Shown here one piece after another: positions 1 to 64,000 of a stretch of DNA of 64,000 nt. The translations under genes were made by a program, and so were the position numbers. The stretch spans positions 1 to 64,000 of the forward strand of contig NZ_BLLI01000004.1 in the NCBI RefSeq assembly GCF_011170085.1, written 5' to 3'. The notes under the pieces are model-generated. The model did no database searches and was not told the DNA's origin. It saw nothing but the letters and a program-made list of their open reading frames with translations. The stretch's first letter is position 1, and each line of letters starts with the position of its first letter. The stretch comes from Pseudolactococcus hodotermopsidis. GTDB lineage: Bacteria > Bacillota > Bacilli > Lactobacillales > Streptococcaceae.

Positions 1-144
1 GAATATCAAGCTGAAAATTCAGCATAAATCATAACTCAATCATATCAAAAATGGAATCTAAAAGCAAATTTTGCTTTAGCAAAACGTAACTCATGTTTAG
101 ACTTTTTTTGGGACATTTTCAATTTCGCTTGACAGTGTTTTGGG

Positions 145-369
145 TTAATTATTTTGATCATCTTTACTTTTAAGCCAAAGCCAAATACCTAAACCTGGTA
201 CCATGCTTGCAAGAGCGTAAACAAACATCCAACCATAAAGTGCAACACCGTTATCACCACCGCGTTTCGTCCGACGGTAAGCAGTTCCGAGCGCGAAAAA
301 AATTTGCACAATCGTTAAAACATACCATATCGTAAATAATAAAATAAGAAAAATATCAGCACCAGTCAT
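145..369 (-). CDS. Small two-helix membrane protein (unknown function)
   Basis: A 74-residue hydrophobic protein with two predicted membrane helices (about residues 5-27 and 40-60), joined by a basic, glycine-rich loop (RRTKRGGDNG) and ending in a charged tail. I do not recognise a family; the shape resembles small phospholipase_D-nuclease_N/PLDc_N-like membrane proteins, but the resemblance is weak. The start was set at position 369 because GGAGGT lies four bases upstream; the longer in-frame reading to 411 lacks a ribosome site. It stands alone, divergent from the YkgJ-like gene on the other strand. Confidence 0.65.
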   Translation of the reverse strand: MTGADIFLILLFTIWYVLTIVQIFFALGTAYRRTKRGGDNGVALYGWMFVYALASMVPGLGIWLWLKSKDDQNN

Positions 370-524
370 ATTGACCTCCAAATAGTAAGATTGATAAGTT
401 GACACCGCCAACTAAACCATTATACATAAAACAAATGTAAAACACAAGCCCTTTTCCAACTATTTTCCATAAAATCCATAACAAAACAGAAGTTTTCATC
501 ACATTTTATGATAAAATAAGAAAC

Positions 525-1010
525 ATGGATATTGCACATTATAAGGAATTAGCGCTTCAAAAGCAAAAAGAGCACAAACAATTTTTGGCATCTCTCAAAA
601 AGAAACCACCGAAAAATCTGGATCAATTGACAAAAGAAATACATGAGGCTGTTTTTAGAGAAATTGACTGTACCCAATGTGCTAATTGTTGCAAATCTTT
701 AGGACCATTGTTTACAGAGGCTGATATTGAGCGAATCGCAAAACATATGCGACTGAAACTCGCCAATTTTGAGACAACTTATCTACAAGTTGATGAGGAC
801 GGTGACAAAATTTTTAAGTGCATGCCTTGTCCGTTTTTGGGATGTGATAATCTTTGTGATATTTACGATGTTCGCCCCAAAGCTTGTCGCGAGTTCCCAC
901 ATACTGATCGCAAAAAATTTTATCAGATTAATCATCTGACACTCAAAAACACTTTGACTTGTCCTGCAACTTATCTTTTTATTGAAAAATTACGGAATAA
1001 ATTAAAATAA
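525..1010 (+). CDS. YkgJ-family cysteine-cluster protein (putative Zn/Fe-chelating)
   Basis: A 161-residue protein of the YkgJ/UPF0153 family. The family signature is ten cysteines: C49, C52, C55 and C56 near the N-terminal third, then C99, C102, C107, C111 and C121, and C146. The spacing fits the CxxCxxCC...CxxC...C pattern thought to bind zinc or an iron-sulfur cluster. The biochemical role of the family is not established. It probably forms a two-gene plus-strand unit with the phosphatase 21 bases downstream. No good Shine-Dalgarno precedes the ATG; a TATGAT -10-like hexamer lies only 12 bases upstream, so the leader may be very short. Confidence 0.85.
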   Translation: MDIAHYKELALQKQKEHKQFLASLKKKPPKNLDQLTKEIHEAVFREIDCTQCANCCKSLGPLFTEADIERIAKHMRLKLANFETTYLQVDEDGDKIFKCMPCPFLGCDNLCDIYDVRPKACREFPHTDRKKFYQINHLTLKNTLTCPATYLFIEKLRNKLK

Positions 1011-1031
1011 ATATCGAAAGGAATTTTAAAA

Positions 1032-1811
1032 ATGACAGACTACAAAATCGCTTTCTTTGACATTGACGGAACACTTGCTGATAATGACTTGCCACATCAT
1101 TTGTCACTTTTCGAGCGCATTCCAAACTCCGCTAAACAGGCTTTATTACAGCTCAAGGAAAATGGAATTGAGCCTGTTATCGCAACTGGACGCAATAAAA
1201 ATATGGTTGAGCCAGTCATCAAACAGCTCCAACTTGACAGTCTAATCAGCTCAAATGGGCAACTGGTTACTTATAAAGGCACTGATATTTACGAAAAAAC
1301 CTTGAGTGCCAAACATATTAGCAACATCAGCAATCGCTTGACTGAACGAGAAATTCCCTTTTTAGTTGAGACAAAATCAGATATTTATGGCTTTGAGGGC
1401 GACGATTTTCCAAGCCAAACAGCGACAAGCATTTTGCGACTTCAACAAGGACAGGCGTTGCCTAAAGGCATTTTGCAATTTTCTTGCATTATCCCTGTCG
1501 GCGAACCTTTTGAACTTCATTTACCTGACATTGTTGCTGTGAGAGTTGCGCCAAACGTCGTCAATATTCATGCAACTGACACGAGCAAAGCAACGGGCAT
1601 TCACGAAATGCTCCAAATCATGAATATTGCGCCCAACCAAGCGATTTGTTTCGGCGATGAGGCAAATGATTTTGAGATGTTTGAGGCGGTTGGCACTGCT
1701 GTTGCCATGGGAAATGCCGTTGACTTACTCAAGGAAAAAGCTGATTATGTGACAGATATTGTCGGAAATGATGGCATTTTCAAGGCTTGTCAGCATTTTG
1801 GACTGATATAA
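1032..1811 (+). CDS. Cof-type HAD-superfamily phosphatase
   Basis: A 259-residue haloacid-dehalogenase phosphatase of the Cof/YidA type (cap C2). The catalytic motif I FFDIDGT carries the nucleophile D10 and acid/base D12. Motif IV is GDEANDFEMF near residue 208, typical of Cof proteins that dephosphorylate sugar phosphates or flavin/pyridoxal phosphates; the substrate cannot be read from sequence. AAAGGA provides a clear ribosome site. The gene ends inside a strong hairpin terminator shared with the convergent ABC operon. Confidence 0.9.
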   Translation: MTDYKIAFFDIDGTLADNDLPHHLSLFERIPNSAKQALLQLKENGIEPVIATGRNKNMVEPVIKQLQLDSLISSNGQLVTYKGTDIYEKTLSAKHISNISNRLTEREIPFLVETKSDIYGFEGDDFPSQTATSILRLQQGQALPKGILQFSCIIPVGEPFELHLPDIVAVRVAPNVVNIHATDTSKATGIHEMLQIMNIAPNQAICFGDEANDFEMFEAVGTAVAMGNAVDLLKEKADYVTDIVGNDGIFKACQHFGLI

Positions 1812-1847
1812 AAAACTCATCAGATTTTTCTAATCTGATGAGTTTTT
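1811..1847. terminator. Bidirectional Rho-independent terminator
   Basis: A perfect 16-bp stem (1811-1826 with 1832-1847) and a TTTCT loop. It has A-run and T-run flanks, so it works in both directions: for the plus-strand phosphatase and for the convergent minus-strand ABC operon. Confidence 0.93.
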
Positions 1848-1850
1848 TTA

Positions 1851-2519
1851 TTAAGCTAACTTCCGAGCAAATACCTTATCTTTCAATTCATAAATCACGT
1901 CACTCGCCTTAGCAACTTCATTTTCATGTGTGACAACAATCACGATTTTATTTTCATTATGAGCAATATCTTGGAAAATTTTAACAATGTCTTGCGTTGT
2001 TTGTTCATCAAGATTCCCTGTCGGCTCATCAGCGATGATAATTTTCGACTTGGTAATCAAGCTCCGCGCAATCGCCACACGTTGCTGTTGTCCGCCTGAA
2101 AGTTGCTTGACAGGTTTATAAATCAACTCTTCGCCCAAGCCAACCTTAGCAAAAATATCAATAATTGCTTGTTTTTCATCAGCATATTTAACACCTGAAA
2201 TATTAATAGCTGTTTTAACATTTTGAAAAGCAGTCATATAAGTCAGAAGATTAAAGGATTGAAAAACAGTTGAAACAGTATTAAGACGGTACTTAGTAAG
2301 TCCCTGTTTTTTAATGTCAGTCTCATCAAATTTAACAGTACCAGATTTTGGCGTATCAAGTCCTGCCAATAATGAAAGCAAGGTCGTTTTTCCACTACCC
2401 GAACTGCCAAGAATCGCATACATGACACCCTCGTCAAAAGTTTCCGTAACATCTTTGAACAGATAATCATCAGCATTTTGCGTATAATAATACGTCAAAT
2501 TTTCAATTTTTAGTGTCAT
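1851..2519 (-). CDS. ABC transporter ATP-binding protein (MacB/LolD type)
   Basis: The 222-residue ATPase subunit of an ABC exporter. Walker A GSSGSGKT is at 38-45, the Q-loop glutamine near 87, the signature LSGGQ at 140-144 and Walker B IIIADE at 160-165, followed by PTGNLD, which is typical of the MacB/LolD/FtsE subfamily partnered with FtsX-type permeases. It starts two bases after the permease stop, so the two are translated as a pair. Family members export peptides or lipophilic compounds or act in mechanotransmission; the substrate is unknown. Confidence 0.93.
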
Positions 2520-2521
2520 AT

Positions 2522-4054
2522 TTAAGCTCCCGTCAAGATTTCTTTTGGATTGAGTCTGATAATGCCAAGGCTTGCAATGATAATCGCAACCACGATAATA
2601 CCAAGCGCAATGGCTGCCAAAATTGTAAGTTGTGAGCCAGTCATTTTCACATTTAATTCATTGATTTCTTTAATCTCAGCTGCACTTTGTCCAAATGGCT
2701 TTCTGCTAGCTCGACCGCCTTTTTCATGACCGCCACCATTTGTATCGAAAACTTGAACATCACCGACTTGTGGTTGACCAGAGCTAGTTGTTTCTGCCGT
2801 TTTTGCCGTTTGGCTACTCAAAAGCTGACTGCCAATCGCATTGCCAACAAGATTACCAGATGTTGCCGCAAGTCCGACCGCCACAAGCATAACAAGGAAA
2901 AGTTCAACAAAAAATTGACCGATAATCTTGAAACGGCTTTCGCCCATACTCATGAGAATGCCAATCTCGCCACGGCGTTCACGAATCGTTAAGATAACAA
3001 TAAGACTTAAAATAATCGTGCCAGCAATCGCCACCAAAAGAACAATATTGCGCGCAAATTTCGCAACATTATTGAGTGGAGCAAGCATTTGTTGGTACAT
3101 GGCATCATTGCTTGTCACACTGTAAGTTTCGGTGTCAACCAATTTTTGAGCGGCTTTGACAAAACTCTCGCTCTTTTCAGGATTTTCCAAGTGATAGGTT
3201 GCACTTTCAAGTGTATCAGTCGTCCCTTCAAGCGTGTTTGCAAAAGTCAAACTCGTATACATTTTGTTGCTCGGGTTCATAAAGTTAAAAGTCATCCCCA
3301 TGCTATCAGCGCTCGCTGTTGATTTAAAGATACCGATAACAGTCAAAGTATAGACTTTATCTGATTCGTCAGTGATTGTAAATGTTGAGCCAACTTTCAG
3401 GTCATTTGCCTCAGCCAAATCAGCCTCAATCACAACATTATTTGTCTTTTCATCATTAGCTGTTAGCAGCCGACCACTCGTCAGCTCACTACTCCCATCC
3501 GCAAAAGCATTGACCGTTTTAAGATTATTCGTCCCAGAAATGGTAAAATCAGGCATCGTCATACCACTCATCTCAACTTTTCCACCACGACCACCTGCTT
3601 GACGACCACCGTCACCTTCTATCTCTTCAACTTCAACACCACCTTGTTCAATCGTTGGCTCAGTTGCCTTCTCATTATTAGCAACTGGTTCAATGTTGCC
3701 TTTTGTTGCAGTTGCCTCTTTGACAAAATTGTAAGATTTAACACCCGAAAGCTCAGAAATAGCAGTCGCATCAGATAATTTGACTGGTGTCATTTCAAGC
3801 TTCATCATATTTTTACCCTCAGATGATTCAGACATCGCTTCACGCGCCTTTTTCATCATCGCCTCACGATTGACCGACAAAGTGACCGTTGCACCCGTTT
3901 CCTTTTTAGCAGTTTCAATTGCTTTTTTAGCCGAATTGTGAATCACAAGTCCTGATAAAACAAAAATCAGAATCGCTGAAAAAGTCACAATCAAAAGTAG
4001 CGTCCGCCCAATTTTTGCCTTGCTAAATAAGCAAGCACGTCTTATAAAATCCAT
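2522..4054 (-). CDS. ABC transporter permease, FtsX/MacB type
   Basis: A 510-residue permease with one N-terminal helix (about 15-37), a large extracytoplasmic domain, and three C-terminal helices (about 335-360, 385-410, 475-500) in the FtsX arrangement. Two low-complexity stretches are unusual: an Arg/Gly-rich segment near residues 147-160 (GGRQAGGRGG) in the outer domain, and a second Gly/Arg/Ser segment near 440-455 in the loop between the last two helices. The ribosome site AAGGAG is clear. It lies between a small membrane-anchored protein and its ATPase, forming a three-gene transporter operon. Confidence 0.88.
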   Translation of the reverse strand: MDFIRRACLFSKAKIGRTLLLIVTFSAILIFVLSGLVIHNSAKKAIETAKKETGATVTLSVNREAMMKKAREAMSESSEGKNMMKLEMTPVKLSDATAISELSGVKSYNFVKEATATKGNIEPVANNEKATEPTIEQGGVEVEEIEGDGGRQAGGRGGKVEMSGMTMPDFTISGTNNLKTVNAFADGSSELTSGRLLTANDEKTNNVVIEADLAEANDLKVGSTFTITDESDKVYTLTVIGIFKSTASADSMGMTFNFMNPSNKMYTSLTFANTLEGTTDTLESATYHLENPEKSESFVKAAQKLVDTETYSVTSNDAMYQQMLAPLNNVAKFARNIVLLVAIAGTIILSLIVILTIRERRGEIGILMSMGESRFKIIGQFFVELFLVMLVAVGLAATSGNLVGNAIGSQLLSSQTAKTAETTSSGQPQVGDVQVFDTNGGGHEKGGRASRKPFGQSAAEIKEINELNVKMTGSQLTILAAIALGIIVVAIIIASLGIIRLNPKEILTGA

Positions 4055-4079
4055 TTTTTCTCCTTAATTAAACTCACAT

Positions 4080-4358
4080 TTAAAATGTGCCAGTTTCAGT
4101 TCCTGCCGTTAATTTATCAGCCAAATCAGCAGTCGGTCCGCTTTCAACATCCGGACGTATCGTCCTAAAATTACGACTGTCATTGCCACTTGGTAACTGA
4201 ACATCAAAAGTCTGCCGCTTAATTCTTTCAGGAATTTTAGATTTAACTTGCGACTTTGCTAGCAAACCACTACCAAATCCCAAGCTAAAAACGACAAGAA
4301 TTGTCCCAATGTTGCGCAAACGTTTTTTCGTCAAAAATTTCTTAAGGGCTTGCATCAT
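4080..4358 (-). CDS. Small single-pass membrane/exported protein of the ABC operon
   Basis: A 92-residue protein with a basic N-terminus (KKFLTKKRLRN), one hydrophobic helix (about 17-35) and a hydrophilic C-terminal tail of about 55 residues that would lie outside the cell. I recognise no family. It is the first gene of the operon, 25 bases ahead of the FtsX-type permease. An accessory or substrate-presenting role (like an RND-type adaptor reduced to its anchor) is a guess. GAGAGG precedes two adjacent ATG codons; either could be used. Confidence 0.65.
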   Translation of the reverse strand: MMQALKKFLTKKRLRNIGTILVVFSLGFGSGLLAKSQVKSKIPERIKRQTFDVQLPSGNDSRNFRTIRPDVESGPTADLADKLTAGTETGTF

Positions 4359-4438
4359 AATCCTCTCAAATCTGTTTGATATTATTATAATATCATTTAT
4401 AGCTAAATTGAAACTTATGCAGATCTTATCTGAAACTT

Positions 4439-4465
4439 AAAAAAGTTATGAACTTGTCATAACTT
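4439..4465 (-). terminator. Rho-independent terminator after the FAD-linked oxidase
   Basis: A 9-bp perfect stem (4443-4451 with 4457-4465) and a five-base loop, followed on the minus strand by a T run, seven bases past the oxidase stop codon. Confidence 0.85.
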
Positions 4466-4471
4466 CTTATC

Positions 4472-5770
4472 TTAATCAAATATTTTACCAGGATTGAGCA
4501 GACTCGTTGGATCAAATACAGACTTCAACCGTTTCATTGCGCTAAGTTCATTTTTCCCGATATAGTTTTGAAAATATTTCTTTTTCAAAATACCAATGCC
4601 ATGCTCAGCCGACGGCTTACCACCAACTTTTGCGATATAAGCGTAAAGTTGATCCAAATATTTGTTCAGTTTTCCTATCCATTCTTCATCAGTCAGTTGA
4701 TTTTTGAGAATGTTGGCGTGGATATTGCCATCACCAGCATGTCCGAAAAAGATAGCTGACAAGGCCTCAGCCTTTGCCATTTTTTTGAGCGCCAAAATCG
4801 TCGGTGCAACGCTATTTATCGGTACAACAACATCCAAAGGTTCTTGAATCGTTTCAAGTTCAACTGATGAGACAATCGCCCCTCGAAGCTGCCAAACATT
4901 TTCTCGTGTTTCTTTAGTCAAAACCAAGGCATGCTCACTCAAAGTTGTCAAATAAGTCAGCTCTTTATCAAGTTGGACACTATCATTACCATCCAAAGTA
5001 ATTAGCAAAAAAGCCTGGCCAACGATTTTTGGAAAAGCAAGCCCCAAGGCACGCTCTGAAAAGGCAATGCTATCACGCTCAAAAAATTCCAAAGTGGCAG
5101 GCACAAGCCCTGACGAAAGAATCTCAAAAACTTTCGGCGCAAGACTTGTCAGTGACTCAAAACCAAGTAAAATATCACGCGTAAACTGTGGTTTAGGTTG
5201 AATTTTTAAGTCCAGATCGGTTATTACCCCTAGGGTGCCTTCACTGCCAATAAAAATATCTTTGAGGTCATACCCCGAGCTATCTTTTCGATTGATAGAG
5301 CCGACTTGAATCTCGCTACTATCAGCTAAAACCACGCGCATACCCCGAATATTATCACGTGTCACACCATATTTGACAGCACGCATACCACCCGCATTTG
5401 TCGCCGCATTGCCACCGATACTTGCGGCTTTACTGCCAGGATCTGGTGCATAAAAATACGGTGTATCAGCAAGAAAATTTGAAATTTCAGCGATTGTCAC
5501 GCCCGCCTCAACCGTCAAGGTCTGCGTTTCAATGTCTAGTTTGACGATTTTATTAAGTTTCTCCAAACTCATCAGTACCTGATTATCATCGGGAAATGTT
5601 GCCCCTGAAAGTCCAGTATGTGCGCCAATTGTGATGAGTTTTTGCTGATTATCCCTGACTTCTTGGATGATTTTTACAACTTCTTGTCTTGTTTTTGGAA
5701 AATGAATCGCACTCGCTTGCCCGATTTCTCCCGTGACACGATTGGTTAAATATTTCTTATCAATTGCCAT
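4472..5770 (-). CDS. FAD-linked oxidase, GlcD/D-lactate dehydrogenase family
   Basis: A 432-residue flavoprotein of the vanillyl-alcohol-oxidase fold. The N-terminal FAD-binding (PCMH) domain has the PDPGSKAASIGGNAATNAGG loop near residue 110-130. The C-terminal FAD-oxidase_C domain has FGHAGDGNIHAN and the AEHGIG motif near the end. It probably oxidises a 2-hydroxy acid such as D-lactate, glycolate or 2-hydroxyglutarate; no iron-sulfur partner (GlcF) lies beside it. Its start overlaps the end of the upstream HAD phosphatase by 11 bases, so the two are co-translated. A YjjG-plus-GlcD pair suggests clearance of phosphoglycolate-like or other waste metabolites, which is inference. Confidence 0.88.
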   Translation of the reverse strand: MAIDKKYLTNRVTGEIGQASAIHFPKTRQEVVKIIQEVRDNQQKLITIGAHTGLSGATFPDDNQVLMSLEKLNKIVKLDIETQTLTVEAGVTIAEISNFLADTPYFYAPDPGSKAASIGGNAATNAGGMRAVKYGVTRDNIRGMRVVLADSSEIQVGSINRKDSSGYDLKDIFIGSEGTLGVITDLDLKIQPKPQFTRDILLGFESLTSLAPKVFEILSSGLVPATLEFFERDSIAFSERALGLAFPKIVGQAFLLITLDGNDSVQLDKELTYLTTLSEHALVLTKETRENVWQLRGAIVSSVELETIQEPLDVVVPINSVAPTILALKKMAKAEALSAIFFGHAGDGNIHANILKNQLTDEEWIGKLNKYLDQLYAYIAKVGGKPSAEHGIGILKKKYFQNYIGKNELSAMKRLKSVFDPTSLLNPGKIFD

Positions 5771-6560
5771 TTTCTTTCTCCACTAATTCGACAACTTCCG
5801 TCAAACTTGTTACTGTAAAATCTGGTGTGACTGCTTCATTTGCAGGCAGATTATCACGATTAAGCCAAATTGACCTAATGCCTGACGTATTTGCCCCCAA
5901 AATATCTGTAAATAGATTATCCCCCACCATGACTGATGTTTTTTTATCAGCTTTGGCACGAGAAATGGCAAAATCAAAAATTTCTAGCGATGGTTTACCC
6001 TTGCCAAAGTCACCTGAAATGATGATTTTATCAAAATATTTTCGGAATTTAGGCGCTTTATTAAGTTTAAGATTTTGCAAAGAAGGCGCACCATTCGTCA
6101 AGAGAATTAGCTGATATGTCTCATACAAATGCGCCAAAGTAGCATAAGTATCCTCATAGCTAATTGAATTTTCCATCCGAATCGCAATAAACATTAAACT
6201 CAACAATTTCACTAACCGCCTATCTGAGATGCCAACATCTGCCAAAGCCGTCGTCCAAACTATTTGGCGATAAGCATTGATTTGACGCGCCATTTCAGGA
6301 AATCGCAAAGTTTGATCAGAAAATTCGCCCCAAAGTCCCTCAAATGGACTAATACCGATTTGCACAGTAAAATCATAGAAATCATAAGTCGAAAAAAGAT
6401 CAATCGCCCGTTTTCTCAGCGCTTCCTCAAGTATTTTCGCCTCAACTTGCGGAAATTTTTCTGCCACAAAAGCCGTTGTTCTCTCGAAAGCAAGTTGCAC
6501 CGCTGCCGAATCCGACAGCAAGGTGTCATCTAAATCAAAAATAATTGTTTTAATTGTCAT
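5760..6560 (-). CDS. HAD-superfamily phosphatase, YjjG-like
   Basis: A 266-residue HAD hydrolase with motif I FDLDDT (D9 nucleophile, D11), a helical C1-type cap, LTNG as motif II and MVGDNLFTDILGA as motif IV. These features match the YjjG/HAD-IA group (house-cleaning nucleotidases or 2-phosphoglycolate-type phosphatases). GGAG lies upstream of the start. It overlaps the FAD-linked oxidase downstream by 11 bases. Substrate unknown. Confidence 0.88.
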   Translation of the reverse strand: MTIKTIIFDLDDTLLSDSAAVQLAFERTTAFVAEKFPQVEAKILEEALRKRAIDLFSTYDFYDFTVQIGISPFEGLWGEFSDQTLRFPEMARQINAYRQIVWTTALADVGISDRRLVKLLSLMFIAIRMENSISYEDTYATLAHLYETYQLILLTNGAPSLQNLKLNKAPKFRKYFDKIIISGDFGKGKPSLEIFDFAISRAKADKKTSVMVGDNLFTDILGANTSGIRSIWLNRDNLPANEAVTPDFTVTSLTEVVELVEKENGN

Positions 6561-6665
6561 CTTTTTCTCCTAAACTTTAAAGTATACTCAAAGATACCCT
6601 ATGTAATCTCAAGCTAATTTTCGCCAAATTTAGCTACGGTATTTACAATCCTAACAAATTTTCCA

Positions 6666-7295
6666 TTAACGAATAGCCATTATCTTATGTGTCTGAATAC
6701 TCAAAAACCAATTATTCAAGCGATTTTGGCGATTATTCAACTGCCCCAAAACACGCACAGTTTCTTCCCAGTTAATCACGCCGTCTACCTCGCAAGGTGA
6801 AACAAAATAATGCTCAGCTGCGATTTTTTGCTCAATAAATTGACAAAACTCAAAGCTCGTTTCACTGTCATCAATAACAATTCTGACTTCATTTGCCTTT
6901 GAAATACTATGTTTCTCATACATTTTACGATACAGACGTTTGGGACTTGTCGCCACATAATCAACTTGCCTTGGTACATCCAACAAGCCATTTGTCTCTA
7001 ACCAAACTTGATAATTGGCGTTTTTTAATTCTGAAACTAAAAACGCTAAATTTTGATGAACCGTTGGTTCGCCACCTGTGATAATGATATTTTTAGCTTG
7101 AAAAGGGGCAATTTCTATCATGATTTGCGCCAACGTCCAAGTTTCAAAAGTATTAAAATCAGTATCACACCATGGACAAGCCAGATTACATTTGCCAAGG
7201 CGGATGAAAATAGCGGGACGGCCGGTATTTGCACCCTCGCCTTGAATTGACTCAAAAATCTCAACAATTGGAAAATTTCCTTGGTTATTTTTCAT
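6666..7295 (-). CDS. queE: 7-carboxy-7-deazaguanine synthase
   Basis: A 209-residue radical-SAM enzyme converting 6-carboxytetrahydropterin to 7-carboxy-7-deazaguanine in queuosine (preQ0) synthesis. The cluster motif is C36-x3-C40-x2-C43, the QueE pattern, preceded by ESIQGEG and followed by a GGEP motif. The start at 7295 was chosen over 7343 because GGAG lies upstream and the protein then begins at the usual point of the family. It overlaps queD by 11 bases. No queC, queF or tgt is present beside it, so the rest of the pathway must be elsewhere. Confidence 0.92.
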   Translation of the reverse strand: MKNNQGNFPIVEIFESIQGEGANTGRPAIFIRLGKCNLACPWCDTDFNTFETWTLAQIMIEIAPFQAKNIIITGGEPTVHQNLAFLVSELKNANYQVWLETNGLLDVPRQVDYVATSPKRLYRKMYEKHSISKANEVRIVIDDSETSFEFCQFIEQKIAAEHYFVSPCEVDGVINWEETVRVLGQLNNRQNRLNNWFLSIQTHKIMAIR

Positions 7296-7716
7296 CAACT
7301 TCTCCGTAAATGCAAGAACTACTCTGAGTTTCAAACAGCTCAATATAAGTCAACTCAGGCATGTGAGATTTCAGCAGTCTAAAAATAACTTGGCTGATAT
7401 TTTCTGCTGTTGTTCGCTTTGTCAGCCGATAAATTTTCCTACCATCATTTGCCAAAAGCGTCGCAATCTGCCTTTCAATCTCGCGCGTTTCATCATAAAC
7501 AAAAGCATGGTCGAAAAAGTCTAAAATCGTCATCTTGACACACTGCTTAATGTCGCCATAATCTCGTATCATACCTGATTTCGCACCAGTTTGGCAAACA
7601 TTACCTTGTAACGCAACTTTGAGCTGATAAGTGTGACCATGCAAATTATTGCATTTGCCATCATGACCATCCAACATATGCGCCATATCAAATGAAAAAG
7701 TTTTTGTGATTATCAT
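7285..7716 (-). CDS. queD: 6-carboxy-5,6,7,8-tetrahydropterin synthase
   Basis: A 143-residue QueD of the PTPS family. Zinc ligands H13, H26 and H28 (LHGHTY) and the catalytic C22 are visible, as is the late glutamate in the YIELFET stretch. It converts dihydroneopterin triphosphate to 6-carboxytetrahydropterin, the substrate of QueE, whose gene overlaps its end. The 90-base region upstream carries two mutually exclusive hairpins rather than a recognisable preQ1 riboswitch. Confidence 0.92.
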   Translation of the reverse strand: MIITKTFSFDMAHMLDGHDGKCNNLHGHTYQLKVALQGNVCQTGAKSGMIRDYGDIKQCVKMTILDFFDHAFVYDETREIERQIATLLANDGRKIYRLTKRTTAENISQVIFRLLKSHMPELTYIELFETQSSSCIYGEVDEK

Positions 7717-7744
7717 TTTCTTCTTACCCTTTTCAAAAATTATC

Positions 7745-7784
7745 GTGAGATAATAAAAATAATCTCACAAGCAATGAGATTATT
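7745..7784 (-). terminator. Terminator after pox with an alternative hairpin ahead of queD
   Basis: Read on the minus strand, a 10-bp perfect stem (7775-7784 with 7758-7767, seven-base loop) is followed by a T-rich stretch and should end pox transcription. Its 3' arm can instead pair with a third segment at 7745-7751 (7-bp stem, GTGAGAT with ATCTCAC). The two pairings exclude each other. Confidence 0.75.
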
Positions 7785-7806
7785 ATATCATATTTTAGCA
7801 CTATTT

Positions 7807-9600
7807 TCAGAAACCACCCAAATCTGTTGCCTTATATTCAGGTTCAATCCCTTCAGCTTTTAGGAAATCTGCAAATGGCACTAAGTCCTCAGCCTCATAA
7901 CGTTTACGGAAAGCAGCAATATCAGCTGCTGTGTGAATTTTATCGTCCAAAATCAGACTTTCAACTGGTATCGGCCGATCAGTTGAGATTTTGGCATCAA
8001 TTAAGACGGTCAACCCATTTGCCACATCAGCTAAGGCATGCTCAAAAACAGTTTTCGCATCCGCTAACCTTGTTAAAGTATAGCCTTTTGCACCCATGGC
8101 ATCTGCAATTTTGGCAAACTCAACACCAGCAAACTCGACACCGAAATAACCTGAATTTGTATCCTCTTGCTCATCTTTGATAAAGCCGAACTGCTGATTG
8201 CTGAAAACGAGGTTGATAATCGGCAAGTTATACTGAACTTGGGTCGCGAGATCCTGCATAACCATGTTGAAACCGCCGTCACCAGCCAGATTCCAGACTT
8301 GGCGATTAGGAAAATCAAGTTTTGCTGTTATCGCACCAGGAATGCCAATCCCCATCGTTGCAAACAGGTTAGACGTCCGCCACATTTGTTTAGGATTGAG
8401 GTGCAGATGCCGAACAGAAGTTTGCGTCACATCGCCAACATCAATAGAAAAAATCGCATCAGCAGCGGCATGTTGATTGATTTGATGATAGACTTGGTAA
8501 AGTTGCAAATTACCAGCCGTTTTCGTCTCAAGTTTAGTCACATAATCACGCCAGTTTTGGATATTCAAAAGATTAGCGCGCCACCAAGGCGTTTCAGCTT
8601 TTTCACTAATTTGTCGCGTTATTTCACGAATGGCATCTCCCGCATCGCCCAAAATAGTCACATCATTATGATGACGTTTGCCGAGATTAGCGGGATTAAG
8701 ATCAATTTGGATAAAATTTTTGACATTTTCAAAAACATTTGTAACTTCGGCAAATGGATAATTATTGCCAACAAAAAGAACTGTATCAGCATTTGGAAAG
8801 GCATCATTTGCAGGCTTAATAGCGACACGATTGGCTGAACCGAGCAAGCCCTCAAAGTCTGAGTCAAACACATCATAAGCAATTCCCGTCACAGCGACAG
8901 GCGCTTTGATTTTGCGCGCAAGCGCAACAATGTCGTCCCCTGCGCCACGCGCCCCGATGCCTGCGTAGATGACCGTTTTTTCAGAATTTTCTAAAATTTC
9001 TACTGCTGATTCAATGTCAGCAAAATGGAGACTAGGACGCGGCAATTTCCTGTACGCATTCGCTGCCGAATAAAAGGCTTGGCTCGGTATCTCTTTCGTG
9101 CCAAGATCAACAGGCAACTGAACGACAGCAACACCATTTTTAGCATAAGCCTGACGAATCGCCTCATCTATGATATGGGGCAACTGTTCAGCCGTTGTAA
9201 CAGTGCGATTATAGACAGCAACATCCGCATAAATCGGATTTTCATTCATTTCTTGGAAAGTATCCATATTCATGCCAGTCGTCGCAAATTGCCCAACAAT
9301 AGCAAGAACAGGCACATGATCCTCACGCGCATCATAAAGACCATTGAGCAAATGCGTCCCACCAGGTCCAGCTGAACCAAAAGCCACGCCAATATGCCCT
9401 GTGAATTTAGCGTGCATACTCGCAGCCATAGCACCCACTTCTTCATGACGCACTTGAATATAAGTTATTTCATCCTTTTCATGCAAAAGCGCATCCATGA
9501 ACGAATTAATCGACCCACCAGGAATGCCGTAGATGTGTTTCACTCCCCATTCTTCCAACACCTTAACTGCTGCGACACCTGCATTGATTGTATTTGACAT
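7807..9600 (-). CDS. pox: Pyruvate oxidase (H2O2- and acetyl-phosphate-forming)
   Basis: A 597-residue thiamine-diphosphate enzyme, the usual length of lactic-acid-bacterial pyruvate oxidase (SpxB/Pox). The N-terminal TPP PYR domain includes the conserved glutamate in VRHEE; a central FAD/transhydrogenase-like domain follows; the C-terminal PP domain has GDGGFN near 440 for Mg-TPP. It oxidises pyruvate with O2 and phosphate to acetyl phosphate, CO2 and H2O2. Single gene with its own promoter (TTGATT-16-TATAAT) and a strong GAGGAGG ribosome site; terminator downstream. I saw no convincing cre box. Confidence 0.93.
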   Translation of the reverse strand: MSNTINAGVAAVKVLEEWGVKHIYGIPGGSINSFMDALLHEKDEITYIQVRHEEVGAMAASMHAKFTGHIGVAFGSAGPGGTHLLNGLYDAREDHVPVLAIVGQFATTGMNMDTFQEMNENPIYADVAVYNRTVTTAEQLPHIIDEAIRQAYAKNGVAVVQLPVDLGTKEIPSQAFYSAANAYRKLPRPSLHFADIESAVEILENSEKTVIYAGIGARGAGDDIVALARKIKAPVAVTGIAYDVFDSDFEGLLGSANRVAIKPANDAFPNADTVLFVGNNYPFAEVTNVFENVKNFIQIDLNPANLGKRHHNDVTILGDAGDAIREITRQISEKAETPWWRANLLNIQNWRDYVTKLETKTAGNLQLYQVYHQINQHAAADAIFSIDVGDVTQTSVRHLHLNPKQMWRTSNLFATMGIGIPGAITAKLDFPNRQVWNLAGDGGFNMVMQDLATQVQYNLPIINLVFSNQQFGFIKDEQEDTNSGYFGVEFAGVEFAKIADAMGAKGYTLTRLADAKTVFEHALADVANGLTVLIDAKISTDRPIPVESLILDDKIHTAADIAAFRKRYEAEDLVPFADFLKAEGIEPEYKATDLGGF

Positions 9601-9642
9601 ATGACTTTCCTCCTCGATTTTAAAAATACTTACTATACTTTT

Positions 9643-9670
9643 ATTATACGCTTTATTCTTTTTTAATCAA
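9643..9670 (-). promoter_or_regulatory. pox promoter
   Basis: On the minus strand TTGATT (9665-9670) and TATAAT (9643-9648) are separated by 16 bases, about 42 bases before the start codon, with GAGGAGG in the leader. Confidence 0.7.
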
Positions 9671-9695
9671 AGAAAAAGTCTCTGTTAATCAAGAC

Positions 9696-10688
9696 TTAAT
9701 TTTGTATGAAATAAATGACTAGCGCAAGCACTGATCCAAGCAAGGTAACACTCCAAAAAAAGAAGTCAACTTGCCACTCAGACCAAGGTTTACCATTGCC
9801 CGAAAAACCACCAAGTTCAAAATGATGATGTACTGGTGTCATGCGAAAAATGCGCTTGCCGTGAGTCAGCTTGAAATAAAGCACTTGTATGATGACACTT
9901 AGCGTTTCAAGAACGTAGACAATCCCTATCAAGAGGAGTGTCCACTCAACATTGAGAATAATCGAGATAATCCCAAGTAAGCCGCCCAGTGCAAGACTGC
10001 CGACATCGCCCATGAAAATCTTGGCTGGCTTATGATTGAACACAAAGAAACCTAGCAGGCTCCCGATGACCGTGACAATCATCAGCAAGACATCGAAACG
10101 TTTTTGATGATAGGCAATTACCGCATAGGCAAGGAGGGAGATGACAACTGAAATCGAGGCTAGACCGTCAATACCGTCCGTCAGATTAACAGCATTTGAA
10201 AAGCCAACGAGCCAAAAAACGAGGAACAGTACAAAGAAAACACCCAGATTGATCGGGTATCCAAAAATATTGAGATAATTCGCACCACTTTCATGCGCAT
10301 AAACCAAATAAGCAATAATCCCCGTAATAATCTGCGCCGTGAACTTTTGAATCGTCGTCAAGCCTTGATTGACTTGCTTGAAAATTTTCAGAAAATCATC
10401 CAAAAAGCCAACAACTGCATAAACAGCATAGACAATCCACATCGTAATAAAAGCAGGTGTCAACTTGCCAAAAATCAGCGCAAAAAACAAGGAGATCGTT
10501 AAGCTGACAACAACAAAAACAAAGCCCCCCATAGTTGGTGTCCCAGCTTTATCGGCATGTTGCTTGACATCTTCGTGCATTTGTTGACCACCAATTTTCT
10601 TTTTCTGAAAAAATTGGATAAAGGCTGGAATTGAAAGGCTCGTCATAATCAAAGCCACAATACCAGCGGTAATAGCGTTTAATATCAT
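9696..10688 (-). CDS. mraY: Phospho-N-acetylmuramoyl-pentapeptide transferase
   Basis: A 330-residue integral membrane enzyme with about ten helices that transfers phospho-MurNAc-pentapeptide to undecaprenyl phosphate (lipid I). Conserved landmarks are [22 protein letters not shown] and the histidine motif HHHFEL, all in order. It is the last gene of rsmH-ftsL-pbp2X-mraY, 29 bases after pbp2X. The best ribosome site (GGAG) is about 15 bases from the ATG, longer than usual. Confidence 0.96.
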
Positions 10689-10717
10689 ATTATTTTTCGC
10701 AAATCTCCGTTAATTTT

Positions 10718-13009
10718 TTATTTCAAAGTCACGGTCAATTTCAGACCTTTCTTGACTTCTTCATTCATTTTAATACTTTGTTCCGTGACTTTTCCTACAT
10801 CATCGCCCTCAAAAATTACCTCTAGTCCTGTCCATTTTGCCAAAGTTTCAACATCTTGTTTGGACCAGTCATAAATATCAGGCATCGTAATCTCACCATT
10901 TGTCAACAATAAAATACGTTCATTAGCACCTAATTTTGTGCCTGCTTCGATAGATTGCTCAGTAATTGCATCACCACTACCAATAACAACTGGTTTTAAA
11001 ATTAGTCGACGTAATTGTTCAAGTGTCAAGCCAGGCGCTTTCCCCTTATAATCTTTCAAAGTAATTTTCGCCTCTTTGACCCTATCATTTGAGGTTACTT
11101 GTGTATCAAGTGATGATTTCAGTTCATAGGCACGTTCCAACAAAGGATTTGCCACATCAGAAATAAATGCCAAAGTCCAATTACTAGGCAATTTAACCGT
11201 CATATAAAAAATGAAATCAGGATTTTCAGCTGGTACCATAGCAACTGCTGAGTAAAGATAAGAAGTAAGGCCTTTATAGTAGCCACCAGTCGGATTTGCA
11301 ACTTCTGCTGTACCAGTCTTGACCGAAACTTCTCGACCACCAACACGAAAGTATGGCTCACCAGCAAACCAGTTATAAGCCGTACCAAAAACATTATCCG
11401 TTCCGACACCAACCATATACTTCAAAACGGAATCTGCCGCATTTTCAGAAATAGGTTTACCGACAATCTCACGTTTAGTTACACGCTCAGTATTATCATT
11501 GATATTTGCTATTTTGGAAATAAAATGTGGCTCTAGCATCTCACCACCATTGGCAATCGCTGTATAACCGCGGAGCATTTGGAGTTCCGTCACACTAACC
11601 CCCTGACCAAAAGATGAGTTGACTTGAGCAACAATATTGGGCTCAGGTAAATTACCAAAACTTTCCTCGATAACGCCCATTCGTGTCGGCACACCAAATT
11701 TGAAACGTTTCAGATAATCATCCCAAACCTCATCTCCCATTGCCTTTTGAAGATTCGACATGCCAACATTTGAAGAGTGAGCGAAACCTTGGGCATAAGT
11801 CATCCTATTACCAGACGGTACATCCTCAACATCCCAGTCGCGAACAATAGTATCTGCTACCTCTAACGGTGCTGAAACATAAGTACTATTAGCACTAAAT
11901 TTATTAGTATCAATCGCTGCACCTAAAGTGAATACCTTAAAGGTAGAACCCGGCTCAAAAACTGTTTGATAAAGGAAGTTCATCTGATAAAAAAGATTTT
12001 CTTTGTCTGATTTCTTATCATTTTTTGGTCCAATAACAGTCTGTGTTGACGCATCAAAAGTTGGACGTTGAGTTGTTGCTAAGATTTCACCTGTATTAGC
12101 CTTGACAAGCGTCGCAACGATTTCCTCAGCTCCTGAATTTTCCAAAGCCGTATCTATAAGCTGTTCTAACTGAATCTGCAAAGGCGCTGAGAGTGTCGTA
12201 TAAACATCCTCACCATCCTTAGCAGGGACAATTGATTTTGCTACCCCTTGCAAAGCTTGACCATTTTTATCTTTTTCTAATGTTTCAACACCATTTTTAC
12301 CAGATAAAATATCATCTAGGGCAGCCTCTATTCCAAATTGACCAACTAAACCTTTGGTATCATCATCCCCGTCTTTCAAACCAGCTAATCCGATAAAGTT
12401 TGATGCAAAATTTCCACCATAAGAACGTGCCAAATGCGATGTAAAACCAATTCCCGTAATACCTACGGCTTTGGCAGCTTCTTCAATTTCTTCCTTGTTA
12501 GTATAGGAAATGTGTTTCCCTTTCGTGCCAAATTCAACCTGACTGACACCTTCTCGACTCAACTGTTCTTTAGTATAGCTCTCATCTAACTCCAACTTAT
12601 CTTTAAAAATTTTGGCGATTTTAGCAAAATCTGCTGGCGCAGCATAAAGTTTTTTACCATCACCAGAAACATAAGCCTTATCTAAGATAACATAAACCGA
12701 GTAATCACTAGAATCTGTTGCAATAGGCGTACCTTCACGGTCAAGAATTGAGCCTCGCTTAGCAAAAATTGTGACTGTTTCAGAATAATTTGCTGTTGCA
12801 CGCTCTGAGAGCTTAACACCATTACTAGAATCTGTGACCACAAGCCACGAAAATCTAACGATAAAAACCGTAAACACAAGGATAGCGAGAATCAAAATGT
12901 CCTGCGCAATCCGTTTACGGTTGGCTTCTGGGGTCAAATGAGACTTAGCCGCATTTTTAGCGACCTTTCTAAATGGCAATTTAAAAAGTTTTTTTAGAAA
13001 ATCTATCAT
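10718..13009 (-). CDS. pbpX: Penicillin-binding protein 2X (division transpeptidase)
   Basis: A 763-residue class B PBP. A membrane anchor (about 36-56) is followed by the dimerisation domain, then the transpeptidase domain with STFK (active serine near 354), SSN (near 413) and KTG (near 564). Two C-terminal PASTA domains (about 640-763) follow, as in streptococcal/lactococcal PBP2x. It cross-links septal peptidoglycan with FtsW. The start codon directly follows the ftsL stop (TAAATG), so translation is coupled. Confidence 0.95.
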   Translation of the reverse strand: MIDFLKKLFKLPFRKVAKNAAKSHLTPEANRKRIAQDILILAILVFTVFIVRFSWLVVTDSSNGVKLSERATANYSETVTIFAKRGSILDREGTPIATDSSDYSVYVILDKAYVSGDGKKLYAAPADFAKIAKIFKDKLELDESYTKEQLSREGVSQVEFGTKGKHISYTNKEEIEEAAKAVGITGIGFTSHLARSYGGNFASNFIGLAGLKDGDDDTKGLVGQFGIEAALDDILSGKNGVETLEKDKNGQALQGVAKSIVPAKDGEDVYTTLSAPLQIQLEQLIDTALENSGAEEIVATLVKANTGEILATTQRPTFDASTQTVIGPKNDKKSDKENLFYQMNFLYQTVFEPGSTFKVFTLGAAIDTNKFSANSTYVSAPLEVADTIVRDWDVEDVPSGNRMTYAQGFAHSSNVGMSNLQKAMGDEVWDDYLKRFKFGVPTRMGVIEESFGNLPEPNIVAQVNSSFGQGVSVTELQMLRGYTAIANGGEMLEPHFISKIANINDNTERVTKREIVGKPISENAADSVLKYMVGVGTDNVFGTAYNWFAGEPYFRVGGREVSVKTGTAEVANPTGGYYKGLTSYLYSAVAMVPAENPDFIFYMTVKLPSNWTLAFISDVANPLLERAYELKSSLDTQVTSNDRVKEAKITLKDYKGKAPGLTLEQLRRLILKPVVIGSGDAITEQSIEAGTKLGANERILLLTNGEITMPDIYDWSKQDVETLAKWTGLEVIFEGDDVGKVTEQSIKMNEEVKKGLKLTVTLK

Positions 13010-13390
13010 TTATTTCGTTGCCTTTATTACATTTTCATTATTAGATTTGAGGCCATTATCTTTGGCTTGTCCTGAGACACGATCAGGATTCATCAACTCA
13101 TTAATCTGTTGGTCATAAAGTTTGAGTGTGTCTTCCTTAGTCGAAACTTCTGTTTGAATTTCCAATGTATTTTGCTCAACCTCAATAATTTTTGTTCTGA
13201 CAAAAACCATCCCAACTGCAAGCATGACCGCTGAAAAAATAATCGAAAGGTAGAAAACTTTTTCGACAGTTGATAATTTGCTAAATTTTCTTCTCAAAAG
13301 CTCTGGGGCAATTGAATCAGCTGATATATTATAGCTTCCGTTTTCTTTTGCTGTTCTTATATCAAAATATTCTTTTGGTTTTGCTGCCAT
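13010..13390 (-). CDS. ftsL: Cell-division protein FtsL
   Basis: A 126-residue bitopic protein: cytoplasmic N-terminus, one membrane helix (about 43-63), then an extracellular coiled-coil stretch rich in Glu, Thr, Gln and Leu. Sequence conservation of FtsL is low, but position between rsmH and pbp2X, size and topology are diagnostic. It forms the FtsB-FtsL-DivIC complex at the septum. AAAGGAG lies upstream. Confidence 0.9.
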   Translation of the reverse strand: MAAKPKEYFDIRTAKENGSYNISADSIAPELLRRKFSKLSTVEKVFYLSIIFSAVMLAVGMVFVRTKIIEVEQNTLEIQTEVSTKEDTLKLYDQQINELMNPDRVSGQAKDNGLKSNNENVIKATK

Positions 13391-13412
13391 TTCAAGTTTT
13401 CTCCTTTCTACT

Positions 13413-14360
13413 TTAGTTTTTTTGTGCCACCCTTAATTTTGCAGAATGCGCACGATTATTAAATTCTAACTCTGCTTGACTAGCTAATACTGGCTTACGA
13501 TTAACCAAGGTTAAGAGAGGTTTCATCTCATCTGGTACCATAGGTAAGCCACGCGGAATATCAATCGTTGCATATTCCTTGAACAGCGACTTAGTCAGCT
13601 TATCTTCCAAGGAATGAAAGGTAATCACTGAAATTCTACCGTCTTTTTTCAGCATATGAATCGCCGTTTCAATAGATTCAGCCGCTGCACCAAGTTCATC
13701 ATTGACTTCAATACGAATGGCTTGAAATATTCTTTTGGCTGGATGTCCTTTTTTCTTGAGTTCTTTTTGTGGTAGCGCAGACTTGATGATTTCAGCTAAT
13801 TCTAAAGTTGTATCAATCGTTTTTACACTGCGTGCTTGCTCAATCTTCCTTGCAATTTGCTTGGAAAATTTTTCTTCGCCATACCGACTGAAAATTCGCA
13901 TCAAATCGTTGAAAGCGTAGGTATTGACAACTTCATGTGCGCTCAACTCTTGCGACTGATCCATGCGCATGTCCAAACGAGCCTCTTTTTTATAAGAAAA
14001 ACCGCGTTGACTATCATCAAATTGTGGACTAGACACCCCCAAATCATAAAGAATACCATCAAATTCAGTTACATCAAGTTCTGCGAGTGCTTGACGAATA
14101 TTTCGGAAATTATCTTTAATCAGCGTGACACATCCTTGGTCAAGCTGCATTTTTAATCTTATTTTAGCATTTTCATGAGCATTTTCATCCTGATCAAAGG
14201 CATACAAATGCCCCGTCGTGAGCTTGCTCAGCAGATAATCACTGTGACCAGCACCACCAAGTGTGGCATCAACATAGATACCATCAGGCTTAATCTCAAG
14301 CATATCAACGGTTTCATGAAGTAGAACAGTATCATGCTTGAAATTTGTCTGATTCGTCAT
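13413..14360 (-). CDS. rsmH: 16S rRNA (cytosine-1402-N4)-methyltransferase
   Basis: A 315-residue RsmH (MraW). The SAM-binding motif [10 protein letters not shown] is near residue 31, and the family block [15 protein letters not shown] and the late [12 protein letters not shown] are present. It methylates N4 of C1402 in 16S rRNA. First gene of the division operon; an extended -10 promoter lies about 27 bases upstream. Confidence 0.96.
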
Positions 14361-14386
14361 ATCATCTCACTTTCTAAACAACTACC

Positions 14387-14395
14387 ATTATACCA
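14387..14395 (-). promoter_or_regulatory. Extended -10 promoter of the rsmH-ftsL-pbpX-mraY operon
   Basis: On the minus strand TGGTATAAT is preceded by an eight-T run. I see no good -35, consistent with an extended -10 promoter. The short spacing to rsmH leaves room for a GTGAGA-type ribosome site. Confidence 0.6.
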
Positions 14396-14467
14396 AAAAA
14401 AACTGGTAATAGCCAGATTTTTAAGGAAATGTAACATTTTGGTAATTTGAAAATGTTATCTGCCTTT

Positions 14468-15709
14468 TTAACCTCGAATTTGCCCTTGACCATTGATAAG
14501 ATATTTATAAGAAGTCAAAGCTTCAAGTCCCATTGGACCACGAGCATGGAGTTTTTGTGTGGAAATACCGATTTCAGCGCCGAGTCCGAAAATAAACCCA
14601 TCTGTAAAGCGTGTTGAGGCATTGACATAAACCGCTGCAGCATCAATCTGCGCCTGAAATTGTTCGGCATGACCAAGATTCTCAGTAATGATAGCCTCCG
14701 AATGTTTTGTACTATAACGATTGATATGTTTAATCGCTTGATCAATGGTAGCAACCACCTTGACAGACAACTTATAGTCCAAATATTCAGTCCCAAAATC
14801 TTCATCCGTTGCAGGAACACCCGTTATCAATCTCGCTGACATATCATCCAAATAAAACTCGACTGGCTGAACTTGGTTAATCGCCGTTTGCAATTTTGGT
14901 AGAAAGTCACTTGCAATTTTTTCATGAACAACAAGACTTTCTGCCGCATTACAAACACTTGGACGTTGCGTTTTAGCATTGATAACGATTTTTATCGCCA
15001 TCTCTAAATCTGCAAATTCATCAACATAAATGCTGACATTGCCAGTCCCAGTTTCAATAATCGGCACACGAGATGCCGCCTTGACTGTGCGGATAAGGCT
15101 CGCACCTCCACGTGGAATCAAAACGTCCAGATATTCTGTGGCTTGCATCATTTGGCGTGCCACTTCGTGGCTTGTATCCGTCACAAGCCCACACGCATTT
15201 TCAGGTAAATTTTCAGCTTTTAAAGTCTCTTTGATGACCTGAACAAGCGCTTTGTTAGCATGAATCGCATCCTTGCCACCGCGCAAAATAACGGCATTAT
15301 TAGTTTTGAAACACAGGGAAAAAGCATCAACTGCAACATTTGGTCGACTCTCAAAAATCATCCCAACAACCCCTAAAGGCACACGCTTTTGCAAGATATT
15401 GAGACCGTCAAGATTGGTATAACCACTCATGATTTGTCCGATAGGATCTGGTAAAGTCGCCACTTGCCGAACACCCTCAGCTATATCTAAAAGACGCTCA
15501 GATGTCAAGCGCAAGCGATCAAGCATGATGTCGTTGATACCATTTTTCTGTGCATTTATCATATCTTTAGCATTTTCGCTCAAGATAAAATCAGTTTGCC
15601 TAACAAGTGCCGTCGCTAATTTCAAAAGAAAATCGTTTTTTTCAAGTGTTGTCAGTTTTGCCAATTCAAAAGCAGCTGCCTTAGCTTTTTTTCCAAGTGT
15701 TTCAATCAT
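14468..15709 (-). CDS. proA: Gamma-glutamyl phosphate reductase (proline synthesis)
   Basis: A 413-residue ProA of the aldehyde-dehydrogenase fold. The catalytic cysteine lies in [12 protein letters not shown] near residue 253. It reduces gamma-glutamyl phosphate to glutamate semialdehyde using NADPH, the second step to proline. GAGGT overlaps the end of the upstream FemABX gene. It is the last gene of the long operon and is separated from proB by two FemABX genes. Confidence 0.95.
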
Positions 15710-15713
15710 CTGA

Positions 15714-16925
15714 TTACCTCATTTTTTTGCGAAATTTATAAGCATAATTGCTCAAACCATAAAATAATTTATTAACCGGGAAGTTAAATTCTCCGATAAG
15801 CTCTTGAATATCAGGATTGAAATTACTCTTGAATTTCGATAAACCATCAGCTAAATCGCCTTCAACTCCTCCCATATTTGCCCAGTGCGCACCGCTAGCA
15901 AAAGCATCATCAAATGCTTTAGGATAAAGTAAATATTGCGGATAAAATTTCTTGAAATCATCATTCATACCTGCATAAAGCATTTCCATAGTATCGCCAA
16001 ATTTAATTGACAAAATGCCTGCAATAACTGTTGCTTTATCACTCGTTGTGTCATAATCAGCAAATTCTTTCAGATATTTCTCAGTTGATTTTTTCTGATC
16101 ATTTAAGCGATTAAACCGTTTTTTCTGATTTTCAGGTGTTGCCGCAATATCCTTTTCGAGTTGCACAAATTGCGCTTGAAGTGCCGCATATTTTTCTTTG
16201 AGATTAACCTCTGCCAAATGCAAATAAGCATCCTCGCCATAAAGTGTCATCAGTTGCTCAAAATAGTCATGATTGCGGAGCGCAACACCTTTTCGACTCT
16301 CAGTCATGCTGACAACATCGCTGAAAGCTTGCACTTTATCAAGTCCCACACGACGACCTGTCACACCACGATTCACAGCATCTTTCATGATACGCTTAGC
16401 ATGCTTTGGATAAATCAAATCCATCTTTTCATTCAATGGCTCATTGCTCTGAAAACGGGGCTGAATCGTCTCACTCATCGTCAGATTAAACCCAACATGT
16501 TGCCCACCAGAAGCCTTGATATTGTTGATAATTTCCAAAGATTCTGGCGTAATCTCAGCAACTTCTTTTTGACCAAATTTTGAAGTCCGATAAATGACTG
16601 CTGGATCACTCTTGATGAAAAGCGCCCGATGTTTTTTGGCAAATTTTTTGAGATTATCAAAGAAAAATGTCACTAATTCAACATTTTCATAATCCATAAT
16701 CGGACCGCGTGGCGTATAAAACATGGTAAAACCAAGTGGTAATTTTTTTATCAAAACAAGAGAAGAGGCAAGTAAATTTCCAGAATTATCCCTAACACCA
16801 ACAATTTTCGAGTCCCAATTATCTTTTACCTTTGCCCAAGTACTTGATTGTAACAAATGATTGAGCGGATTTTTTCCGACAAATTCATCATGTTCAGCCG
16901 CAGGGACTGCTGTTTGAAATTTCAT
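15714..16925 (-). CDS. FemABX-family peptidoglycan bridge aminoacyltransferase (second of pair)
   Basis: A 403-residue FemX/MurN-like protein with duplicated GNAT-like folds ([10 protein letters not shown] and the C-terminal [10 protein letters not shown] stretch are typical) and a helical charged arm near 215-270 that in the family contacts tRNA. Such enzymes add an amino acid from aminoacyl-tRNA to the lysine of lipid II or to a preceding bridge residue. A second FemABX gene lies 10 bases upstream, so a two-residue bridge is plausible; classical Lactococcus lactis uses D-Asp without FemABX, which sets this organism apart. Amino-acid specificity cannot be read. Confidence 0.85.
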
Positions 16926-16935
16926 GCTAAGTTTC

Positions 16936-18171
16936 CTAACGTTTTGTAATTGTTTTTAAAATCTCTGTCACTTTATATAGAATCGGCTTGACAATAAGTT
17001 CATAATTTCCAGAAGATTCCCAAATATAGCCTCCGAAATTTTGCTTGAATTTCAATACGCCTTGATCTGACTCATCTTTTGCATTGACACCTAAAAAATG
17101 AAAAGTATCAATTTCTTCATAAAAGGCAAATTTTAGCATCTCATCTTGAATTAAAAATTGTGCTGAAAAATCACGAAACTCATCATACATGCCACTGAAC
17201 ATATATGTCATCTCACATGGCATAATAAAAAATTGTGCTGCTGATAAAATAACAGACTTATTGCCATATTTTTCAACAAATTTTTCAAATTCTAACTGTA
17301 ATTTATCCGCACGCGCCAGTCTTTGATAAAGTGTATCCAAGCTTTTCATCTTATTTTTTACCTGAGCTTTGTCAATGGCAACTTTAATTTCCTCAATTTC
17401 AAGTTGATTCGCCTCAAGCGCCTCTTGAAAATTCATTTTAGCAAATATAAACTTGACATCATTGCCATAAGCTTTGTAAACCGACTGATAATAAGTCAAA
17501 TCTCGCGTTTGAAAATCTCGACGTTCTCCCGCTTCATCAACAACTTTCTTGAAATCATCTAACTCATCAAAAGTCGCTTCAACAATATCAATTCCCAGCT
17601 TTCGCGCCTTTTTAACAGTTTGTAAGCCTTTTCTCTTGTAAGACTTTTCAAGCTGAGACAAAAACTCAAAATCAGCCAAGTTTTTACTATAATTGAAATG
17701 AAATCCCTTTTCAAAATCAGTTAGCTGACTTTCAGACAAACCTATTTGGGCGTAAAAATCAGTCAAATCTTGATTAAATTTGCCAATTGTTTCCCAATTA
17801 TCATCATATTTTTCAATCATTTGATTAGAATGGATGACAAGTTTCAAAACACCTCGTTTTTTCAAAAATGATTTAAGACTGCGAATCAAGTATTGATTAT
17901 CTGCTAGATCTTCCGAAAAATATGGATTGCCATACGCCTCAGCTAGATAACCAAAACGTATTTTGGTAAGCGTGACTAATATCGCAGCTTGGAAGCCACT
18001 GTTATCAAGAACAAAGTAAAATACCTTGTGACCAAGCACTTCTTGCAAGTCACCAAATGCCTTGGTTTGCTGAAAATTAATTCTTTCATCAGCAATGCCA
18101 TATTCAAGATATTCAGCAAATTCCTCACTCACTATTTCATAAGATTCTCTTTTTATTTTCACTTTTTTCAA
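16936..18171 (-). CDS. FemABX-family peptidoglycan bridge aminoacyltransferase (first of pair)
   Basis: A 411-residue MurM/FemA-like protein with two GNAT-like halves and a coiled-coil tRNA arm near 230-285. A TTG start at 18171 is preferred: GAGGAA sits 6 bases upstream, whereas the upstream TTG at 18198 has no ribosome site. It overlaps the end of proB by 35 bases, so translation depends on proB. With the following paralogue it probably builds a short interpeptide bridge on lipid II at the membrane. Confidence 0.83.
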
Positions 18172-18967
18172 AATAAGTTCCTCTTTTTTTCCCGTCAATC
18201 ACATCACGAATTTCACGAATACGCGCACCATTGGTCAACACCATTTGTTTATCAGCATCAAAAATAATTTTTGCCGCCTCTAGCTTACTCGTCATGCCAC
18301 CCGTACCAAAACGACTTCCCGCACCACCAGCTGTTTTCATAATTGTTTCAGTAATCTCTGTAACATTTTCAATCAACTTGGCATCATCAAAAATGTTAGG
18401 ATTTTTATCATAAAGCCCCTCAATATCTGATAACATAATCAATAAATCAGCATCCGTCAGCACCGTGACAAGCGCACCAAGTTTATCATTATCGCCAAAT
18501 TTAGTCCGATGTGCCATTTCCTCAACACTCACCGCATCATTTTCATTAATAATCGGGATAATATCAAGCGAAAGAAGCGCATTAATCGCATTTGTCGCAT
18601 TTTTACGACTTTCTGGAAAATCAACAACATCACGTGTCAACAATAACTGCGAAACTTTTTGTTGATAACGTGAAAATAGCTGATTGTATAAGCTCATCAA
18701 CTCAACTTGCCCAACAGCTGCCAAGGCCTGCTGTTGCGCCATATCAGTTGGTCGTTTTACCATTTCAAGAACATTCAACCCGACACCAACAGCACCAGAT
18801 GTGACAAGAATCATCTCATATCCCTCATGTTGCAGACTTGACAAAGTAAAAGCTAAGTCGTCAATATTTTTCAGATTAAGATGACCATTTGGCAAAATCA
18901 AACTAGATGTGCCTATTTTAATCACAATTCTTTTTGCTTTTTTAATTTTTTCACGATTCATTTTCAT
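18137..18967 (-). CDS. proB: Glutamate 5-kinase
   Basis: A 276-residue amino-acid kinase. The phosphate-binding KIGTSSLI is near 17-24, followed by VTSGAVGVG and [12 protein letters not shown] in order. It lacks the C-terminal PUA domain found in E. coli ProB, as is common in lactic-acid bacteria. It phosphorylates glutamate, the first proline step. The start overlaps the recN stop in an ATGA, implying coupling. Confidence 0.94.
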
Positions 18968-20625
18968 TTTTCCAATAATTTTTTGGCTTGTGCCATGGCC
19001 TCGGGTGTAATATCGTCGCCTGCAAGCATTTTAGCAATCTCTACTGCACGTTCATTTTCGCTCAATTTTCTGACACTTGAGGTTGTCGAGTCAGCAAGCT
19101 GTACTTTTTCGATGTAAAATTGCGTATCTGCAACCGCCACAACTTGTGGTAAATGTGAGATACACAAAACTTGTCCGCTTTGTGAAATCTTATAGATTTT
19201 ATTGGCAATAGCTTGTGCCACACGTCCGGAAACCCCTGTATCAACTTCATCAAAAACGATTGATGTTTTATTTTCTTGACGAGCAAAGCTTGATTTTATT
19301 GCCAACATGATACGACTCATTTCGCCACCAGATGCCGTTTTGGCCAGTGGTTTAAAACCTTCGCCCGGATTAGTTTGAATGAAAAATTCGACGTGCTGAT
19401 TACCATTTCTGGAGAATTTTGCAGGCTCAAAGCTAACTTTGAAATCAGCCTTTTCCATGTAAAGATCGGCAAGTTCGTGCTTGACATCCTTCTCAAGTTT
19501 TTCGGCAATGGTTGCCCGAGACTCTGACAAGCGTATACTGCTAGCAATCAAAGCCTTTTCAGCCTTTTTGAAAGCAATTTCCAGATTTTCAGACGAGTTT
19601 TCATCGCCAGTGAGCGACTCAAGCTCCTTTTGACAATTTTCCAGATAAACTAAAACATCAGACAATTCAGGACCGTACTTCTTTTTAAGCGTCGTCAATG
19701 TCGAAATCCGATCCTCCATCATAGCAAGCTCAGATGGATTAAACGCCAAATCATCAATCTGATTTTCCAAATCAGCTGCTACATCTTCAAGCAAATAATA
19801 AGCCTCAGCAATTTTTTCAGAAAGTTTCATGTAAGATTTTTCATCGAAATTGCTAGCCGATTCCAATTCATTCATAGCATTTCTGACCATGGCCAAACTC
19901 GAATTTTCATCATCATCTAGTGAATAATATGCCGAATTTAAATGCTCAGCAATATGATTGATATGCGTCAAAACATCACGTCTTTGATAGAATTGTTCAT
20001 CAGCCTTGACATCAATCTCAGCAGAGGAAATTTCTTCAATTTGGAAACTTAACACATCAATCCGTTGGGCAAATTCAGCTTGATTTTTTTTGAGTGTAAC
20101 TAATCTTTGCCGCAAATTTTTATAGGTCGTAAACTGCTCAATGTACGCTTGTTTAATTTCCAGAAATGCCTTGTCACCAAACTCGTCCAACATCGTCAAG
20201 TGATGTGCAGGACTCATTAATTCTTGGTGGTCATGTTGACCATGAATATCAACCAAAAAACTCCCCAGCGCTTGCAAATTTGACAATGGTGTCATCACAC
20301 CATTAATCCGACAAGATGAGCGACCATTTGCAAAAATTTCCCGCCGCAAAATCAACTCGCCTGTATTTTCAAAGCCAAGTTCCGCCAATTTATCTGAGAT
20401 TTCAGGACTATCTTTGTAGAAAAACAAGCCCTCAATTTCAGCCTTATCTGCACCATGACGCACAAAAGACGTCTGAGCCCGCGAGCCCAAAAGCAGATTC
20501 ATCGCATCAATAATAATCGACTTACCCGCACCAGTTTCCCCAGTCAAAATCGACATGCCTTGGTCAAACTGCATCGAAATCGTATCAATAATAGCAAAAT
20601 TTTTGATTGAAATTTCTTGTAACAT
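18964..20625 (-). CDS. recN: DNA repair protein RecN (SMC-like)
   Basis: A 553-residue SMC-like ATPase. Walker A GETGAGKS is at 29-36; a long coiled-coil centre (about 160-360) follows; the ABC signature SGGEMSR and Walker [11 protein letters not shown] are in the C-terminal third. It acts in double-strand break repair and homologous recombination. The start at 20625 is set by GGAG five bases upstream; the longer reading to 20688 runs through a hairpin-rich leader. Confidence 0.95.
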
Positions 20626-20646
20626 GGCTACTCCTTTAGCGATTGA

Positions 20647-20730
20647 GCGACAAAGTCGCAAAGAGCTTAGGAAAGTAGCTAGACACAACGTGGCTTAGCG
20701 AGTTATCGCTTAGCTGTTGGGCTAGCTACT
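20647..20730. repeat. Long imperfect palindrome in the argR-recN gap
   Basis: The gap holds a 57-base dyad: AGTAGCTAG (20674-20682) pairs with CTAGCTACT (20722-20730), an inner 8-bp arm pairs with one mismatch (GCTTAGCG with CGCTTAGC), and a short AAC/GTT match lies between. Next to it is a small perfect hairpin, GCGAC-AAA-GTCGC (20647-20659). No T run follows on the minus strand, so it is not an ordinary terminator. It may be a mobile palindromic element or an intercistronic mRNA structure. Confidence 0.7.
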
Positions 20731-20738
20731 ACCTCTAA

Positions 20739-21173
20739 TCAATTTGTCAAATTTTCATGAATTTTCACAGCATTTTCATCCGAATTTGCAATAAGTAAAA
20801 CAGTATCATCATCTGAAAGTACCGTAAAAATCAACTGCTCAAAACGCCTTATCAAACGATTTTTGAGAATCATTGCCGATCCAGGTCTAGTTTTTACCGC
20901 AAGCTGATTTCCTTGAATCTTGATTGTTTCAATTTCTGAGCTGAGTAGTTCAATATCAGCATTTTGACGGCTCGTTTCAGGCAAGGCATAGCGATAACCA
21001 CCCATTTTTGCGGGCACTTTTATCAAACGAAGGTCACGCATATCACGTGAAACAGTTGCTTGTGTTACCTCGATTCCCAATGCCAAAAGCGCATTAACCA
21101 AGTCATCTTGTGTCTTAATTTCACGCGCAATCAACAAGCTTTCAATTTGTTTAATGCGTTCATTCTTTTTCAT
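20739..21173 (-). CDS. argR: Arginine repressor family regulator
   Basis: A 144-residue ArgR/AhrC with an N-terminal winged helix (TQATVSRDMRDLRLIK near 38-53) and a C-terminal hexamerisation/arginine-binding domain. Lactococci carry two such regulators that act together, so this may be either ArgR or AhrC; its place between tlyA and recN is the ancestral Firmicute ahrC position. Overlaps tlyA by 14 bases. Confidence 0.9.
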   Translation of the reverse strand: MKKNERIKQIESLLIAREIKTQDDLVNALLALGIEVTQATVSRDMRDLRLIKVPAKMGGYRYALPETSRQNADIELLSSEIETIKIQGNQLAVKTRPGSAMILKNRLIRRFEQLIFTVLSDDDTVLLIANSDENAVKIHENLTN

Positions 21174-21981
21174 CTAATTCTCCATGAGCAGTTGCAACGA
21201 CTGGTTTTATCAGCTCAACTACCTTATCTATCGGATTATTTTCTTTGATTAAATGGAGCAGAAATTCAATATTGCCATGGCCACCTTTTATCGGAGAACT
21301 TGTCAGCCCAAGACTTGAAAAGCCTAGGTCATTTGCCAGTTTCACAACAGTTTCAATAACAGTTTCATGAATTTTGGCATCCTTGATAATTCCATTCTTG
21401 CCAATCTGCTCACGTCCCGCCTCAAATTGCGGTTTAATCAGCGCAACAACATGACCACCATTGCACAAAATAGCATGCAAAGCTGGTAAAATCAGCGCCA
21501 AACTGATAAAAGAAACATCAATTGAGGCAAAATTAGGCGCACCATGACTGAAATCTGCCATTTTAGCATAACGAAAATTAAATTGCTCCATGACGACAAC
21601 CCGTTCATCTTGTCTGATTTTCCAAGCCAACTGATTCGTGCCAACATCAACCGCATAAACACGTTTTGCACCATTTTGCAACATAACATCTGTAAAACCA
21701 CCCGTTGACGAACCGATGTCAATCGCCGTCTGATTGGCAACAGAAATCTCAAAAAAAGCTAATGCCTTGGCTAATTTCAAGCCACCGCGGCTAACATAAG
21801 GCATTTTTTCGCCCTTAAGCATCAAGTCAATCGCATCAGAAATTTTCTCGCCTGGCTTGTCAAAGCGCTCGCCATTGTGCGCATTAATGACCAAACCTGC
21901 CATAACACCACGTTTTGCCTGTTCTCGTGTCTCAAAAAGTCCTTGATTTAGGGCTAGGACGTCTACTCGTTCTTTAGTCAA
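21160..21981 (-). CDS. tlyA: TlyA-family rRNA methyltransferase
   Basis: A 273-residue protein with an N-terminal S4 RNA-binding domain (about 1-60) and an FtsJ-like SAM methyltransferase domain (DIGSSTGGFTDVML near 88, then AVDVGTNQL). TlyA homologues 2'-O-methylate 16S and/or 23S rRNA; they are often misnamed hemolysin A. It overlaps the end of ispA by 8 bases and the start of argR. Confidence 0.92.
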   Translation of the reverse strand: MTKERVDVLALNQGLFETREQAKRGVMAGLVINAHNGERFDKPGEKISDAIDLMLKGEKMPYVSRGGLKLAKALAFFEISVANQTAIDIGSSTGGFTDVMLQNGAKRVYAVDVGTNQLAWKIRQDERVVVMEQFNFRYAKMADFSHGAPNFASIDVSFISLALILPALHAILCNGGHVVALIKPQFEAGREQIGKNGIIKDAKIHETVIETVVKLANDLGFSSLGLTSSPIKGGHGNIEFLLHLIKENNPIDKVVELIKPVVATAHGELDEKE

Positions 21982-22846
21982 TTCTTAATCTTTCAATTTG
22001 TTTCAATACATTTTCAGATGTAAATGTTGCTTTTTCAGAAATTTTCTGTAAAATATTTTCAGCACTGTCAAGATTTTCAGCCAATTCTGCTTTAGCACCC
22101 GCTAAACCTAACAATTTAACATAGGTTGATTTGTCAGCAACTTCATCCTTACCTGGTGTTTTTCCGATTTCGGCAAATGTTGCCGTAACATCTAAAATAT
22201 CATCACGAATCTGAAAAGCCTGACCAACTGTTTCACCTAAATGGCGAAGTTGTGAGATAACCTCATCAGATTGTTCCGCTATGATGCCAGCTGCAACAAA
22301 TGGAAAAGTCAACATTTTTCCCGTTTTTAAGGCATGAATTTGTTTGAGTTGCGCAAATGTCAGCGCTTGATTTTCGCCTGCCATATCCAATACTTGCCCT
22401 GCTACCATGCCATAACTGCCAGAGGCTAGGGCTAGTTCTTTCACGAGTGAGACCACAATACTTGGTGCTAAAGCAACATTTGCCAAAAGCAAATAAGGGT
22501 CAAGTAAGAGCGCATCTCCCGCCAAAATCGCTTGCGCCTCGCCGAAAATCTTGTGATTGGTTGGCTTGCCACGACGAAAATCATCATTATCCATGGCTGG
22601 CAAGTCGTCATGAATCAGCGAGCTGGTGTGAATCAACTCAACCGTCGCCGCCACTTTGAGATGTTCTTCTAAAATATCTATGCCAAAACCTTGCAAAGTT
22701 TCAAGCAAAAGTATGGGGCGAATTCGCTTACCACCAGCTTTTATCGAATACTGAATACTCTCATTTAAGGGTGCAACAAGAGACTTAGCACCATAAAAAT
22801 CAGCAAAAATGGCGGTCAATTCTGACACAAAATCTCTACTCTGCAT
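21974..22846 (-). CDS. ispA: Polyprenyl (farnesyl/geranylgeranyl) diphosphate synthase
   Basis: A 290-residue trans-prenyltransferase. The first aspartate-rich motif is DDLPAMDND and the second is QIRDDILD; both bind Mg-diphosphate. It makes the short-chain prenyl diphosphate primer for undecaprenyl phosphate. I prefer the ATG at 22846 (AGG six bases upstream) over 22870; either way it overlaps the end of xseB. Chain length cannot be read with certainty. Confidence 0.9.
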
Positions 22847-23054
22847 CGAAAACCTGTTCAGTGCCGTCATCTGCCATGACTTTTACCAAAGTATCTTCGG
22901 CAGCCTTTAGCGTTTTTTGCAAATCTTTTGACAATTTCATCCCTTTTTGAAATTCAGCAATCGCCTCTTCCAAGGCAACATCGCCATTTTCTAAACGCTT
23001 AACAATTTCTTCTAACGCTGTCAAATTTTCTTCAAAACTTACTTTTTTAACCAT
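22836..23054 (-). CDS. xseB: Exodeoxyribonuclease VII small subunit
   Basis: A 72-residue XseB. The family block [20 protein letters not shown] is at the N-terminus, followed by a second helix ([16 protein letters not shown]). It forms exonuclease VII with XseA, whose gene overlaps by 8 bases. Confidence 0.95.
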
Positions 23055-24375
23055 TTTTCACCTCTACATTTATCTTGCCGTCTGATAATTCTAAATTCAA
23101 TGTGTCGCCATTTTTGACCTCTTTGACTGATTTAACCACTTTATTTTCCGCCGTTCGTGCAATTGAAAAGCCACGTTTAACGATTTTTTCGGGGTCAATC
23201 AAGGTCAGATTTTCGTAAGCTTTTTCAGCTTGTGATTTCTTATTGTCAAAAAAGTTAGCAAAATTACTTTTGAGCAAGGCCGTTTCACGTGTCAAATTGT
23301 GCCTTCTAACCGCTACTTTTTCATCTAATCTGAGACTGGTCAGACGACTTGTTAAAATTGCTTGTGCTTGTTGCTTTTCTTGATAATTTTGGCGCAAACG
23401 CTGGGTCAATGCTGTTGTCAAACTGTCTAATTTCTGCAAATAACCGTCATATAAACGTTCTGGTTGACGAAAAATAACTGACTCCTGCAATCTGACCAAT
23501 CGCTCACGTCGATGATTGATGTGACGTTGTGCCGCTGAAGTCAAACGCGTTTCTGTCGTTGTCAGATATTGTAAAATGTCAAGTTTGGTGTTTGCTGTGG
23601 CAAGTTCTGCTGCTGCTGTTGGTGTTGCTGCTCGACTGTCTGCCACAAAATCAGCTAAAGTCGTGTCCGTTTCGTGTCCAACTGACGAAATCACAGGAAT
23701 CCGTGACTCAAAAATGGCACGAACAACGATTTCCTCGTTAAATGCCCAGAGGTCTTCGATAGACCCACCACCACGTCCGATAATCAGCGTGTCAATATCC
23801 TCACGTTCATTTACTTCGCGAATGCGACACACAATCTCTTCAGCTGCACCATTTCCTTGAACTTTCGCAGGAAAAAGGAGAATTTCCGTCATCGGAAATC
23901 GGCGATTGATGGTCGTTATGATGTCGCGAATAACCGCGCCACTCGGACTTGTCACCACGCCAATCTTACGCGAAAAAGTCGGAATCGCTTGCTTGAAATC
24001 GGGATTGAAAAGTCCTTCTGCAGTCAGTTTTTTCTTGAGTTGCTCAAACTGAACGGCGAGCGCACCAATGCCGTCTGGCTCAATTTTTTCGATAATAATC
24101 GAGTAAGAACCGCTCGGCTCATAAAGCTGTACGCGCCCAATAAGGTTGACTTTCATGCCTTCTTCAAGCGCAAAATTGAGCTTTGCAAAAATACCACCCC
24201 ACATGGTCGCTTGAATGACCGATTTCTCGTCCTTAATCGCAAAATACTGGTGCTTAGGCCGACGCCTAAAATTTGAAATTTCACCCGTCAGAAAAACCCG
24301 CTCCAGATAGGGATCGCGGTCAAATTTGGTCTTTAAATATTTTGTTAATGTTGACACACTCAAATATTCTGTCAT
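23047..24375 (-). CDS. xseA: Exodeoxyribonuclease VII large subunit
   Basis: A 442-residue XseA. An N-terminal OB-fold (about 8-100) is followed by the catalytic domain with [16 protein letters not shown] and [16 protein letters not shown], then a coiled-coil. The complex degrades single-stranded DNA to short oligonucleotides. First gene of a long overlapping operon running to proA. A TATAAT ends seven bases before the ATG and there is no Shine-Dalgarno, so a leaderless message is likely; a GTG at 24381 is an alternative start. Confidence 0.93.
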
Positions 24376-24382
24376 ACTCACT

Positions 24383-24391
24383 ATTATATCA
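24383..24391 (-). promoter_or_regulatory. Extended -10 promoter of xseA (leaderless configuration)
   Basis: TGATATAAT on the minus strand directly follows the T run of the folD terminator. Its 3' end is seven bases from the xseA ATG, so transcription should begin at or beside the start codon. Confidence 0.6.
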
Positions 24392-24415
24392 AAAAACGGG
24401 TAGTTTTTCCCGTTT
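24391..24415 (-). terminator. folD terminator
   Basis: A 7-bp stem AAACGGG/CCCGTTT (24409-24415 with 24394-24400), eight-base loop, followed by six Ts on the minus strand. Confidence 0.85.
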
Positions 24416-24423
24416 AGATTATC

Positions 24424-25275
24424 TTAATTTTTAGTCAAAGTCCGTTTAGCTGCCTCATAAGTCTGCTCCATGAGCATGGTAATCGTCATCGGCCCAACGC
24501 CACCAGGTACTGGCGTAATCAGACTTGCAAGTGGTTCAACTTCATCGAACTTGACATCACCTATCAATTTACCGTTTTCATCACGATTCATGCCGACATC
24601 GATAACAACTGCTCCCTTTTTCACAAAATCAGCTGTCACAAAATTACCACGACCAATTGCCACGACTAAAATATCGGCTTGTTTAGCCAATTCAGACAGA
24701 TTTTTCGTCCGCGAATGCGCAATCGTTACCGTCGCATTTTTATCCAGCAACATTTGTGCCATGGGTTTGCCAACAATGTTCGAGCGCCCAATAACAAGAG
24801 CAGTTTTGCCCTCAAGGTCAACGCCATACTCATCAAGCATGACCATAATTCCCGCAGGCGTTGAGGGAATCATGACAGGATTGCCCGACCACAGACGCCC
24901 CATGTTGGTCGGGTGAAAACCGTCCACATCCTTATCTGGATCAATGGCGAGCAGCACCTTTTCTTCAGAAATGTGATTGGGCAAGGGCAACTGCACCAAA
25001 ATACCATGCCATTTGCCATCAGCATTTAACTCAGCAATCAAAGCCAATAAGTCTGTCTCTGTCGTTTCTTCAGCCAACCGAATCACTTCCGAATTAAAGC
25101 CAGCAGCTGTCGCACGACGTTCTTTATTGCGCACATAGACTTGACTGGCAGGATTTTCACCCACCAAAATCACGATAAGACCAGGTGTCACACCAAAGTT
25201 TTTTAGGTCATCAACTTTTACTTTCAACGCAATCGCCATCTTATCAGCGAGCGCTTTGCCATCAATTAAGGTCAT
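24424..25275 (-). CDS. folD: Methylenetetrahydrofolate dehydrogenase/cyclohydrolase
   Basis: A 283-residue bifunctional FolD. The catalytic lysine lies in the YVRNKERRA stretch, and the NADP-binding [13 protein letters not shown] and the late PGGVGPMT block are present. It interconverts 5,10-methylene-, methenyl- and 10-formyl-tetrahydrofolate, sharing the one-carbon pool with Fhs encoded at 57.6 kb. The start is the ATG at 25275 with GGAG upstream; the TTG at 25287 lies inside that ribosome site. Confidence 0.95.
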
Positions 25276-25315
25276 TTTCTTCTCCAAATTTTTTTATATA
25301 AATACCATTTTAACA

Positions 25316-25344
25316 AAAAAACAGCAAAATTTCTGCTGTTTTTT
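25316..25344 (-). terminator. spx terminator
   Basis: An 11-bp perfect stem (25316-25326 with 25334-25344), seven-base loop, and A/T runs on both arms, 18 bases beyond the spx stop codon. Confidence 0.9.
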
Positions 25345-25361
25345 CTGTTATTTTATCTAAT

Positions 25362-25784
25362 TTAGATAATTCCTTGTGATAACATTTCTTCTTTAATATT
25401 GCTCCCAGCCGTCTGACACTCAATTTCCCGAACTGAGCGTGGCAGAAATTTCCTGATGTCGTCTTCATTGTAACCAACTTGCAAACGTTTATCATCAATA
25501 ATCAGTGGACGTCTTAGTAAAGTCCGATTTTTTTCGATAATTTCAAGCAAGGCGCTAATTGACAACTCATCAAAGTCAATGTTGAGCTTGGCGTATGCCT
25601 TACTGCGCCGTGAAATGATTTCCTCCGTTCCCTCTTCTGTCAAAGACAGAATCCGAAGCATTTCCTCATTGGTCAACTGATCCGTAATCAGATTCACTTC
25701 CTCGTATTCGAGGTCATGTTCCCGCAACCATTCTTTTGCTTTTTTACAAGACGAACACGATGCCACTGTGTAGATTTTTATCAT
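25362..25784 (-). CDS. spx: Spx-family transcriptional regulator
   Basis: A 140-residue Spx. The thiol switch is C10-x2-C13 (VASCSSCKKAKEW) and the Spx hallmark RRPLIIDDKRLQVGYNEDD is near 90-110, separating it from plain arsenate reductases. Spx binds the RNA polymerase alpha C-terminal domain and redirects transcription in oxidative and envelope stress; lactococci usually encode several paralogues. The start at 25784 is set by GGGGGAT upstream; a longer in-frame reading to 25820 lies in the leader. Confidence 0.93.
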   Translation of the reverse strand: MIKIYTVASCSSCKKAKEWLREHDLEYEEVNLITDQLTNEEMLRILSLTEEGTEEIISRRSKAYAKLNIDFDELSISALLEIIEKNRTLLRRPLIIDDKRLQVGYNEDDIRKFLPRSVREIECQTAGSNIKEEMLSQGII

Positions 25785-25811
25785 AGTCTTATCCCCCATG
25801 GATTTCTGAAC

Positions 25812-25906
25812 GTGAGACAAACTTTTCCCTTTTGTGTCTCACTGGCTGTAACAGTAATTCTATTACCTTATAAAATATATTATATCACGGATGTTCATAC
25901 TTGTAA
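25812..25906 (-). promoter_or_regulatory. spx promoter and leader hairpin
   Basis: TTACAA (25901-25906) and TATAAT (25879-25884, extended by TGA) are 16 bases apart. In the leader a perfect 8-bp inverted repeat GTGAGACA/TGTCTCAC (25812-25819 with 25835-25842) encloses 15 bases. It may be an operator or an mRNA hairpin; it is not a terminator. Between this and the mazF remnant (25907-25979) I see only AT-rich DNA. Confidence 0.6.
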
Positions 25907-25979
25907 ATATGGTAATCGGCATTTTATTTTGTTATTTTATTATTTTTCTATTACAGATATATAACAAAAAAGATTAAAA

Positions 25980-26225
25980 TTAAATAGACAAACTCTTCGT
26001 AATTGCAAGACTGACAAACGCCAGTTTTATCACGTAATCACGATTTTTCAATTGTTCTAATTTGCTCACATAAAATAACTGAATCAGCACCAATTGTTGT
26101 CAGTGCAAAGGTATTTCCCGCATCATTTTGGATAATCAAGACTGGTCTGACACCCCTTGTTCACTGCCAATAACAGGCGATAAATCAGCAAAGAAAACAT
26201 CTCCACGTAAAATATCTCTAGTCAT
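25980..26225 (-). pseudogene. Decayed MazF/PemK-type toxin gene after alr
   Basis: Reading from an ATG at 26225 gives [19 protein letters not shown] then SEQG, the conserved N-terminus of MazF/EndoA endoribonucleases. A one-base loss in a G run (about 26152-26155) shifts the frame, after which GVRPVLIIQNDAGN continues. About 30 central residues are missing before GADSVILCEQIRTIEK, and a second frameshift leads to a short degenerate tail. The start overlaps the alr stop by 8 bases, the usual alr-mazF arrangement of Firmicutes. The product cannot be a working toxin; no antitoxin gene remains beside it. Confidence 0.85.
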
Positions 26226-27336
26226 TTATATACTTCCGCTTGATTCTATCGCTTAACAAACAGACAACTTCATAATTAATTGTCCCACGATGCGCTGCAA
26301 TGTCATCTACTGTTATTTTTTCATCACCATTTTGACCAATTAATGTTATTTTTTTACCAATCGGATACCTCTCATCTAGTTCAATTGTCATCTGGTCCAT
26401 TGAAATACGCCCAACAATCAAGCATTTTTTACCATTGACAAGCACATAAAATCCAGTCATGTCACGTGTCCAGCCGTCTGCATAACCAATCGGAACCGTC
26501 CCAATAATCGTTTCTTTTGGCGCAACAAAATCTGCCCCATAACCAACTGTTTGACCTTTTTGAATCACTTTCACGTGCGTTAATTCTGATTTTAACTCAA
26601 GCACTGGCGTTATATTATAAGTCATCTCAAGCGTGTGACCACTCGGATTTAAGCCATACATCGCCTCGCCTAAACGCTCAATATCCTGAATTGACTCTTT
26701 GTGCCAAATACCAGCCGCAGAATTGCTCGAATGCACGTACTTCGGCCGACGTAGCAAATCAGCCACAATGTTATCAAACATCATTTTTTGTTGGTCAAAC
26801 TTTTCTTTGGCAAGCTCATCAGCCGTCGCAAAATGTGTGAAAATACCGTCAAAATCAATACCAAGTTTATCTGCCAAGTCAATAATCGCATTAGCTTCAT
26901 CAACACTTGTCACACCAATTCTACCCATTCCCGAATCAACCTTGATATGAAATTTCAGATGTTGCATCGCAATAGTCTCGTCAAGATTTGCCACAACAAG
27001 TTTGAACCAAGCCAATGACGGCACTGTCAAAGTCACACGCAAATTTATCGCAATCTTGACATCCTCGGGCATAATGCCACTCAACACCAAAATCGGTTTA
27101 ACAATGCCATGACTGCGTAGCTCAATCGCCTCATCAAGGTTAGAGACACAAAAACCTTCGACCAAATCGTTTACACACTGCGCAACACGAATCGCACCAT
27201 GACCATAACCATTTGCCTTAACAACCGCCCAAATCTCAGTTTTTTTATTGATATATGCTTTAAAATTTTCGATGTTTGACCGAATCGCAGCCAGATTAAT
27301 AATCGCCTGTGTTGGTCGATGTGTACTCGGTTTCAT
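26218..27336 (-). CDS. alr: Alanine racemase
   Basis: A 372-residue fold-type III PLP enzyme. The PLP lysine is K40 in [11 protein letters not shown], and the second-subunit tyrosine lies in VGYGADFV. It makes D-alanine for peptidoglycan and teichoic acids. The start overlaps the acpS stop by four bases. Confidence 0.96.
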
Positions 27337-27704
27337 ACGTTATCTTGACTTTCTAATATTACAAATGCCACAGCCTCCAAATTGCTATGGCTGATTGACA
27401 GATGGGCAGCTCCCCTATCTGAAAAGGGATGTCTCGTAAATTTCGGCGCACCTAGCTTGTCAGGGACAATTTCCAAATCTTGAAAAGATAGTTTGCCACC
27501 AATTCCAGTACCGTAAGCCTTGGCATATGCCTCTTTAGCCGCCCAACGGCCACCTAAAAATTCAATTCTTCGATGTGGCGACAGACTTTCAAAGTTGAGC
27601 AACTCCGTTTTAGTCAAGACACGCGTCGCAAATTTGGGATTTCTTTCCAAAGCCCGCGCAATTCGCGATAATTCAATATTATCAACACCATTTCCATAAA
27701 TCAT
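27333..27704 (-). CDS. acpS: Holo-[acyl-carrier-protein] synthase
   Basis: A 123-residue 4'-phosphopantetheinyl transferase with the Mg-binding [10 protein letters not shown] near residue 6 and [17 protein letters not shown] near 52-68. It activates acyl carrier protein. Its ATG is six bases after an extended -10 and has no Shine-Dalgarno, so the mRNA is probably leaderless. First gene of acpS-alr-(mazF). Confidence 0.94.
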
Positions 27705-27710
27705 AATTTC

Positions 27711-27719
27711 ATTATACCA
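27711..27719 (-). promoter_or_regulatory. Extended -10 promoter of acpS (leaderless configuration)
   Basis: TGGTATAAT on the minus strand abuts the T run of the upstream terminator and ends six bases before the acpS ATG. Confidence 0.6.
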
Positions 27720-27743
27720 AAAAATCCCCGATGACGGGGATTT
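27719..27743 (-). terminator. Terminator after the epimerase gene
   Basis: A 9-bp GC-rich stem (27735-27743 with 27722-27730) and a four-base loop, followed by six Ts on the minus strand. Confidence 0.9.
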
Positions 27744-27751
27744 GCAAAGGA

Positions 27752-28696
27752 CTACTCACTTTCAATTTCTCTGATGAGATGTTTAATACCAATATCTAAG
27801 CTAGTTAAAGTGACCTCAGGAAATTCTTTTGCGCAACGTGTATTATCCAAAACAGAAAAATTCACAAAAGTTGACGGTGCTGGTTTGTAGTCAATTTTAG
27901 CCTTTTTCCCCGTCGCTTTCTCGATTTCGGCAACAATTTCATTAACTGAATGCCCACTTCCTGATCCTAGATTATAAATACTATGCTGCAACTCTTTCTT
28001 TAAGGACTTGGCAATCACTTGCGCAACATCCTTAACATAGATATAATCTCGAACCATTTCGCCGTCGCCAAGTACCGTGATTGGTTCATCATTGAGAATT
28101 TTGTCCATAAAAATGGGAATAACCCCCTGTTTACGAACCTTAGGCTGGCGCTCGCCGTAAGGATTAGCGATCCGAAACACTGTGTATGGCTGTACAAACT
28201 TTTTGTCAAAATAATGCAGATAGTTCTCAATCGTCAGCTTGCCAATGCCATACGGCGATACAGGCCAAGTATGCTCAAGCTCCGAAATCGGATGATTGAC
28301 ATCCTGATCACCATAAACTGTCCCGCCGGATGAAGAATAGATAATTTTTTTAATCTTGCCGTTCGCCACAATTTTTTGAAATAACTCAACACTGCCACGG
28401 ATATTGGTATCAATATCAATCAAGGGATCAGATTCAGCAGTTGCTGGATTCGTCGTTGTCACAAGATGAATAACATAGTCAACACCCCCAATCGCCTCCT
28501 CAACATCAGCTTGATTCAAAAAATTGCCCGAAACCATCTCAATGTCCACGCTAGGATTGAACCGTGCATTCTTAAAGTCAGAAAACATATCCATCGCCCG
28601 CACCGAAAAACCTTCAGCAATCAGCGCATCCGTCACATGACTACCAAGGAAACCATTCGCTCCTAAAAGTAAAACTTTTTCTTTTTGCATACTCAT
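27752..28696 (-). CDS. NAD-dependent epimerase/dehydratase (UDP-sugar epimerase-like)
   Basis: A 314-residue extended short-chain dehydrogenase. The Rossmann motif GANGFLGSH is near residue 13 and the catalytic pair Y-x3-K is in SPYGIGK near 151, with GTVYGD upstream. Sequence style fits GalE/WbpP-like UDP-hexose 4-epimerases that feed cell-wall polysaccharide. The substrate is not certain. It follows alaS and is closed by a terminator; two candidate ATGs lie six bases apart with a weak ribosome site. Confidence 0.87.
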
Positions 28697-28721
28697 TCAT
28701 TCTTTCTATTTAATTTACTCC

Positions 28722-31337
28722 TTACAAATTCGCCCCAACATTGTCAAGAAGTTCAGCAATTCCCGCAGGTTTCGTCCCACCAGCCATGGCCATATCAGGT
28801 TTACCACCCCCACGACCGTCAATAAACGGCGCAAGCGCTTTGACCAGATTACCAGCCTTGATGTCGCTTGACTTACTTGCCACCAAGAGAGTCGCTTTCT
28901 CACCAATTTGCGCAACCAGCACTAAAATCTCTGAACTCTCTTTCATTTTCCAAACATCCGCCAAATGACGCAATGCCCCCGCATCACTTGCTGCCACTTT
29001 AGCAGCGATATAGCTTGTACCGTTTGCAGTTTGAACATTTTGGAAAAGCTCATCAGATTGCGCTGATGCCATTTTCGCTGATAAACTGTCGACTTCTTTT
29101 TGAGCTGATTTCAGCTCAGCTTGCAAGTTTTCGATTTTGGCAACGATTTGCGCAGGCTGTGGCGATTTAACCAAAATTTGCACATCTTTCAAAATCGTTT
29201 CTTGTGCTTTAAATGCCTCAAAGGCTTGTCTGCCAGTCAGCGCCAAAATCCGACGTGTGCCAGAGCCAATTCCCTCCTCTTTGACAATCTTGAACAGACC
29301 GATTTCACTTGTATTTGCCACATGCGTCCCACCACAAAGCTCGACTGAATAGTCGCCAATGGTAACCACACGCACAACTTTACCGTATTTTTCGCCAAAG
29401 AGCGCCATAGCACCCATTTCCTTGGCAGTTGCAACATCCGTTTCAACGGTCAAAACGTCAAGTGCATGCCAAATTTCTTCATTAACTTGACGTTCGATTT
29501 CAGCCAATTCATCAGCCGTTACCGCCGCAAAATGCGTAAAGTCAAAACGCAAAAAGTCAACGTCATTAAGTGAACCAGCCTGTGTGGCGTGATTCCCCAA
29601 AACATTGTGCAACGCGGCATGGAGCAAATGTGTTGCCGTGTGATTTTTGACAATCCCATTGCGACGTTTCCGATCAATAGCAAGCGTGTAAGTTTCACCC
29701 TCAAACAGCTCTGTCAAGATGTCAACCGTATGTAACGGCTGACCATTCGGCGCTTTCTGTACATCTGTGACGTTTGCGACAATTTCGCCCGCCGCATCTT
29801 TGATGACACCGTGGTCAGCAACTTGACCGCCCATTTCAGCATAAAACGGTGTTGTAGCAAAGACGACTTGCGCTAGATTTTTTGCCGTTTTGACACGCTT
29901 GTCCTCTTGAATAATAGCTGTCAAAGTTGTTACCAACGTGTTTTCTGTATAAGAGAAAACAGACTTGTCTTGTAACGCCGTCAAGACCTCTGATTGTTTG
30001 TTCATCGAACCACCTTTGACAACGGCTGCGCGCGCACGTTCCTGTTGCGCCTTCATCGCCACATCAAAACCATTTTGGTCAATGGTAAAACCTGCATCCT
30101 CAGCCAGCTCTTTCGTCAATTCAAGCGGGAAACCGTAAGTATCATAAAGTTTGAAACTATCGTTACCTGAAATCTCCGTCTTATTTTCAGTTTTCAGCTT
30201 AGCAACAACTTCGTCAAACAGTTTACTTCCCGCATCAATCGTACGCGCAAAAGTTTCTTCCTCACGTTTGACAATTTTCTCAATAAAGTCACGTTTTTCA
30301 AGCACTTCTGGATAGTAAGACTGCATGATTTCGCCAACAATCTTGACCAACTTGTAAAGGAAAGTATCGTTAATCCCAAGTTTTCGACCGTGCATAACGG
30401 CACGACGAAGTAAACGGCGCAAAACATAGCCACGCCCTTCATTTCCAGGCAAGGCACCGTCGCCAATAGCAAAAGCCAACGAGCGAATATGGTCGGCAAT
30501 GACTTTGAAACTCATGTTATCGCCATAAGGATCGTAAGTTTTGCCAGAAAGTTGCTCAATCTGACGGATAATTGGCATGAACAGATCCGTCTCAAAATTG
30601 GTATGCGCCCCTTGAATGACCGCAACCATGCGCTCAAGCCCCATACCTGTATCAATATTTTTATGCGGCAATTCCTTGTATTGACTACGCGGCACACTTG
30701 GATCAGCGTTAAATTGACTCAAAACAATATTCCAGATTTCAATATAACGGTCGTTTTCAATATCTTCAGCCAAAAGTTTAATCCCAATATTTTCGGGGTC
30801 AAATGATTCGCCACGGTCAAAGAAAATTTCCGTATCTGGTCCACTTGGTCCAGCACCAATTTCCCAAAAATTATCTTCAATTGGAATCAAATGATCCGCT
30901 GATACGCCGACTTCAAGCCAACGATTATAGGAATCTTTATCATCAGGGTAGTAAGTCATGTAGAGCTTATCCGCTGGAAAATCAAACCAATCAGGACTTG
31001 TCAAAAGCTCAAAGCCCCATTCAATTGCCTCCGCACGAAAATAATCGCCAATTGAGAAATTACCCAGCATTTCAAACATGGTATGATGACGCGCTGTTTT
31101 CCCAACATTTTCAATATCATTTGTCCGAATGGCTTTTTGCGCATTGGTCATCCGAGGATTTTCGGGAATGACTGACCCATCAAAATATTTTTTGAGCGTC
31201 GCAACACCCGAGTTAATCCAAAGCAAAGTCGGATCATTGACTGGCACCAAGCTCACTGATGGCTCGATTGTATGACCTTTGGACTTGAAAAAGTCTAGGA
31301 ACATTTGGCGTACTTCTTGGGATGTCATTTTTTTCAT
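28722..31337 (-). CDS. alaS: Alanyl-tRNA synthetase
   Basis: An 871-residue class II synthetase: catalytic domain (about 1-245), tRNA-recognition domain, editing domain with HTATHLLH and the zinc-type CGGTHV near 665, and a C-terminal C-Ala/DHHA1 domain ([13 protein letters not shown]). AAAGGA lies 8 bases upstream. A T-box with the alaS-type core lies 470 bases further upstream, separated by a decayed gene; see the separate entries. Confidence 0.96.
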
Positions 31338-31356
31338 TTTATTTTTCCTTTAATTA

Positions 31357-31740
31357 TTAAGTATATGTTATTGTTTTAACAAAATCAATTGCAACAGCAA
31401 AGTTATTATCGTAAACTTCAAGGTTATAAGTCGAACTAAGTTGCCCCATTCTTGCGAAAGCTCAAAATCCGTATCTCAAAAATCACCTTGAACAGCAAGT
31501 CCGAGATTATTAATCTTGAGTTTCGCCTTGAAAAAGCTAAATAGCTTTATTTGCCAAAGTCACCTCGCAACTTGAAAGAGTTACTTTAAATCTCCAAAAT
31601 CTGACTGCCGTCAGGCTTCGTCATCATAAAAGGCTTGGAACTTTCCCATAAAATGCCGTTGATGATTGCCGAGTTTATCAGTTATTTCAAATTTGCCACC
31701 GCTTGACCAAGGATTCCGTTCAAATTTGATACTTCTTCAT
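31357..31740 (-). pseudogene. Decayed YxjI/LURP-one-like (tubby-fold) gene between the T-box and alaS
   Basis: The gap codes, in pieces over three frames, for a small protein. It begins MKKYQI, then after a one-base shift NPWSSGGKFEITDKLGN, then in another frame NGILWESSKPFMMTKPDG, then KLFSFFKAKLKINNLGL plus VQGDF, a TGA where Trp is expected, DTDFELSQEWGN, and finally STYNLEVYDNNFAVAIDF. The order and style match the YxjI/LURP-one family (GKF-I-D--GN, QGDFW, EW, Y-LEVYD). At least three frameshifts and several stops show it is dead. Family assignment is from memory. Confidence 0.7.
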
Positions 31741-31784
31741 GACAAGTATCTTTGTGAAGTTTTTATCAAATATAAAAGACAACA

Positions 31785-32073
31785 ATACACCGTAAGCAAG
31801 GGGCGCAAAACCGCGGTACCACCCTTATTCACGATGAATCATCGTCTCAGTATCCTCAACCAATCATTTGGTTAAGGTATAGCATTTGATAAGGTAGTTA
31901 GCTCTACACGTTATAGTCGTTTAACTATAAAAATTAACACTTTTGGTTAGAGCCACCACTTCGCCGTTGACTAATCTATCTCAAAAGTTACGTTCGCTTT
32001 TTATAATTAAGCAAGTATATAATTTGCACACATCAAAAACCGATAACTCTCACCACCGCTATCTCTCTGGTTG
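31785..32073 (-). promoter_or_regulatory. T-box leader (tRNA-Ala-responsive) of alaS
   Basis: The minus strand has the T-box core AGGGTGGTACCGCGG (31811-31825), the antiterminator closing arm GCGCCCCTT just after it, a stem-III-like hairpin (about 31858-31880), and a stem I beginning with the GA-motif AGAGAGATAGCGG just after prsA. GCT at 31951-31953 (in GTGGCTCT) is a candidate alanine specifier. I cannot find the U-tailed terminator that should compete with the antiterminator. No clear promoter separates it from prsA. Confidence 0.85.
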
Positions 32074-32079
32074 TTTTGA

Positions 32080-32991
32080 TTATTTAGAGGTTTCAGTCGA
32101 AGCTGTCACTGCTGCTTCATAATCTGAGAAAATCGCTGAAAACTCTTCTGGTTTCACTTTAACATTGTATTTTGTCAAATATTTGGCAAAGATACTATTC
32201 ACAAAAGTTATATCAGACATTTTTTCTGACGTAATAACTTCTTTAAGCTCTTTTTTATACTTTTTCCAGTCAGTTCCTTTGTCAGAACTTTTAATCATTT
32301 TAACAACATAATAAGAAGTTGTGCCATATGTTGGGTCAGCAACAGGAATCGGTTCGGCTGAAATTTCGCCTTCTTTGAGCTTCCAAGCAGCCTCTTTTAC
32401 CTCAATTGGTACTTGCGTATCAGCAGAAGTGAACTTCGTTTCAGCTTCTTTTTCTTTAGCCGTCTTATCAAAAGCTGCACCATCTTTTTTACCATCAGCG
32501 ATTGTTGTCTTAGCTTCTTCTTCATTTTGCGTTGAGATGATATAAGCCTCAACTTCTGGATGATAAGTTTCAAAAGCTTTTTTATAATCGTCATCTGTAA
32601 TTTTGATGTCTTTTTTGATTGCCATTTGTTGCAAAAGTCCAGCGCGAATAGACGCTTTAAAGCTCTTTTCAGTCAAGTTGGCCTGCGCCAAAGCAGCTAC
32701 AAAATTTTCCCCGATAGATTCTTTTTGTTTGTCAAAATCTTTCTGAACATCAGCTTTCGTCAATTTTTTACCAAATTCTTTTTCAAAAATTTTGTTCAAT
32801 GTCATATTTTGCAAAATCGTTTCTGCACCAGTTGTTGGTTGAATTTTTTCCTGTTCATAAAGGTCAAGAACAGTAATCGTGTCCCCCTTCATCGTCACAA
32901 TATCAGTATTTGTACTATCTTTAGAACACGCCACCAACATCATCGCCGAAAGAGCTGTCACAACAACAAGCCCCATTTTTTTCAATTTCAT
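32080..32991 (-). CDS. prsA: Foldase lipoprotein PrsA
   Basis: A 303-residue PrsA/PrtM. The lipobox LVACSKD (Cys 22) follows a typical signal sequence. A central parvulin-type PPIase region (about 145-240, weakly conserved as in lactococcal PmpA) lies between charged helical arms. It assists folding of exported proteins on the outer face of the membrane. Its position after the methyltransferase and pepF is conserved in streptococci and lactococci. Confidence 0.92.
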   Translation of the reverse strand: MKLKKMGLVVVTALSAMMLVACSKDSTNTDIVTMKGDTITVLDLYEQEKIQPTTGAETILQNMTLNKIFEKEFGKKLTKADVQKDFDKQKESIGENFVAALAQANLTEKSFKASIRAGLLQQMAIKKDIKITDDDYKKAFETYHPEVEAYIISTQNEEEAKTTIADGKKDGAAFDKTAKEKEAETKFTSADTQVPIEVKEAAWKLKEGEISAEPIPVADPTYGTTSYYVVKMIKSSDKGTDWKKYKKELKEVITSEKMSDITFVNSIFAKYLTKYNVKVKPEEFSAIFSDYEAAVTASTETSK

Positions 32992-33054
32992 TTTTTACTA
33001 CCTTTCATAATCATTCTTGATCATTATACCACAAATTCTATTTAATAACTTAAA

Positions 33055-34281
33055 TTAAGCTAAATTAATGCTTGCTATATTCTTACGAATCATCAAAATG
33101 CCGTCACCAAGCGGGAGCAAAGTCGCTGTTAAATCTGGATTTGTTAAAGTTGCCTCAAACAATTTTCGCAAACCACGATAAATCGCACGTTGACCACGTT
33201 TAATCTCAGATTCATCCAAAGTCACATCGCCACCTTGAAAAACATCGTCAATGACAACAATACCGCCGATTGACAAACGTTTTAAAATTTCTGGCAAAAA
33301 AACGATATATTTTGATTTCGCTGAGTCCATAAAAGCAAAATCATAGGTATCACTCAGACTCGTCAAAACATCAACCGCATCGCCTTCAAGCAGTTTTATC
33401 TGCCTACGCACATCATATTTGGCAAAATTTTCACGCGCCAAATCAGCCATTTCAGAATTTCGCTCAATGGTTGTAATCTTAGCACTTGGCGAGGCTTGCG
33501 CCATTAAAAGTGCAGAAAAACCAATCGCTGTCCCAATTTCTAGGATGTTTTTAGGCTGCAAACTCTGCAATAAAAATTGAAAATAAACAACCGTTTCATG
33601 CGGAATAACTGGCACGTTTTCAGCATGTGCAAAATTTTCAATCTCAGCTAAAAAACCATGCAACTGTTTTTGCTCAGTTCTCATAAAGTCAACAATTTCA
33701 GGCTTAACAACAGGTCTACGCATATTAGGATTAGCATGCTTCGTGTAAGATTTGACTGTTTTTGCCTTCTTCAGATGAATCCAATAACGCGCTAAACGTT
33801 TTGTTTTGCCATTTTCATCAAATTCGATAATATTTTCAAGCAAACCACCAACTTTTTCAATCGTCTTACGACTAGGAAGATTGTCCTCAAGCGCTGTAAT
33901 TAGCACGTCAAAAATACCACGCTGACGGTATTTTTCAAATGCAAACTGTAAAAGTTCGGTCATAATACCTTGTTTTCGATAAGACAAAGCTGTCCGATAG
34001 CTGATATGACCAATTTGGCTCAAATTACCTTGTTCAAGCTGCCAACAACAAGTGATACTTGCAGCAATATCGCCCTCATCCGTGATATGATAATAAACCG
34101 TCATCGTCGAATGCTCAGGGCTGTTCGGCGATGTTTCGTATTTTTTAGAGTCATCAAGATAAGCGACAAAATCTGTGTGTTCTGTTATTTGCACAAAAAT
34201 GTTATTTTCAGTCAATAATTCTTGTTGAAATCGCATGAAAGCGACTTCGTCTTGTCTTTTTAAAGTTCTAATTTCTGTCAT
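33055..34281 (-). CDS. GNAT acetyltransferase-O-methyltransferase fusion protein
   Basis: A 408-residue two-domain protein. Residues 1-172 read as a GNAT N-acetyltransferase of the RimJ/YjdJ kind (SYRKQGIMTELLQFA for acetyl-CoA binding, ALEDNLPSRKTIEKVGG after it). A basic linker (about 173-190) joins it to a class I SAM O-methyltransferase (about 195-400; NILEIGTAIGFSALLMA, FAFMDSAKSKY, VVIDDVFQGGDV) matching TrmR/YrrM, which methylates 5-hydroxyuridine in tRNA. In related genomes this slot between pepF and prsA holds the methyltransferase alone. Frame is continuous with no sign of an error. Confidence 0.85.
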   Translation of the reverse strand: MTEIRTLKRQDEVAFMRFQQELLTENNIFVQITEHTDFVAYLDDSKKYETSPNSPEHSTMTVYYHITDEGDIAASITCCWQLEQGNLSQIGHISYRTALSYRKQGIMTELLQFAFEKYRQRGIFDVLITALEDNLPSRKTIEKVGGLLENIIEFDENGKTKRLARYWIHLKKAKTVKSYTKHANPNMRRPVVKPEIVDFMRTEQKQLHGFLAEIENFAHAENVPVIPHETVVYFQFLLQSLQPKNILEIGTAIGFSALLMAQASPSAKITTIERNSEMADLARENFAKYDVRRQIKLLEGDAVDVLTSLSDTYDFAFMDSAKSKYIVFLPEILKRLSIGGIVVIDDVFQGGDVTLDESEIKRGQRAIYRGLRKLFEATLTNPDLTATLLPLGDGILMIRKNIASINLA

Positions 34282-36084
34282 TTATTTGTGCGCACCTTTT
34301 TTGACAAGCGTTTCAAGCTCAGTCAAACGTTCCTCAAAAACAGCAAAAGCCTCCTCAAGATAGGTGTCACACAACATATCAACACCAGCACGTTTAATCA
34401 CATCTAGCGGATAATCTGATTTTCCCGCACGCAAATAATTGAGATAATTTTCCTTGTCACTAGCTTTTCCGTGGACAATTTTATTTGCCAAAGCACTTGC
34501 CGCAGCAAAACCAGTCGCATATTGAAAAACATAATAATTATAATAAAAATGTGGAATCCGCGCCCATTCATATTGAATTTCAGGATTGTCAACCGCTTTC
34601 AAACCATAATATTTTTCGTTGAGACGCGCATATAGGTTATTAAGATAGTCGCTCGTTAAAACAGTCCCATTTTGATCGGCTTGATGAATGGCATGCTCAA
34701 ATTCAGCAAACTGAGTTTGACGAAAAACAGTGCCTTTGAAACCGTCAAGATAATGATTGAGTACAGCAAAACGTGTTTTATCATCCGTTATGTCTGCAAG
34801 TAAAGTCTCAGTCAAGATATTTTCATTAGTCGTTGACGCAATTTCGGCGAGAAAAATGCTATAATCACCATAAACATAAGGCTGTGTTTCACGTGTAAAA
34901 GTTGAGTGCATGCTATGCCCCATTTCATGCACCAAGGTAAATAAATTGTCCAACGTATCATGCCAATTTAAAAGGATAAAAGCATTGCTATCATAAGAAC
35001 CACCCGAATAAGCACCTGAACGCTTACCTTTATTTTCTTCAACATCAATCCAACGTTCATTGAAAGCACGTGCGACATTTTTACTATACTCGCTACCAAA
35101 AATCGCTAGTGTTTCCTGTGTTTTGATAATGGCTTCTGGGTAGGTAAAATTGTAATCTAAGTCAGACAAAGGTGCATAAATATCTGACATCTTAAGGTCA
35201 GTGATACCAAGGACTTCCGCCCGAAGTTTCAGATAACGTTGCAACAAAGGCAAATGTTTATTGACCGCCGAAACTAACGTATCGTAAACCGTCTCTGGCA
35301 CATGATTAGCAGCAAGTGCTAGCTCACGCGCTGAGCGATATTTGCGCGTTTTAGCAGTAAAATTGTGCGCCTTAACATTGGTTTGGAGCGTTTTCGCATA
35401 GGTATGTTGATATTGCTTGTAGACACTGTAAAGCGCCTGATAAGCACCCTTTCGCACCTCACGATTAGGAGATTCTAACAAAGAAATGAAATTACCATGC
35501 GTTAATTGCACGGTTTCGCCCTTGTCATTTTTGACTGTTGGGAAAATGATGTCAGCATTGTCAAGAATTTCAAAAGTTTCAGCACCCGCACCAAAAATCT
35601 CACTGGCACCTGCAAGCAAGGCTTCTTCAACATTTGACAAAACATGTGCTTTATTTGCCAATAGTTTTTCAAAAAAATGAGTATATTTTTCAAGCATAGG
35701 TTCACTTGCGACAAATTCTGCCAATTTTTCACTTGACAAGGTCATAAATTCTGGCTCATAAAAAGCGAAAACTTCACTGAATTTGGCATAAAGCGATGTC
35801 ACTTTGGCCTGATATTCCTGATAAAGACTAACAGTTGTATCTTGGTCATTTTTCATTGCCGCATAAACATAGAGCCCTTCAACCGCCCGCTCTAGTGCAA
35901 GCTCAGACTCCGTCACGCGCAACAATTCCGCACCTGATTGCGTCAAACGCCCCACCAAATCTCGCGCACCATCCAGCTTATCGTTTATCGTCGCAAGTTC
36001 TGCCTCAAAGTCCGCATCCGTTGCGAAAACTGTTGACAAATCCCATTTATATTTTTCATCAATTTCATCACGTTTTTTTACCAT
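34282..36084 (-). CDS. pepF: Oligoendopeptidase F
   Basis: A 600-residue M3-family zinc peptidase. The HExxH motif is [11 protein letters not shown] near residue 388, with the third ligand glutamate in the IASTTNEN stretch about 25 residues on. It cleaves 7-17-residue peptides in the cytoplasm. The start at 36084 was chosen because AAGGAG lies six bases upstream; a GTG at 36102 lies before that site. It overlaps the end of coiA by 17 bases. Confidence 0.94.
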
Positions 36085-37066
36085 TTTTTGCTCCTTTTTC
36101 ACTTTCTATTTTAGCATAAAAAGCAGGCGGATACACCATTTTATTATTTTTATAATTTAGAAAATGGTGGTAGTAACTTGTAAGGTCAGCTGTTATTTGA
36201 CAAAAATCATCACTTGATAACGCTTCAAATTGACAAGTCAACATCTTCAAACCAACGGGTGCTATCGTGATTGGGAAATTCGCGATAGTCAAGAGATTCC
36301 GACCATTTCGATAATATTTTTCTTGAATTTTCAACCATTTGGGATTCTGATAATAAAGTTGGCGTGCGATAAATTTTGGTATATTCTGCTGAATTTTAAT
36401 CGCCAATTTTGCAGAAGTTTTATCAAATGGCGTTCTTAGAATTTGCAGTAAATTTTCAGAACCAAAATCAAATTCTCGTGTCAAATACTGCAATTTTCCA
36501 GTCAACTCTTCATGAATTAGATATTTCAGACGAATTTTCTCATATTTTAAGTCCAATTCCCAATAATAAAAGCCAGCATTTTGCGAAAAATAAAGTAAAT
36601 TTTTCTTGAGTGTCGAAAGCGACTCGCCTAGCCACAAGTCCTTTCCCATAAGCCATAAAACAGTATAGCCATGCACTCGATAATTGTCAGTTCGCTCGCG
36701 CAAACGTTGCGTTGTCAAATGACTGCACTGGATTTCAATGGCAATTTGATTATTGATTAGCAAATCTGGCGTTTGTTGCAAGTCAGGCAAAAACTGCTCA
36801 ACAACAACTCTTTCGGTCTGTTTGAACCACTGGTACAAACGCTTTTTCAGGGTTAAATGTTGAAAACTTTCATTTTCAGAAAAATGCTGACAAACTTGCA
36901 AAGAAATATGTGCAAAATGTGGCATTTTGACAGCACCATTTTTTAAACGAACCTGACTTTTGCAAGCAGGACAACGCAAATACTGTTTTGACAATTCAGC
37001 CAAATCACTTTTCTTGATCTCTAGCAAATTCACAATTTCGTTCGTTTCGCCAAGTGCCACTAGCAT
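36068..37066 (-). CDS. coiA: Competence protein CoiA
   Basis: A 332-residue CoiA. A putative zinc-binding CPACKSQV (about 35-42) with downstream HFAH and a C-rich HISLQVC stretch precedes the nuclease-like core ([16 protein letters not shown] near 105-120, the conserved acidic and glutamine residues). It acts in recombination of incoming DNA during natural transformation. The start at 37066 follows GAGAGG; the GTG at 37081 is upstream of that site. A ComX-type box precedes it. Intact, so competence may be functional. Confidence 0.9.
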
Positions 37067-37086
37067 AAGATAACCTCTCACTATCT

Positions 37087-37094
37087 TATACGTA
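37087..37094 (-). promoter_or_regulatory. ComX/SigX (cin) box of coiA
   Basis: On the minus strand a nine-T run leads into TACGTATA, a 7/8 match to the late-competence box TACGAATA, 20 bases before the coiA ATG. The T-rich upstream flank is typical of such boxes. Confidence 0.55.
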
Positions 37095-37120
37095 AAAAAA
37101 AACGATTTGCTCGCATGATT

Positions 37121-37735
37121 TTAAATATTTTTAGAAGAATAATTAGCCACAAATTCCCGTGTCGTCCTACCGTCAGCATAAAATTTGAGATTTTCAGCTT
37201 TTATTTCCATATCAATAAAACGCTGAAAAGTTGACGGCGAGCTGAAATACAAAGCCTTGACTTGCGCATCAAATAACTGAATTTTAAGCGTTTCTCTCGC
37301 ATTTTCAGGCAAATGATTTTCGTAAACACTGGCAGATATGAGGTTGGGTAAGTGTTTTTCGATATAATTATCTGCTAAGTTGGACTTGGGATAAAAAATC
37401 GCCCCCACTGGCTTGGCGTTAGAAAATGACTGCACAAAATCAACTTTAGTGGCAACAGATGAGATAAAATCAACTTTGCGATTTAACTTTTCTGTCACTG
37501 CTGCAGCCGTTTCCTTGCCAATCACAGCGATTTTCTTATCTGCTAAAAAAAACGACGACAAAAACTCAAGAGGCGACTGGCTCGTTAATAAAACCCACTC
37601 ACATTCCGGTTCGTCAAAGGAAATAGGAAGAATTTCAATCAAAGGAACTGAAATCAGCTCAAAGCCACGTTTGGCAAAATTTTCCGCCTTGCGTTTGAAA
37701 TGCCGTGGTAAACCTGTATAAATCATTTTTTCCAT
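37121..37735 (-). CDS. hemD: Uroporphyrinogen-III synthase (short form)
   Basis: A 204-residue HemD-like protein, shorter than the usual 240-260. Recognisable parts are the opening IYTGLPRHFKRKAENFAKRG, the VLLTSQSPLEF stretch, VIGKETAAAV and the late ALYFSSPSTFQRF. It cyclises hydroxymethylbilane with inversion of ring D. Position right after hemC (13-base overlap) supports the call. It ends the siroheme operon. A weak T-tailed stem may follow, overlapping the coiA control region. Confidence 0.82.
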   Translation of the reverse strand: MEKMIYTGLPRHFKRKAENFAKRGFELISVPLIEILPISFDEPECEWVLLTSQSPLEFLSSFFLADKKIAVIGKETAAAVTEKLNRKVDFISSVATKVDFVQSFSNAKPVGAIFYPKSNLADNYIEKHLPNLISASVYENHLPENARETLKIQLFDAQVKALYFSSPSTFQRFIDMEIKAENLKFYADGRTTREFVANYSSKNI

Positions 37736-38616
37736 AACAATTTTTCCGCTGCTTTTCTACCTAAATTTTGAGGGGTTTCACTCATCAAGATGACTTTTTT
37801 CCCCGAAATTTCGCGATTTTCTGCTAAAAAAGCTGTTAATTGCCAAGTTTCGCCAATTTTTTCCGCATAGGCACCAAGTGGTAACTCGCAATTGCCATTT
37901 AAAACTTCGAGAAATTCGCGTTCTATGGCAACTGCTTGTGCAGAGACATTATCTGTGATTTTCTCTAATATAGTCAACATTTCAATATCATCTTTTCGGC
38001 ATTCAACTGCTAAAGCTCCTTGTCCGACAGCTGGCACACATTCAGAAATGCTGAAACGCTGAAAAGTCAAGTCTTTTAAGTAAGCCATGCGCGCAAGTCC
38101 TGCCTCGGCTAAGATAATCGCATCAAATTCGCCATTTTGGAGCTTAGCTAATCGCGTTTCTATTTTGCCACGACTATCTGTGATTTTTAAATCTGCTCTC
38201 AGCGCCAAAAGTTGCAAATCTCGCCGTGAACTTGACGTGCCAATCACAGCATTCGGCGGTAAATCAGCTAAAGACTTAACAGCTGAATCTCTAAAAATCA
38301 GCACATCATTTACCACAGCCCTTGGCGCAATTGCTCCAATCGTCAAACCCGACAGAAGTTTGAAAGGCATATCTTTAGCCGAATGCACCGCCAGATCAAT
38401 CTCGCCCGTCAAAAGTCCCGCCTCAATATCCTTAACAAAGACACCTTTTCCGCCAATTTCTTTCAAAGAAATATCTAATAATTTATCGCCCAAGGTTTTG
38501 GTTGAAATGATTTCATAGTCAAAAAGCCCGATTTTTTCTCGGAGCAAGTCAATGATAATCTGTGTTTGGCGCATGGCAAGCGGACTTTCCCGCGTACCGA
38601 TTCTAATTTTTTTCAT
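37723..38616 (-). CDS. hemC: Porphobilinogen deaminase (hydroxymethylbilane synthase)
   Basis: A 297-residue HemC. The N-terminal IGTRESPLAMRQT is diagnostic, followed by HSAKDMPF, GTSSSRR, and the dipyrromethane-cofactor cysteine in NGNCELPLGAY near 241-251. It polymerises four porphobilinogens to hydroxymethylbilane. Overlaps both neighbours. Confidence 0.95.
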   Translation of the reverse strand: MKKIRIGTRESPLAMRQTQIIIDLLREKIGLFDYEIISTKTLGDKLLDISLKEIGGKGVFVKDIEAGLLTGEIDLAVHSAKDMPFKLLSGLTIGAIAPRAVVNDVLIFRDSAVKSLADLPPNAVIGTSSSRRDLQLLALRADLKITDSRGKIETRLAKLQNGEFDAIILAEAGLARMAYLKDLTFQRFSISECVPAVGQGALAVECRKDDIEMLTILEKITDNVSAQAVAIEREFLEVLNGNCELPLGAYAEKIGETWQLTAFLAENREISGKKVILMSETPQNLGRKAAEKLLWKK

Positions 38617-39043
38617 GTAAAAATGTGACTAACTTTTCTTTTATTTTTTTAATTTCAGATGGGTTGAGACCACCAGAACTCAGAGTTATTTTAATATTTT
38701 TATAATCAATTTCTGCCATCGAAAAAAAGGTTGACTTATCGTGATTGGTCGTGTCATTGAGCAATTGATAAGGCTGAATTTCTTTGACAATTTTTTGGTT
38801 GGTTAGTTGATCAGACGTACAGATAAAAATCATATCATATCCTGTGGTATCGCCTATTTGAAAGGGTCTGCGCAATATTTTGTTAGCTGAGACAAGACTT
38901 GCTATCGTCTGAGAAATGTCAGGTGCAATCACGGTAATGTCCGCATTTTCTTGTGATAGCCGTAAAATCTTGCGCGTTGCGACTTTTCCGCCACCAATAA
39001 CAAGGATTTTTGTGTCACGTAAGTCGTATAAAATCGGTATCAT
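38603..39043 (-). CDS. Precorrin-2 dehydrogenase (Met8/SirC/CysG N-terminal type), short
   Basis: A 146-residue NAD-binding protein: MIPILYDL opening, the Rossmann motif VIGGGKVATRK near 16-26, and LSSGGLNPSEIKKIKEK late in the protein. This is the dehydrogenase of siroheme synthase, converting precorrin-2 to sirohydrochlorin. It is shorter than Met8 or Bacillus YlnF because the C-terminal dimerisation/chelatase part is reduced; a separate chelatase precedes it. The start at 39043 is set by AAAGGA. Confidence 0.87.
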   Translation of the reverse strand: MIPILYDLRDTKILVIGGGKVATRKILRLSQENADITVIAPDISQTIASLVSANKILRRPFQIGDTTGYDMIFICTSDQLTNQKIVKEIQPYQLLNDTTNHDKSTFFSMAEIDYKNIKITLSSGGLNPSEIKKIKEKLVTFLHEKN

Positions 39044-39752
39044 ACTGTTTCCTTTCGCGGATAATGTCGGCAAGTGCAGTTATCATGCGAGAATCAAAAT
39101 TGAGCGGTGTCGTAAAAGCAATCGTCGGGTCAATCGCCCAAACGCTCTTATGAATGCGTTTTTTAACCAAATCGCCGTCATACAAAAAGAAAGGAATAAC
39201 GGTTTGACTAATGTTATTTTCTAAATTTTCGCTAATTGCTTTATCATAATTGCCTTTACCTAGATAATCTACTGCCCGAACAATTTTACTCGTTTTTTCT
39301 GAGAGATTTCGGGCAATAGTCTCTAACATAACTGAAGATTCTGCAAAATGTCGCGTACCGTGTGCCAATAATATCACCTCATCTGAGGTAATTTGCGCCA
39401 CTTTATCACTGAGAATCTCAAAAATCGGCTGTTCGTCGCCAAAATTTTTGAGTAATGTGACTTGAACATGCGGATATTTTTCTGCAATAAAGGCTAGTTC
39501 GTTTGGTATATCAACCAAGGTGTGAATGGCTGGAAAAAGTAAAACTGGCACGACAAGAATTTCGCTAGTCCCCTTTTCTATCAAGCGTTCAGCGACAATT
39601 TCAATCGTATCAGTTTGGCGCTCCAAATAAGCAATTTCTTGCAAATTTATAATTGTTGCTGTTTCTTGACCAACTTTTATAAGAAGATCAGCTAATTGCG
39701 CATTTTTTTCAGGAATTTGACTGCCGTGAACGACGTAGAGGATTGATTTCAT
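39015..39752 (-). CDS. sirB: CbiX/SirB-type sirohydrochlorin chelatase
   Basis: A 245-residue class II chelatase with two CbiX halves. The first has VVHGSQIPEKN with the metal-ligand histidine near residue 9 and a second histidine in FPAIHTLVDIP; the second half has LLAHGTRHF. It inserts Fe2+ into sirohydrochlorin to give siroheme (or Co2+ for B12, of which no other gene is seen). It overlaps the permease gene before it and the dehydrogenase after it. The start is uncertain (39752 or 39767); both have weak ribosome sites. Confidence 0.87.
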   Translation of the reverse strand: MKSILYVVHGSQIPEKNAQLADLLIKVGQETATIINLQEIAYLERQTDTIEIVAERLIEKGTSEILVVPVLLFPAIHTLVDIPNELAFIAEKYPHVQVTLLKNFGDEQPIFEILSDKVAQITSDEVILLAHGTRHFAESSVMLETIARNLSEKTSKIVRAVDYLGKGNYDKAISENLENNISQTVIPFFLYDGDLVKKRIHKSVWAIDPTIAFTTPLNFDSRMITALADIIRERKQYDTDFIRLT

Positions 39753-41190
39753 TGGCTTTTCTTTCATATAAGTAGTTGGCTAAAATGGCAAAAATAAGGG
39801 GTCCGATGATGAGAAACAGCGTTGCTATCACACCATTAGAGACGATTGTTGTGTAAATTTCAAAACCAATTGCAAGTAAAACGGTCATGACAACTGAACT
39901 TGCTAACACCCTTGCTACTGCTGAATGTTTGACTAATTTCAGATAATCTGAGGTAAATTTTTCCTTGAAAAATGGATAGGCTGTCGCAACTAGCAAATAG
40001 GGCAAACTTCTTGCGAGATTTGTCATCAAGGTCAACTGATTATAGAGCGTGGTCACAAGAGGTGTACCGACTGAAACCAGCAAGACAAAAGCCCCTATAA
40101 TCATAGCTTGCGCACGAACTGCTTTAAAATGGATACCGTTTTCATTCGTTTTCAGCAACTTATCTGGAAAAATCTGCCTGTTACCCGCATGGAGCAAAAC
40201 CTTCAACGGCGCATAACCAATCGTAGCAAGGAGCGCGAGGTAGGCGGTAAACATGACAAGGGCGGTGTAGCGGACGTAGAGTTCCGAAATCAGCGGACTG
40301 TTTGGCGCAATGTTACGTGCAAGCTGAGACATTAGCGCATACATGAGATTACCGAGATGTGTCTGCGTGTTGGTCGTGACAGTCGTCCCCATACTCCAGC
40401 TGACAATAGCCAAAAAGTAGAAAATCAAGACGATACCGCCACCTGCTAAGAGCGCTTTGGAGAATTTATTGTGCTGATTACCGACTTTCTCGACAAGACT
40501 TGACACGGTGTCAAGCCCACCAAAAGCGGTTATCGCAAAAATCAAAAAAGGCAACTGTGAGATAAAACCTGTCAGATTTGTCGTTTCAAAAAAAGTTTTA
40601 GAGGTTGCTGCTTTTTTCAGATTCGGCAGAATCATGTCTGGGTGACTAAGTGACAAAATAAGATTTGTCCCAACTGTCAATATCAGGAGACCAATCATCA
40701 AAATACTTGATACATACATGAGCTTTGCGATTTTCAAAAAACCGCGATTGATAATGGTCGTTAGCATTACAATGCCAAATATCGTCAATATCGTCAGCAC
40801 CATTTTAGCAGAAACCCCAAAAATCGTAGTCATTTGCGATATATCTTTTCCAAAAATAAGCAAACCAAAAGGAATCCAAAGTTTGAGAAAAAGTGACGTC
40901 ATCCAAACAAAATAGCTAGCATACCAGATAAAAGTCGTGATAAAAGCGATTTTCGCCGATAAATTATCCGCCAACCAATCATAAAGCGAGCTTTGAGATT
41001 TGGGATAGGCACTGGTAAACTCGGAATTGATAATCGCAAAAGGCAGAAAATAGAAAACGGCTGCTACTGCTAACCAAATCAGCGATTTTAGTCCCATTGT
41101 AAAAAAAGCTGTGGTTGAGCTAGAAAATGAGAAAACCGTTGTCGCAATAACAAGAACAAGCCGTTTGAAAGTAAAAATTTCCTTCTTCAT
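39709..41190 (-). CDS. APC-family amino-acid permease (YjeM/GABA-type) inside the siroheme operon
   Basis: A 493-residue protein with about twelve membrane helices. It opens with the APC signature (VFSFSSSTTAFFTMG) and is closest in style to YjeM and the glutamate:GABA antiporter group. It shares one base with the cobA stop and overlaps the chelatase gene, so it is translationally locked into the siroheme operon. That placement suggests its substrate is a precursor or product of the pathway; 5-aminolevulinate, a GABA analogue, is one possibility. This is inference from context. Confidence 0.85.
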   Translation of the reverse strand: MKKEIFTFKRLVLVIATTVFSFSSSTTAFFTMGLKSLIWLAVAAVFYFLPFAIINSEFTSAYPKSQSSLYDWLADNLSAKIAFITTFIWYASYFVWMTSLFLKLWIPFGLLIFGKDISQMTTIFGVSAKMVLTILTIFGIVMLTTIINRGFLKIAKLMYVSSILMIGLLILTVGTNLILSLSHPDMILPNLKKAATSKTFFETTNLTGFISQLPFLIFAITAFGGLDTVSSLVEKVGNQHNKFSKALLAGGGIVLIFYFLAIVSWSMGTTVTTNTQTHLGNLMYALMSQLARNIAPNSPLISELYVRYTALVMFTAYLALLATIGYAPLKVLLHAGNRQIFPDKLLKTNENGIHFKAVRAQAMIIGAFVLLVSVGTPLVTTLYNQLTLMTNLARSLPYLLVATAYPFFKEKFTSDYLKLVKHSAVARVLASSVVMTVLLAIGFEIYTTIVSNGVIATLFLIIGPLIFAILANYLYERKANEINPLRRSRQSNS

Positions 41191-42152
41191 CAGATTAACG
41201 CATCCAAATCTGCTTGGCTTGTACCGTCACGAAAAACGATTTCATCAAAATTCTGTGTTAGTCTTACTTTGTCAAGATTAGCAAAGCGATTTTGGCGCTT
41301 TTCTCCAACAAGGGTCAGCCAAATATCTGCACCTTGTGACGTAAATTTTATTATTTCTTCAAATTTTGGTAGTTGCCGCCTGACAAGCAAAATTCGCTTG
41401 CCAAATTTTGGTAATTGTTGAAACCATGAATTGTCAGAGCCAAATTTAACAGCATGACCAATAACTATCAGTGCTGGATTTTTTGGTGCTTTTTGAACAA
41501 GATTAGCTGATAAGTCTCCCAAATTTGAGAGAATTGTTCGCTGACTTGGTAATGTGCCATTTTCAATCACAGCAATCGGCATGGTTTCAGGAACAGCTTG
41601 ACTTGATAGAGCTTGTAAAATAGCTGGTAAATTCCCAACAGCCATATACAAAACAAGTGTTGTCGCTGTCAATGTAGCGACCAAATCTAAATCAGCAAAA
41701 TCTGCCAAAGTTTCATGCGGGGTCATGATCAAAACACGCTCCGCAATACCACGCTGCGTAATCGCAATATCCGCATAACTACTCACACTACTTGCAGCAG
41801 TCACAGCTGGTACGACTTCATAGGGAATATTCTCAGCTCGCAAACGCGCCATTTCTTCGCCAACGCGACCAAAAATAGCGGGGTCGCCACCTTTCAAACG
41901 AACAACTGATTTATTATTTTTGGCAAAATTCACAAGTAAGTCTTCGATTTCAGATTGGCTTTTAGCATGCGCATTAGGAGCTTTACCAACGTAGACCAAT
42001 TGGGCTTCCTCCTTGGTTAGATACAATAAAATTTGATTAACTAAGCGATCATAAACAACTACATCAGCTGATTTTAACAAGCGCAAACCTTTTAACGTCA
42101 AAAGTTCAGGGTCACCAGTTCCTGCACCGACGAGATAAACTTTATTGGTCAT
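41190..42152 (-). CDS. cobA: Uroporphyrinogen-III C-methyltransferase with a HemD-like C-terminal stub
   Basis: A 320-residue SUMT. The N-terminal 240 residues are complete: VYLVGAGTGDPELLTLKG, VVYDRLV, VRLKGGDPAIFGR near 83-95, and the late GHAVKFG. It makes precorrin-2 using two SAM. The extra 80 residues (from KRILLVRRQLPKFEEII) resemble the first half of a uroporphyrinogen-III synthase but stop short, as though a cobA-hemD fusion had been cut back, while a separate hemD persists at the end of the operon. Confidence 0.92.
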   Translation of the reverse strand: MTNKVYLVGAGTGDPELLTLKGLRLLKSADVVVYDRLVNQILLYLTKEEAQLVYVGKAPNAHAKSQSEIEDLLVNFAKNNKSVVRLKGGDPAIFGRVGEEMARLRAENIPYEVVPAVTAASSVSSYADIAITQRGIAERVLIMTPHETLADFADLDLVATLTATTLVLYMAVGNLPAILQALSSQAVPETMPIAVIENGTLPSQRTILSNLGDLSANLVQKAPKNPALIVIGHAVKFGSDNSWFQQLPKFGKRILLVRRQLPKFEEIIKFTSQGADIWLTLVGEKRQNRFANLDKVRLTQNFDEIVFRDGTSQADLDALI

Positions 42153-43758
42153 GTCGCGCTAGACTCTCACTCAATTTATCTTGAAATGGTACTAGACCAA
42201 TTCGCTCAAAAAGGTCATAAAAAGTTTCATTTTCGTGTTTTTGTTCTGCGTAGACTGACACCAAATCCTTAACCACTGGCAATAAGATTGACTTAGGTAC
42301 TTTGCCTTTGATGTCCTCATTAAAGTGTCCGTCATTTAATAACGTTCCACCAATAGCAATTGTAAACGCCTCAATCGGCTGACGATTTTTATCACGCGCA
42401 GCAACACCTTGAATGCCAATATCAGCAATATTGCGATGGGCACAAGCATTCATACAGCCTGTCAAAATTACACGAACAGGACGTTCAAACTGGAAGTTAT
42501 CGTCCAGATAAGTCAAAAGTTGACGTGAAATATCTTTGGTTGATGTCAAGGCAAGATTGCAATATTCGTTACCTGTGCAAGTCATGCCGTAATCTTGAAA
42601 ACGCGACGTTTCAAGCGAGAACCTCTCGAAAATCGGTTGCGCAACAACTTCCGCCAAATCAGTATCTTTGATAAATGGTATCAGCAGATTTTGCGAGTGA
42701 TCAAAACGAATTTCATCACGACCATACTGCTCAGCGATTTTGGCAAATTCTGCCAGATCCTTGGCAGCAATCCGACCTGTTGGCACACTAACACCAATAT
42801 AAGAATAGCCTGATTGACGTTGGGGGTGAACACCTAAAACTAAACCATTTGACCAAGAAGTCGTTATATTTTCGCCTGCCGATGCAAGTGGTCCAGTGAG
42901 TTTAAGTAACTCATCTGTAAATTTTGCAACGCCCCAATCTTCCAGTAAAAATTTAATTCGAGCCTTGGCACGATTGCGACGATAACCATGGTCACGATAA
43001 ATGCGCACAACTGCCTCAGCTACCTTAACCACTTGAGAGGGCTTAACAAACAAGTCCAAATATTGCGCTAAATAAGGCTTAGCGCCCAAACCACCGCCAA
43101 CTTTTACGGCAAAACCTTTATAGACTTGACCGTTAATTTTCTTAGTCGCAGGCAAAAATGCCAAATCATTAATTTCAGCATTGGCAGAGTTCATCGTAGA
43201 TGCCGAAACAGAAATCTTAAATTTGCGTGGCAGATTAGAATAATCTGTGTTTCCTTGAAAAAAAGTATGTACTTTCATGAGTGTCGGTGTCGCATCAAAA
43301 CATTCAAACTTATCAATGCCCGCAAGCGGATTACCAATAACATTTCGATTAATATCGCCTTCAGCACCACGTGTTGTCAAGCCAACAGCCTCGATTTCAG
43401 AAAAAGTATCAAGTAGTTCAGAAAATTTAATGTTATGATATTGAACAGATTGACGCGTTGTGATGTCAAGAAAACCACCGCCACGCCTTAAAGCAAGATT
43501 AGCAAGCAATTTAGCCTGAGCAACAGTTATCATTCCCGCTGGAATTTTGACACGTAACATAAACTTGCCATCAGTTTGCGGCTTTTGCACCGTTAAACCC
43601 GCATATTTGAAGTACATATAGTAATATTTTGAGATGTTCTCCCAAGGTGTGTTGATTATTTTAGAAAAATCGTCAAAAACTGCCAATCCGTCTTTTTCAA
43701 GTTTGGCAATTTCGTTTTTATTTAATTTTTCAGTCGCCCAAGTGGCTACATATGTCAT
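42142..43758 (-). CDS. nirA: Siroheme-dependent ferredoxin-nitrite/sulfite reductase (NirA-like)
   Basis: A 538-residue enzyme with two ferredoxin-like half domains. The [4Fe-4S]-siroheme ligands are TCTGNEYCNLAL (C-x5-C) near 399 and LTGCMNACAHRNIADIG (C-x3-C) near 442. The CTGNEYC form is closer to ferredoxin-nitrite reductase (NirA) than to sulfite reductase as I know them. It would reduce nitrite to ammonium (or sulfite to sulfide) by six electrons. First gene of the siroheme operon, with AAAGGAGG. No electron donor or transporter for nitrite is beside it. Confidence 0.88.
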   Translation of the reverse strand: MTYVATWATEKLNKNEIAKLEKDGLAVFDDFSKIINTPWENISKYYYMYFKYAGLTVQKPQTDGKFMLRVKIPAGMITVAQAKLLANLALRRGGGFLDITTRQSVQYHNIKFSELLDTFSEIEAVGLTTRGAEGDINRNVIGNPLAGIDKFECFDATPTLMKVHTFFQGNTDYSNLPRKFKISVSASTMNSANAEINDLAFLPATKKINGQVYKGFAVKVGGGLGAKPYLAQYLDLFVKPSQVVKVAEAVVRIYRDHGYRRNRAKARIKFLLEDWGVAKFTDELLKLTGPLASAGENITTSWSNGLVLGVHPQRQSGYSYIGVSVPTGRIAAKDLAEFAKIAEQYGRDEIRFDHSQNLLIPFIKDTDLAEVVAQPIFERFSLETSRFQDYGMTCTGNEYCNLALTSTKDISRQLLTYLDDNFQFERPVRVILTGCMNACAHRNIADIGIQGVAARDKNRQPIEAFTIAIGGTLLNDGHFNEDIKGKVPKSILLPVVKDLVSVYAEQKHENETFYDLFERIGLVPFQDKLSESLARHDQ

Positions 43759-43877
43759 ATTTTCCTCCTTTATTTGGACTTCAAGCTAATTTTCAAGGTA
43801 TCTGACTTAAAGCTACTATCAGTTTTATTGTAACATCAGATGAATAAAAGCGACTTTTGATTTTTTTATCAGGCATT

Positions 43878-43916
43878 AAAAAAAGTTAATGTAAATTGAA
43901 CTTTACATTAACTTTT
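43878..43916 (-). terminator. Terminator of the giant repeat gene
   Basis: A 15-bp perfect stem (43881-43895 with 43902-43916), six-base loop and seven Ts on the minus strand, 22 bases after the giant ORF stop. It separates this gene from the siroheme operon. Confidence 0.93.
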
Positions 43917-43938
43917 AAATTCTTATCTTGCGACAAGA

Positions 43939-46900
43939 CTAGCTATAACGAACACTCACATTTGCTTGTGGGTCATCAAAACTTACAAATGCGTTATCAA
44001 CCGTTGTTTCAACATTATAGCCGTCAACAGCTATTTCAAAGCTGATAGCACCTGTCATGCTGTCAATCACGACTTGTGCATTGTCTGAGCTATAAGTTGT
44101 TGCACTTGCACCATCAAAATACGCCATTTCAGCATCAGCTGCAAGCTGTTTACCCGTTAATAAATCAAGCGAATATTCCCGTGAAAGTCGAGCGCTTAAG
44201 AGCATTTCTTGAGAGCTTTCAGCTCCTTGCTTAAGCAAATCAACCGTGAATTGCACTTCTTTCGTTTCAAACGCACGTTTTGTACCATGAACGAAACGAA
44301 CAGAATAAATCGTATCAGCTTGGCATTCTGCTGGATTGCTTGGTACATCAGTTGATTTGATAACATAACCTCTAGTACGATAACTTGCCAAAACAACCTC
44401 GTATTCTCGGGCTGTCAGAACCGTCATCGTCAACATACGATTAGGAAAGTCACAGATAAGCGTGAACGAAATCGGATGATAGTTTACCGTCAACACGATA
44501 TTTTCAGGCTTAGTTGGCTGTTCAAGTAAGGCATCTACCACGACTTCCGAACTTTCCGTTGCATAGCCTACCACAAGTGGAGAGGCTATCGGTTGCAAAA
44601 CAGTAACAGGTTGATAACTTATCACGCCTGTTACGAGGTCAGTATCAATTTTCCAATAAATAACCTGAACAGTCGGTGCCAAATGTTGCGCTTTTGGCAA
44701 GCCAACGTAAACAACCATTAGTTTGGTCTCATAGTCAACTTGTGTATGTTTATGCTTAAGATGAATAGTCAGCACCTGATCAACCGTCTCATCTGCCTCA
44801 TAACGCGTTGCTTGACGACTGTAATCAGTCACATCAACATATTGAGCAGGATAAGGTTTGTGGATAATCGTTTCATCCGTTTTTCCTGTCACTGGATAGC
44901 TATCCAAAATTTCACCGTCATTATCATCATCAACGACTGTAACCGTTACCTGTTGCGCATTTGCCGTATAAGCAACTGTCAATACCAAATCTTCAGGTTG
45001 AGTTATTGTATCAAGTAACTCAGGTGCTGTTACCTCAGCAAAACGTGTCGTATAACCAACAACAGATGGATTGGGGACAGAAATTGGCTGTTGCATTGGC
45101 TGATAAGTCGTGATACCAGTCACTTCATCCAAATTCGTTTTCCAAGAAATAGTCTGAACATTTAGCGGCAACTTTTTATCTTCCGACAAACCGTCGTAGC
45201 TAATGGTAAACTTAGTTTCATAAGTATCCCGCATATGTTGATGAATCAAATGAATCGTCGCCTTCTGATCAGCGCTATCATTGGCATCAAAATGGCTTGG
45301 TAAGTGACGATAATCAGTCACATCAAGATACATGGCTGGACAATCTTTAGGATAGACAATCTGTTCATCCGTCTTACCAGTTAACGTATAAGTCTCAACT
45401 ACTTCGCCATCTTTTTCATCATCAACAAGTATCACGACAACTTTTTGTTTATTTGCCGTATACGTCACTTTCGCCGTCAAATCGCCAGGTTCAGTCGTTC
45501 TTGCAGTCAATGTCGGCGCAGAGAGTTCTGCGAACTTAGTCCCATAACCTAAAACAAGTGGATTTGGTACAGAAATTGGTTGTGTGAGTGGCGTATAAGT
45601 CGTTACATCAGTCACGTCATCATAGTCTATCTCCCAAGCAATTGATTGATTATTTGGTTCTAATTTTCGATCTTTTGGCAAGCCAACATAAACGACCATG
45701 ACCTTACTTTCATAAGATTCTTTGTGATGCTTATGGGTCAGATGAATCGTCACATTCTGAGCATTATTAGCAGCAGTCTCCTGAAAATGTGTCGGCAAAC
45801 TGCTGTAATCCGTCACGTCACAATAACTATCAGACCATTCTTTGCGATAATCAATCAGTTCATCTGTTTTACCAGTTAAAGTATAACTGTCAAGTATCTC
45901 CTCGTTATTTTCATCATCAACAATTGTAACCGTCAGCGTCTGCTCAGTTGCCGTATAGCTGACAAATGTTTCAACAGATTCAGGTGTCGTCAGACTCTCC
46001 AGTGGCATAGTCACAAGAACAGTCGCTTTATCAGCTGTATAACCTGAGATAACAGGACTCGCCACAGGAGTTATTTCTGTCACAAGTTGATACATCAATT
46101 CGCCCGTTACGTCATCCTTATCAGTTTTCCAAGCAATCGTTTGAACAACTGGCTCAGGCTGATTAGCTTCAGGCAGACCAGTATAAATCACTCGGTTACT
46201 TGTTTCAAAAGTGCCATAATCATGGCGATGCGCCAAATGAATCGTAACTGCTTGCGCAGCACCATCAGTCGCTTCAAAGTAGCTAGGCAAATTGCTCTCG
46301 TCTGTTACCTCAACATAAATAGATGCCCAATTCTTACGATAATTAATAACATCATCCGTTTTACCAACCAAGGTATAACTATCAAGGACTTGGCCATCGG
46401 TATCATCATCAACAACCGTGACAAGCACTTGTTGCTCGGTTGCCGTATAGGTCACTTGCGCTGACATATCTTTTGGTTCAGTCGTCCGCTCCGTTAATTT
46501 GACAGGCGCAATTTCTGCTTTTGCTGTCATATAACCTGATACAATAGGATGAACCACAGTATTAATAGTCGTAAGCGGCGTATAAATTGTAAGACCTGTT
46601 ACATCATCAGTATCTGTTGACCAAGAAACCTTTTGAATCACTGGTTCAATTTTTTTCTCATCAGGTAAGCCAACATAAATAACCGCTACATTTGTTTCAA
46701 AAGTACCAGATGTATGGCGATGTGCCAAATGAATCTGCTCAGTTTGCTCAGCTGTCGTCTCTCCATCAAAAATCCAAGTAAACTGCTCCCCTTCGCCATT
46801 ATAAACATAATGCGATAGTAAGGCATCAGCTTCATCAGCCAAAACAAAAGTATGTTCAGAACCCGACAAACCAGCTCGTTTTGTCGTGCCAATCACTCGA

Positions 46901-46950
46901 CCATTATCATCATCATCCACATAAGCCAAGGTAATCTTTTGCAAAGTTGG
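43939..46950 (-). repeat. Giant gene super-block 3 (five units plus closing module)
   Basis: Residues about 3465-4467. It opens with the KITLAYVDDDDNG domain, has GLP units at about residues 3559, 3721, 3890, 4052 and 4215, and closes with a module containing SSDNAQVVIDS and a SVRYS end. Confidence 0.8.
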
Positions 46951-49900
46951 CTCATAAACAATTGTCACATTACCAAAAAGATTAGTAAAATTCGCTTCGC
47001 CACTTGCAACGATTGTCTCAGTTACCTCGCCATTAATCGGCAAGTCAAAACTAATCTCTCCTGTTGCAACATCAATCACAACTTGACGATTGTCTGAGTG
47101 ATAAGTTTCAGCACTCGCATTTGCGACCTTGGCAATATTAGCAGTGGTTACCGCTCGATTCGTTACCAAATCAAGGGAATAGTCATGCGAAATCTCTGCC
47201 GTCAAATCTATCTGTTTATCTATCTCAAATCCTGTCGCCATTAACGTAACCGAAAAATCAGCAGTTTTCGTTTCAACAACACGTTTACTATTGTGAACAA
47301 AACGAACCAAACCACGTATCTCGTTTAAATTAATATCCTTGAGATTTAAGCTATCAACTGGCTTACCGTCAAGCAATGGCAGATAACCATCCGTCAGGTA
47401 TTGCGCTAATTCGACTTTAAATTCAGCAGCTGTCAATTTGCTCTTAGCAAGCGTTCGACCAATCGTTTCATCAATGAAAGTGAAATAGAAACTCAAAGCA
47501 GTATAGGTAACCGTTGCAAAGACATCTTCAGGTTTAGTTGTTGATTGACCAAATCTCGGTGCAACAATTCTCGGCTTGTCAGCTTTAAAGAAATCAATAG
47601 GAGGACTTGGCACTGGATTAACCACTGTAATAGGCTTATAGTTAATAATGCCCGTCACTTCGTCCTTATCAGTTTCCCAACTAATCGTTTGCACATTTGA
47701 GTCGAGCTGTTTATCATCTGGTAAACCAACATAAGCAACTTGCGCAACTGTTTCAAGCGTACCAAATGTATGCCTATGCGCCAAATGAATTGTAATCGCC
47801 TGACCACGCGTAGTCGTTGCCTCATAATAATTGACAAAGCTATCATAATTCGTCACATCTTCATAGCTAGGTAACCATTTCTTTTGGTACTCCAACGGCT
47901 CATCCGTTTTACCAATCGTAACATAACGCCCAATCACTTCGCCACGTTCATCATCGTCAACAATCGTCACAGTCACTTTTTGCATATCAGCAGTATAAGC
48001 AACAGTTGAGAGCAAATCTTCAGGTTTTGTCGTTGTTTTGACTAATTTGATTGTGTCAATTTTTGTTTTTTCAGGTGTATAACCTGGAATAACTGGACTT
48101 GATACAGAATTGATAGACGAGCTTGGCGTATAAAGTGTGACACCAGTCACTTCGTCTTCATCACTTTCCCAAGAAATCGTTTGAACAATTGGTTCAAGCA
48201 TTCTAGCTTTTGGCAAGCCAGTATAAGAGACGGTTGCACTTGTTTTAAGTGTATCTCGTGTATGTTTATGCGCCAAATGAAGCGTTACGATTTGCTCGAC
48301 TGTATCATCATAGCGATTTGAAACTTGCTGATAATCCGTCACATCCTCATAACTCTCAGACCAATTTTTATGATAGTCAATCGGTTCATCGGTCTGACCA
48401 ATCAACACATAACTATCAACAAGTTCACCGTCATTGTCAATATCTAAAACATTGACAGTCACTTGTTGCTCATTTGCCGTATAAGCAACTAACATCTCAA
48501 TCGTTTCAGGTTGATCTGTCGTTTCAGCCACTTCGATCATCACTTCTTCATACTCGGCTGTATAGCCTGAAACAATCGGACTCGGCACAATCGGCAGTGA
48601 ATCAACTGGTTTGTAAGTTGTAAATGCCGATACTTCATCCGTATCAGTTGTCCAAGAAATCGGCTGAACAGTCGGCTGACGTTTCTTATCTTCTGGTAAA
48701 CCAGTATAGACAATTCTTGCCATTGACTCATACGTTCCTTGCGTATGCTTGTGCGCCAAATGAATCGTTACCATTTGACCGCCACTTGCAGCAAAGCGAT
48801 TTGAAAGAAGCGTATAATCTGTTACATCCACATATTTATCAGACCAATTTACTTGGTATTCAAAACTATCATCAGTTCTACCTTCGACAATGTAGCTGTC
48901 AACAATTTCACCCTTATTATCATCATCAACGACAGTTACAGTCACATCTTGCACATCTGCTGTATAAGTAACAGTCACCAATAATTCTTCTGGTTTAACA
49001 GTTCTCTCAGCCAGTTCAGCCAAGAAAATTTCTGATTTTTCAGGCGTGTAACCGACAACAACAGGACTAGGTACAGTTTTAACAGGCGTGACAGGTGTAT
49101 AAGTCGTCATACTAGTCACTTTGTCCTTGTCAGTTGCCCAAGAAATTGTCTGAATATTTGACATTAATTGCTTATCATCAGGCAAACCTGCATAAACAAC
49201 AGTCGCTTTGGTTTCAAGTGAGCCTTGCGTATGGTCATGCACCAAATGAAGCGTTATAATTTGCTCATTTTCATCTGCTTGATAACAATTTGGAATGTTA
49301 TCATAATTAGTCACATCAACATAGCTAGTTGACCAATTTTTATGGAGCTTAAAGACTTCATCAGTTTTACCAATAAGGACATAACTATCAATAAGTTCGC
49401 CATTTGCCTCATCATCAACAACACTAACTTTGACTTCTTGATGATTCGCCTCATAAGTCACCGTAGCAGTGACATTTTCAGGCTCAGTTGTTGTCTCAGT
49501 CAAGGCAAGCGTAAATGCTAATTGACTAGCTGTATAGCCAGCAATAACTGGACTTTGTACAATAACATCTGTCATCACAGGCTTATATGCGATAACTCTC
49601 GTTACCTCATCTGTGTCCGTTTGCCAAACAAGCGTTTGACTATGTACTGCCACTTCCTTATCCTCAGGTAACCCAACATAATTAACAGTTAGCAAAGTTT
49701 CAAAGGTAGCCGCCGTATGCTTATGTGTCAAATGAATCGTGACAACTTGATTAACACCATCTTTATCATCATAGAAATTAGAAAAACTGTTGTAATCCGT
49801 CGCATCAACATAGCCAGGCAAACATTTTTTGTGATAATCAAAAGGTTCGTCAGTTTTTCCAGTCATCAAGTAACTATCAATCGTTTGATTTTGCTCATCA

Positions 49901-52900
49901 TCAATGATAGTTACCATTACTTTTTGCTCATTTGCCGTGTAAACGACAGTCGCCGTCCTATCTTCAGGTCGGGTCGTCGTTTCTTTTAAGTTAATCGCCG
50001 AAACTTCTGTTTTTTCAGGCGAATAACCCGAAACACTCGGACTTGATACAGCATTGACAACTGACTTAGGATAATAGGTCGTTATGCCTGTTACCTCATC
50101 TTTATCCGTTATCCACGTAAGTGTTTGATTATTTTTTTCAAGCTGACGCGCCTCAGGCAAGCCTAAATAAATCACACTTGCATTTGTTTCAAGTTTAGCT
50201 TGCGTGTGCTTATGTGTCAGATGCAACCTGACAAGTTGATCTGCTGCATCATTATCATCATAATGCGTTGGCAAAAGCTGATAATCAGTCACATCTTCAT
50301 AAGTTGTCGCCCAATTTTTCTGATAAGTGAAACTTCTACCGGTTTTACCTGTCAATACATAAGTTTCGAGAATCTCGCCATCATTATCATCATCAACAAC
50401 TGTCACTTGCACCTTTTGCTCATTTGCCACGTAAGTCACAGTTTCTGATGAATCTTCAGGTTGGGTTGTCATCTCACTTAAATCAACTGGCAAAATTTCA
50501 GCTTTTTCAGCTATATAACCTGAAATAACAGGAGTTGGCACAGCATTTATAGCCGTAACTGGCGCATAAGTCGTGAGTTTAGTCACTTCATCAGTATCAG
50601 TTTTCCATGAAATCGTCTGAGTTGTCGGCGCAAGTTCTTTAGCTTGCGGCAAACCAAAATAGGTTACAGTTGACCTGGTTTCATGTGTCCCTAAACTATG
50701 CTTATGTGTCAAATGAATCGTTACCGTCTGTTCATTTTCGCTATCAGCTTCATAACGATTTGAGATAGCGCTATAATCCGTCACATCTTGATAACCATCA
50801 GCCCAATTTTCTTGATACTCAAAAGTTTCATCAGTCTTACCTTCAACAACATAGCTGTCAACGAGTTCGCCGTTTTTGTCATCATCAATGACCCTAACAG
50901 TTACTTTTTGAACATCTGCCGTATAGGCGACAAGTTTCTCAATATCTTCAGGTTTAGTCATCGTTTCAGCCAATATTGCTGGAAAAACATCTGCACTTTC
51001 AGCAGTGTAACCTAAGACAAGAGGACTTGTTACAAGATTGATACTTGTAAGCGGTGTATAAGTCGTCACATCACTAGCCAAATCGGTATCTGTTGCCCAT
51101 GAAACTGTCTGAACACTTGACTCTAGTTGCTTATCTTCTGGCAAACCAGTATAGGTTACCGTTACACTCGTTTCATATGTTCCTGGTTTATGTTTATGCC
51201 ACAAATGAATCGCGATGACTTGCTTATTTTCCTCATCTGGCTCAAATTTATTTGGCACTTGACTATAATCAGTCGCATCGAGATAGTTATCTTCCGACCA
51301 ATTTGGATGAATCACAATCGGTTCATCTGTTTTACCAGTCACAACGTAAGTAACAATAGTTTCATTCAGATCATCATCAATGACAGTGATTTTTATGCCT
51401 TGCATATCAGGCGTGTAAGTTACCGTTGTCGTGAGATCTGTTGGTTCAGTGGTTGTCTCAAATAACGCCGCCGAAACTTCCTTCTTATCAGCAGTATAAC
51501 CTGCAACAACTTGACTGACAATGAGATCAGCAGACGTTAGAGGTTTATAACTCATAACTCCTGTAATCTCATCCTTGTCAACTTCCCAAGAAATCGTCTG
51601 CGTTTTTGGTTCAATCTTTTTATCATCAGGCAAACCAGCGTATTCAATAACTGACAAGGTTTCAAGCCTACCTTTTACATGATTATGCGCCAAATGAATC
51701 GTTATCGTTTGATCAATACCGTCATTATCATCATAAGTAGTCGCAAAATTGTTATAATCTGTGACATCAAGATAGCCAGCTTGCCAATTTTTTTGATAGG
51801 CAAACGTCTCACCAGTTTTACCCGTAAGTGTATAGCTGTCAACAACTTCAGCGTGTTTGTCATCATCAACGACAGTTACCATCACTCTTTGCTCATTGGC
51901 AAGATAAGCTACCGTCGTTGTCAAGTTTTCAGGTTTCGTCTCCGTTTCAGTCAACTCAATTGCGGCAACGCCAGCTATTTCAGCAGTATAACCTGCGATA
52001 GTAGGGTTTGGTACACGATTCGCAGACATCGTCGGTTTATAGAGCGTAACACCTGTCACTTCATCTCTATCAATGTTCCAAACAATCGTTTGAATCGTTG
52101 GTGCTGGTAGTTTAGCTTTTGGCAAACCTGCATACTTCACCACTGCCTGTGTTTCATATGTGCCTACTGTATGCGTATGCGTCAAATGAATCGTTACAAA
52201 CTGTGTGATTTCTTCATCCCTAGGGGCTTGATGTACCTTAGGAAGCGTACTATAATCCGTCACATCAAGATATTCAGGTGGCCAATTCGTCTGAAACTCA
52301 AAAACTTCATCTGTTCTACCAATAACTTCATACCTGTCAACAATGTCATTGTCATTGTCATCATCAACAACATTTACGATAACTTTCTGCTCGTTAGCCG
52401 TATAAGTTACTCCTGTTTCAATATCATCTGGTTTTATCGAAGTTTCATCCAAATCAAGCACCGCAAGTTCTGCTGTATCAGCCGTATAACCTAAAACAAT
52501 TGGACTTGGCACCGCAACAAGTGTCGTCAGCGGTCGGTAGCGCACATCGCCTGTCACATCATCAGTATCAACTTCCCAAGAAATCGCCTGAATATTTGAG
52601 GTAGGTTGTCTATCCTCAGGTACACCCAAATAAGACACTATCGCTTTGCTTTCAAACGTGTCTTTTGTATGATGATGTATCAGATGAATCGTTACTGTTT
52701 GCGCATTATCATCAGCTATATAGTAGTTCGAGATATTGCTATAATCTGTCACATCTTGATAAGCAGTTGACCATTTCTGTTGATAAGCAAACGATTCGCC
52801 TGTTTTACCAGTGACAACATAGCTATCAATAATTTTACCGTTCTTATCATCATCAACAACCGTTACCGTTACTTCTTTGGTATTTGCCGTATAGGCAACC

Positions 52901-55900
52901 GTCATCACTATATCTTCAGGCTTGGTTGTCGTTTCTTGCAAGTCATCAAGTAAAACTTCTGACTTCTCAGCCGTATAACCTGCAACAGGTGGACTTGGAA
53001 TCCCTTCAATGCGTTTTTCAATTTTTTTGCTGAGAAAAGTGTAGTTGACATGACCAACTTTAGCTGAGCTTGGCGCATCACTAACATTTGAAATAGGCTT
53101 ATAAGTCGTGATATGCGTGACTTCATCCGTATCCGACTCCCAAGAAATCGTCTGAATCATAGCCGCAGGTGTCAGCTCAAGTGGCAAACCAGTATAGCTA
53201 AGAGTCAAAGTCGTTTCATGCGTGCCTTGCGTATGCTTGTGTCTCAAATGAATCTCAACAATCTGTTCTTTATCTGCCTCCTCATAAAAAATCGCAAGAC
53301 TACTATAATCTGTCACATCAAGATAATCAGCCGGACAAGTCCCCTGATACTCAAAAGGTTCGCCAATTTTTCCAGTGATAAAAAGGCTATCAATAATTTC
53401 ATCATCTTTATCCTTATCAATAATATTGACAAGAATTTTTTTCTCAGTTGCAATATAAGCAACAGTTGCCGTCACATCTTCGGGTTGGACCGTTGTTTCA
53501 AGAAGTTCAGCAGGTAAAATTTCTGACTTTTCAGCCCTATACCCCAAAACTTCTGGGCTTGGCACGCTCGTTACAGGCGTAAGTGGCGTATAAGTCGTAA
53601 GCCCCAACACTTGGTCTGTATCAGTTGCCCAAGCAATCGTCTGACTTACTGCTGCTAGCTGAAGTTCTTCGGGTAAATTCGCATAGACCACCGTAACTTG
53701 TGTTTCATGCGTTCCTTGCGTGTGTTGATGCTTCAGATGAAGCGTGATAGTTCGGTCATCATCTGCCTCATAACGAGTCGAAATACCACTATAATCTGTC
53801 ACATCAAGATAATCAGCTGACCAATTTTTCTGAAACTCGAAACTAGCATCAGTTTTTCCTATAATGTGGTAGCTATCAACAACTTCCCCATTAGCATCAT
53901 CATCAACGACAGTTATCGTCACTTCCTGATCATTTGCCGCATAAGTAATCGTCATCTCAATAGATTCAGGTTGCGCTGTCGTTTCACGCAATTCAAGCGT
54001 CAAACTTTCCACATTTTCAACCGTATAACCAGAAATCTCAGGACTTGCTAAAGTCGTAACAGGTGCAGACGGTATATAGGTCATGACACCTGTCACTTCA
54101 TCTGTATCAGTTGTCCACGAAATTGTCTGAACAGTCGGCTCAAGTTGCCTAGTCTCAGGCAGACCACGATAAAACATCGCAACACTTGTTGCAAAAGCAC
54201 CTTGACTATGCCGATGCGCCAAATGGACAGTCACCGTTTCGTCAGCCGTATCATTGTCATCAAAAGCTCGATCAAAATAATCGCCCTCGCCATGATAACG
54301 ATACTTTTTCAATTTTTCATCGCTTTCAAAATCAAGTTGAATGACAGAACCAACCGCCCCTTCTCGAACAACAGTCCCTATTTCTTCGGTAGTCTCATCA
54401 TCAACATAACATAGCGTGATTTTCCGAAATGGTGGGACATAATTAACAGTCAAATTAGCTTGCAAATGATCAAAATCAGCCACATCGCCATCAACTGTTA
54501 TGCCTAACATCTCGCCCTCAACAGGTATATCAAAACTAATAACACCCGTTGCACTATCAATTATAATTTGTGATTGATTTGAGCTATAAATTTCAGCACT
54601 TGCACCGTCATATTTTGCCAAATCAGCACTTGGGACTTCATCTCCAGTTACCAAATCAAACGAATAATCACGCGAAATCTCAGCAGTCAAAATAAGCTCT
54701 TGCGGTGCAATAAGATTATCTTTGGCAAGCAAATTAGCCGTGAAATTGGCAAGACGCATCTCAACCGCACGTTTCGTACTATGACTTAAGAAAACCGAAT
54801 ATTCCGCATCAGGCAAACGCTCACTTGGGACATTATTTTCCTTGATAATATAACCTTTAGCTTGATAACGTTCCAATTCTTTTTCAAACGCATCAGCTGT
54901 TACCGCTAATGTTTTCAGTACTTGCCCGATACTTTCATCATGGAAAGTAACTGTAAACGTCATCGGACGATACGTGACCGTCACGACTAAATCTTCAGGT
55001 CGCGTCGTGACCTCATCAGCTTCAGCTGCTACAACCGTCTCAACATCAACCGTATAACCAACGATACTCGGACTTACAATCGTCTTTGGCACAGTCACTG
55101 GTTGATAAGTCGTAATACCAGTTGCCTCATCAAGATTTGCTTTCCAGTTAATCGTCCGAATAGCAGGCGCAGGCTTTAGCAAGTCAGGCAAGCCAATGTA
55201 GTTGACCAACAAAGTCGTCGCAAAAGTATCCTGAACATACTTATGTTTAAGTTGAATCGTAATCGTTTGCGCAACATCCTCCAAATGATTAAATGACTTC
55301 GGTAATTCCTCCTTACCTGAAATATAATCATAACCAGCAATATCAACAAATTCATAAGCAATCGTTTGATTGAACTTACCATCAATTTCATCTCTCAGGA
55401 TAATCTTATCATCATCAGTCACATCAACATAGTTGATAATTATTTTTTGTGGTTGCGCTTCAAAATAATATTCTTTTTTCTCAGCAATATCTGTTGTCCC
55501 ACAAGAAATCAGCTCATCCGCAGAAATAGTCGCTGCAATTTTAGTCAATTCATCAGCGAAATAATCAAAAATAGTCCCCAAATCAAGCGTATGACTAAGA
55601 ACCGTCTCGCCAGCCGTTGTCAAATTATAGCCAGAAAATTCTGGCAAGGCAACATTTTCATCATTTGCCACAACCACTTGTTTGCGATCAAGCACCCAAG
55701 AAATCTCAGAAGTATTTTCAACCTCACGCTTACCTTGAATCGTGATCTCAAAAGTCTGCTGCAATTCATCTTCAAGTTCATTATCAAGAAAATACAAATT
55801 GGCGCGTTGATAAGTCAATTGCGCCGTAAGCGTTTCAACCACCAAGTTATAGGTTACCGTTAATGTTATATTTTCGGGCTGAACAGTTGTCTCAACTACC

Positions 55901-57342
55901 GCAACATCAACATTTTCCTGATCCACAGCATAATCTTCAATAACAGGACTTGACACCTCAAGCATCTCAGTCAAAGGCTTATAGGTAACAACCTCAGTCA
56001 CTTCATCCTTATCACATTCCCAAGAAATCGTCTGAACATTATCCTCTAGTTTCAGTGCTTCTGGCAGACCATCATAGTGAATCGTAACAATCGTTTCAAG
56101 TGCCTCAACCTGATGTTTAACCCTTACTTTTATCGTCGCAACTTGCTCAAGTTCATCATCTGCAGCAAACGTCAAGATAGCCTCTGGCGTTTGCAAACTA
56201 CTGCTAACAAACTCGTAACCTTTTAAAGTTTCGCCAAAAATCGTTGGAAAAATGGTATTATACTCGGCAATATCCCTAATTTGACCATCAGAGACAGCAT
56301 ATTCATTTGTCACATCATCAATAACTTGCGTATGCAAAATCTTATTGCTATCTTCTTCAGATACAAAATCAATCGTCATTTTTTGTGACTTTGGATCATA
56401 ATCAAAAGGACCAACAGTTGTCTCATCACGTTCTTCAACTGCTTCATTTGAAATATCTAAATAGTCTTCATCTAACGGCACAACCTTTAATTTGTCGCTA
56501 AAAAAATCATAGACTGTTCCCAAATCAACATGAGTCGAAAAAGGAATATCAGACGTCTCTCTAAGTGAATAGCCTGAAATAATGGGCAGATCTGTTTTAT
56601 GATTTGACGACAAAATCTGCTCACGATCAACAAGCCACTCAATATGAGTTGGGTCACTCTCATTTCTACTGCCGACAATTATCGTCTCAAAAACATGCGA
56701 AAAAATACCCAACTCCGCATTGTCAACGTGTTCACCGCCGCGGTGGATGAAATAAGTATTATCACGGTAAAAAGTGAGGATGGCATTGATGTCATAAACT
56801 CTTGAATCTTCAACATAAGTCACAAAATCAATCTTATCAATCGGCGTTTCCGAATTGCCAGTTTGATAATCTAAGGTCATATCAATCGGCGCAACACTTA
56901 ATTTATCGGGTCTAAAGCCCACAACGATTGGCGTTTTGACTACTTCAGAAAAACTTGAGCCAATGTGTGGCGTAAAGCGACTTTCTTTTGTTACCTCATC
57001 TCTATCCTTGTTCCAAATAATTGTTTGAATATTTGGCTCAATAGCTAGATTATCAGGCAAGCCTAAATAGACGACCGTTGCAGTCGTCATATACATGCTT
57101 ACCCTGTGTCTATGAGTCAGATGAATCGTTTTTGTCGTCTCTTTACCAAACTCCCACTTAAATATTTGCTTTTTACCAGCAACATAATTTTTCAGTTGTT
57201 TATCTTCCCCAAAGATAATCGTCTGACTTGAACCACGTAAACCTCTTCTAACTTTTTCAGTAATAACGCTACCCTCATTGTCGTCATCAACAAAAGTCAG
57301 CGTGATTTCTAATTCATCATCTTTATTTTTAGTTGTCATCAT
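43939..57342 (-). CDS. Giant Mub/MucBP-like repeat protein (4467 aa) without secretion or anchor signals
   Basis: An uninterrupted 13.4-kb ORF. It contains 22 copies of a mucus-binding-like unit recognisable by GLP near its start, QTISW--D-DEVTG-TTY, the VPSPVVSGYTAE stretch, ETTTKPED, and then VTVVDDDNDGE, SYVLTGKTDE, a YLDVTDYS stretch and IHLTHKHTQGT. Successive units are about 163 residues apart. These resemble Mub B1/B2 and MucBP domains of lactobacillar adhesins. The protein is strongly acidic. The N-terminus (MMTTKNKDDELEITL) has no signal peptide, and the C-terminus (NVSVRYS) has no LPXTG, membrane helix or charged tail. A stop codon lies directly before the ATG, AAAGG lies eight bases upstream and a terminator follows, so the ORF seems complete rather than cut by the window. 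Function unknown. Confidence 0.85.
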   Translation of the reverse strand: MMTTKNKDDELEITLTFVDDDNEGSVITEKVRRGLRGSSQTIIFGEDKQLKNYVAGKKQIFKWEFGKETTKTIHLTHRHRVSMYMTTATVVYLGLPDNLAIEPNIQTIIWNKDRDEVTKESRFTPHIGSSFSEVVKTPIVVGFRPDKLSVAPIDMTLDYQTGNSETPIDKIDFVTYVEDSRVYDINAILTFYRDNTYFIHRGGEHVDNAELGIFSHVFETIIVGSRNESDPTHIEWLVDREQILSSNHKTDLPIISGYSLRETSDIPFSTHVDLGTVYDFFSDKLKVVPLDEDYLDISNEAVEERDETTVGPFDYDPKSQKMTIDFVSEEDSNKILHTQVIDDVTNEYAVSDGQIRDIAEYNTIFPTIFGETLKGYEFVSSSLQTPEAILTFAADDELEQVATIKVRVKHQVEALETIVTIHYDGLPEALKLEDNVQTISWECDKDEVTEVVTYKPLTEMLEVSSPVIEDYAVDQENVDVAVVETTVQPENITLTVTYNLVVETLTAQLTYQRANLYFLDNELEDELQQTFEITIQGKREVENTSEISWVLDRKQVVVANDENVALPEFSGYNLTTAGETVLSHTLDLGTIFDYFADELTKIAATISADELISCGTTDIAEKKEYYFEAQPQKIIINYVDVTDDDKIILRDEIDGKFNQTIAYEFVDIAGYDYISGKEELPKSFNHLEDVAQTITIQLKHKYVQDTFATTLLVNYIGLPDLLKPAPAIRTINWKANLDEATGITTYQPVTVPKTIVSPSIVGYTVDVETVVAAEADEVTTRPEDLVVTVTYRPMTFTVTFHDESIGQVLKTLAVTADAFEKELERYQAKGYIIKENNVPSERLPDAEYSVFLSHSTKRAVEMRLANFTANLLAKDNLIAPQELILTAEISRDYSFDLVTGDEVPSADLAKYDGASAEIYSSNQSQIIIDSATGVISFDIPVEGEMLGITVDGDVADFDHLQANLTVNYVPPFRKITLCYVDDETTEEIGTVVREGAVGSVIQLDFESDEKLKKYRYHGEGDYFDRAFDDNDTADETVTVHLAHRHSQGAFATSVAMFYRGLPETRQLEPTVQTISWTTDTDEVTGVMTYIPSAPVTTLASPEISGYTVENVESLTLELRETTAQPESIEMTITYAANDQEVTITVVDDDANGEVVDSYHIIGKTDASFEFQKNWSADYLDVTDYSGISTRYEADDDRTITLHLKHQHTQGTHETQVTVVYANLPEELQLAAVSQTIAWATDTDQVLGLTTYTPLTPVTSVPSPEVLGYRAEKSEILPAELLETTVQPEDVTATVAYIATEKKILVNIIDKDKDDEIIDSLFITGKIGEPFEYQGTCPADYLDVTDYSSLAIFYEEADKEQIVEIHLRHKHTQGTHETTLTLSYTGLPLELTPAAMIQTISWESDTDEVTHITTYKPISNVSDAPSSAKVGHVNYTFLSKKIEKRIEGIPSPPVAGYTAEKSEVLLDDLQETTTKPEDIVMTVAYTANTKEVTVTVVDDDKNGKIIDSYVVTGKTGESFAYQQKWSTAYQDVTDYSNISNYYIADDNAQTVTIHLIHHHTKDTFESKAIVSYLGVPEDRQPTSNIQAISWEVDTDDVTGDVRYRPLTTLVAVPSPIVLGYTADTAELAVLDLDETSIKPDDIETGVTYTANEQKVIVNVVDDDNDNDIVDRYEVIGRTDEVFEFQTNWPPEYLDVTDYSTLPKVHQAPRDEEITQFVTIHLTHTHTVGTYETQAVVKYAGLPKAKLPAPTIQTIVWNIDRDEVTGVTLYKPTMSANRVPNPTIAGYTAEIAGVAAIELTETETKPENLTTTVAYLANEQRVMVTVVDDDKHAEVVDSYTLTGKTGETFAYQKNWQAGYLDVTDYNNFATTYDDNDGIDQTITIHLAHNHVKGRLETLSVIEYAGLPDDKKIEPKTQTISWEVDKDEITGVMSYKPLTSADLIVSQVVAGYTADKKEVSAALFETTTEPTDLTTTVTYTPDMQGIKITVIDDDLNETIVTYVVTGKTDEPIVIHPNWSEDNYLDATDYSQVPNKFEPDEENKQVIAIHLWHKHKPGTYETSVTVTYTGLPEDKQLESSVQTVSWATDTDLASDVTTYTPLTSINLVTSPLVLGYTAESADVFPAILAETMTKPEDIEKLVAYTADVQKVTVRVIDDDKNGELVDSYVVEGKTDETFEYQENWADGYQDVTDYSAISNRYEADSENEQTVTIHLTHKHSLGTHETRSTVTYFGLPQAKELAPTTQTISWKTDTDEVTKLTTYAPVTAINAVPTPVISGYIAEKAEILPVDLSEMTTQPEDSSETVTYVANEQKVQVTVVDDDNDGEILETYVLTGKTGRSFTYQKNWATTYEDVTDYQLLPTHYDDNDAADQLVRLHLTHKHTQAKLETNASVIYLGLPEARQLEKNNQTLTWITDKDEVTGITTYYPKSVVNAVSSPSVSGYSPEKTEVSAINLKETTTRPEDRTATVVYTANEQKVMVTIIDDEQNQTIDSYLMTGKTDEPFDYHKKCLPGYVDATDYNSFSNFYDDKDGVNQVVTIHLTHKHTAATFETLLTVNYVGLPEDKEVAVHSQTLVWQTDTDEVTRVIAYKPVMTDVIVQSPVIAGYTASQLAFTLALTETTTEPENVTATVTYEANHQEVKVSVVDDEANGELIDSYVLIGKTDEVFKLHKNWSTSYVDVTNYDNIPNCYQADENEQIITLHLVHDHTQGSLETKATVVYAGLPDDKQLMSNIQTISWATDKDKVTSMTTYTPVTPVKTVPSPVVVGYTPEKSEIFLAELAERTVKPEELLVTVTYTADVQDVTVTVVDDDNKGEIVDSYIVEGRTDDSFEYQVNWSDKYVDVTDYTLLSNRFAASGGQMVTIHLAHKHTQGTYESMARIVYTGLPEDKKRQPTVQPISWTTDTDEVSAFTTYKPVDSLPIVPSPIVSGYTAEYEEVMIEVAETTDQPETIEMLVAYTANEQQVTVNVLDIDNDGELVDSYVLIGQTDEPIDYHKNWSESYEDVTDYQQVSNRYDDTVEQIVTLHLAHKHTRDTLKTSATVSYTGLPKARMLEPIVQTISWESDEDEVTGVTLYTPSSSINSVSSPVIPGYTPEKTKIDTIKLVKTTTKPEDLLSTVAYTADMQKVTVTIVDDDERGEVIGRYVTIGKTDEPLEYQKKWLPSYEDVTNYDSFVNYYEATTTRGQAITIHLAHRHTFGTLETVAQVAYVGLPDDKQLDSNVQTISWETDKDEVTGIINYKPITVVNPVPSPPIDFFKADKPRIVAPRFGQSTTKPEDVFATVTYTALSFYFTFIDETIGRTLAKSKLTAAEFKVELAQYLTDGYLPLLDGKPVDSLNLKDINLNEIRGLVRFVHNSKRVVETKTADFSVTLMATGFEIDKQIDLTAEISHDYSLDLVTNRAVTTANIAKVANASAETYHSDNRQVVIDVATGEISFDLPINGEVTETIVASGEANFTNLFGNVTIVYEPTLQKITLAYVDDDDNGRVIGTTKRAGLSGSEHTFVLADEADALLSHYVYNGEGEQFTWIFDGETTAEQTEQIHLAHRHTSGTFETNVAVIYVGLPDEKKIEPVIQKVSWSTDTDDVTGLTIYTPLTTINTVVHPIVSGYMTAKAEIAPVKLTERTTEPKDMSAQVTYTATEQQVLVTVVDDDTDGQVLDSYTLVGKTDDVINYRKNWASIYVEVTDESNLPSYFEATDGAAQAVTIHLAHRHDYGTFETSNRVIYTGLPEANQPEPVVQTIAWKTDKDDVTGELMYQLVTEITPVASPVISGYTADKATVLVTMPLESLTTPESVETFVSYTATEQTLTVTIVDDENNEEILDSYTLTGKTDELIDYRKEWSDSYCDVTDYSSLPTHFQETAANNAQNVTIHLTHKHHKESYESKVMVVYVGLPKDRKLEPNNQSIAWEIDYDDVTDVTTYTPLTQPISVPNPLVLGYGTKFAELSAPTLTARTTEPGDLTAKVTYTANKQKVVVILVDDEKDGEVVETYTLTGKTDEQIVYPKDCPAMYLDVTDYRHLPSHFDANDSADQKATIHLIHQHMRDTYETKFTISYDGLSEDKKLPLNVQTISWKTNLDEVTGITTYQPMQQPISVPNPSVVGYTTRFAEVTAPELLDTITQPEDLVLTVAYTANAQQVTVTVVDDDNDGEILDSYPVTGKTDETIIHKPYPAQYVDVTDYSRQATRYEADETVDQVLTIHLKHKHTQVDYETKLMVVYVGLPKAQHLAPTVQVIYWKIDTDLVTGVISYQPVTVLQPIASPLVVGYATESSEVVVDALLEQPTKPENIVLTVNYHPISFTLICDFPNRMLTMTVLTAREYEVVLASYRTRGYVIKSTDVPSNPAECQADTIYSVRFVHGTKRAFETKEVQFTVDLLKQGAESSQEMLLSARLSREYSLDLLTGKQLAADAEMAYFDGASATTYSSDNAQVVIDSMTGAISFEIAVDGYNVETTVDNAFVSFDDPQANVSVRYS
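46950..54432 (-). repeat. Giant gene super-block 2 (14 tandem units plus closing module)
   Basis: Residues about 971-3465. It opens with KITLCYVDDETTEE, then has 14 GLP units from about 1060 to 3209 with a period near 489 bases, closed by the second copy of the VVIDVATGEISFDLP module (about 3285-3465). The DNA copies are clearly related but not identical. Confidence 0.82.
54432..57342 (-). repeat. Giant gene super-block 1 (three units plus closing module)
   Basis: Residues 1-971. It opens with EITLTFVDDDNEG, has GLP units at about 95, 424 and 719, and closes with the IIIDSATGVISFDIP module (about 794-971). Between units it carries a domain found twice only here (about 195-330 and 515-615; VDLGTVYDFFSDKL and LDLGTIFDYFADEL). 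Confidence 0.78.
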
Positions 57343-57644
57343 CTAAGAAACCTTTGAATACTGCAATTATTTTTTATTCTAAACAAGATATATATACTCC
57401 TATATTATAATAACATTTTCAAGACCAAAATTCTAGTGCCTAAGAAAAATTGTTTATTTTTCCCAAATAACATTACGTTTCATATATACATAACACCACT
57501 AGATATTAGTTTTCACCAACGCCATCGGCACGCATGACAAAGACATTACTCATCAAATAGCGCTAAATCATATCACATTTTTTAGGTATTGGCGTATTAA
57601 AAAATGCCAAACTAGGCATTTTAAGTCAACTTAAACGCTTATCA
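57343..57644. other. Gap between fhs and the giant gene
   Basis: A 302-base AT-rich gap. It holds the fhs terminator at its right end and, on the minus strand, a TATAAT (57404-57409) about 62 bases before the giant-gene ATG without a convincing -35, then AAAGG as ribosome site. I see no gene in it apart from a 15-codon open stretch judged not significant. Confidence 0.6.
57597..57622 (-). terminator. fhs terminator
   Basis: An 8-bp stem AAAATGCC/GGCATTTT (57615-57622 with 57601-57608), six-base loop, and a T run on the minus strand, about 22 bases after the fhs stop. Confidence 0.88.
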
Positions 57645-59315
57645 TCAAAATAAGCCTGAAATATTTCCCGCCTTATCCACATCCATGTTAAGCGCTGCTG
57701 GACGTTTTGGTAAGCCTGGCATGGTCATAATATCGCCAGTCATGGCAACGATAAAGCCAGCACCAAGCTTTGGCACAAGTTCACGAATCGTGATGTCAAA
57801 GCCTTCTGGCGCACCAAGCAAGGTCTGGTCATCAGAAAAACTGTATTGCGTTTTCGCCATGCAAATCGGCAGATTCGACCAACCATTGCGCTCAAATTCA
57901 GCAATTTGCGTCTTGGCTTTTTTGGCAAATGTAACTGAGCTACCCCCATAAATTTTTGTGACAATCGTTTCAATCTTCTCTGGGATTGCTGCTGCCAAAT
58001 CATAAAGATAGTGAAACTCATTTTCTTGTTCAGTTGCTTTGACAATTTTTTCTGCCAAATCTAAACCACCTGCTCCCCCTTTTGCCCAAACTTGTGTTAA
58101 TGAAAAGGCAACGTTTTTGGCTGTCAACAGATCAGACAAGACAGCAATCTCATCAGCTGTATCCGTGATAAATTCGTTAATCGCCACAACAACTGGTAAA
58201 CCAAATGATTGGATATTATCAATATGTCTGTCAAGATTGGCAAAGCCTGAGCGTAGCGCTGCTACGTCTTTGGTAGCAAGCGCCGTTTTTGCAACACCAC
58301 CATGCATTTTCAACGCCCGAACAGTCGCAACGATGACGACAGCATCAGGATTTTTCGGCAACTCACGCGTTTTGATGTCAAGGAATTTCTCGCCGCCGAG
58401 ATCCGCACCAAAACCAGCCTCAGTTACTGTAAAATCAGCCGCTTTGAGCGCTGTGGTCGTCGCTAACACGCTGTTACACCCATGGGCGATATTGGCAAAC
58501 GGGCCACCGTGAACAAAGGCAGGCGTGCCCTCAATCGTCTGTACGAGATTGGGCTTGAGCGCGTCTTTCAAAAGAACGGTAATCGCCCCCTCAATCTCAA
58601 GGTCGCCAACCGTGACGGGTTTCCTGTCATAAGTATAAGCCACGACAATTTTGGCAAGGCGCTCTTTAAGGTTTTCGATAGATGTCGCCAAACAGAAAAC
58701 CGCCATAATTTCACTGGCAACTGTAATATCAAAACCGTCCTCACGCGGTACACCATTGATTGGCGAGCCAAGCCCCGCAATGATATGACGGAGTTCGCGG
58801 TCATTCAAATCAACAACACGTTTCCAAATCACACGGCGTGAATCAATATTAAGGGCATTGCCTTGGTGGATATGATTGTCCAGAAGTGCCGCAATCGCGT
58901 TGTTAGCCGTTGTAATGGCATGGAGGTCACCTGTGAAATGCAGATTAATATCTTCCATTGGCAGAACTTGCGCATAGCCACCACCCGCAGCACCGCCTTT
59001 GATGCCCATCACAGGACCAAGTGACGGTTCACGCAAGGCAATCATCGCCTTATGACCGAGCTGGTTGAGCGCATCGCCAAGTCCAATCGTTACCGTTGAT
59101 TTGCCCTCACCAGCTGGTGTTGGACTGATAGCTGTGACAAGAATCAGCTTACCGTTGTCATTTTTTTGCAATTTTTCAATCGCATCAAAGCTGATTTTCG
59201 CCTTGTATTTGCCATATTGCTCGATGTCGTCACTTGAAATGCCAGCTTTAGCAGCAATTTCTATAATATTTTGCATAGTTGAACTTTGCGCAATTTCGAT
59301 GTCTGTTTTTACCAC
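57645..59315 (-). CDS. fhs: Formate-tetrahydrofolate ligase
   Basis: A 556-residue Fhs, the family's normal length. The ATP-binding loop [16 protein letters not shown] is near 67, with [21 protein letters not shown] blocks after it. It makes 10-formyl-THF from formate, ATP and THF, joining the folD pathway. Translation starts at GTG (59315) with CGGAG seven bases upstream. Single gene with its own promoter and terminator. Confidence 0.96.
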
Positions 59316-59347
59316 GATGAATCTCCGTTTTTCTATTAGTTATTAAG

Positions 59348-59375
59348 ATTATATCAAAAAATAGCACCTAAACAA
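59348..59375 (-). promoter_or_regulatory. fhs promoter
   Basis: TTGTTT (59370-59375) and TGATATAAT (59348-59356) on the minus strand, with a 16-base spacer and an extended -10. Confidence 0.65.
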
Positions 59376-59447
59376 TACTTTTCATGTATAGTTAGTTTTT
59401 ATGACACGTTCAATGTTCGGTTTTTCATAAGATTCTCCGATAACATA

Positions 59448-59477
59448 CAAAAAACAATCACCACATACGATGATTGT
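59448..59477 (-). terminator. hup terminator
   Basis: A 7-bp perfect stem (59471-59477 with 59454-59460), ten-base loop, and six or seven Ts on the minus strand, 17 bases after the HU stop. Confidence 0.85.
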
Positions 59478-59494
59478 CAGTTTTGACTGTTGAA

Positions 59495-59770
59495 TTATTT
59501 AACAGCATCTTTCAAGGCTTTACCAGCTTTGAAAGCAGGGACAGTTGTCGCTGCGATTTTGATAGACTCACCAGTTTGTGGGTTACGACCTTCACGAGCT
59601 GCACGTTCGCGAGTTTCAAAAGTACCGAAACCAATAAGTTGAACTTTTTCACCAGCTTTAAGGAATTCTTCAACTGATTCAAATACAGCTTTTACTGCTT
59701 TTTCTGCATCTTTTTTAGAAAGTTCTGATTTTTCAGCAACTTTTGCGATCAATTCTTGTTTGTTAGCCAT
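59495..59770 (-). CDS. hup: DNA-binding protein HU
   Basis: A 91-residue histone-like protein. [20 protein letters not shown] is the helical N-terminus, [18 protein letters not shown] is the DNA-binding beta arm, and [16 protein letters not shown] the C-terminus. It shapes the nucleoid. The start at 59770 fits known HU ends, with GGAGG upstream. Strong promoter and terminator flank it. Confidence 0.97.
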
Positions 59771-59821
59771 TTTAAAAATGTCCTCCAATAATTAGTTTTT
59801 TTTTACCCTTAGGCAAAGACA

Positions 59822-59850
59822 ATTATAGCAAGTAAATCTAATAAAAGCAA
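59822..59850 (-). promoter_or_regulatory. hup promoter
   Basis: TTGCTT (59845-59850), a 17-base spacer, and TATAAT (59822-59827) extended by TGC, on the minus strand. The best promoter in the window, as expected for a highly expressed gene. Confidence 0.82.
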
Positions 59851-59852
59851 GT

Positions 59853-59872
59853 AAAAACGCTATTTCTAGCAC
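59853..59872 (-). terminator. Possible small terminator after ypmS
   Basis: A 6-bp stem with two G-T pairs (59867-59872 with 59857-59862) capped by a GAAA tetraloop and followed by four to five Ts on the minus strand. Confidence 0.5.
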
Positions 59873-59909
59873 TTTTTAATCTATTTATCACATAAATAAC
59901 CAAATTTTC

Positions 59910-60482
59910 CTATTTTTGCATGAGATTAAAGGTAAATTGACCATTTTTCAAATCAATTTTATCTGCTTGCACATAAGTATTTTTAGCAATTTCAAGTTGG
60001 GTTAAATTGACCACAATTTCTTCTTCTTCCGCATGAACCGCAACAAAGTCTGGTAAATCAATCTTATTGCTAACAAATTTCAAAACTTCTGAGATTGGTA
60101 AATTTAGAGTGCCAATAGAAAAGCTGGTTACTTTTAACTCAACTGTCCCATTCTTTAAAGCATAGGGCTCAAGATAGACGTACAAAGGAATTTCTGTCCC
60201 AAAAAACTTGTAACTTCCTTCAAAAACTGCCTTTTGTGACAGATAAAACTTGTAGCTCATGTCCTTAGTCTGAAAAGTTTCCAGATAATTGTTGATAAGA
60301 CTGTTGAGCTGCTCAGTATCAGTCGTAATTGCTGCAACTTTGTGTGTTCCCTCAATAACAGCAATATTATCTAGCACTTTTTGGTCGCGAGATTTCGTCA
60401 CTTGAAAGCCGATAACACCGATAAAAGCGATATTCAGCGCCAACAATAACATAAAAAGATATTTCCAAAGTTTATTTTTCAT
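59910..60482 (-). CDS. ypmS: YpmS-family membrane-anchored protein (DUF2140)
   Basis: A 190-residue protein with one N-terminal membrane helix (about 6-28) and an extracytoplasmic beta-rich domain (YLEPYALKNGTVELKV, ISEVLKFV, YVQADKIDL), matching the DUF2140/YpmS family usually found beside YpmR. Function unknown. AAGGAG precedes the chosen ATG at 60482, which overlaps the lipase gene by 11 bases. Confidence 0.85.
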   Translation of the reverse strand: MKNKLWKYLFMLLLALNIAFIGVIGFQVTKSRDQKVLDNIAVIEGTHKVAAITTDTEQLNSLINNYLETFQTKDMSYKFYLSQKAVFEGSYKFFGTEIPLYVYLEPYALKNGTVELKVTSFSIGTLNLPISEVLKFVSNKIDLPDFVAVHAEEEEIVVNLTQLEIAKNTYVQADKIDLKNGQFTFNLMQK

Positions 60483-61356
60483 TCTTAACTTGCTCCTTTT
60501 GATACGCCTCAAAAACGGCGTCACTCATAATTTGATACCCTATGTTATTTGGATGAAAATGATCCCCCTCAAACAAGGCATCATTAATTACAATTTCCTT
60601 TTCTCCATCACTTGTGGTAATGCCTTGACTGCCGTCAATTCCTTGATAAAGTAAATCATTGACTGGCACAAAAAACATATTTTCCTGCTTAGCAACGATG
60701 GTTTCGGTTGATTGATTCCACTCGTTAATGATGTCTTGCATTTGCGTAATCTCTGGAAAATTAAGATAAAAAGGGTTATAAATCCCAATCACATAAACAG
60801 GTACAGTAGAATTAAGCGCACGAATAGCATCAAAAATTGCTGTCATCTGCTTTTCGTAAGTTTTAGCTGGCTTAACAAAAGAAGCTTCAGACACATCAGT
60901 CAAACTACTAATATTATCCCGAATGACTTTCATCACATCATTGCCACCAACCGTAATCGTAATCAAATCCGCCTTTTTTAAGGCTGTATCAATCGCCTCT
61001 TGATTTGTTTTTGTCATCCGCTTATAAATCTGCGTAGACGTATCGCCCGCTTTACCAAAATTTTGTGTCGCAACCTTAAGATTGTATGTCTCATCCAAAG
61101 ATTTAGCCAATAGCGGAACGAAGCCTCCTTGCTCAGTTCTATCGCCAACACCCTCTGTCAGCGAATCGCCAATCGCAACATAACTAAAGTTTTTCTTGCG
61201 CAACACCGCTTTCCAATCTTTAACGACTAACTCTGACCCCGCAGGTTTCAAGATAAAGGTATTCAAGACGATAAAAAAGGCAACAGTTACCACAAAAAAA
61301 ACCACAAGCTCAATCAACCAATATATCAGTTGCCCTTTATGTTTCTTTTTATTCAT
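60472..61356 (-). CDS. ypmR: SGNH/GDSL-family lipase or esterase, membrane anchored
   Basis: A 294-residue protein with an N-terminal membrane helix (about 12-34) and an outside SGNH hydrolase domain: block I AIGDSLTEGVGD, block III VGGNDVM, and the catalytic DHFHP equivalent GDHFHPNN near the C-terminus. It probably acts on cell-envelope lipids or esters. Paired with ypmS in Firmicutes. Confidence 0.9.
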   Translation of the reverse strand: MNKKKHKGQLIYWLIELVVFFVVTVAFFIVLNTFILKPAGSELVVKDWKAVLRKKNFSYVAIGDSLTEGVGDRTEQGGFVPLLAKSLDETYNLKVATQNFGKAGDTSTQIYKRMTKTNQEAIDTALKKADLITITVGGNDVMKVIRDNISSLTDVSEASFVKPAKTYEKQMTAIFDAIRALNSTVPVYVIGIYNPFYLNFPEITQMQDIINEWNQSTETIVAKQENMFFVPVNDLLYQGIDGSQGITTSDGEKEIVINDALFEGDHFHPNNIGYQIMSDAVFEAYQKEQVKNEK

Positions 61357-61374
61357 TAATACTTCAGCTTTCCT

Positions 61375-62205
61375 CTATTCAAACTCAATCATCAGCGACC
61401 AAGCACCCGAACCTGTATGCGTTGCAACTGTTGAGCCTGTATCCATAACAGAGATTGTTTTAGATACAAATTTTTGTAGCGTATCCTTCATCTGATTGGC
61501 AAATTCGATATTTTCAGCGTGAGAGATACCGATTTCTTTGACTTGACAGGTTTCAAGCCTTGCTGAAAAGTCATCCAACCATTTTTGGAAAGTCTTATTA
61601 CCACGACCTTTGAGGACAGGTTCAAGCTTGGTGTCAACCAATGTCATAACTACTTTAATGTTCAAAAGACCACTCAAAGCACCCGTCACGCGCCCAATAC
61701 GCCCACCTTTAACAAGATTCTCCAAAGTTGAAATTCCGATATAAAGCTCCGTCTTTTTCTTCGTTTGGTTAATCGCAGCGACAATCTCATCTTTCGTCGC
61801 ACCATTTTGCGCCATTTTCGCCGCCTCAATCACTTGAAATTTCATCGCTTGATCGATAAAATCGCTGTCAATGACCGTTACATCAGCGTTCGAGAGCATC
61901 GCACCTTGGCGCGCCGCCTCAACTGTGCCAGACAGACCTTTGGTCAAATGGATACTGATAATCTGACTCCCATCTGCGCTCAATCTATCATAAGTTTCGG
62001 CAAAAACACCAACTGGTGGTTGCGAAGTCTTAGGCAGATGCTTGCTATTTTTCATCTGTGCCATAAACTGTTCAGCCGACAAATCACTATCTGAATACTG
62101 CACGCCGTCAATCAAAATCGCTAATGGTACAATCGTAATATTATATTTTTCAATCAGTTCTGGTTCAACCGTAAGCGTCGAATCCGTCACAATTTTTATT
62201 GTCAT
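61375..62205 (-). CDS. DegV-family fatty-acid-binding protein
   Basis: A 276-residue DegV protein. TDSTLTVEPELIEKY opens it, and LPKTSQPPVGVFAETYD and ISIHLTKGLSGT are the lipid-head-group binding blocks. In Gram-positives such proteins (FakB) present fatty acids to the kinase FakA. The start at 62205 matches the family; the longer reading to 62247 has no better ribosome site. Confidence 0.92.
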   Translation of the reverse strand: MTIKIVTDSTLTVEPELIEKYNITIVPLAILIDGVQYSDSDLSAEQFMAQMKNSKHLPKTSQPPVGVFAETYDRLSADGSQIISIHLTKGLSGTVEAARQGAMLSNADVTVIDSDFIDQAMKFQVIEAAKMAQNGATKDEIVAAINQTKKKTELYIGISTLENLVKGGRIGRVTGALSGLLNIKVVMTLVDTKLEPVLKGRGNKTFQKWLDDFSARLETCQVKEIGISHAENIEFANQMKDTLQKFVSKTISVMDTGSTVATHTGSGAWSLMIEFE

Positions 62206-62391
62206 TCTCAAACTCTTTCTTAAAATATGATCACTTTTAACGCTCACAGATGACCAAATTTATGTTATACTTGATACAAGTAGTTTTGGAAACTAGATAC
62301 TGTGTTCAAACTTATATCATTTAACAATTATATCAAATTTTGAGTGAAATTTCTCACTTGAATCATTTACGGACTGGAAATTAGGTGCACC

Positions 62392-63033
62392 ATGAAAAAT
62401 TCTAAAGCTTATCTCATTGTCAACGAAGTCTTTAATGCCGTCACGCACGGTATTGGCTTTTCACTTGCTGTCGCTGGCCTTGTTCTGCTTATCATGAAAG
62501 GCACAAATAATCATTCAGCGATTCAAGTCGTTAGTTATACGATTTATGGCACGACTTTAATCTTGCTTTTTCTCTTTTCAACGCTTTTCCACAGTCTGAT
62601 GTTTACCAAAGCTAACCAAGTTTTTCAAATTTTCGACCATTCATCAATTTACCTACTGATTGCGGGAACTTACACCCCTTACTGCTTGATTACACTTAAT
62701 GGTTGGCTGGGTTGGACATTGTTTGGCATTGTTTGGGCTTGTGCTATTCTAGGCATTGTTATCAAGGCAGTTTTTCTACCAAAATGGGATAAAATTCCAA
62801 AAATTTCAACTCTTTTGTATATCATCATGGGCTGGCTGATTGTCTTTGCATTTAACCCCTTGTGGCGTGCCCTACCGCACACTGGCGTATTCTTACTCGC
62901 CACAGGCGGTGTGCTCTACACGTTTGGCGCTTTCGTCTACTCATTGAAATTCCCATTCGCCCACGTCATTTGGCATCTCTTTGTCATCGCAGCAGCCATC
63001 CTCATGTGGTTTTCCGTTTATCTCTTTATCTGA
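62392..63033 (+). CDS. Hemolysin III family membrane protein (YqfA/TrhA)
   Basis: A 213-residue, seven-helix protein of the hemolysin III/progestin-receptor (PAQR) family: NEVFNAVTHGIGF with the conserved histidine, FSTLFHSL, FDHSSIYLLIAGTYTPY and the final FAHVIWHLFV histidine motif. These histidines form a metal site in the family. Role is envelope/lipid homeostasis rather than proven hemolysis. AGGTG precedes the ATG. Its last 8 bases overlap the convergent dnaE end. Confidence 0.9.
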   Translation: MKNSKAYLIVNEVFNAVTHGIGFSLAVAGLVLLIMKGTNNHSAIQVVSYTIYGTTLILLFLFSTLFHSLMFTKANQVFQIFDHSSIYLLIAGTYTPYCLITLNGWLGWTLFGIVWACAILGIVIKAVFLPKWDKIPKISTLLYIIMGWLIVFAFNPLWRALPHTGVFLLATGGVLYTFGAFVYSLKFPFAHVIWHLFVIAAAILMWFSVYLFI

Positions 63034-64000
63034 TAACTGCTTTATCAACATAACCTGTCAAACGTTTCAACAAAATAACCGATTCGTCCACGTAAATGCC
63101 CGTCATTTGCGTGTTTTTTGTCGTTTCATTGTAGAGAATCACTGGAAGATTACCCGGAAAATCTTTGAGAATCTGCGCAATTTTGACATTTTTCGTCGTG
63201 TCAAGTACCGCCAACCACAACTTTTTATCCGTTTCCTCAACCTTGATAACGTGATCTGCCAACAGCTGCAACCGATCATTTCGCTCAGAAACCTTACCCG
63301 TCATAAGATAAAAATCATTGACTGCCAAGTCTGGCAAAAAACGATGATAAGTTTCAGGAAACAAGGTCACATCAAGCTCATTTTTAGTATCCGTAACCTT
63401 TAAAAAAGCCATACTCGCACCATTTTTCGTTCGATGCGTTTTCAAATCAATCAGCTGAACAAGAAGCGTTGCTTTTTGACCCGAGATAAGGCTTGAAATC
63501 TCAGTAAAATTACCACGGCGAGCAACTGCAAAACGCATCAGCGGATGTTGCGTCGTTGCAACACCCATCAAATTAAATTCCATCTGATATTTTTCGGTAT
63601 TGGTATAATCATCAAAGTTATCAAAATAAAATTTTCCGCCCGATTTTTCGTCTAATAAATCAATCTGAATATCAGCCTCATAATCTAATAATTTTTGAAG
63701 ATTTTCAACTAACTTCCTCCGATTACTTTCAAATTCATCAAAAGCACCAATTTCTAACAACGGTAATAAAACCTTAGCTTTTCTATAATTTTCAGGTAAT
63801 TTCTGAATAAAATTTTGCAAACCTGAAAAAGGGCGATTGTCCAAAATCCACAGTGCCAACTCACGCGAAAAGCCTTTAATTGCCCGCATACCAAGAAAAA
63901 TTTGACCATTGGACAATTTATCATGGTAAGGCATGCGGTTAATTGTCGATTGCGCAAGCTTAAAACCATGCAATTGTGCATCATTAATCAAAACAATTCG
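63026..64000 (-). CDS. dnaE: DNA polymerase III alpha subunit (DnaE), C-terminal part, runs off the window
   Basis: The last 324 residues of DnaE. The reading frame stays open to the window edge (the TTG at 63991 is internal). Seen are the end of the fingers/HhH region (MRAIKGFSRELALWIL, FIQKLP), GAFDEFESNRRKL, the FNLMGVATTQHPL block, and the C-terminal OB-fold (ISSLISGQKATLLVQLIDLKTHRTK-type, near one third from the end). Firmicute DnaE works with PolC on the lagging strand. It converges on the hemolysin III gene with an 8-base overlap and no terminator between. Confidence 0.9.
   Translation of the reverse strand, partial: RIVLINDAQLHGFKLAQSTINRMPYHDKLSNGQIFLGMRAIKGFSRELALWILDNRPFSGLQNFIQKLPENYRKAKVLLPLLEIGAFDEFESNRRKLVENLQKLLDYEADIQIDLLDEKSGGKFYFDNFDDYTNTEKYQMEFNLMGVATTQHPLMRFAVARRGNFTEISSLISGQKATLLVQLIDLKTHRTKNGASMAFLKVTDTKNELDVTLFPETYHRFLPDLAVNDFYLMTGKVSERNDRLQLLADHVIKVEETDKKLWLAVLDTTKNVKIAQILKDFPGNLPVILYNETTKNTQMTGIYVDESVILLKRLTGYVDKAVIR

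Follow-up and report, generated by a model that had tools for sequence, protein, structure and literature searches.

The stretch of DNA analyzed here (the window) comprises 64,000 nucleotides from Pseudolactococcus hodotermopsidis (positions 1 to 64,000 of contig NZ_BLLI01000004.1). On its minus strand, from position 43758 to 37121, seven open reading frames follow each other without interruption in the order nirA, cobA, permease, chelatase, precorrin-2 dehydrogenase, hemC, and hemD:

42142..43758, minus strand: NirA-type siroheme/4Fe-4S reductase, 538 aa (NIR_SIR and NIR_SIR_ferr), most likely a ferredoxin-type sulfite reductase
41190..42152, minus strand: cobA, uroporphyrinogen-III C-methyltransferase, 320 aa (above the TIGR01469 and PRK06136 cut-offs)
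39709..41190, minus strand: YjeM/GadC-like APC permease, 493 aa (PF13520, AA_permease_2), proposed porphobilinogen importer
39015..39767, minus strand: CbiX-type sirohydrochlorin chelatase, 250 aa (PF01903)
38603..39073, minus strand: precorrin-2 dehydrogenase of the SirC/CysG N-terminal type, 156 aa (PF13241; TIGR01470 barely above cut-off)
37723..38616, minus strand: hemC, hydroxymethylbilane synthase, 297 aa (TIGR00212, 309 bits against a cut-off of 164)
37121..37735, minus strand: hemD, uroporphyrinogen-III synthase (HEM4), 204 aa (PF02602, 79 bits against a cut-off of 27.5)

Integrity and conservation of the operon

Neighboring genes overlap at all six junctions (11, 1, 59, 59, 14, and 13 nt from 5' to 3'). 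With the next in-frame ATG as start, the two 59-nt overlaps would shrink to ca. 44 and 29 nt and would still be overlaps; in a sister species (G010), the permease and chelatase genes do not overlap and are separated by a 32-nt gap. The initial annotation had described seven overlapping genes leading from porphobilinogen (PBG) to siroheme and to an enzyme that uses it. This description was borne out, as the reading frames are uninterrupted, the families were confirmed, and the assignments place the whole route and its siroheme enzyme in a single operon, which is real and intact. No gene is broken by the inactivating mutations that the same annotation had considered, and active sites are retained; in an alignment with the E. 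coli enzyme, HemC keeps the catalytic Asp84, the cofactor Cys242, and the substrate-binding arginines. In every operon gene with a usable estimate dN was far below dS, which was saturated.

Gene order is the same in P. hodotermopsidis (G000) and two sister species (G010 and G003), with protein identities of 62 to 80% to G010 and 41 to 72% to G003. Rather than running throughout the genus, the operon is patchy: nirA and hemC were both present in these same three of the 12 genus genomes sampled, and the operon permease was found in the three and in none of the remaining nine. The neighborhood varies as well. In the window, the gene of a MucBP-repeat protein precedes the operon and a CoiA-family gene follows it; the flanking genes of G010 and G003 are different. 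GC content (40.0% for the operon, 39.7% for the window) does not indicate a recent transfer. An Rfam search of the window and three related loci returned no match, alignment of the upstream regions of the three genus operons gave no convincing common site, and promoter and terminator matches at the operon were not clearly above those in shuffled sequence.

Some other features of the window deserve mention. The MucBP-repeat protein directly upstream (43939-57342, minus strand) is 4467 aa long and carries MucBP_2 and Muc_B2 domains, in a search that covered its C-terminal part. CobA extends ca. 70 to 80 residues past its methyltransferase domain, where the models stop near residues 237 to 246, and this extension had no Pfam match. 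Further down, a 408-aa reading frame (33055-34281, minus strand) combines an N-terminal GNAT acetyltransferase domain with a C-terminal O-methyltransferase domain.

Substrate of the reductase

The reductase retains the four cluster cysteines (C-x5-C and C-x3-C), aligned to C434, C440, C479, and C483 of CysI. The anion-site residues of CysI (Arg83, Arg153, Lys215, and Lys217) are all found in the enzymes of P. hodotermopsidis, G010, and G003; the two lysines belong to a Lys-Phe-Lys motif matching K215-K217 of E. coli CysI. Its domains are those of CysI, Mycobacterium tuberculosis NirA, and plant nitrite reductase, and the cluster cysteines and anion site are as in CysI; what sets it apart from all of them is its place in one operon with the full pathway from PBG to siroheme and a transporter. 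A scan of the genome collection for NirA recovered only distant reductases (41% and 28%).

Nitrite would be the substrate suggested by overall similarity. The top NCBIfam model is the ferredoxin-nitrite reductase equivalog PRK09566, with a score under the cut-off (428.3 versus 594 bits), and plant nitrite reductases are the best-matching solved relatives (PDB relatives include 1zj8 and 3b0g). Moreover, neither CysH nor CysD was found in P. hodotermopsidis or G010. However, the position of the second lysine of the motif (K217 of CysI) is Asn in one of the tobacco nitrite reductase chains in the alignment and Lys in another, which we take to be the natural residue and an engineered variant with higher sulfite activity, respectively. 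The genomic surroundings also point away from nitrite. In G003, the run sbp-cysT-cysW-cysH-cysA-cysD-cysN directly precedes the seven genes, which form its tail, and in G010 a SsuA/TauA-like (sulfonate-type) ABC transporter is located immediately upstream of the operon. Given the Lys-x-Lys motif, the sulfate-assimilation genes of G003, and the transporter of G010, sulfite is a more probable substrate of the enzyme than nitrite, and we consider it unlikely that the operon serves nitrite reduction. Of the "nitrite (or sulfite) reduction" proposed by the initial annotation, the siroheme reductase stands and the preference shifts to sulfite. Since CysH and CysD were not found in P. hodotermopsidis and G010, sulfite in these two would have to come from sulfonates or from outside the cell.

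Missing enzymes for porphobilinogen synthesis

We did not find hemB in the P. hodotermopsidis genome or in any of the 12 genus genomes (two of them a single contig), and no hemA scored above cut-off in the same set. A PBG salvager would lack hemA, hemL, and hemB and retain the later genes; in P. hodotermopsidis, the genome-wide search covered hemA and hemB and found neither, and hemC, hemD, and cobA are present. As HemC is present without HemB, external PBG would be needed. The source of the precursor, left open when the operon was first described, can thus be addressed: hemA and hemB are both absent from the searched genomes of the genus, and we propose import by the operon permease as the answer.

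The P. hodotermopsidis assembly is fragmented (a 97% complete draft in 138 contigs), which might hide hemA and hemB and with them an ordinary pathway. This is hardly credible, since hemB is absent from 12 of 12 genus genomes and from 39 hemC-positive genomes of other genera, and the search itself works, with hits in 21 of the 196 family genomes and in 11 of 14 controls. At the cut-off used, 41 of the 42 hemB-less genomes lacked hemA, which each of the 15 hemB-positive controls had.

Salvage of tetrapyrrole precursors has been predicted from genomes, and dependence on 5-aminolevulinic acid (ALA) was demonstrated in three species (Shelton et al., PMC6461909); a later review includes PBG salvage among its categories (PMC8123684). 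The operon resembles the salvagers of the former study in that the first steps are missing and the later ones retained. It differs in that those salvagers were defined on cobamide pathways, with no transporter named in the accessible part of that paper, while the present analysis links a candidate transporter to the loss of hemB in siroheme, cobalamin, and heme clusters. PBG is included in the exometabolome lists of two Roseobacter strains (PMC5643483), so that it can exist outside cells. A literature search for PBG uptake or a PBG transporter, with subscription journals and preprints outside its coverage, found no paper.

Distribution and predicted cargo of the permease

The permease is homologous to the YjeM/GadC family along its entire length. 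The closest NCBIfam model is YjeM (PRK15238), whose cut-off is not reached (318.6 versus 400 bits), and GadC, with a weak match, was the sole solved relative found. No physiological role has been established for E. coli YjeM (PMC12003319), and its Lactobacillus plantarum counterpart is a glutamate/GABA transporter candidate with no functional study (PMC9909107). Listed before only as a member of the operon, which it is, the permease turned out to be the crucial component, a point missed at first, since the gene tracks the loss of hemB across unrelated tetrapyrrole clusters.

Among 395 Lactobacillales genomes, hemC was present in 93. We tested 76 of these for hemB, of which 40 were negative and 36 positive; the other 17 belong to genera g16 and g42, whose tested members are all hemB positive. 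A single-protein search located close permease homologues near hemC in most hemB-less genomes, while hemB-positive genomes had only distant, unlinked ones. A profile made of 16 cluster-linked sequences, from the genus or from sampled genomes, was then run over the 395 genomes. The 36 genomes scoring at least 630 bits were all hemC positive and hemB negative, and the next score was 505. With two more hemB-less genomes, one with a divergent permease (G449) and one with a truncated copy (G458), the subclade was present in 38 of the 40 hemC-positive hemB-negative genomes versus 0 of the 355 others, including 0 of the 36 tested genomes with both hemC and hemB. Counted by genus among hemC-positive genomes, the ratio was 11 of 12 versus 0 of 11. 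Fisher tests on 36/40, 0/355, and the genus counts gave p-values that are indicative only, since species are not independent and the profile was partly built from the same genomes. A search across 398 genomes of the phylum gave, besides P. hodotermopsidis itself, at most 465 bits, the level of the unlinked paralogues, and a plasmid search returned distant relatives only (at most 33% identity among the matches listed), annotated as YjeM where annotated.

The cluster contexts, established from open reading frame maps of 43 regions and family annotation, were of five types. Besides the NirA-type siroheme operon, the permease occurs in nreABC-chelatase-dehydrogenase-nirBD-cobA-FNT-hemCD clusters, with AsrABC (L069), at the end of cobalamin clusters where hemA, hemB, and hemL are missing (L066 and L067), and in a heme cluster made up only of permease, hemC, hemD, a HemG-like flavodoxin, and hemE (L071). 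The NirBD clusters of other Lactobacillales share cobA, chelatase, dehydrogenase, hemC, hemD, and the permease subclade with the P. hodotermopsidis operon, equally without hemB, but differ in having nitrite reductase and nitrate-sensing genes and a divergently transcribed permease. The cobalamin clusters give the clearest contrast, as the complete ones (L082, L083, and L084) have hemA, hemB, and hemL and no permease. In the HemC tree, L066 and L067 fall among hemB-positive HemCs, which shows that their loss was separate from the others. As exceptions, permease and hemC lie in different clusters in three genomes (G232, G300, and G463).

This match between the subclade and hemC without hemB, across siroheme, B12, and heme clusters, favors PBG import. 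We propose, with a probability of roughly 70%, that the operon makes siroheme for a sulfite reductase by a salvage-fed pathway, in a cell that cannot make PBG and imports it through the permease. HemC would join four of the imported PBG molecules, and HemD would close the ring to uroporphyrinogen III. CobA would methylate this to precorrin-2, the dehydrogenase would convert precorrin-2 to sirohydrochlorin, and the chelatase would insert iron to give siroheme. The cofactor would then go into the NirA-type reductase, predicted to reduce sulfite to sulfide. That the permease carries PBG, that it does so inward, and that the P. hodotermopsidis enzyme acts on sulfite are predictions from sequence. 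We also think it fairly likely that the whole subclade is a dedicated PBG transporter, a portable module permitting the loss of hemA, hemB, and hemL in Lactobacillales, with siroheme, B12, or heme made from imported PBG. Such a transporter may work as an exchanger, for instance ALA out and PBG in, which would fit G285, an exception in having hemA and hemL and no hemB.

ALA could be the cargo instead, with an unrecognized, nonorthologous enzyme converting it to PBG. ALA is GABA-like and the permease GadC/YjeM-like, and salvage of ALA is experimentally known in other bacteria (PMC6461909). However, hemB is absent from 42 of 42 genomes, a set defined in this way, and true ALA salvagers would retain it. 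The clusters have no unknown gene in common either, as illustrated by the five genes of L071, which makes a hidden PBG synthase less likely. We give ALA import little credence.

A further alternative is that the permease serves another need (an amino acid, a sulfur compound, or a counter-ion) and that PBG enters by diffusion or through a general peptide or amino acid transporter. Relatives of YjeM carry amino acid transporter annotations, multicopy E. coli YjeM permits threonine uptake (PMC12003319), and two genomes, G205 and G274, have hemC and no hemB without a permease of the subclade. Nevertheless, a different cargo would leave unexplained why the subclade tracks hemB loss in clusters with such different end products (siroheme, B12, and heme) and why it is missing from all the tested genomes that have both hemC and hemB, so we regard this alternative as improbable. 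In G205, another uptake route may exist.

In a maximum-likelihood tree that also included 20 unlinked paralogues and the YjeM of E. coli, all 31 cluster permeases fell on one side of a branch with support of 85/98. There are 23 positions fixed in at least 90% of the linked permeases and rare in the others, among them Ser21, Ser23, and Ser24 in TM1 and Thr221, Asp227, and Thr228 in TM6, as well as Arg394, which is invariant in the linked permeases and Met or Val in the paralogues. For all its full-length homology to YjeM and GadC, the operon permease differs in its separate subclade, the TM1 and TM6 changes, the added arginine, and a score below the YjeM cut-off. In a profile alignment, its TM6 motif corresponds to AdiC 203-209 and to the equivalent GadC motif. 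In APC carriers, the region of this motif lines the substrate site. With its aminomethyl group and its two carboxylates, PBG would be a chemically plausible substrate for a carrier that resembles GadC and carries an additional arginine. An AlphaFold2 model of the permease, predicted from the single sequence, had a mean pLDDT of 50 and was set aside.

What is new is probably a known type of carrier, with a substrate that has no earlier description, completing a known type of pathway. With one candidate gene tracking hemB loss in siroheme, B12, and heme clusters, the question of PBG transport becomes directly testable. If the proposal is correct, PBG would be a nutrient shared within microbial communities, many "glutamate/GABA" permeases beside hemC would need reannotation, and lactococcal relatives without the early heme genes might still assimilate sulfite.

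Several related loci had peculiarities of their own. In G458 (L073, C1:682000-684500), the truncated permease adjoins a truncated hemC and the nirBD-siroheme genes between them have been lost, so that permease and hemC decayed together. In G205 and G300 (L075/L063), genes assigned by eye from the sequence to a MetNIQ-like ABC transporter and to a suf-like group lie next to cobA-hemC. G285 carries ysxC-hemA-hemL with no hemC, hemD, or hemB between (L164, C5:2864000-2880000); it has no hemB, and its hemC and hemD are part of a nirBD cluster that includes the permease, so that ALA would be expected and PBG would not. A suspected case of hemA, hemB, and hemL without hemC in G059 (L087) was rejected, as hemC is located ca. 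28 kb away. A family genome, G065 (L088, C4:81194-86300), has hemA-hemB-hemL-hemC-hemD together, and its HemC clusters in the HemC tree with those of hemB-less nirBD clusters. Finally, the cobalamin clusters of G420 and G470 (L080 and L081) contain single reading frames of ca. 745 aa that match HemA as well as HemC and are apparently fusions of the two.
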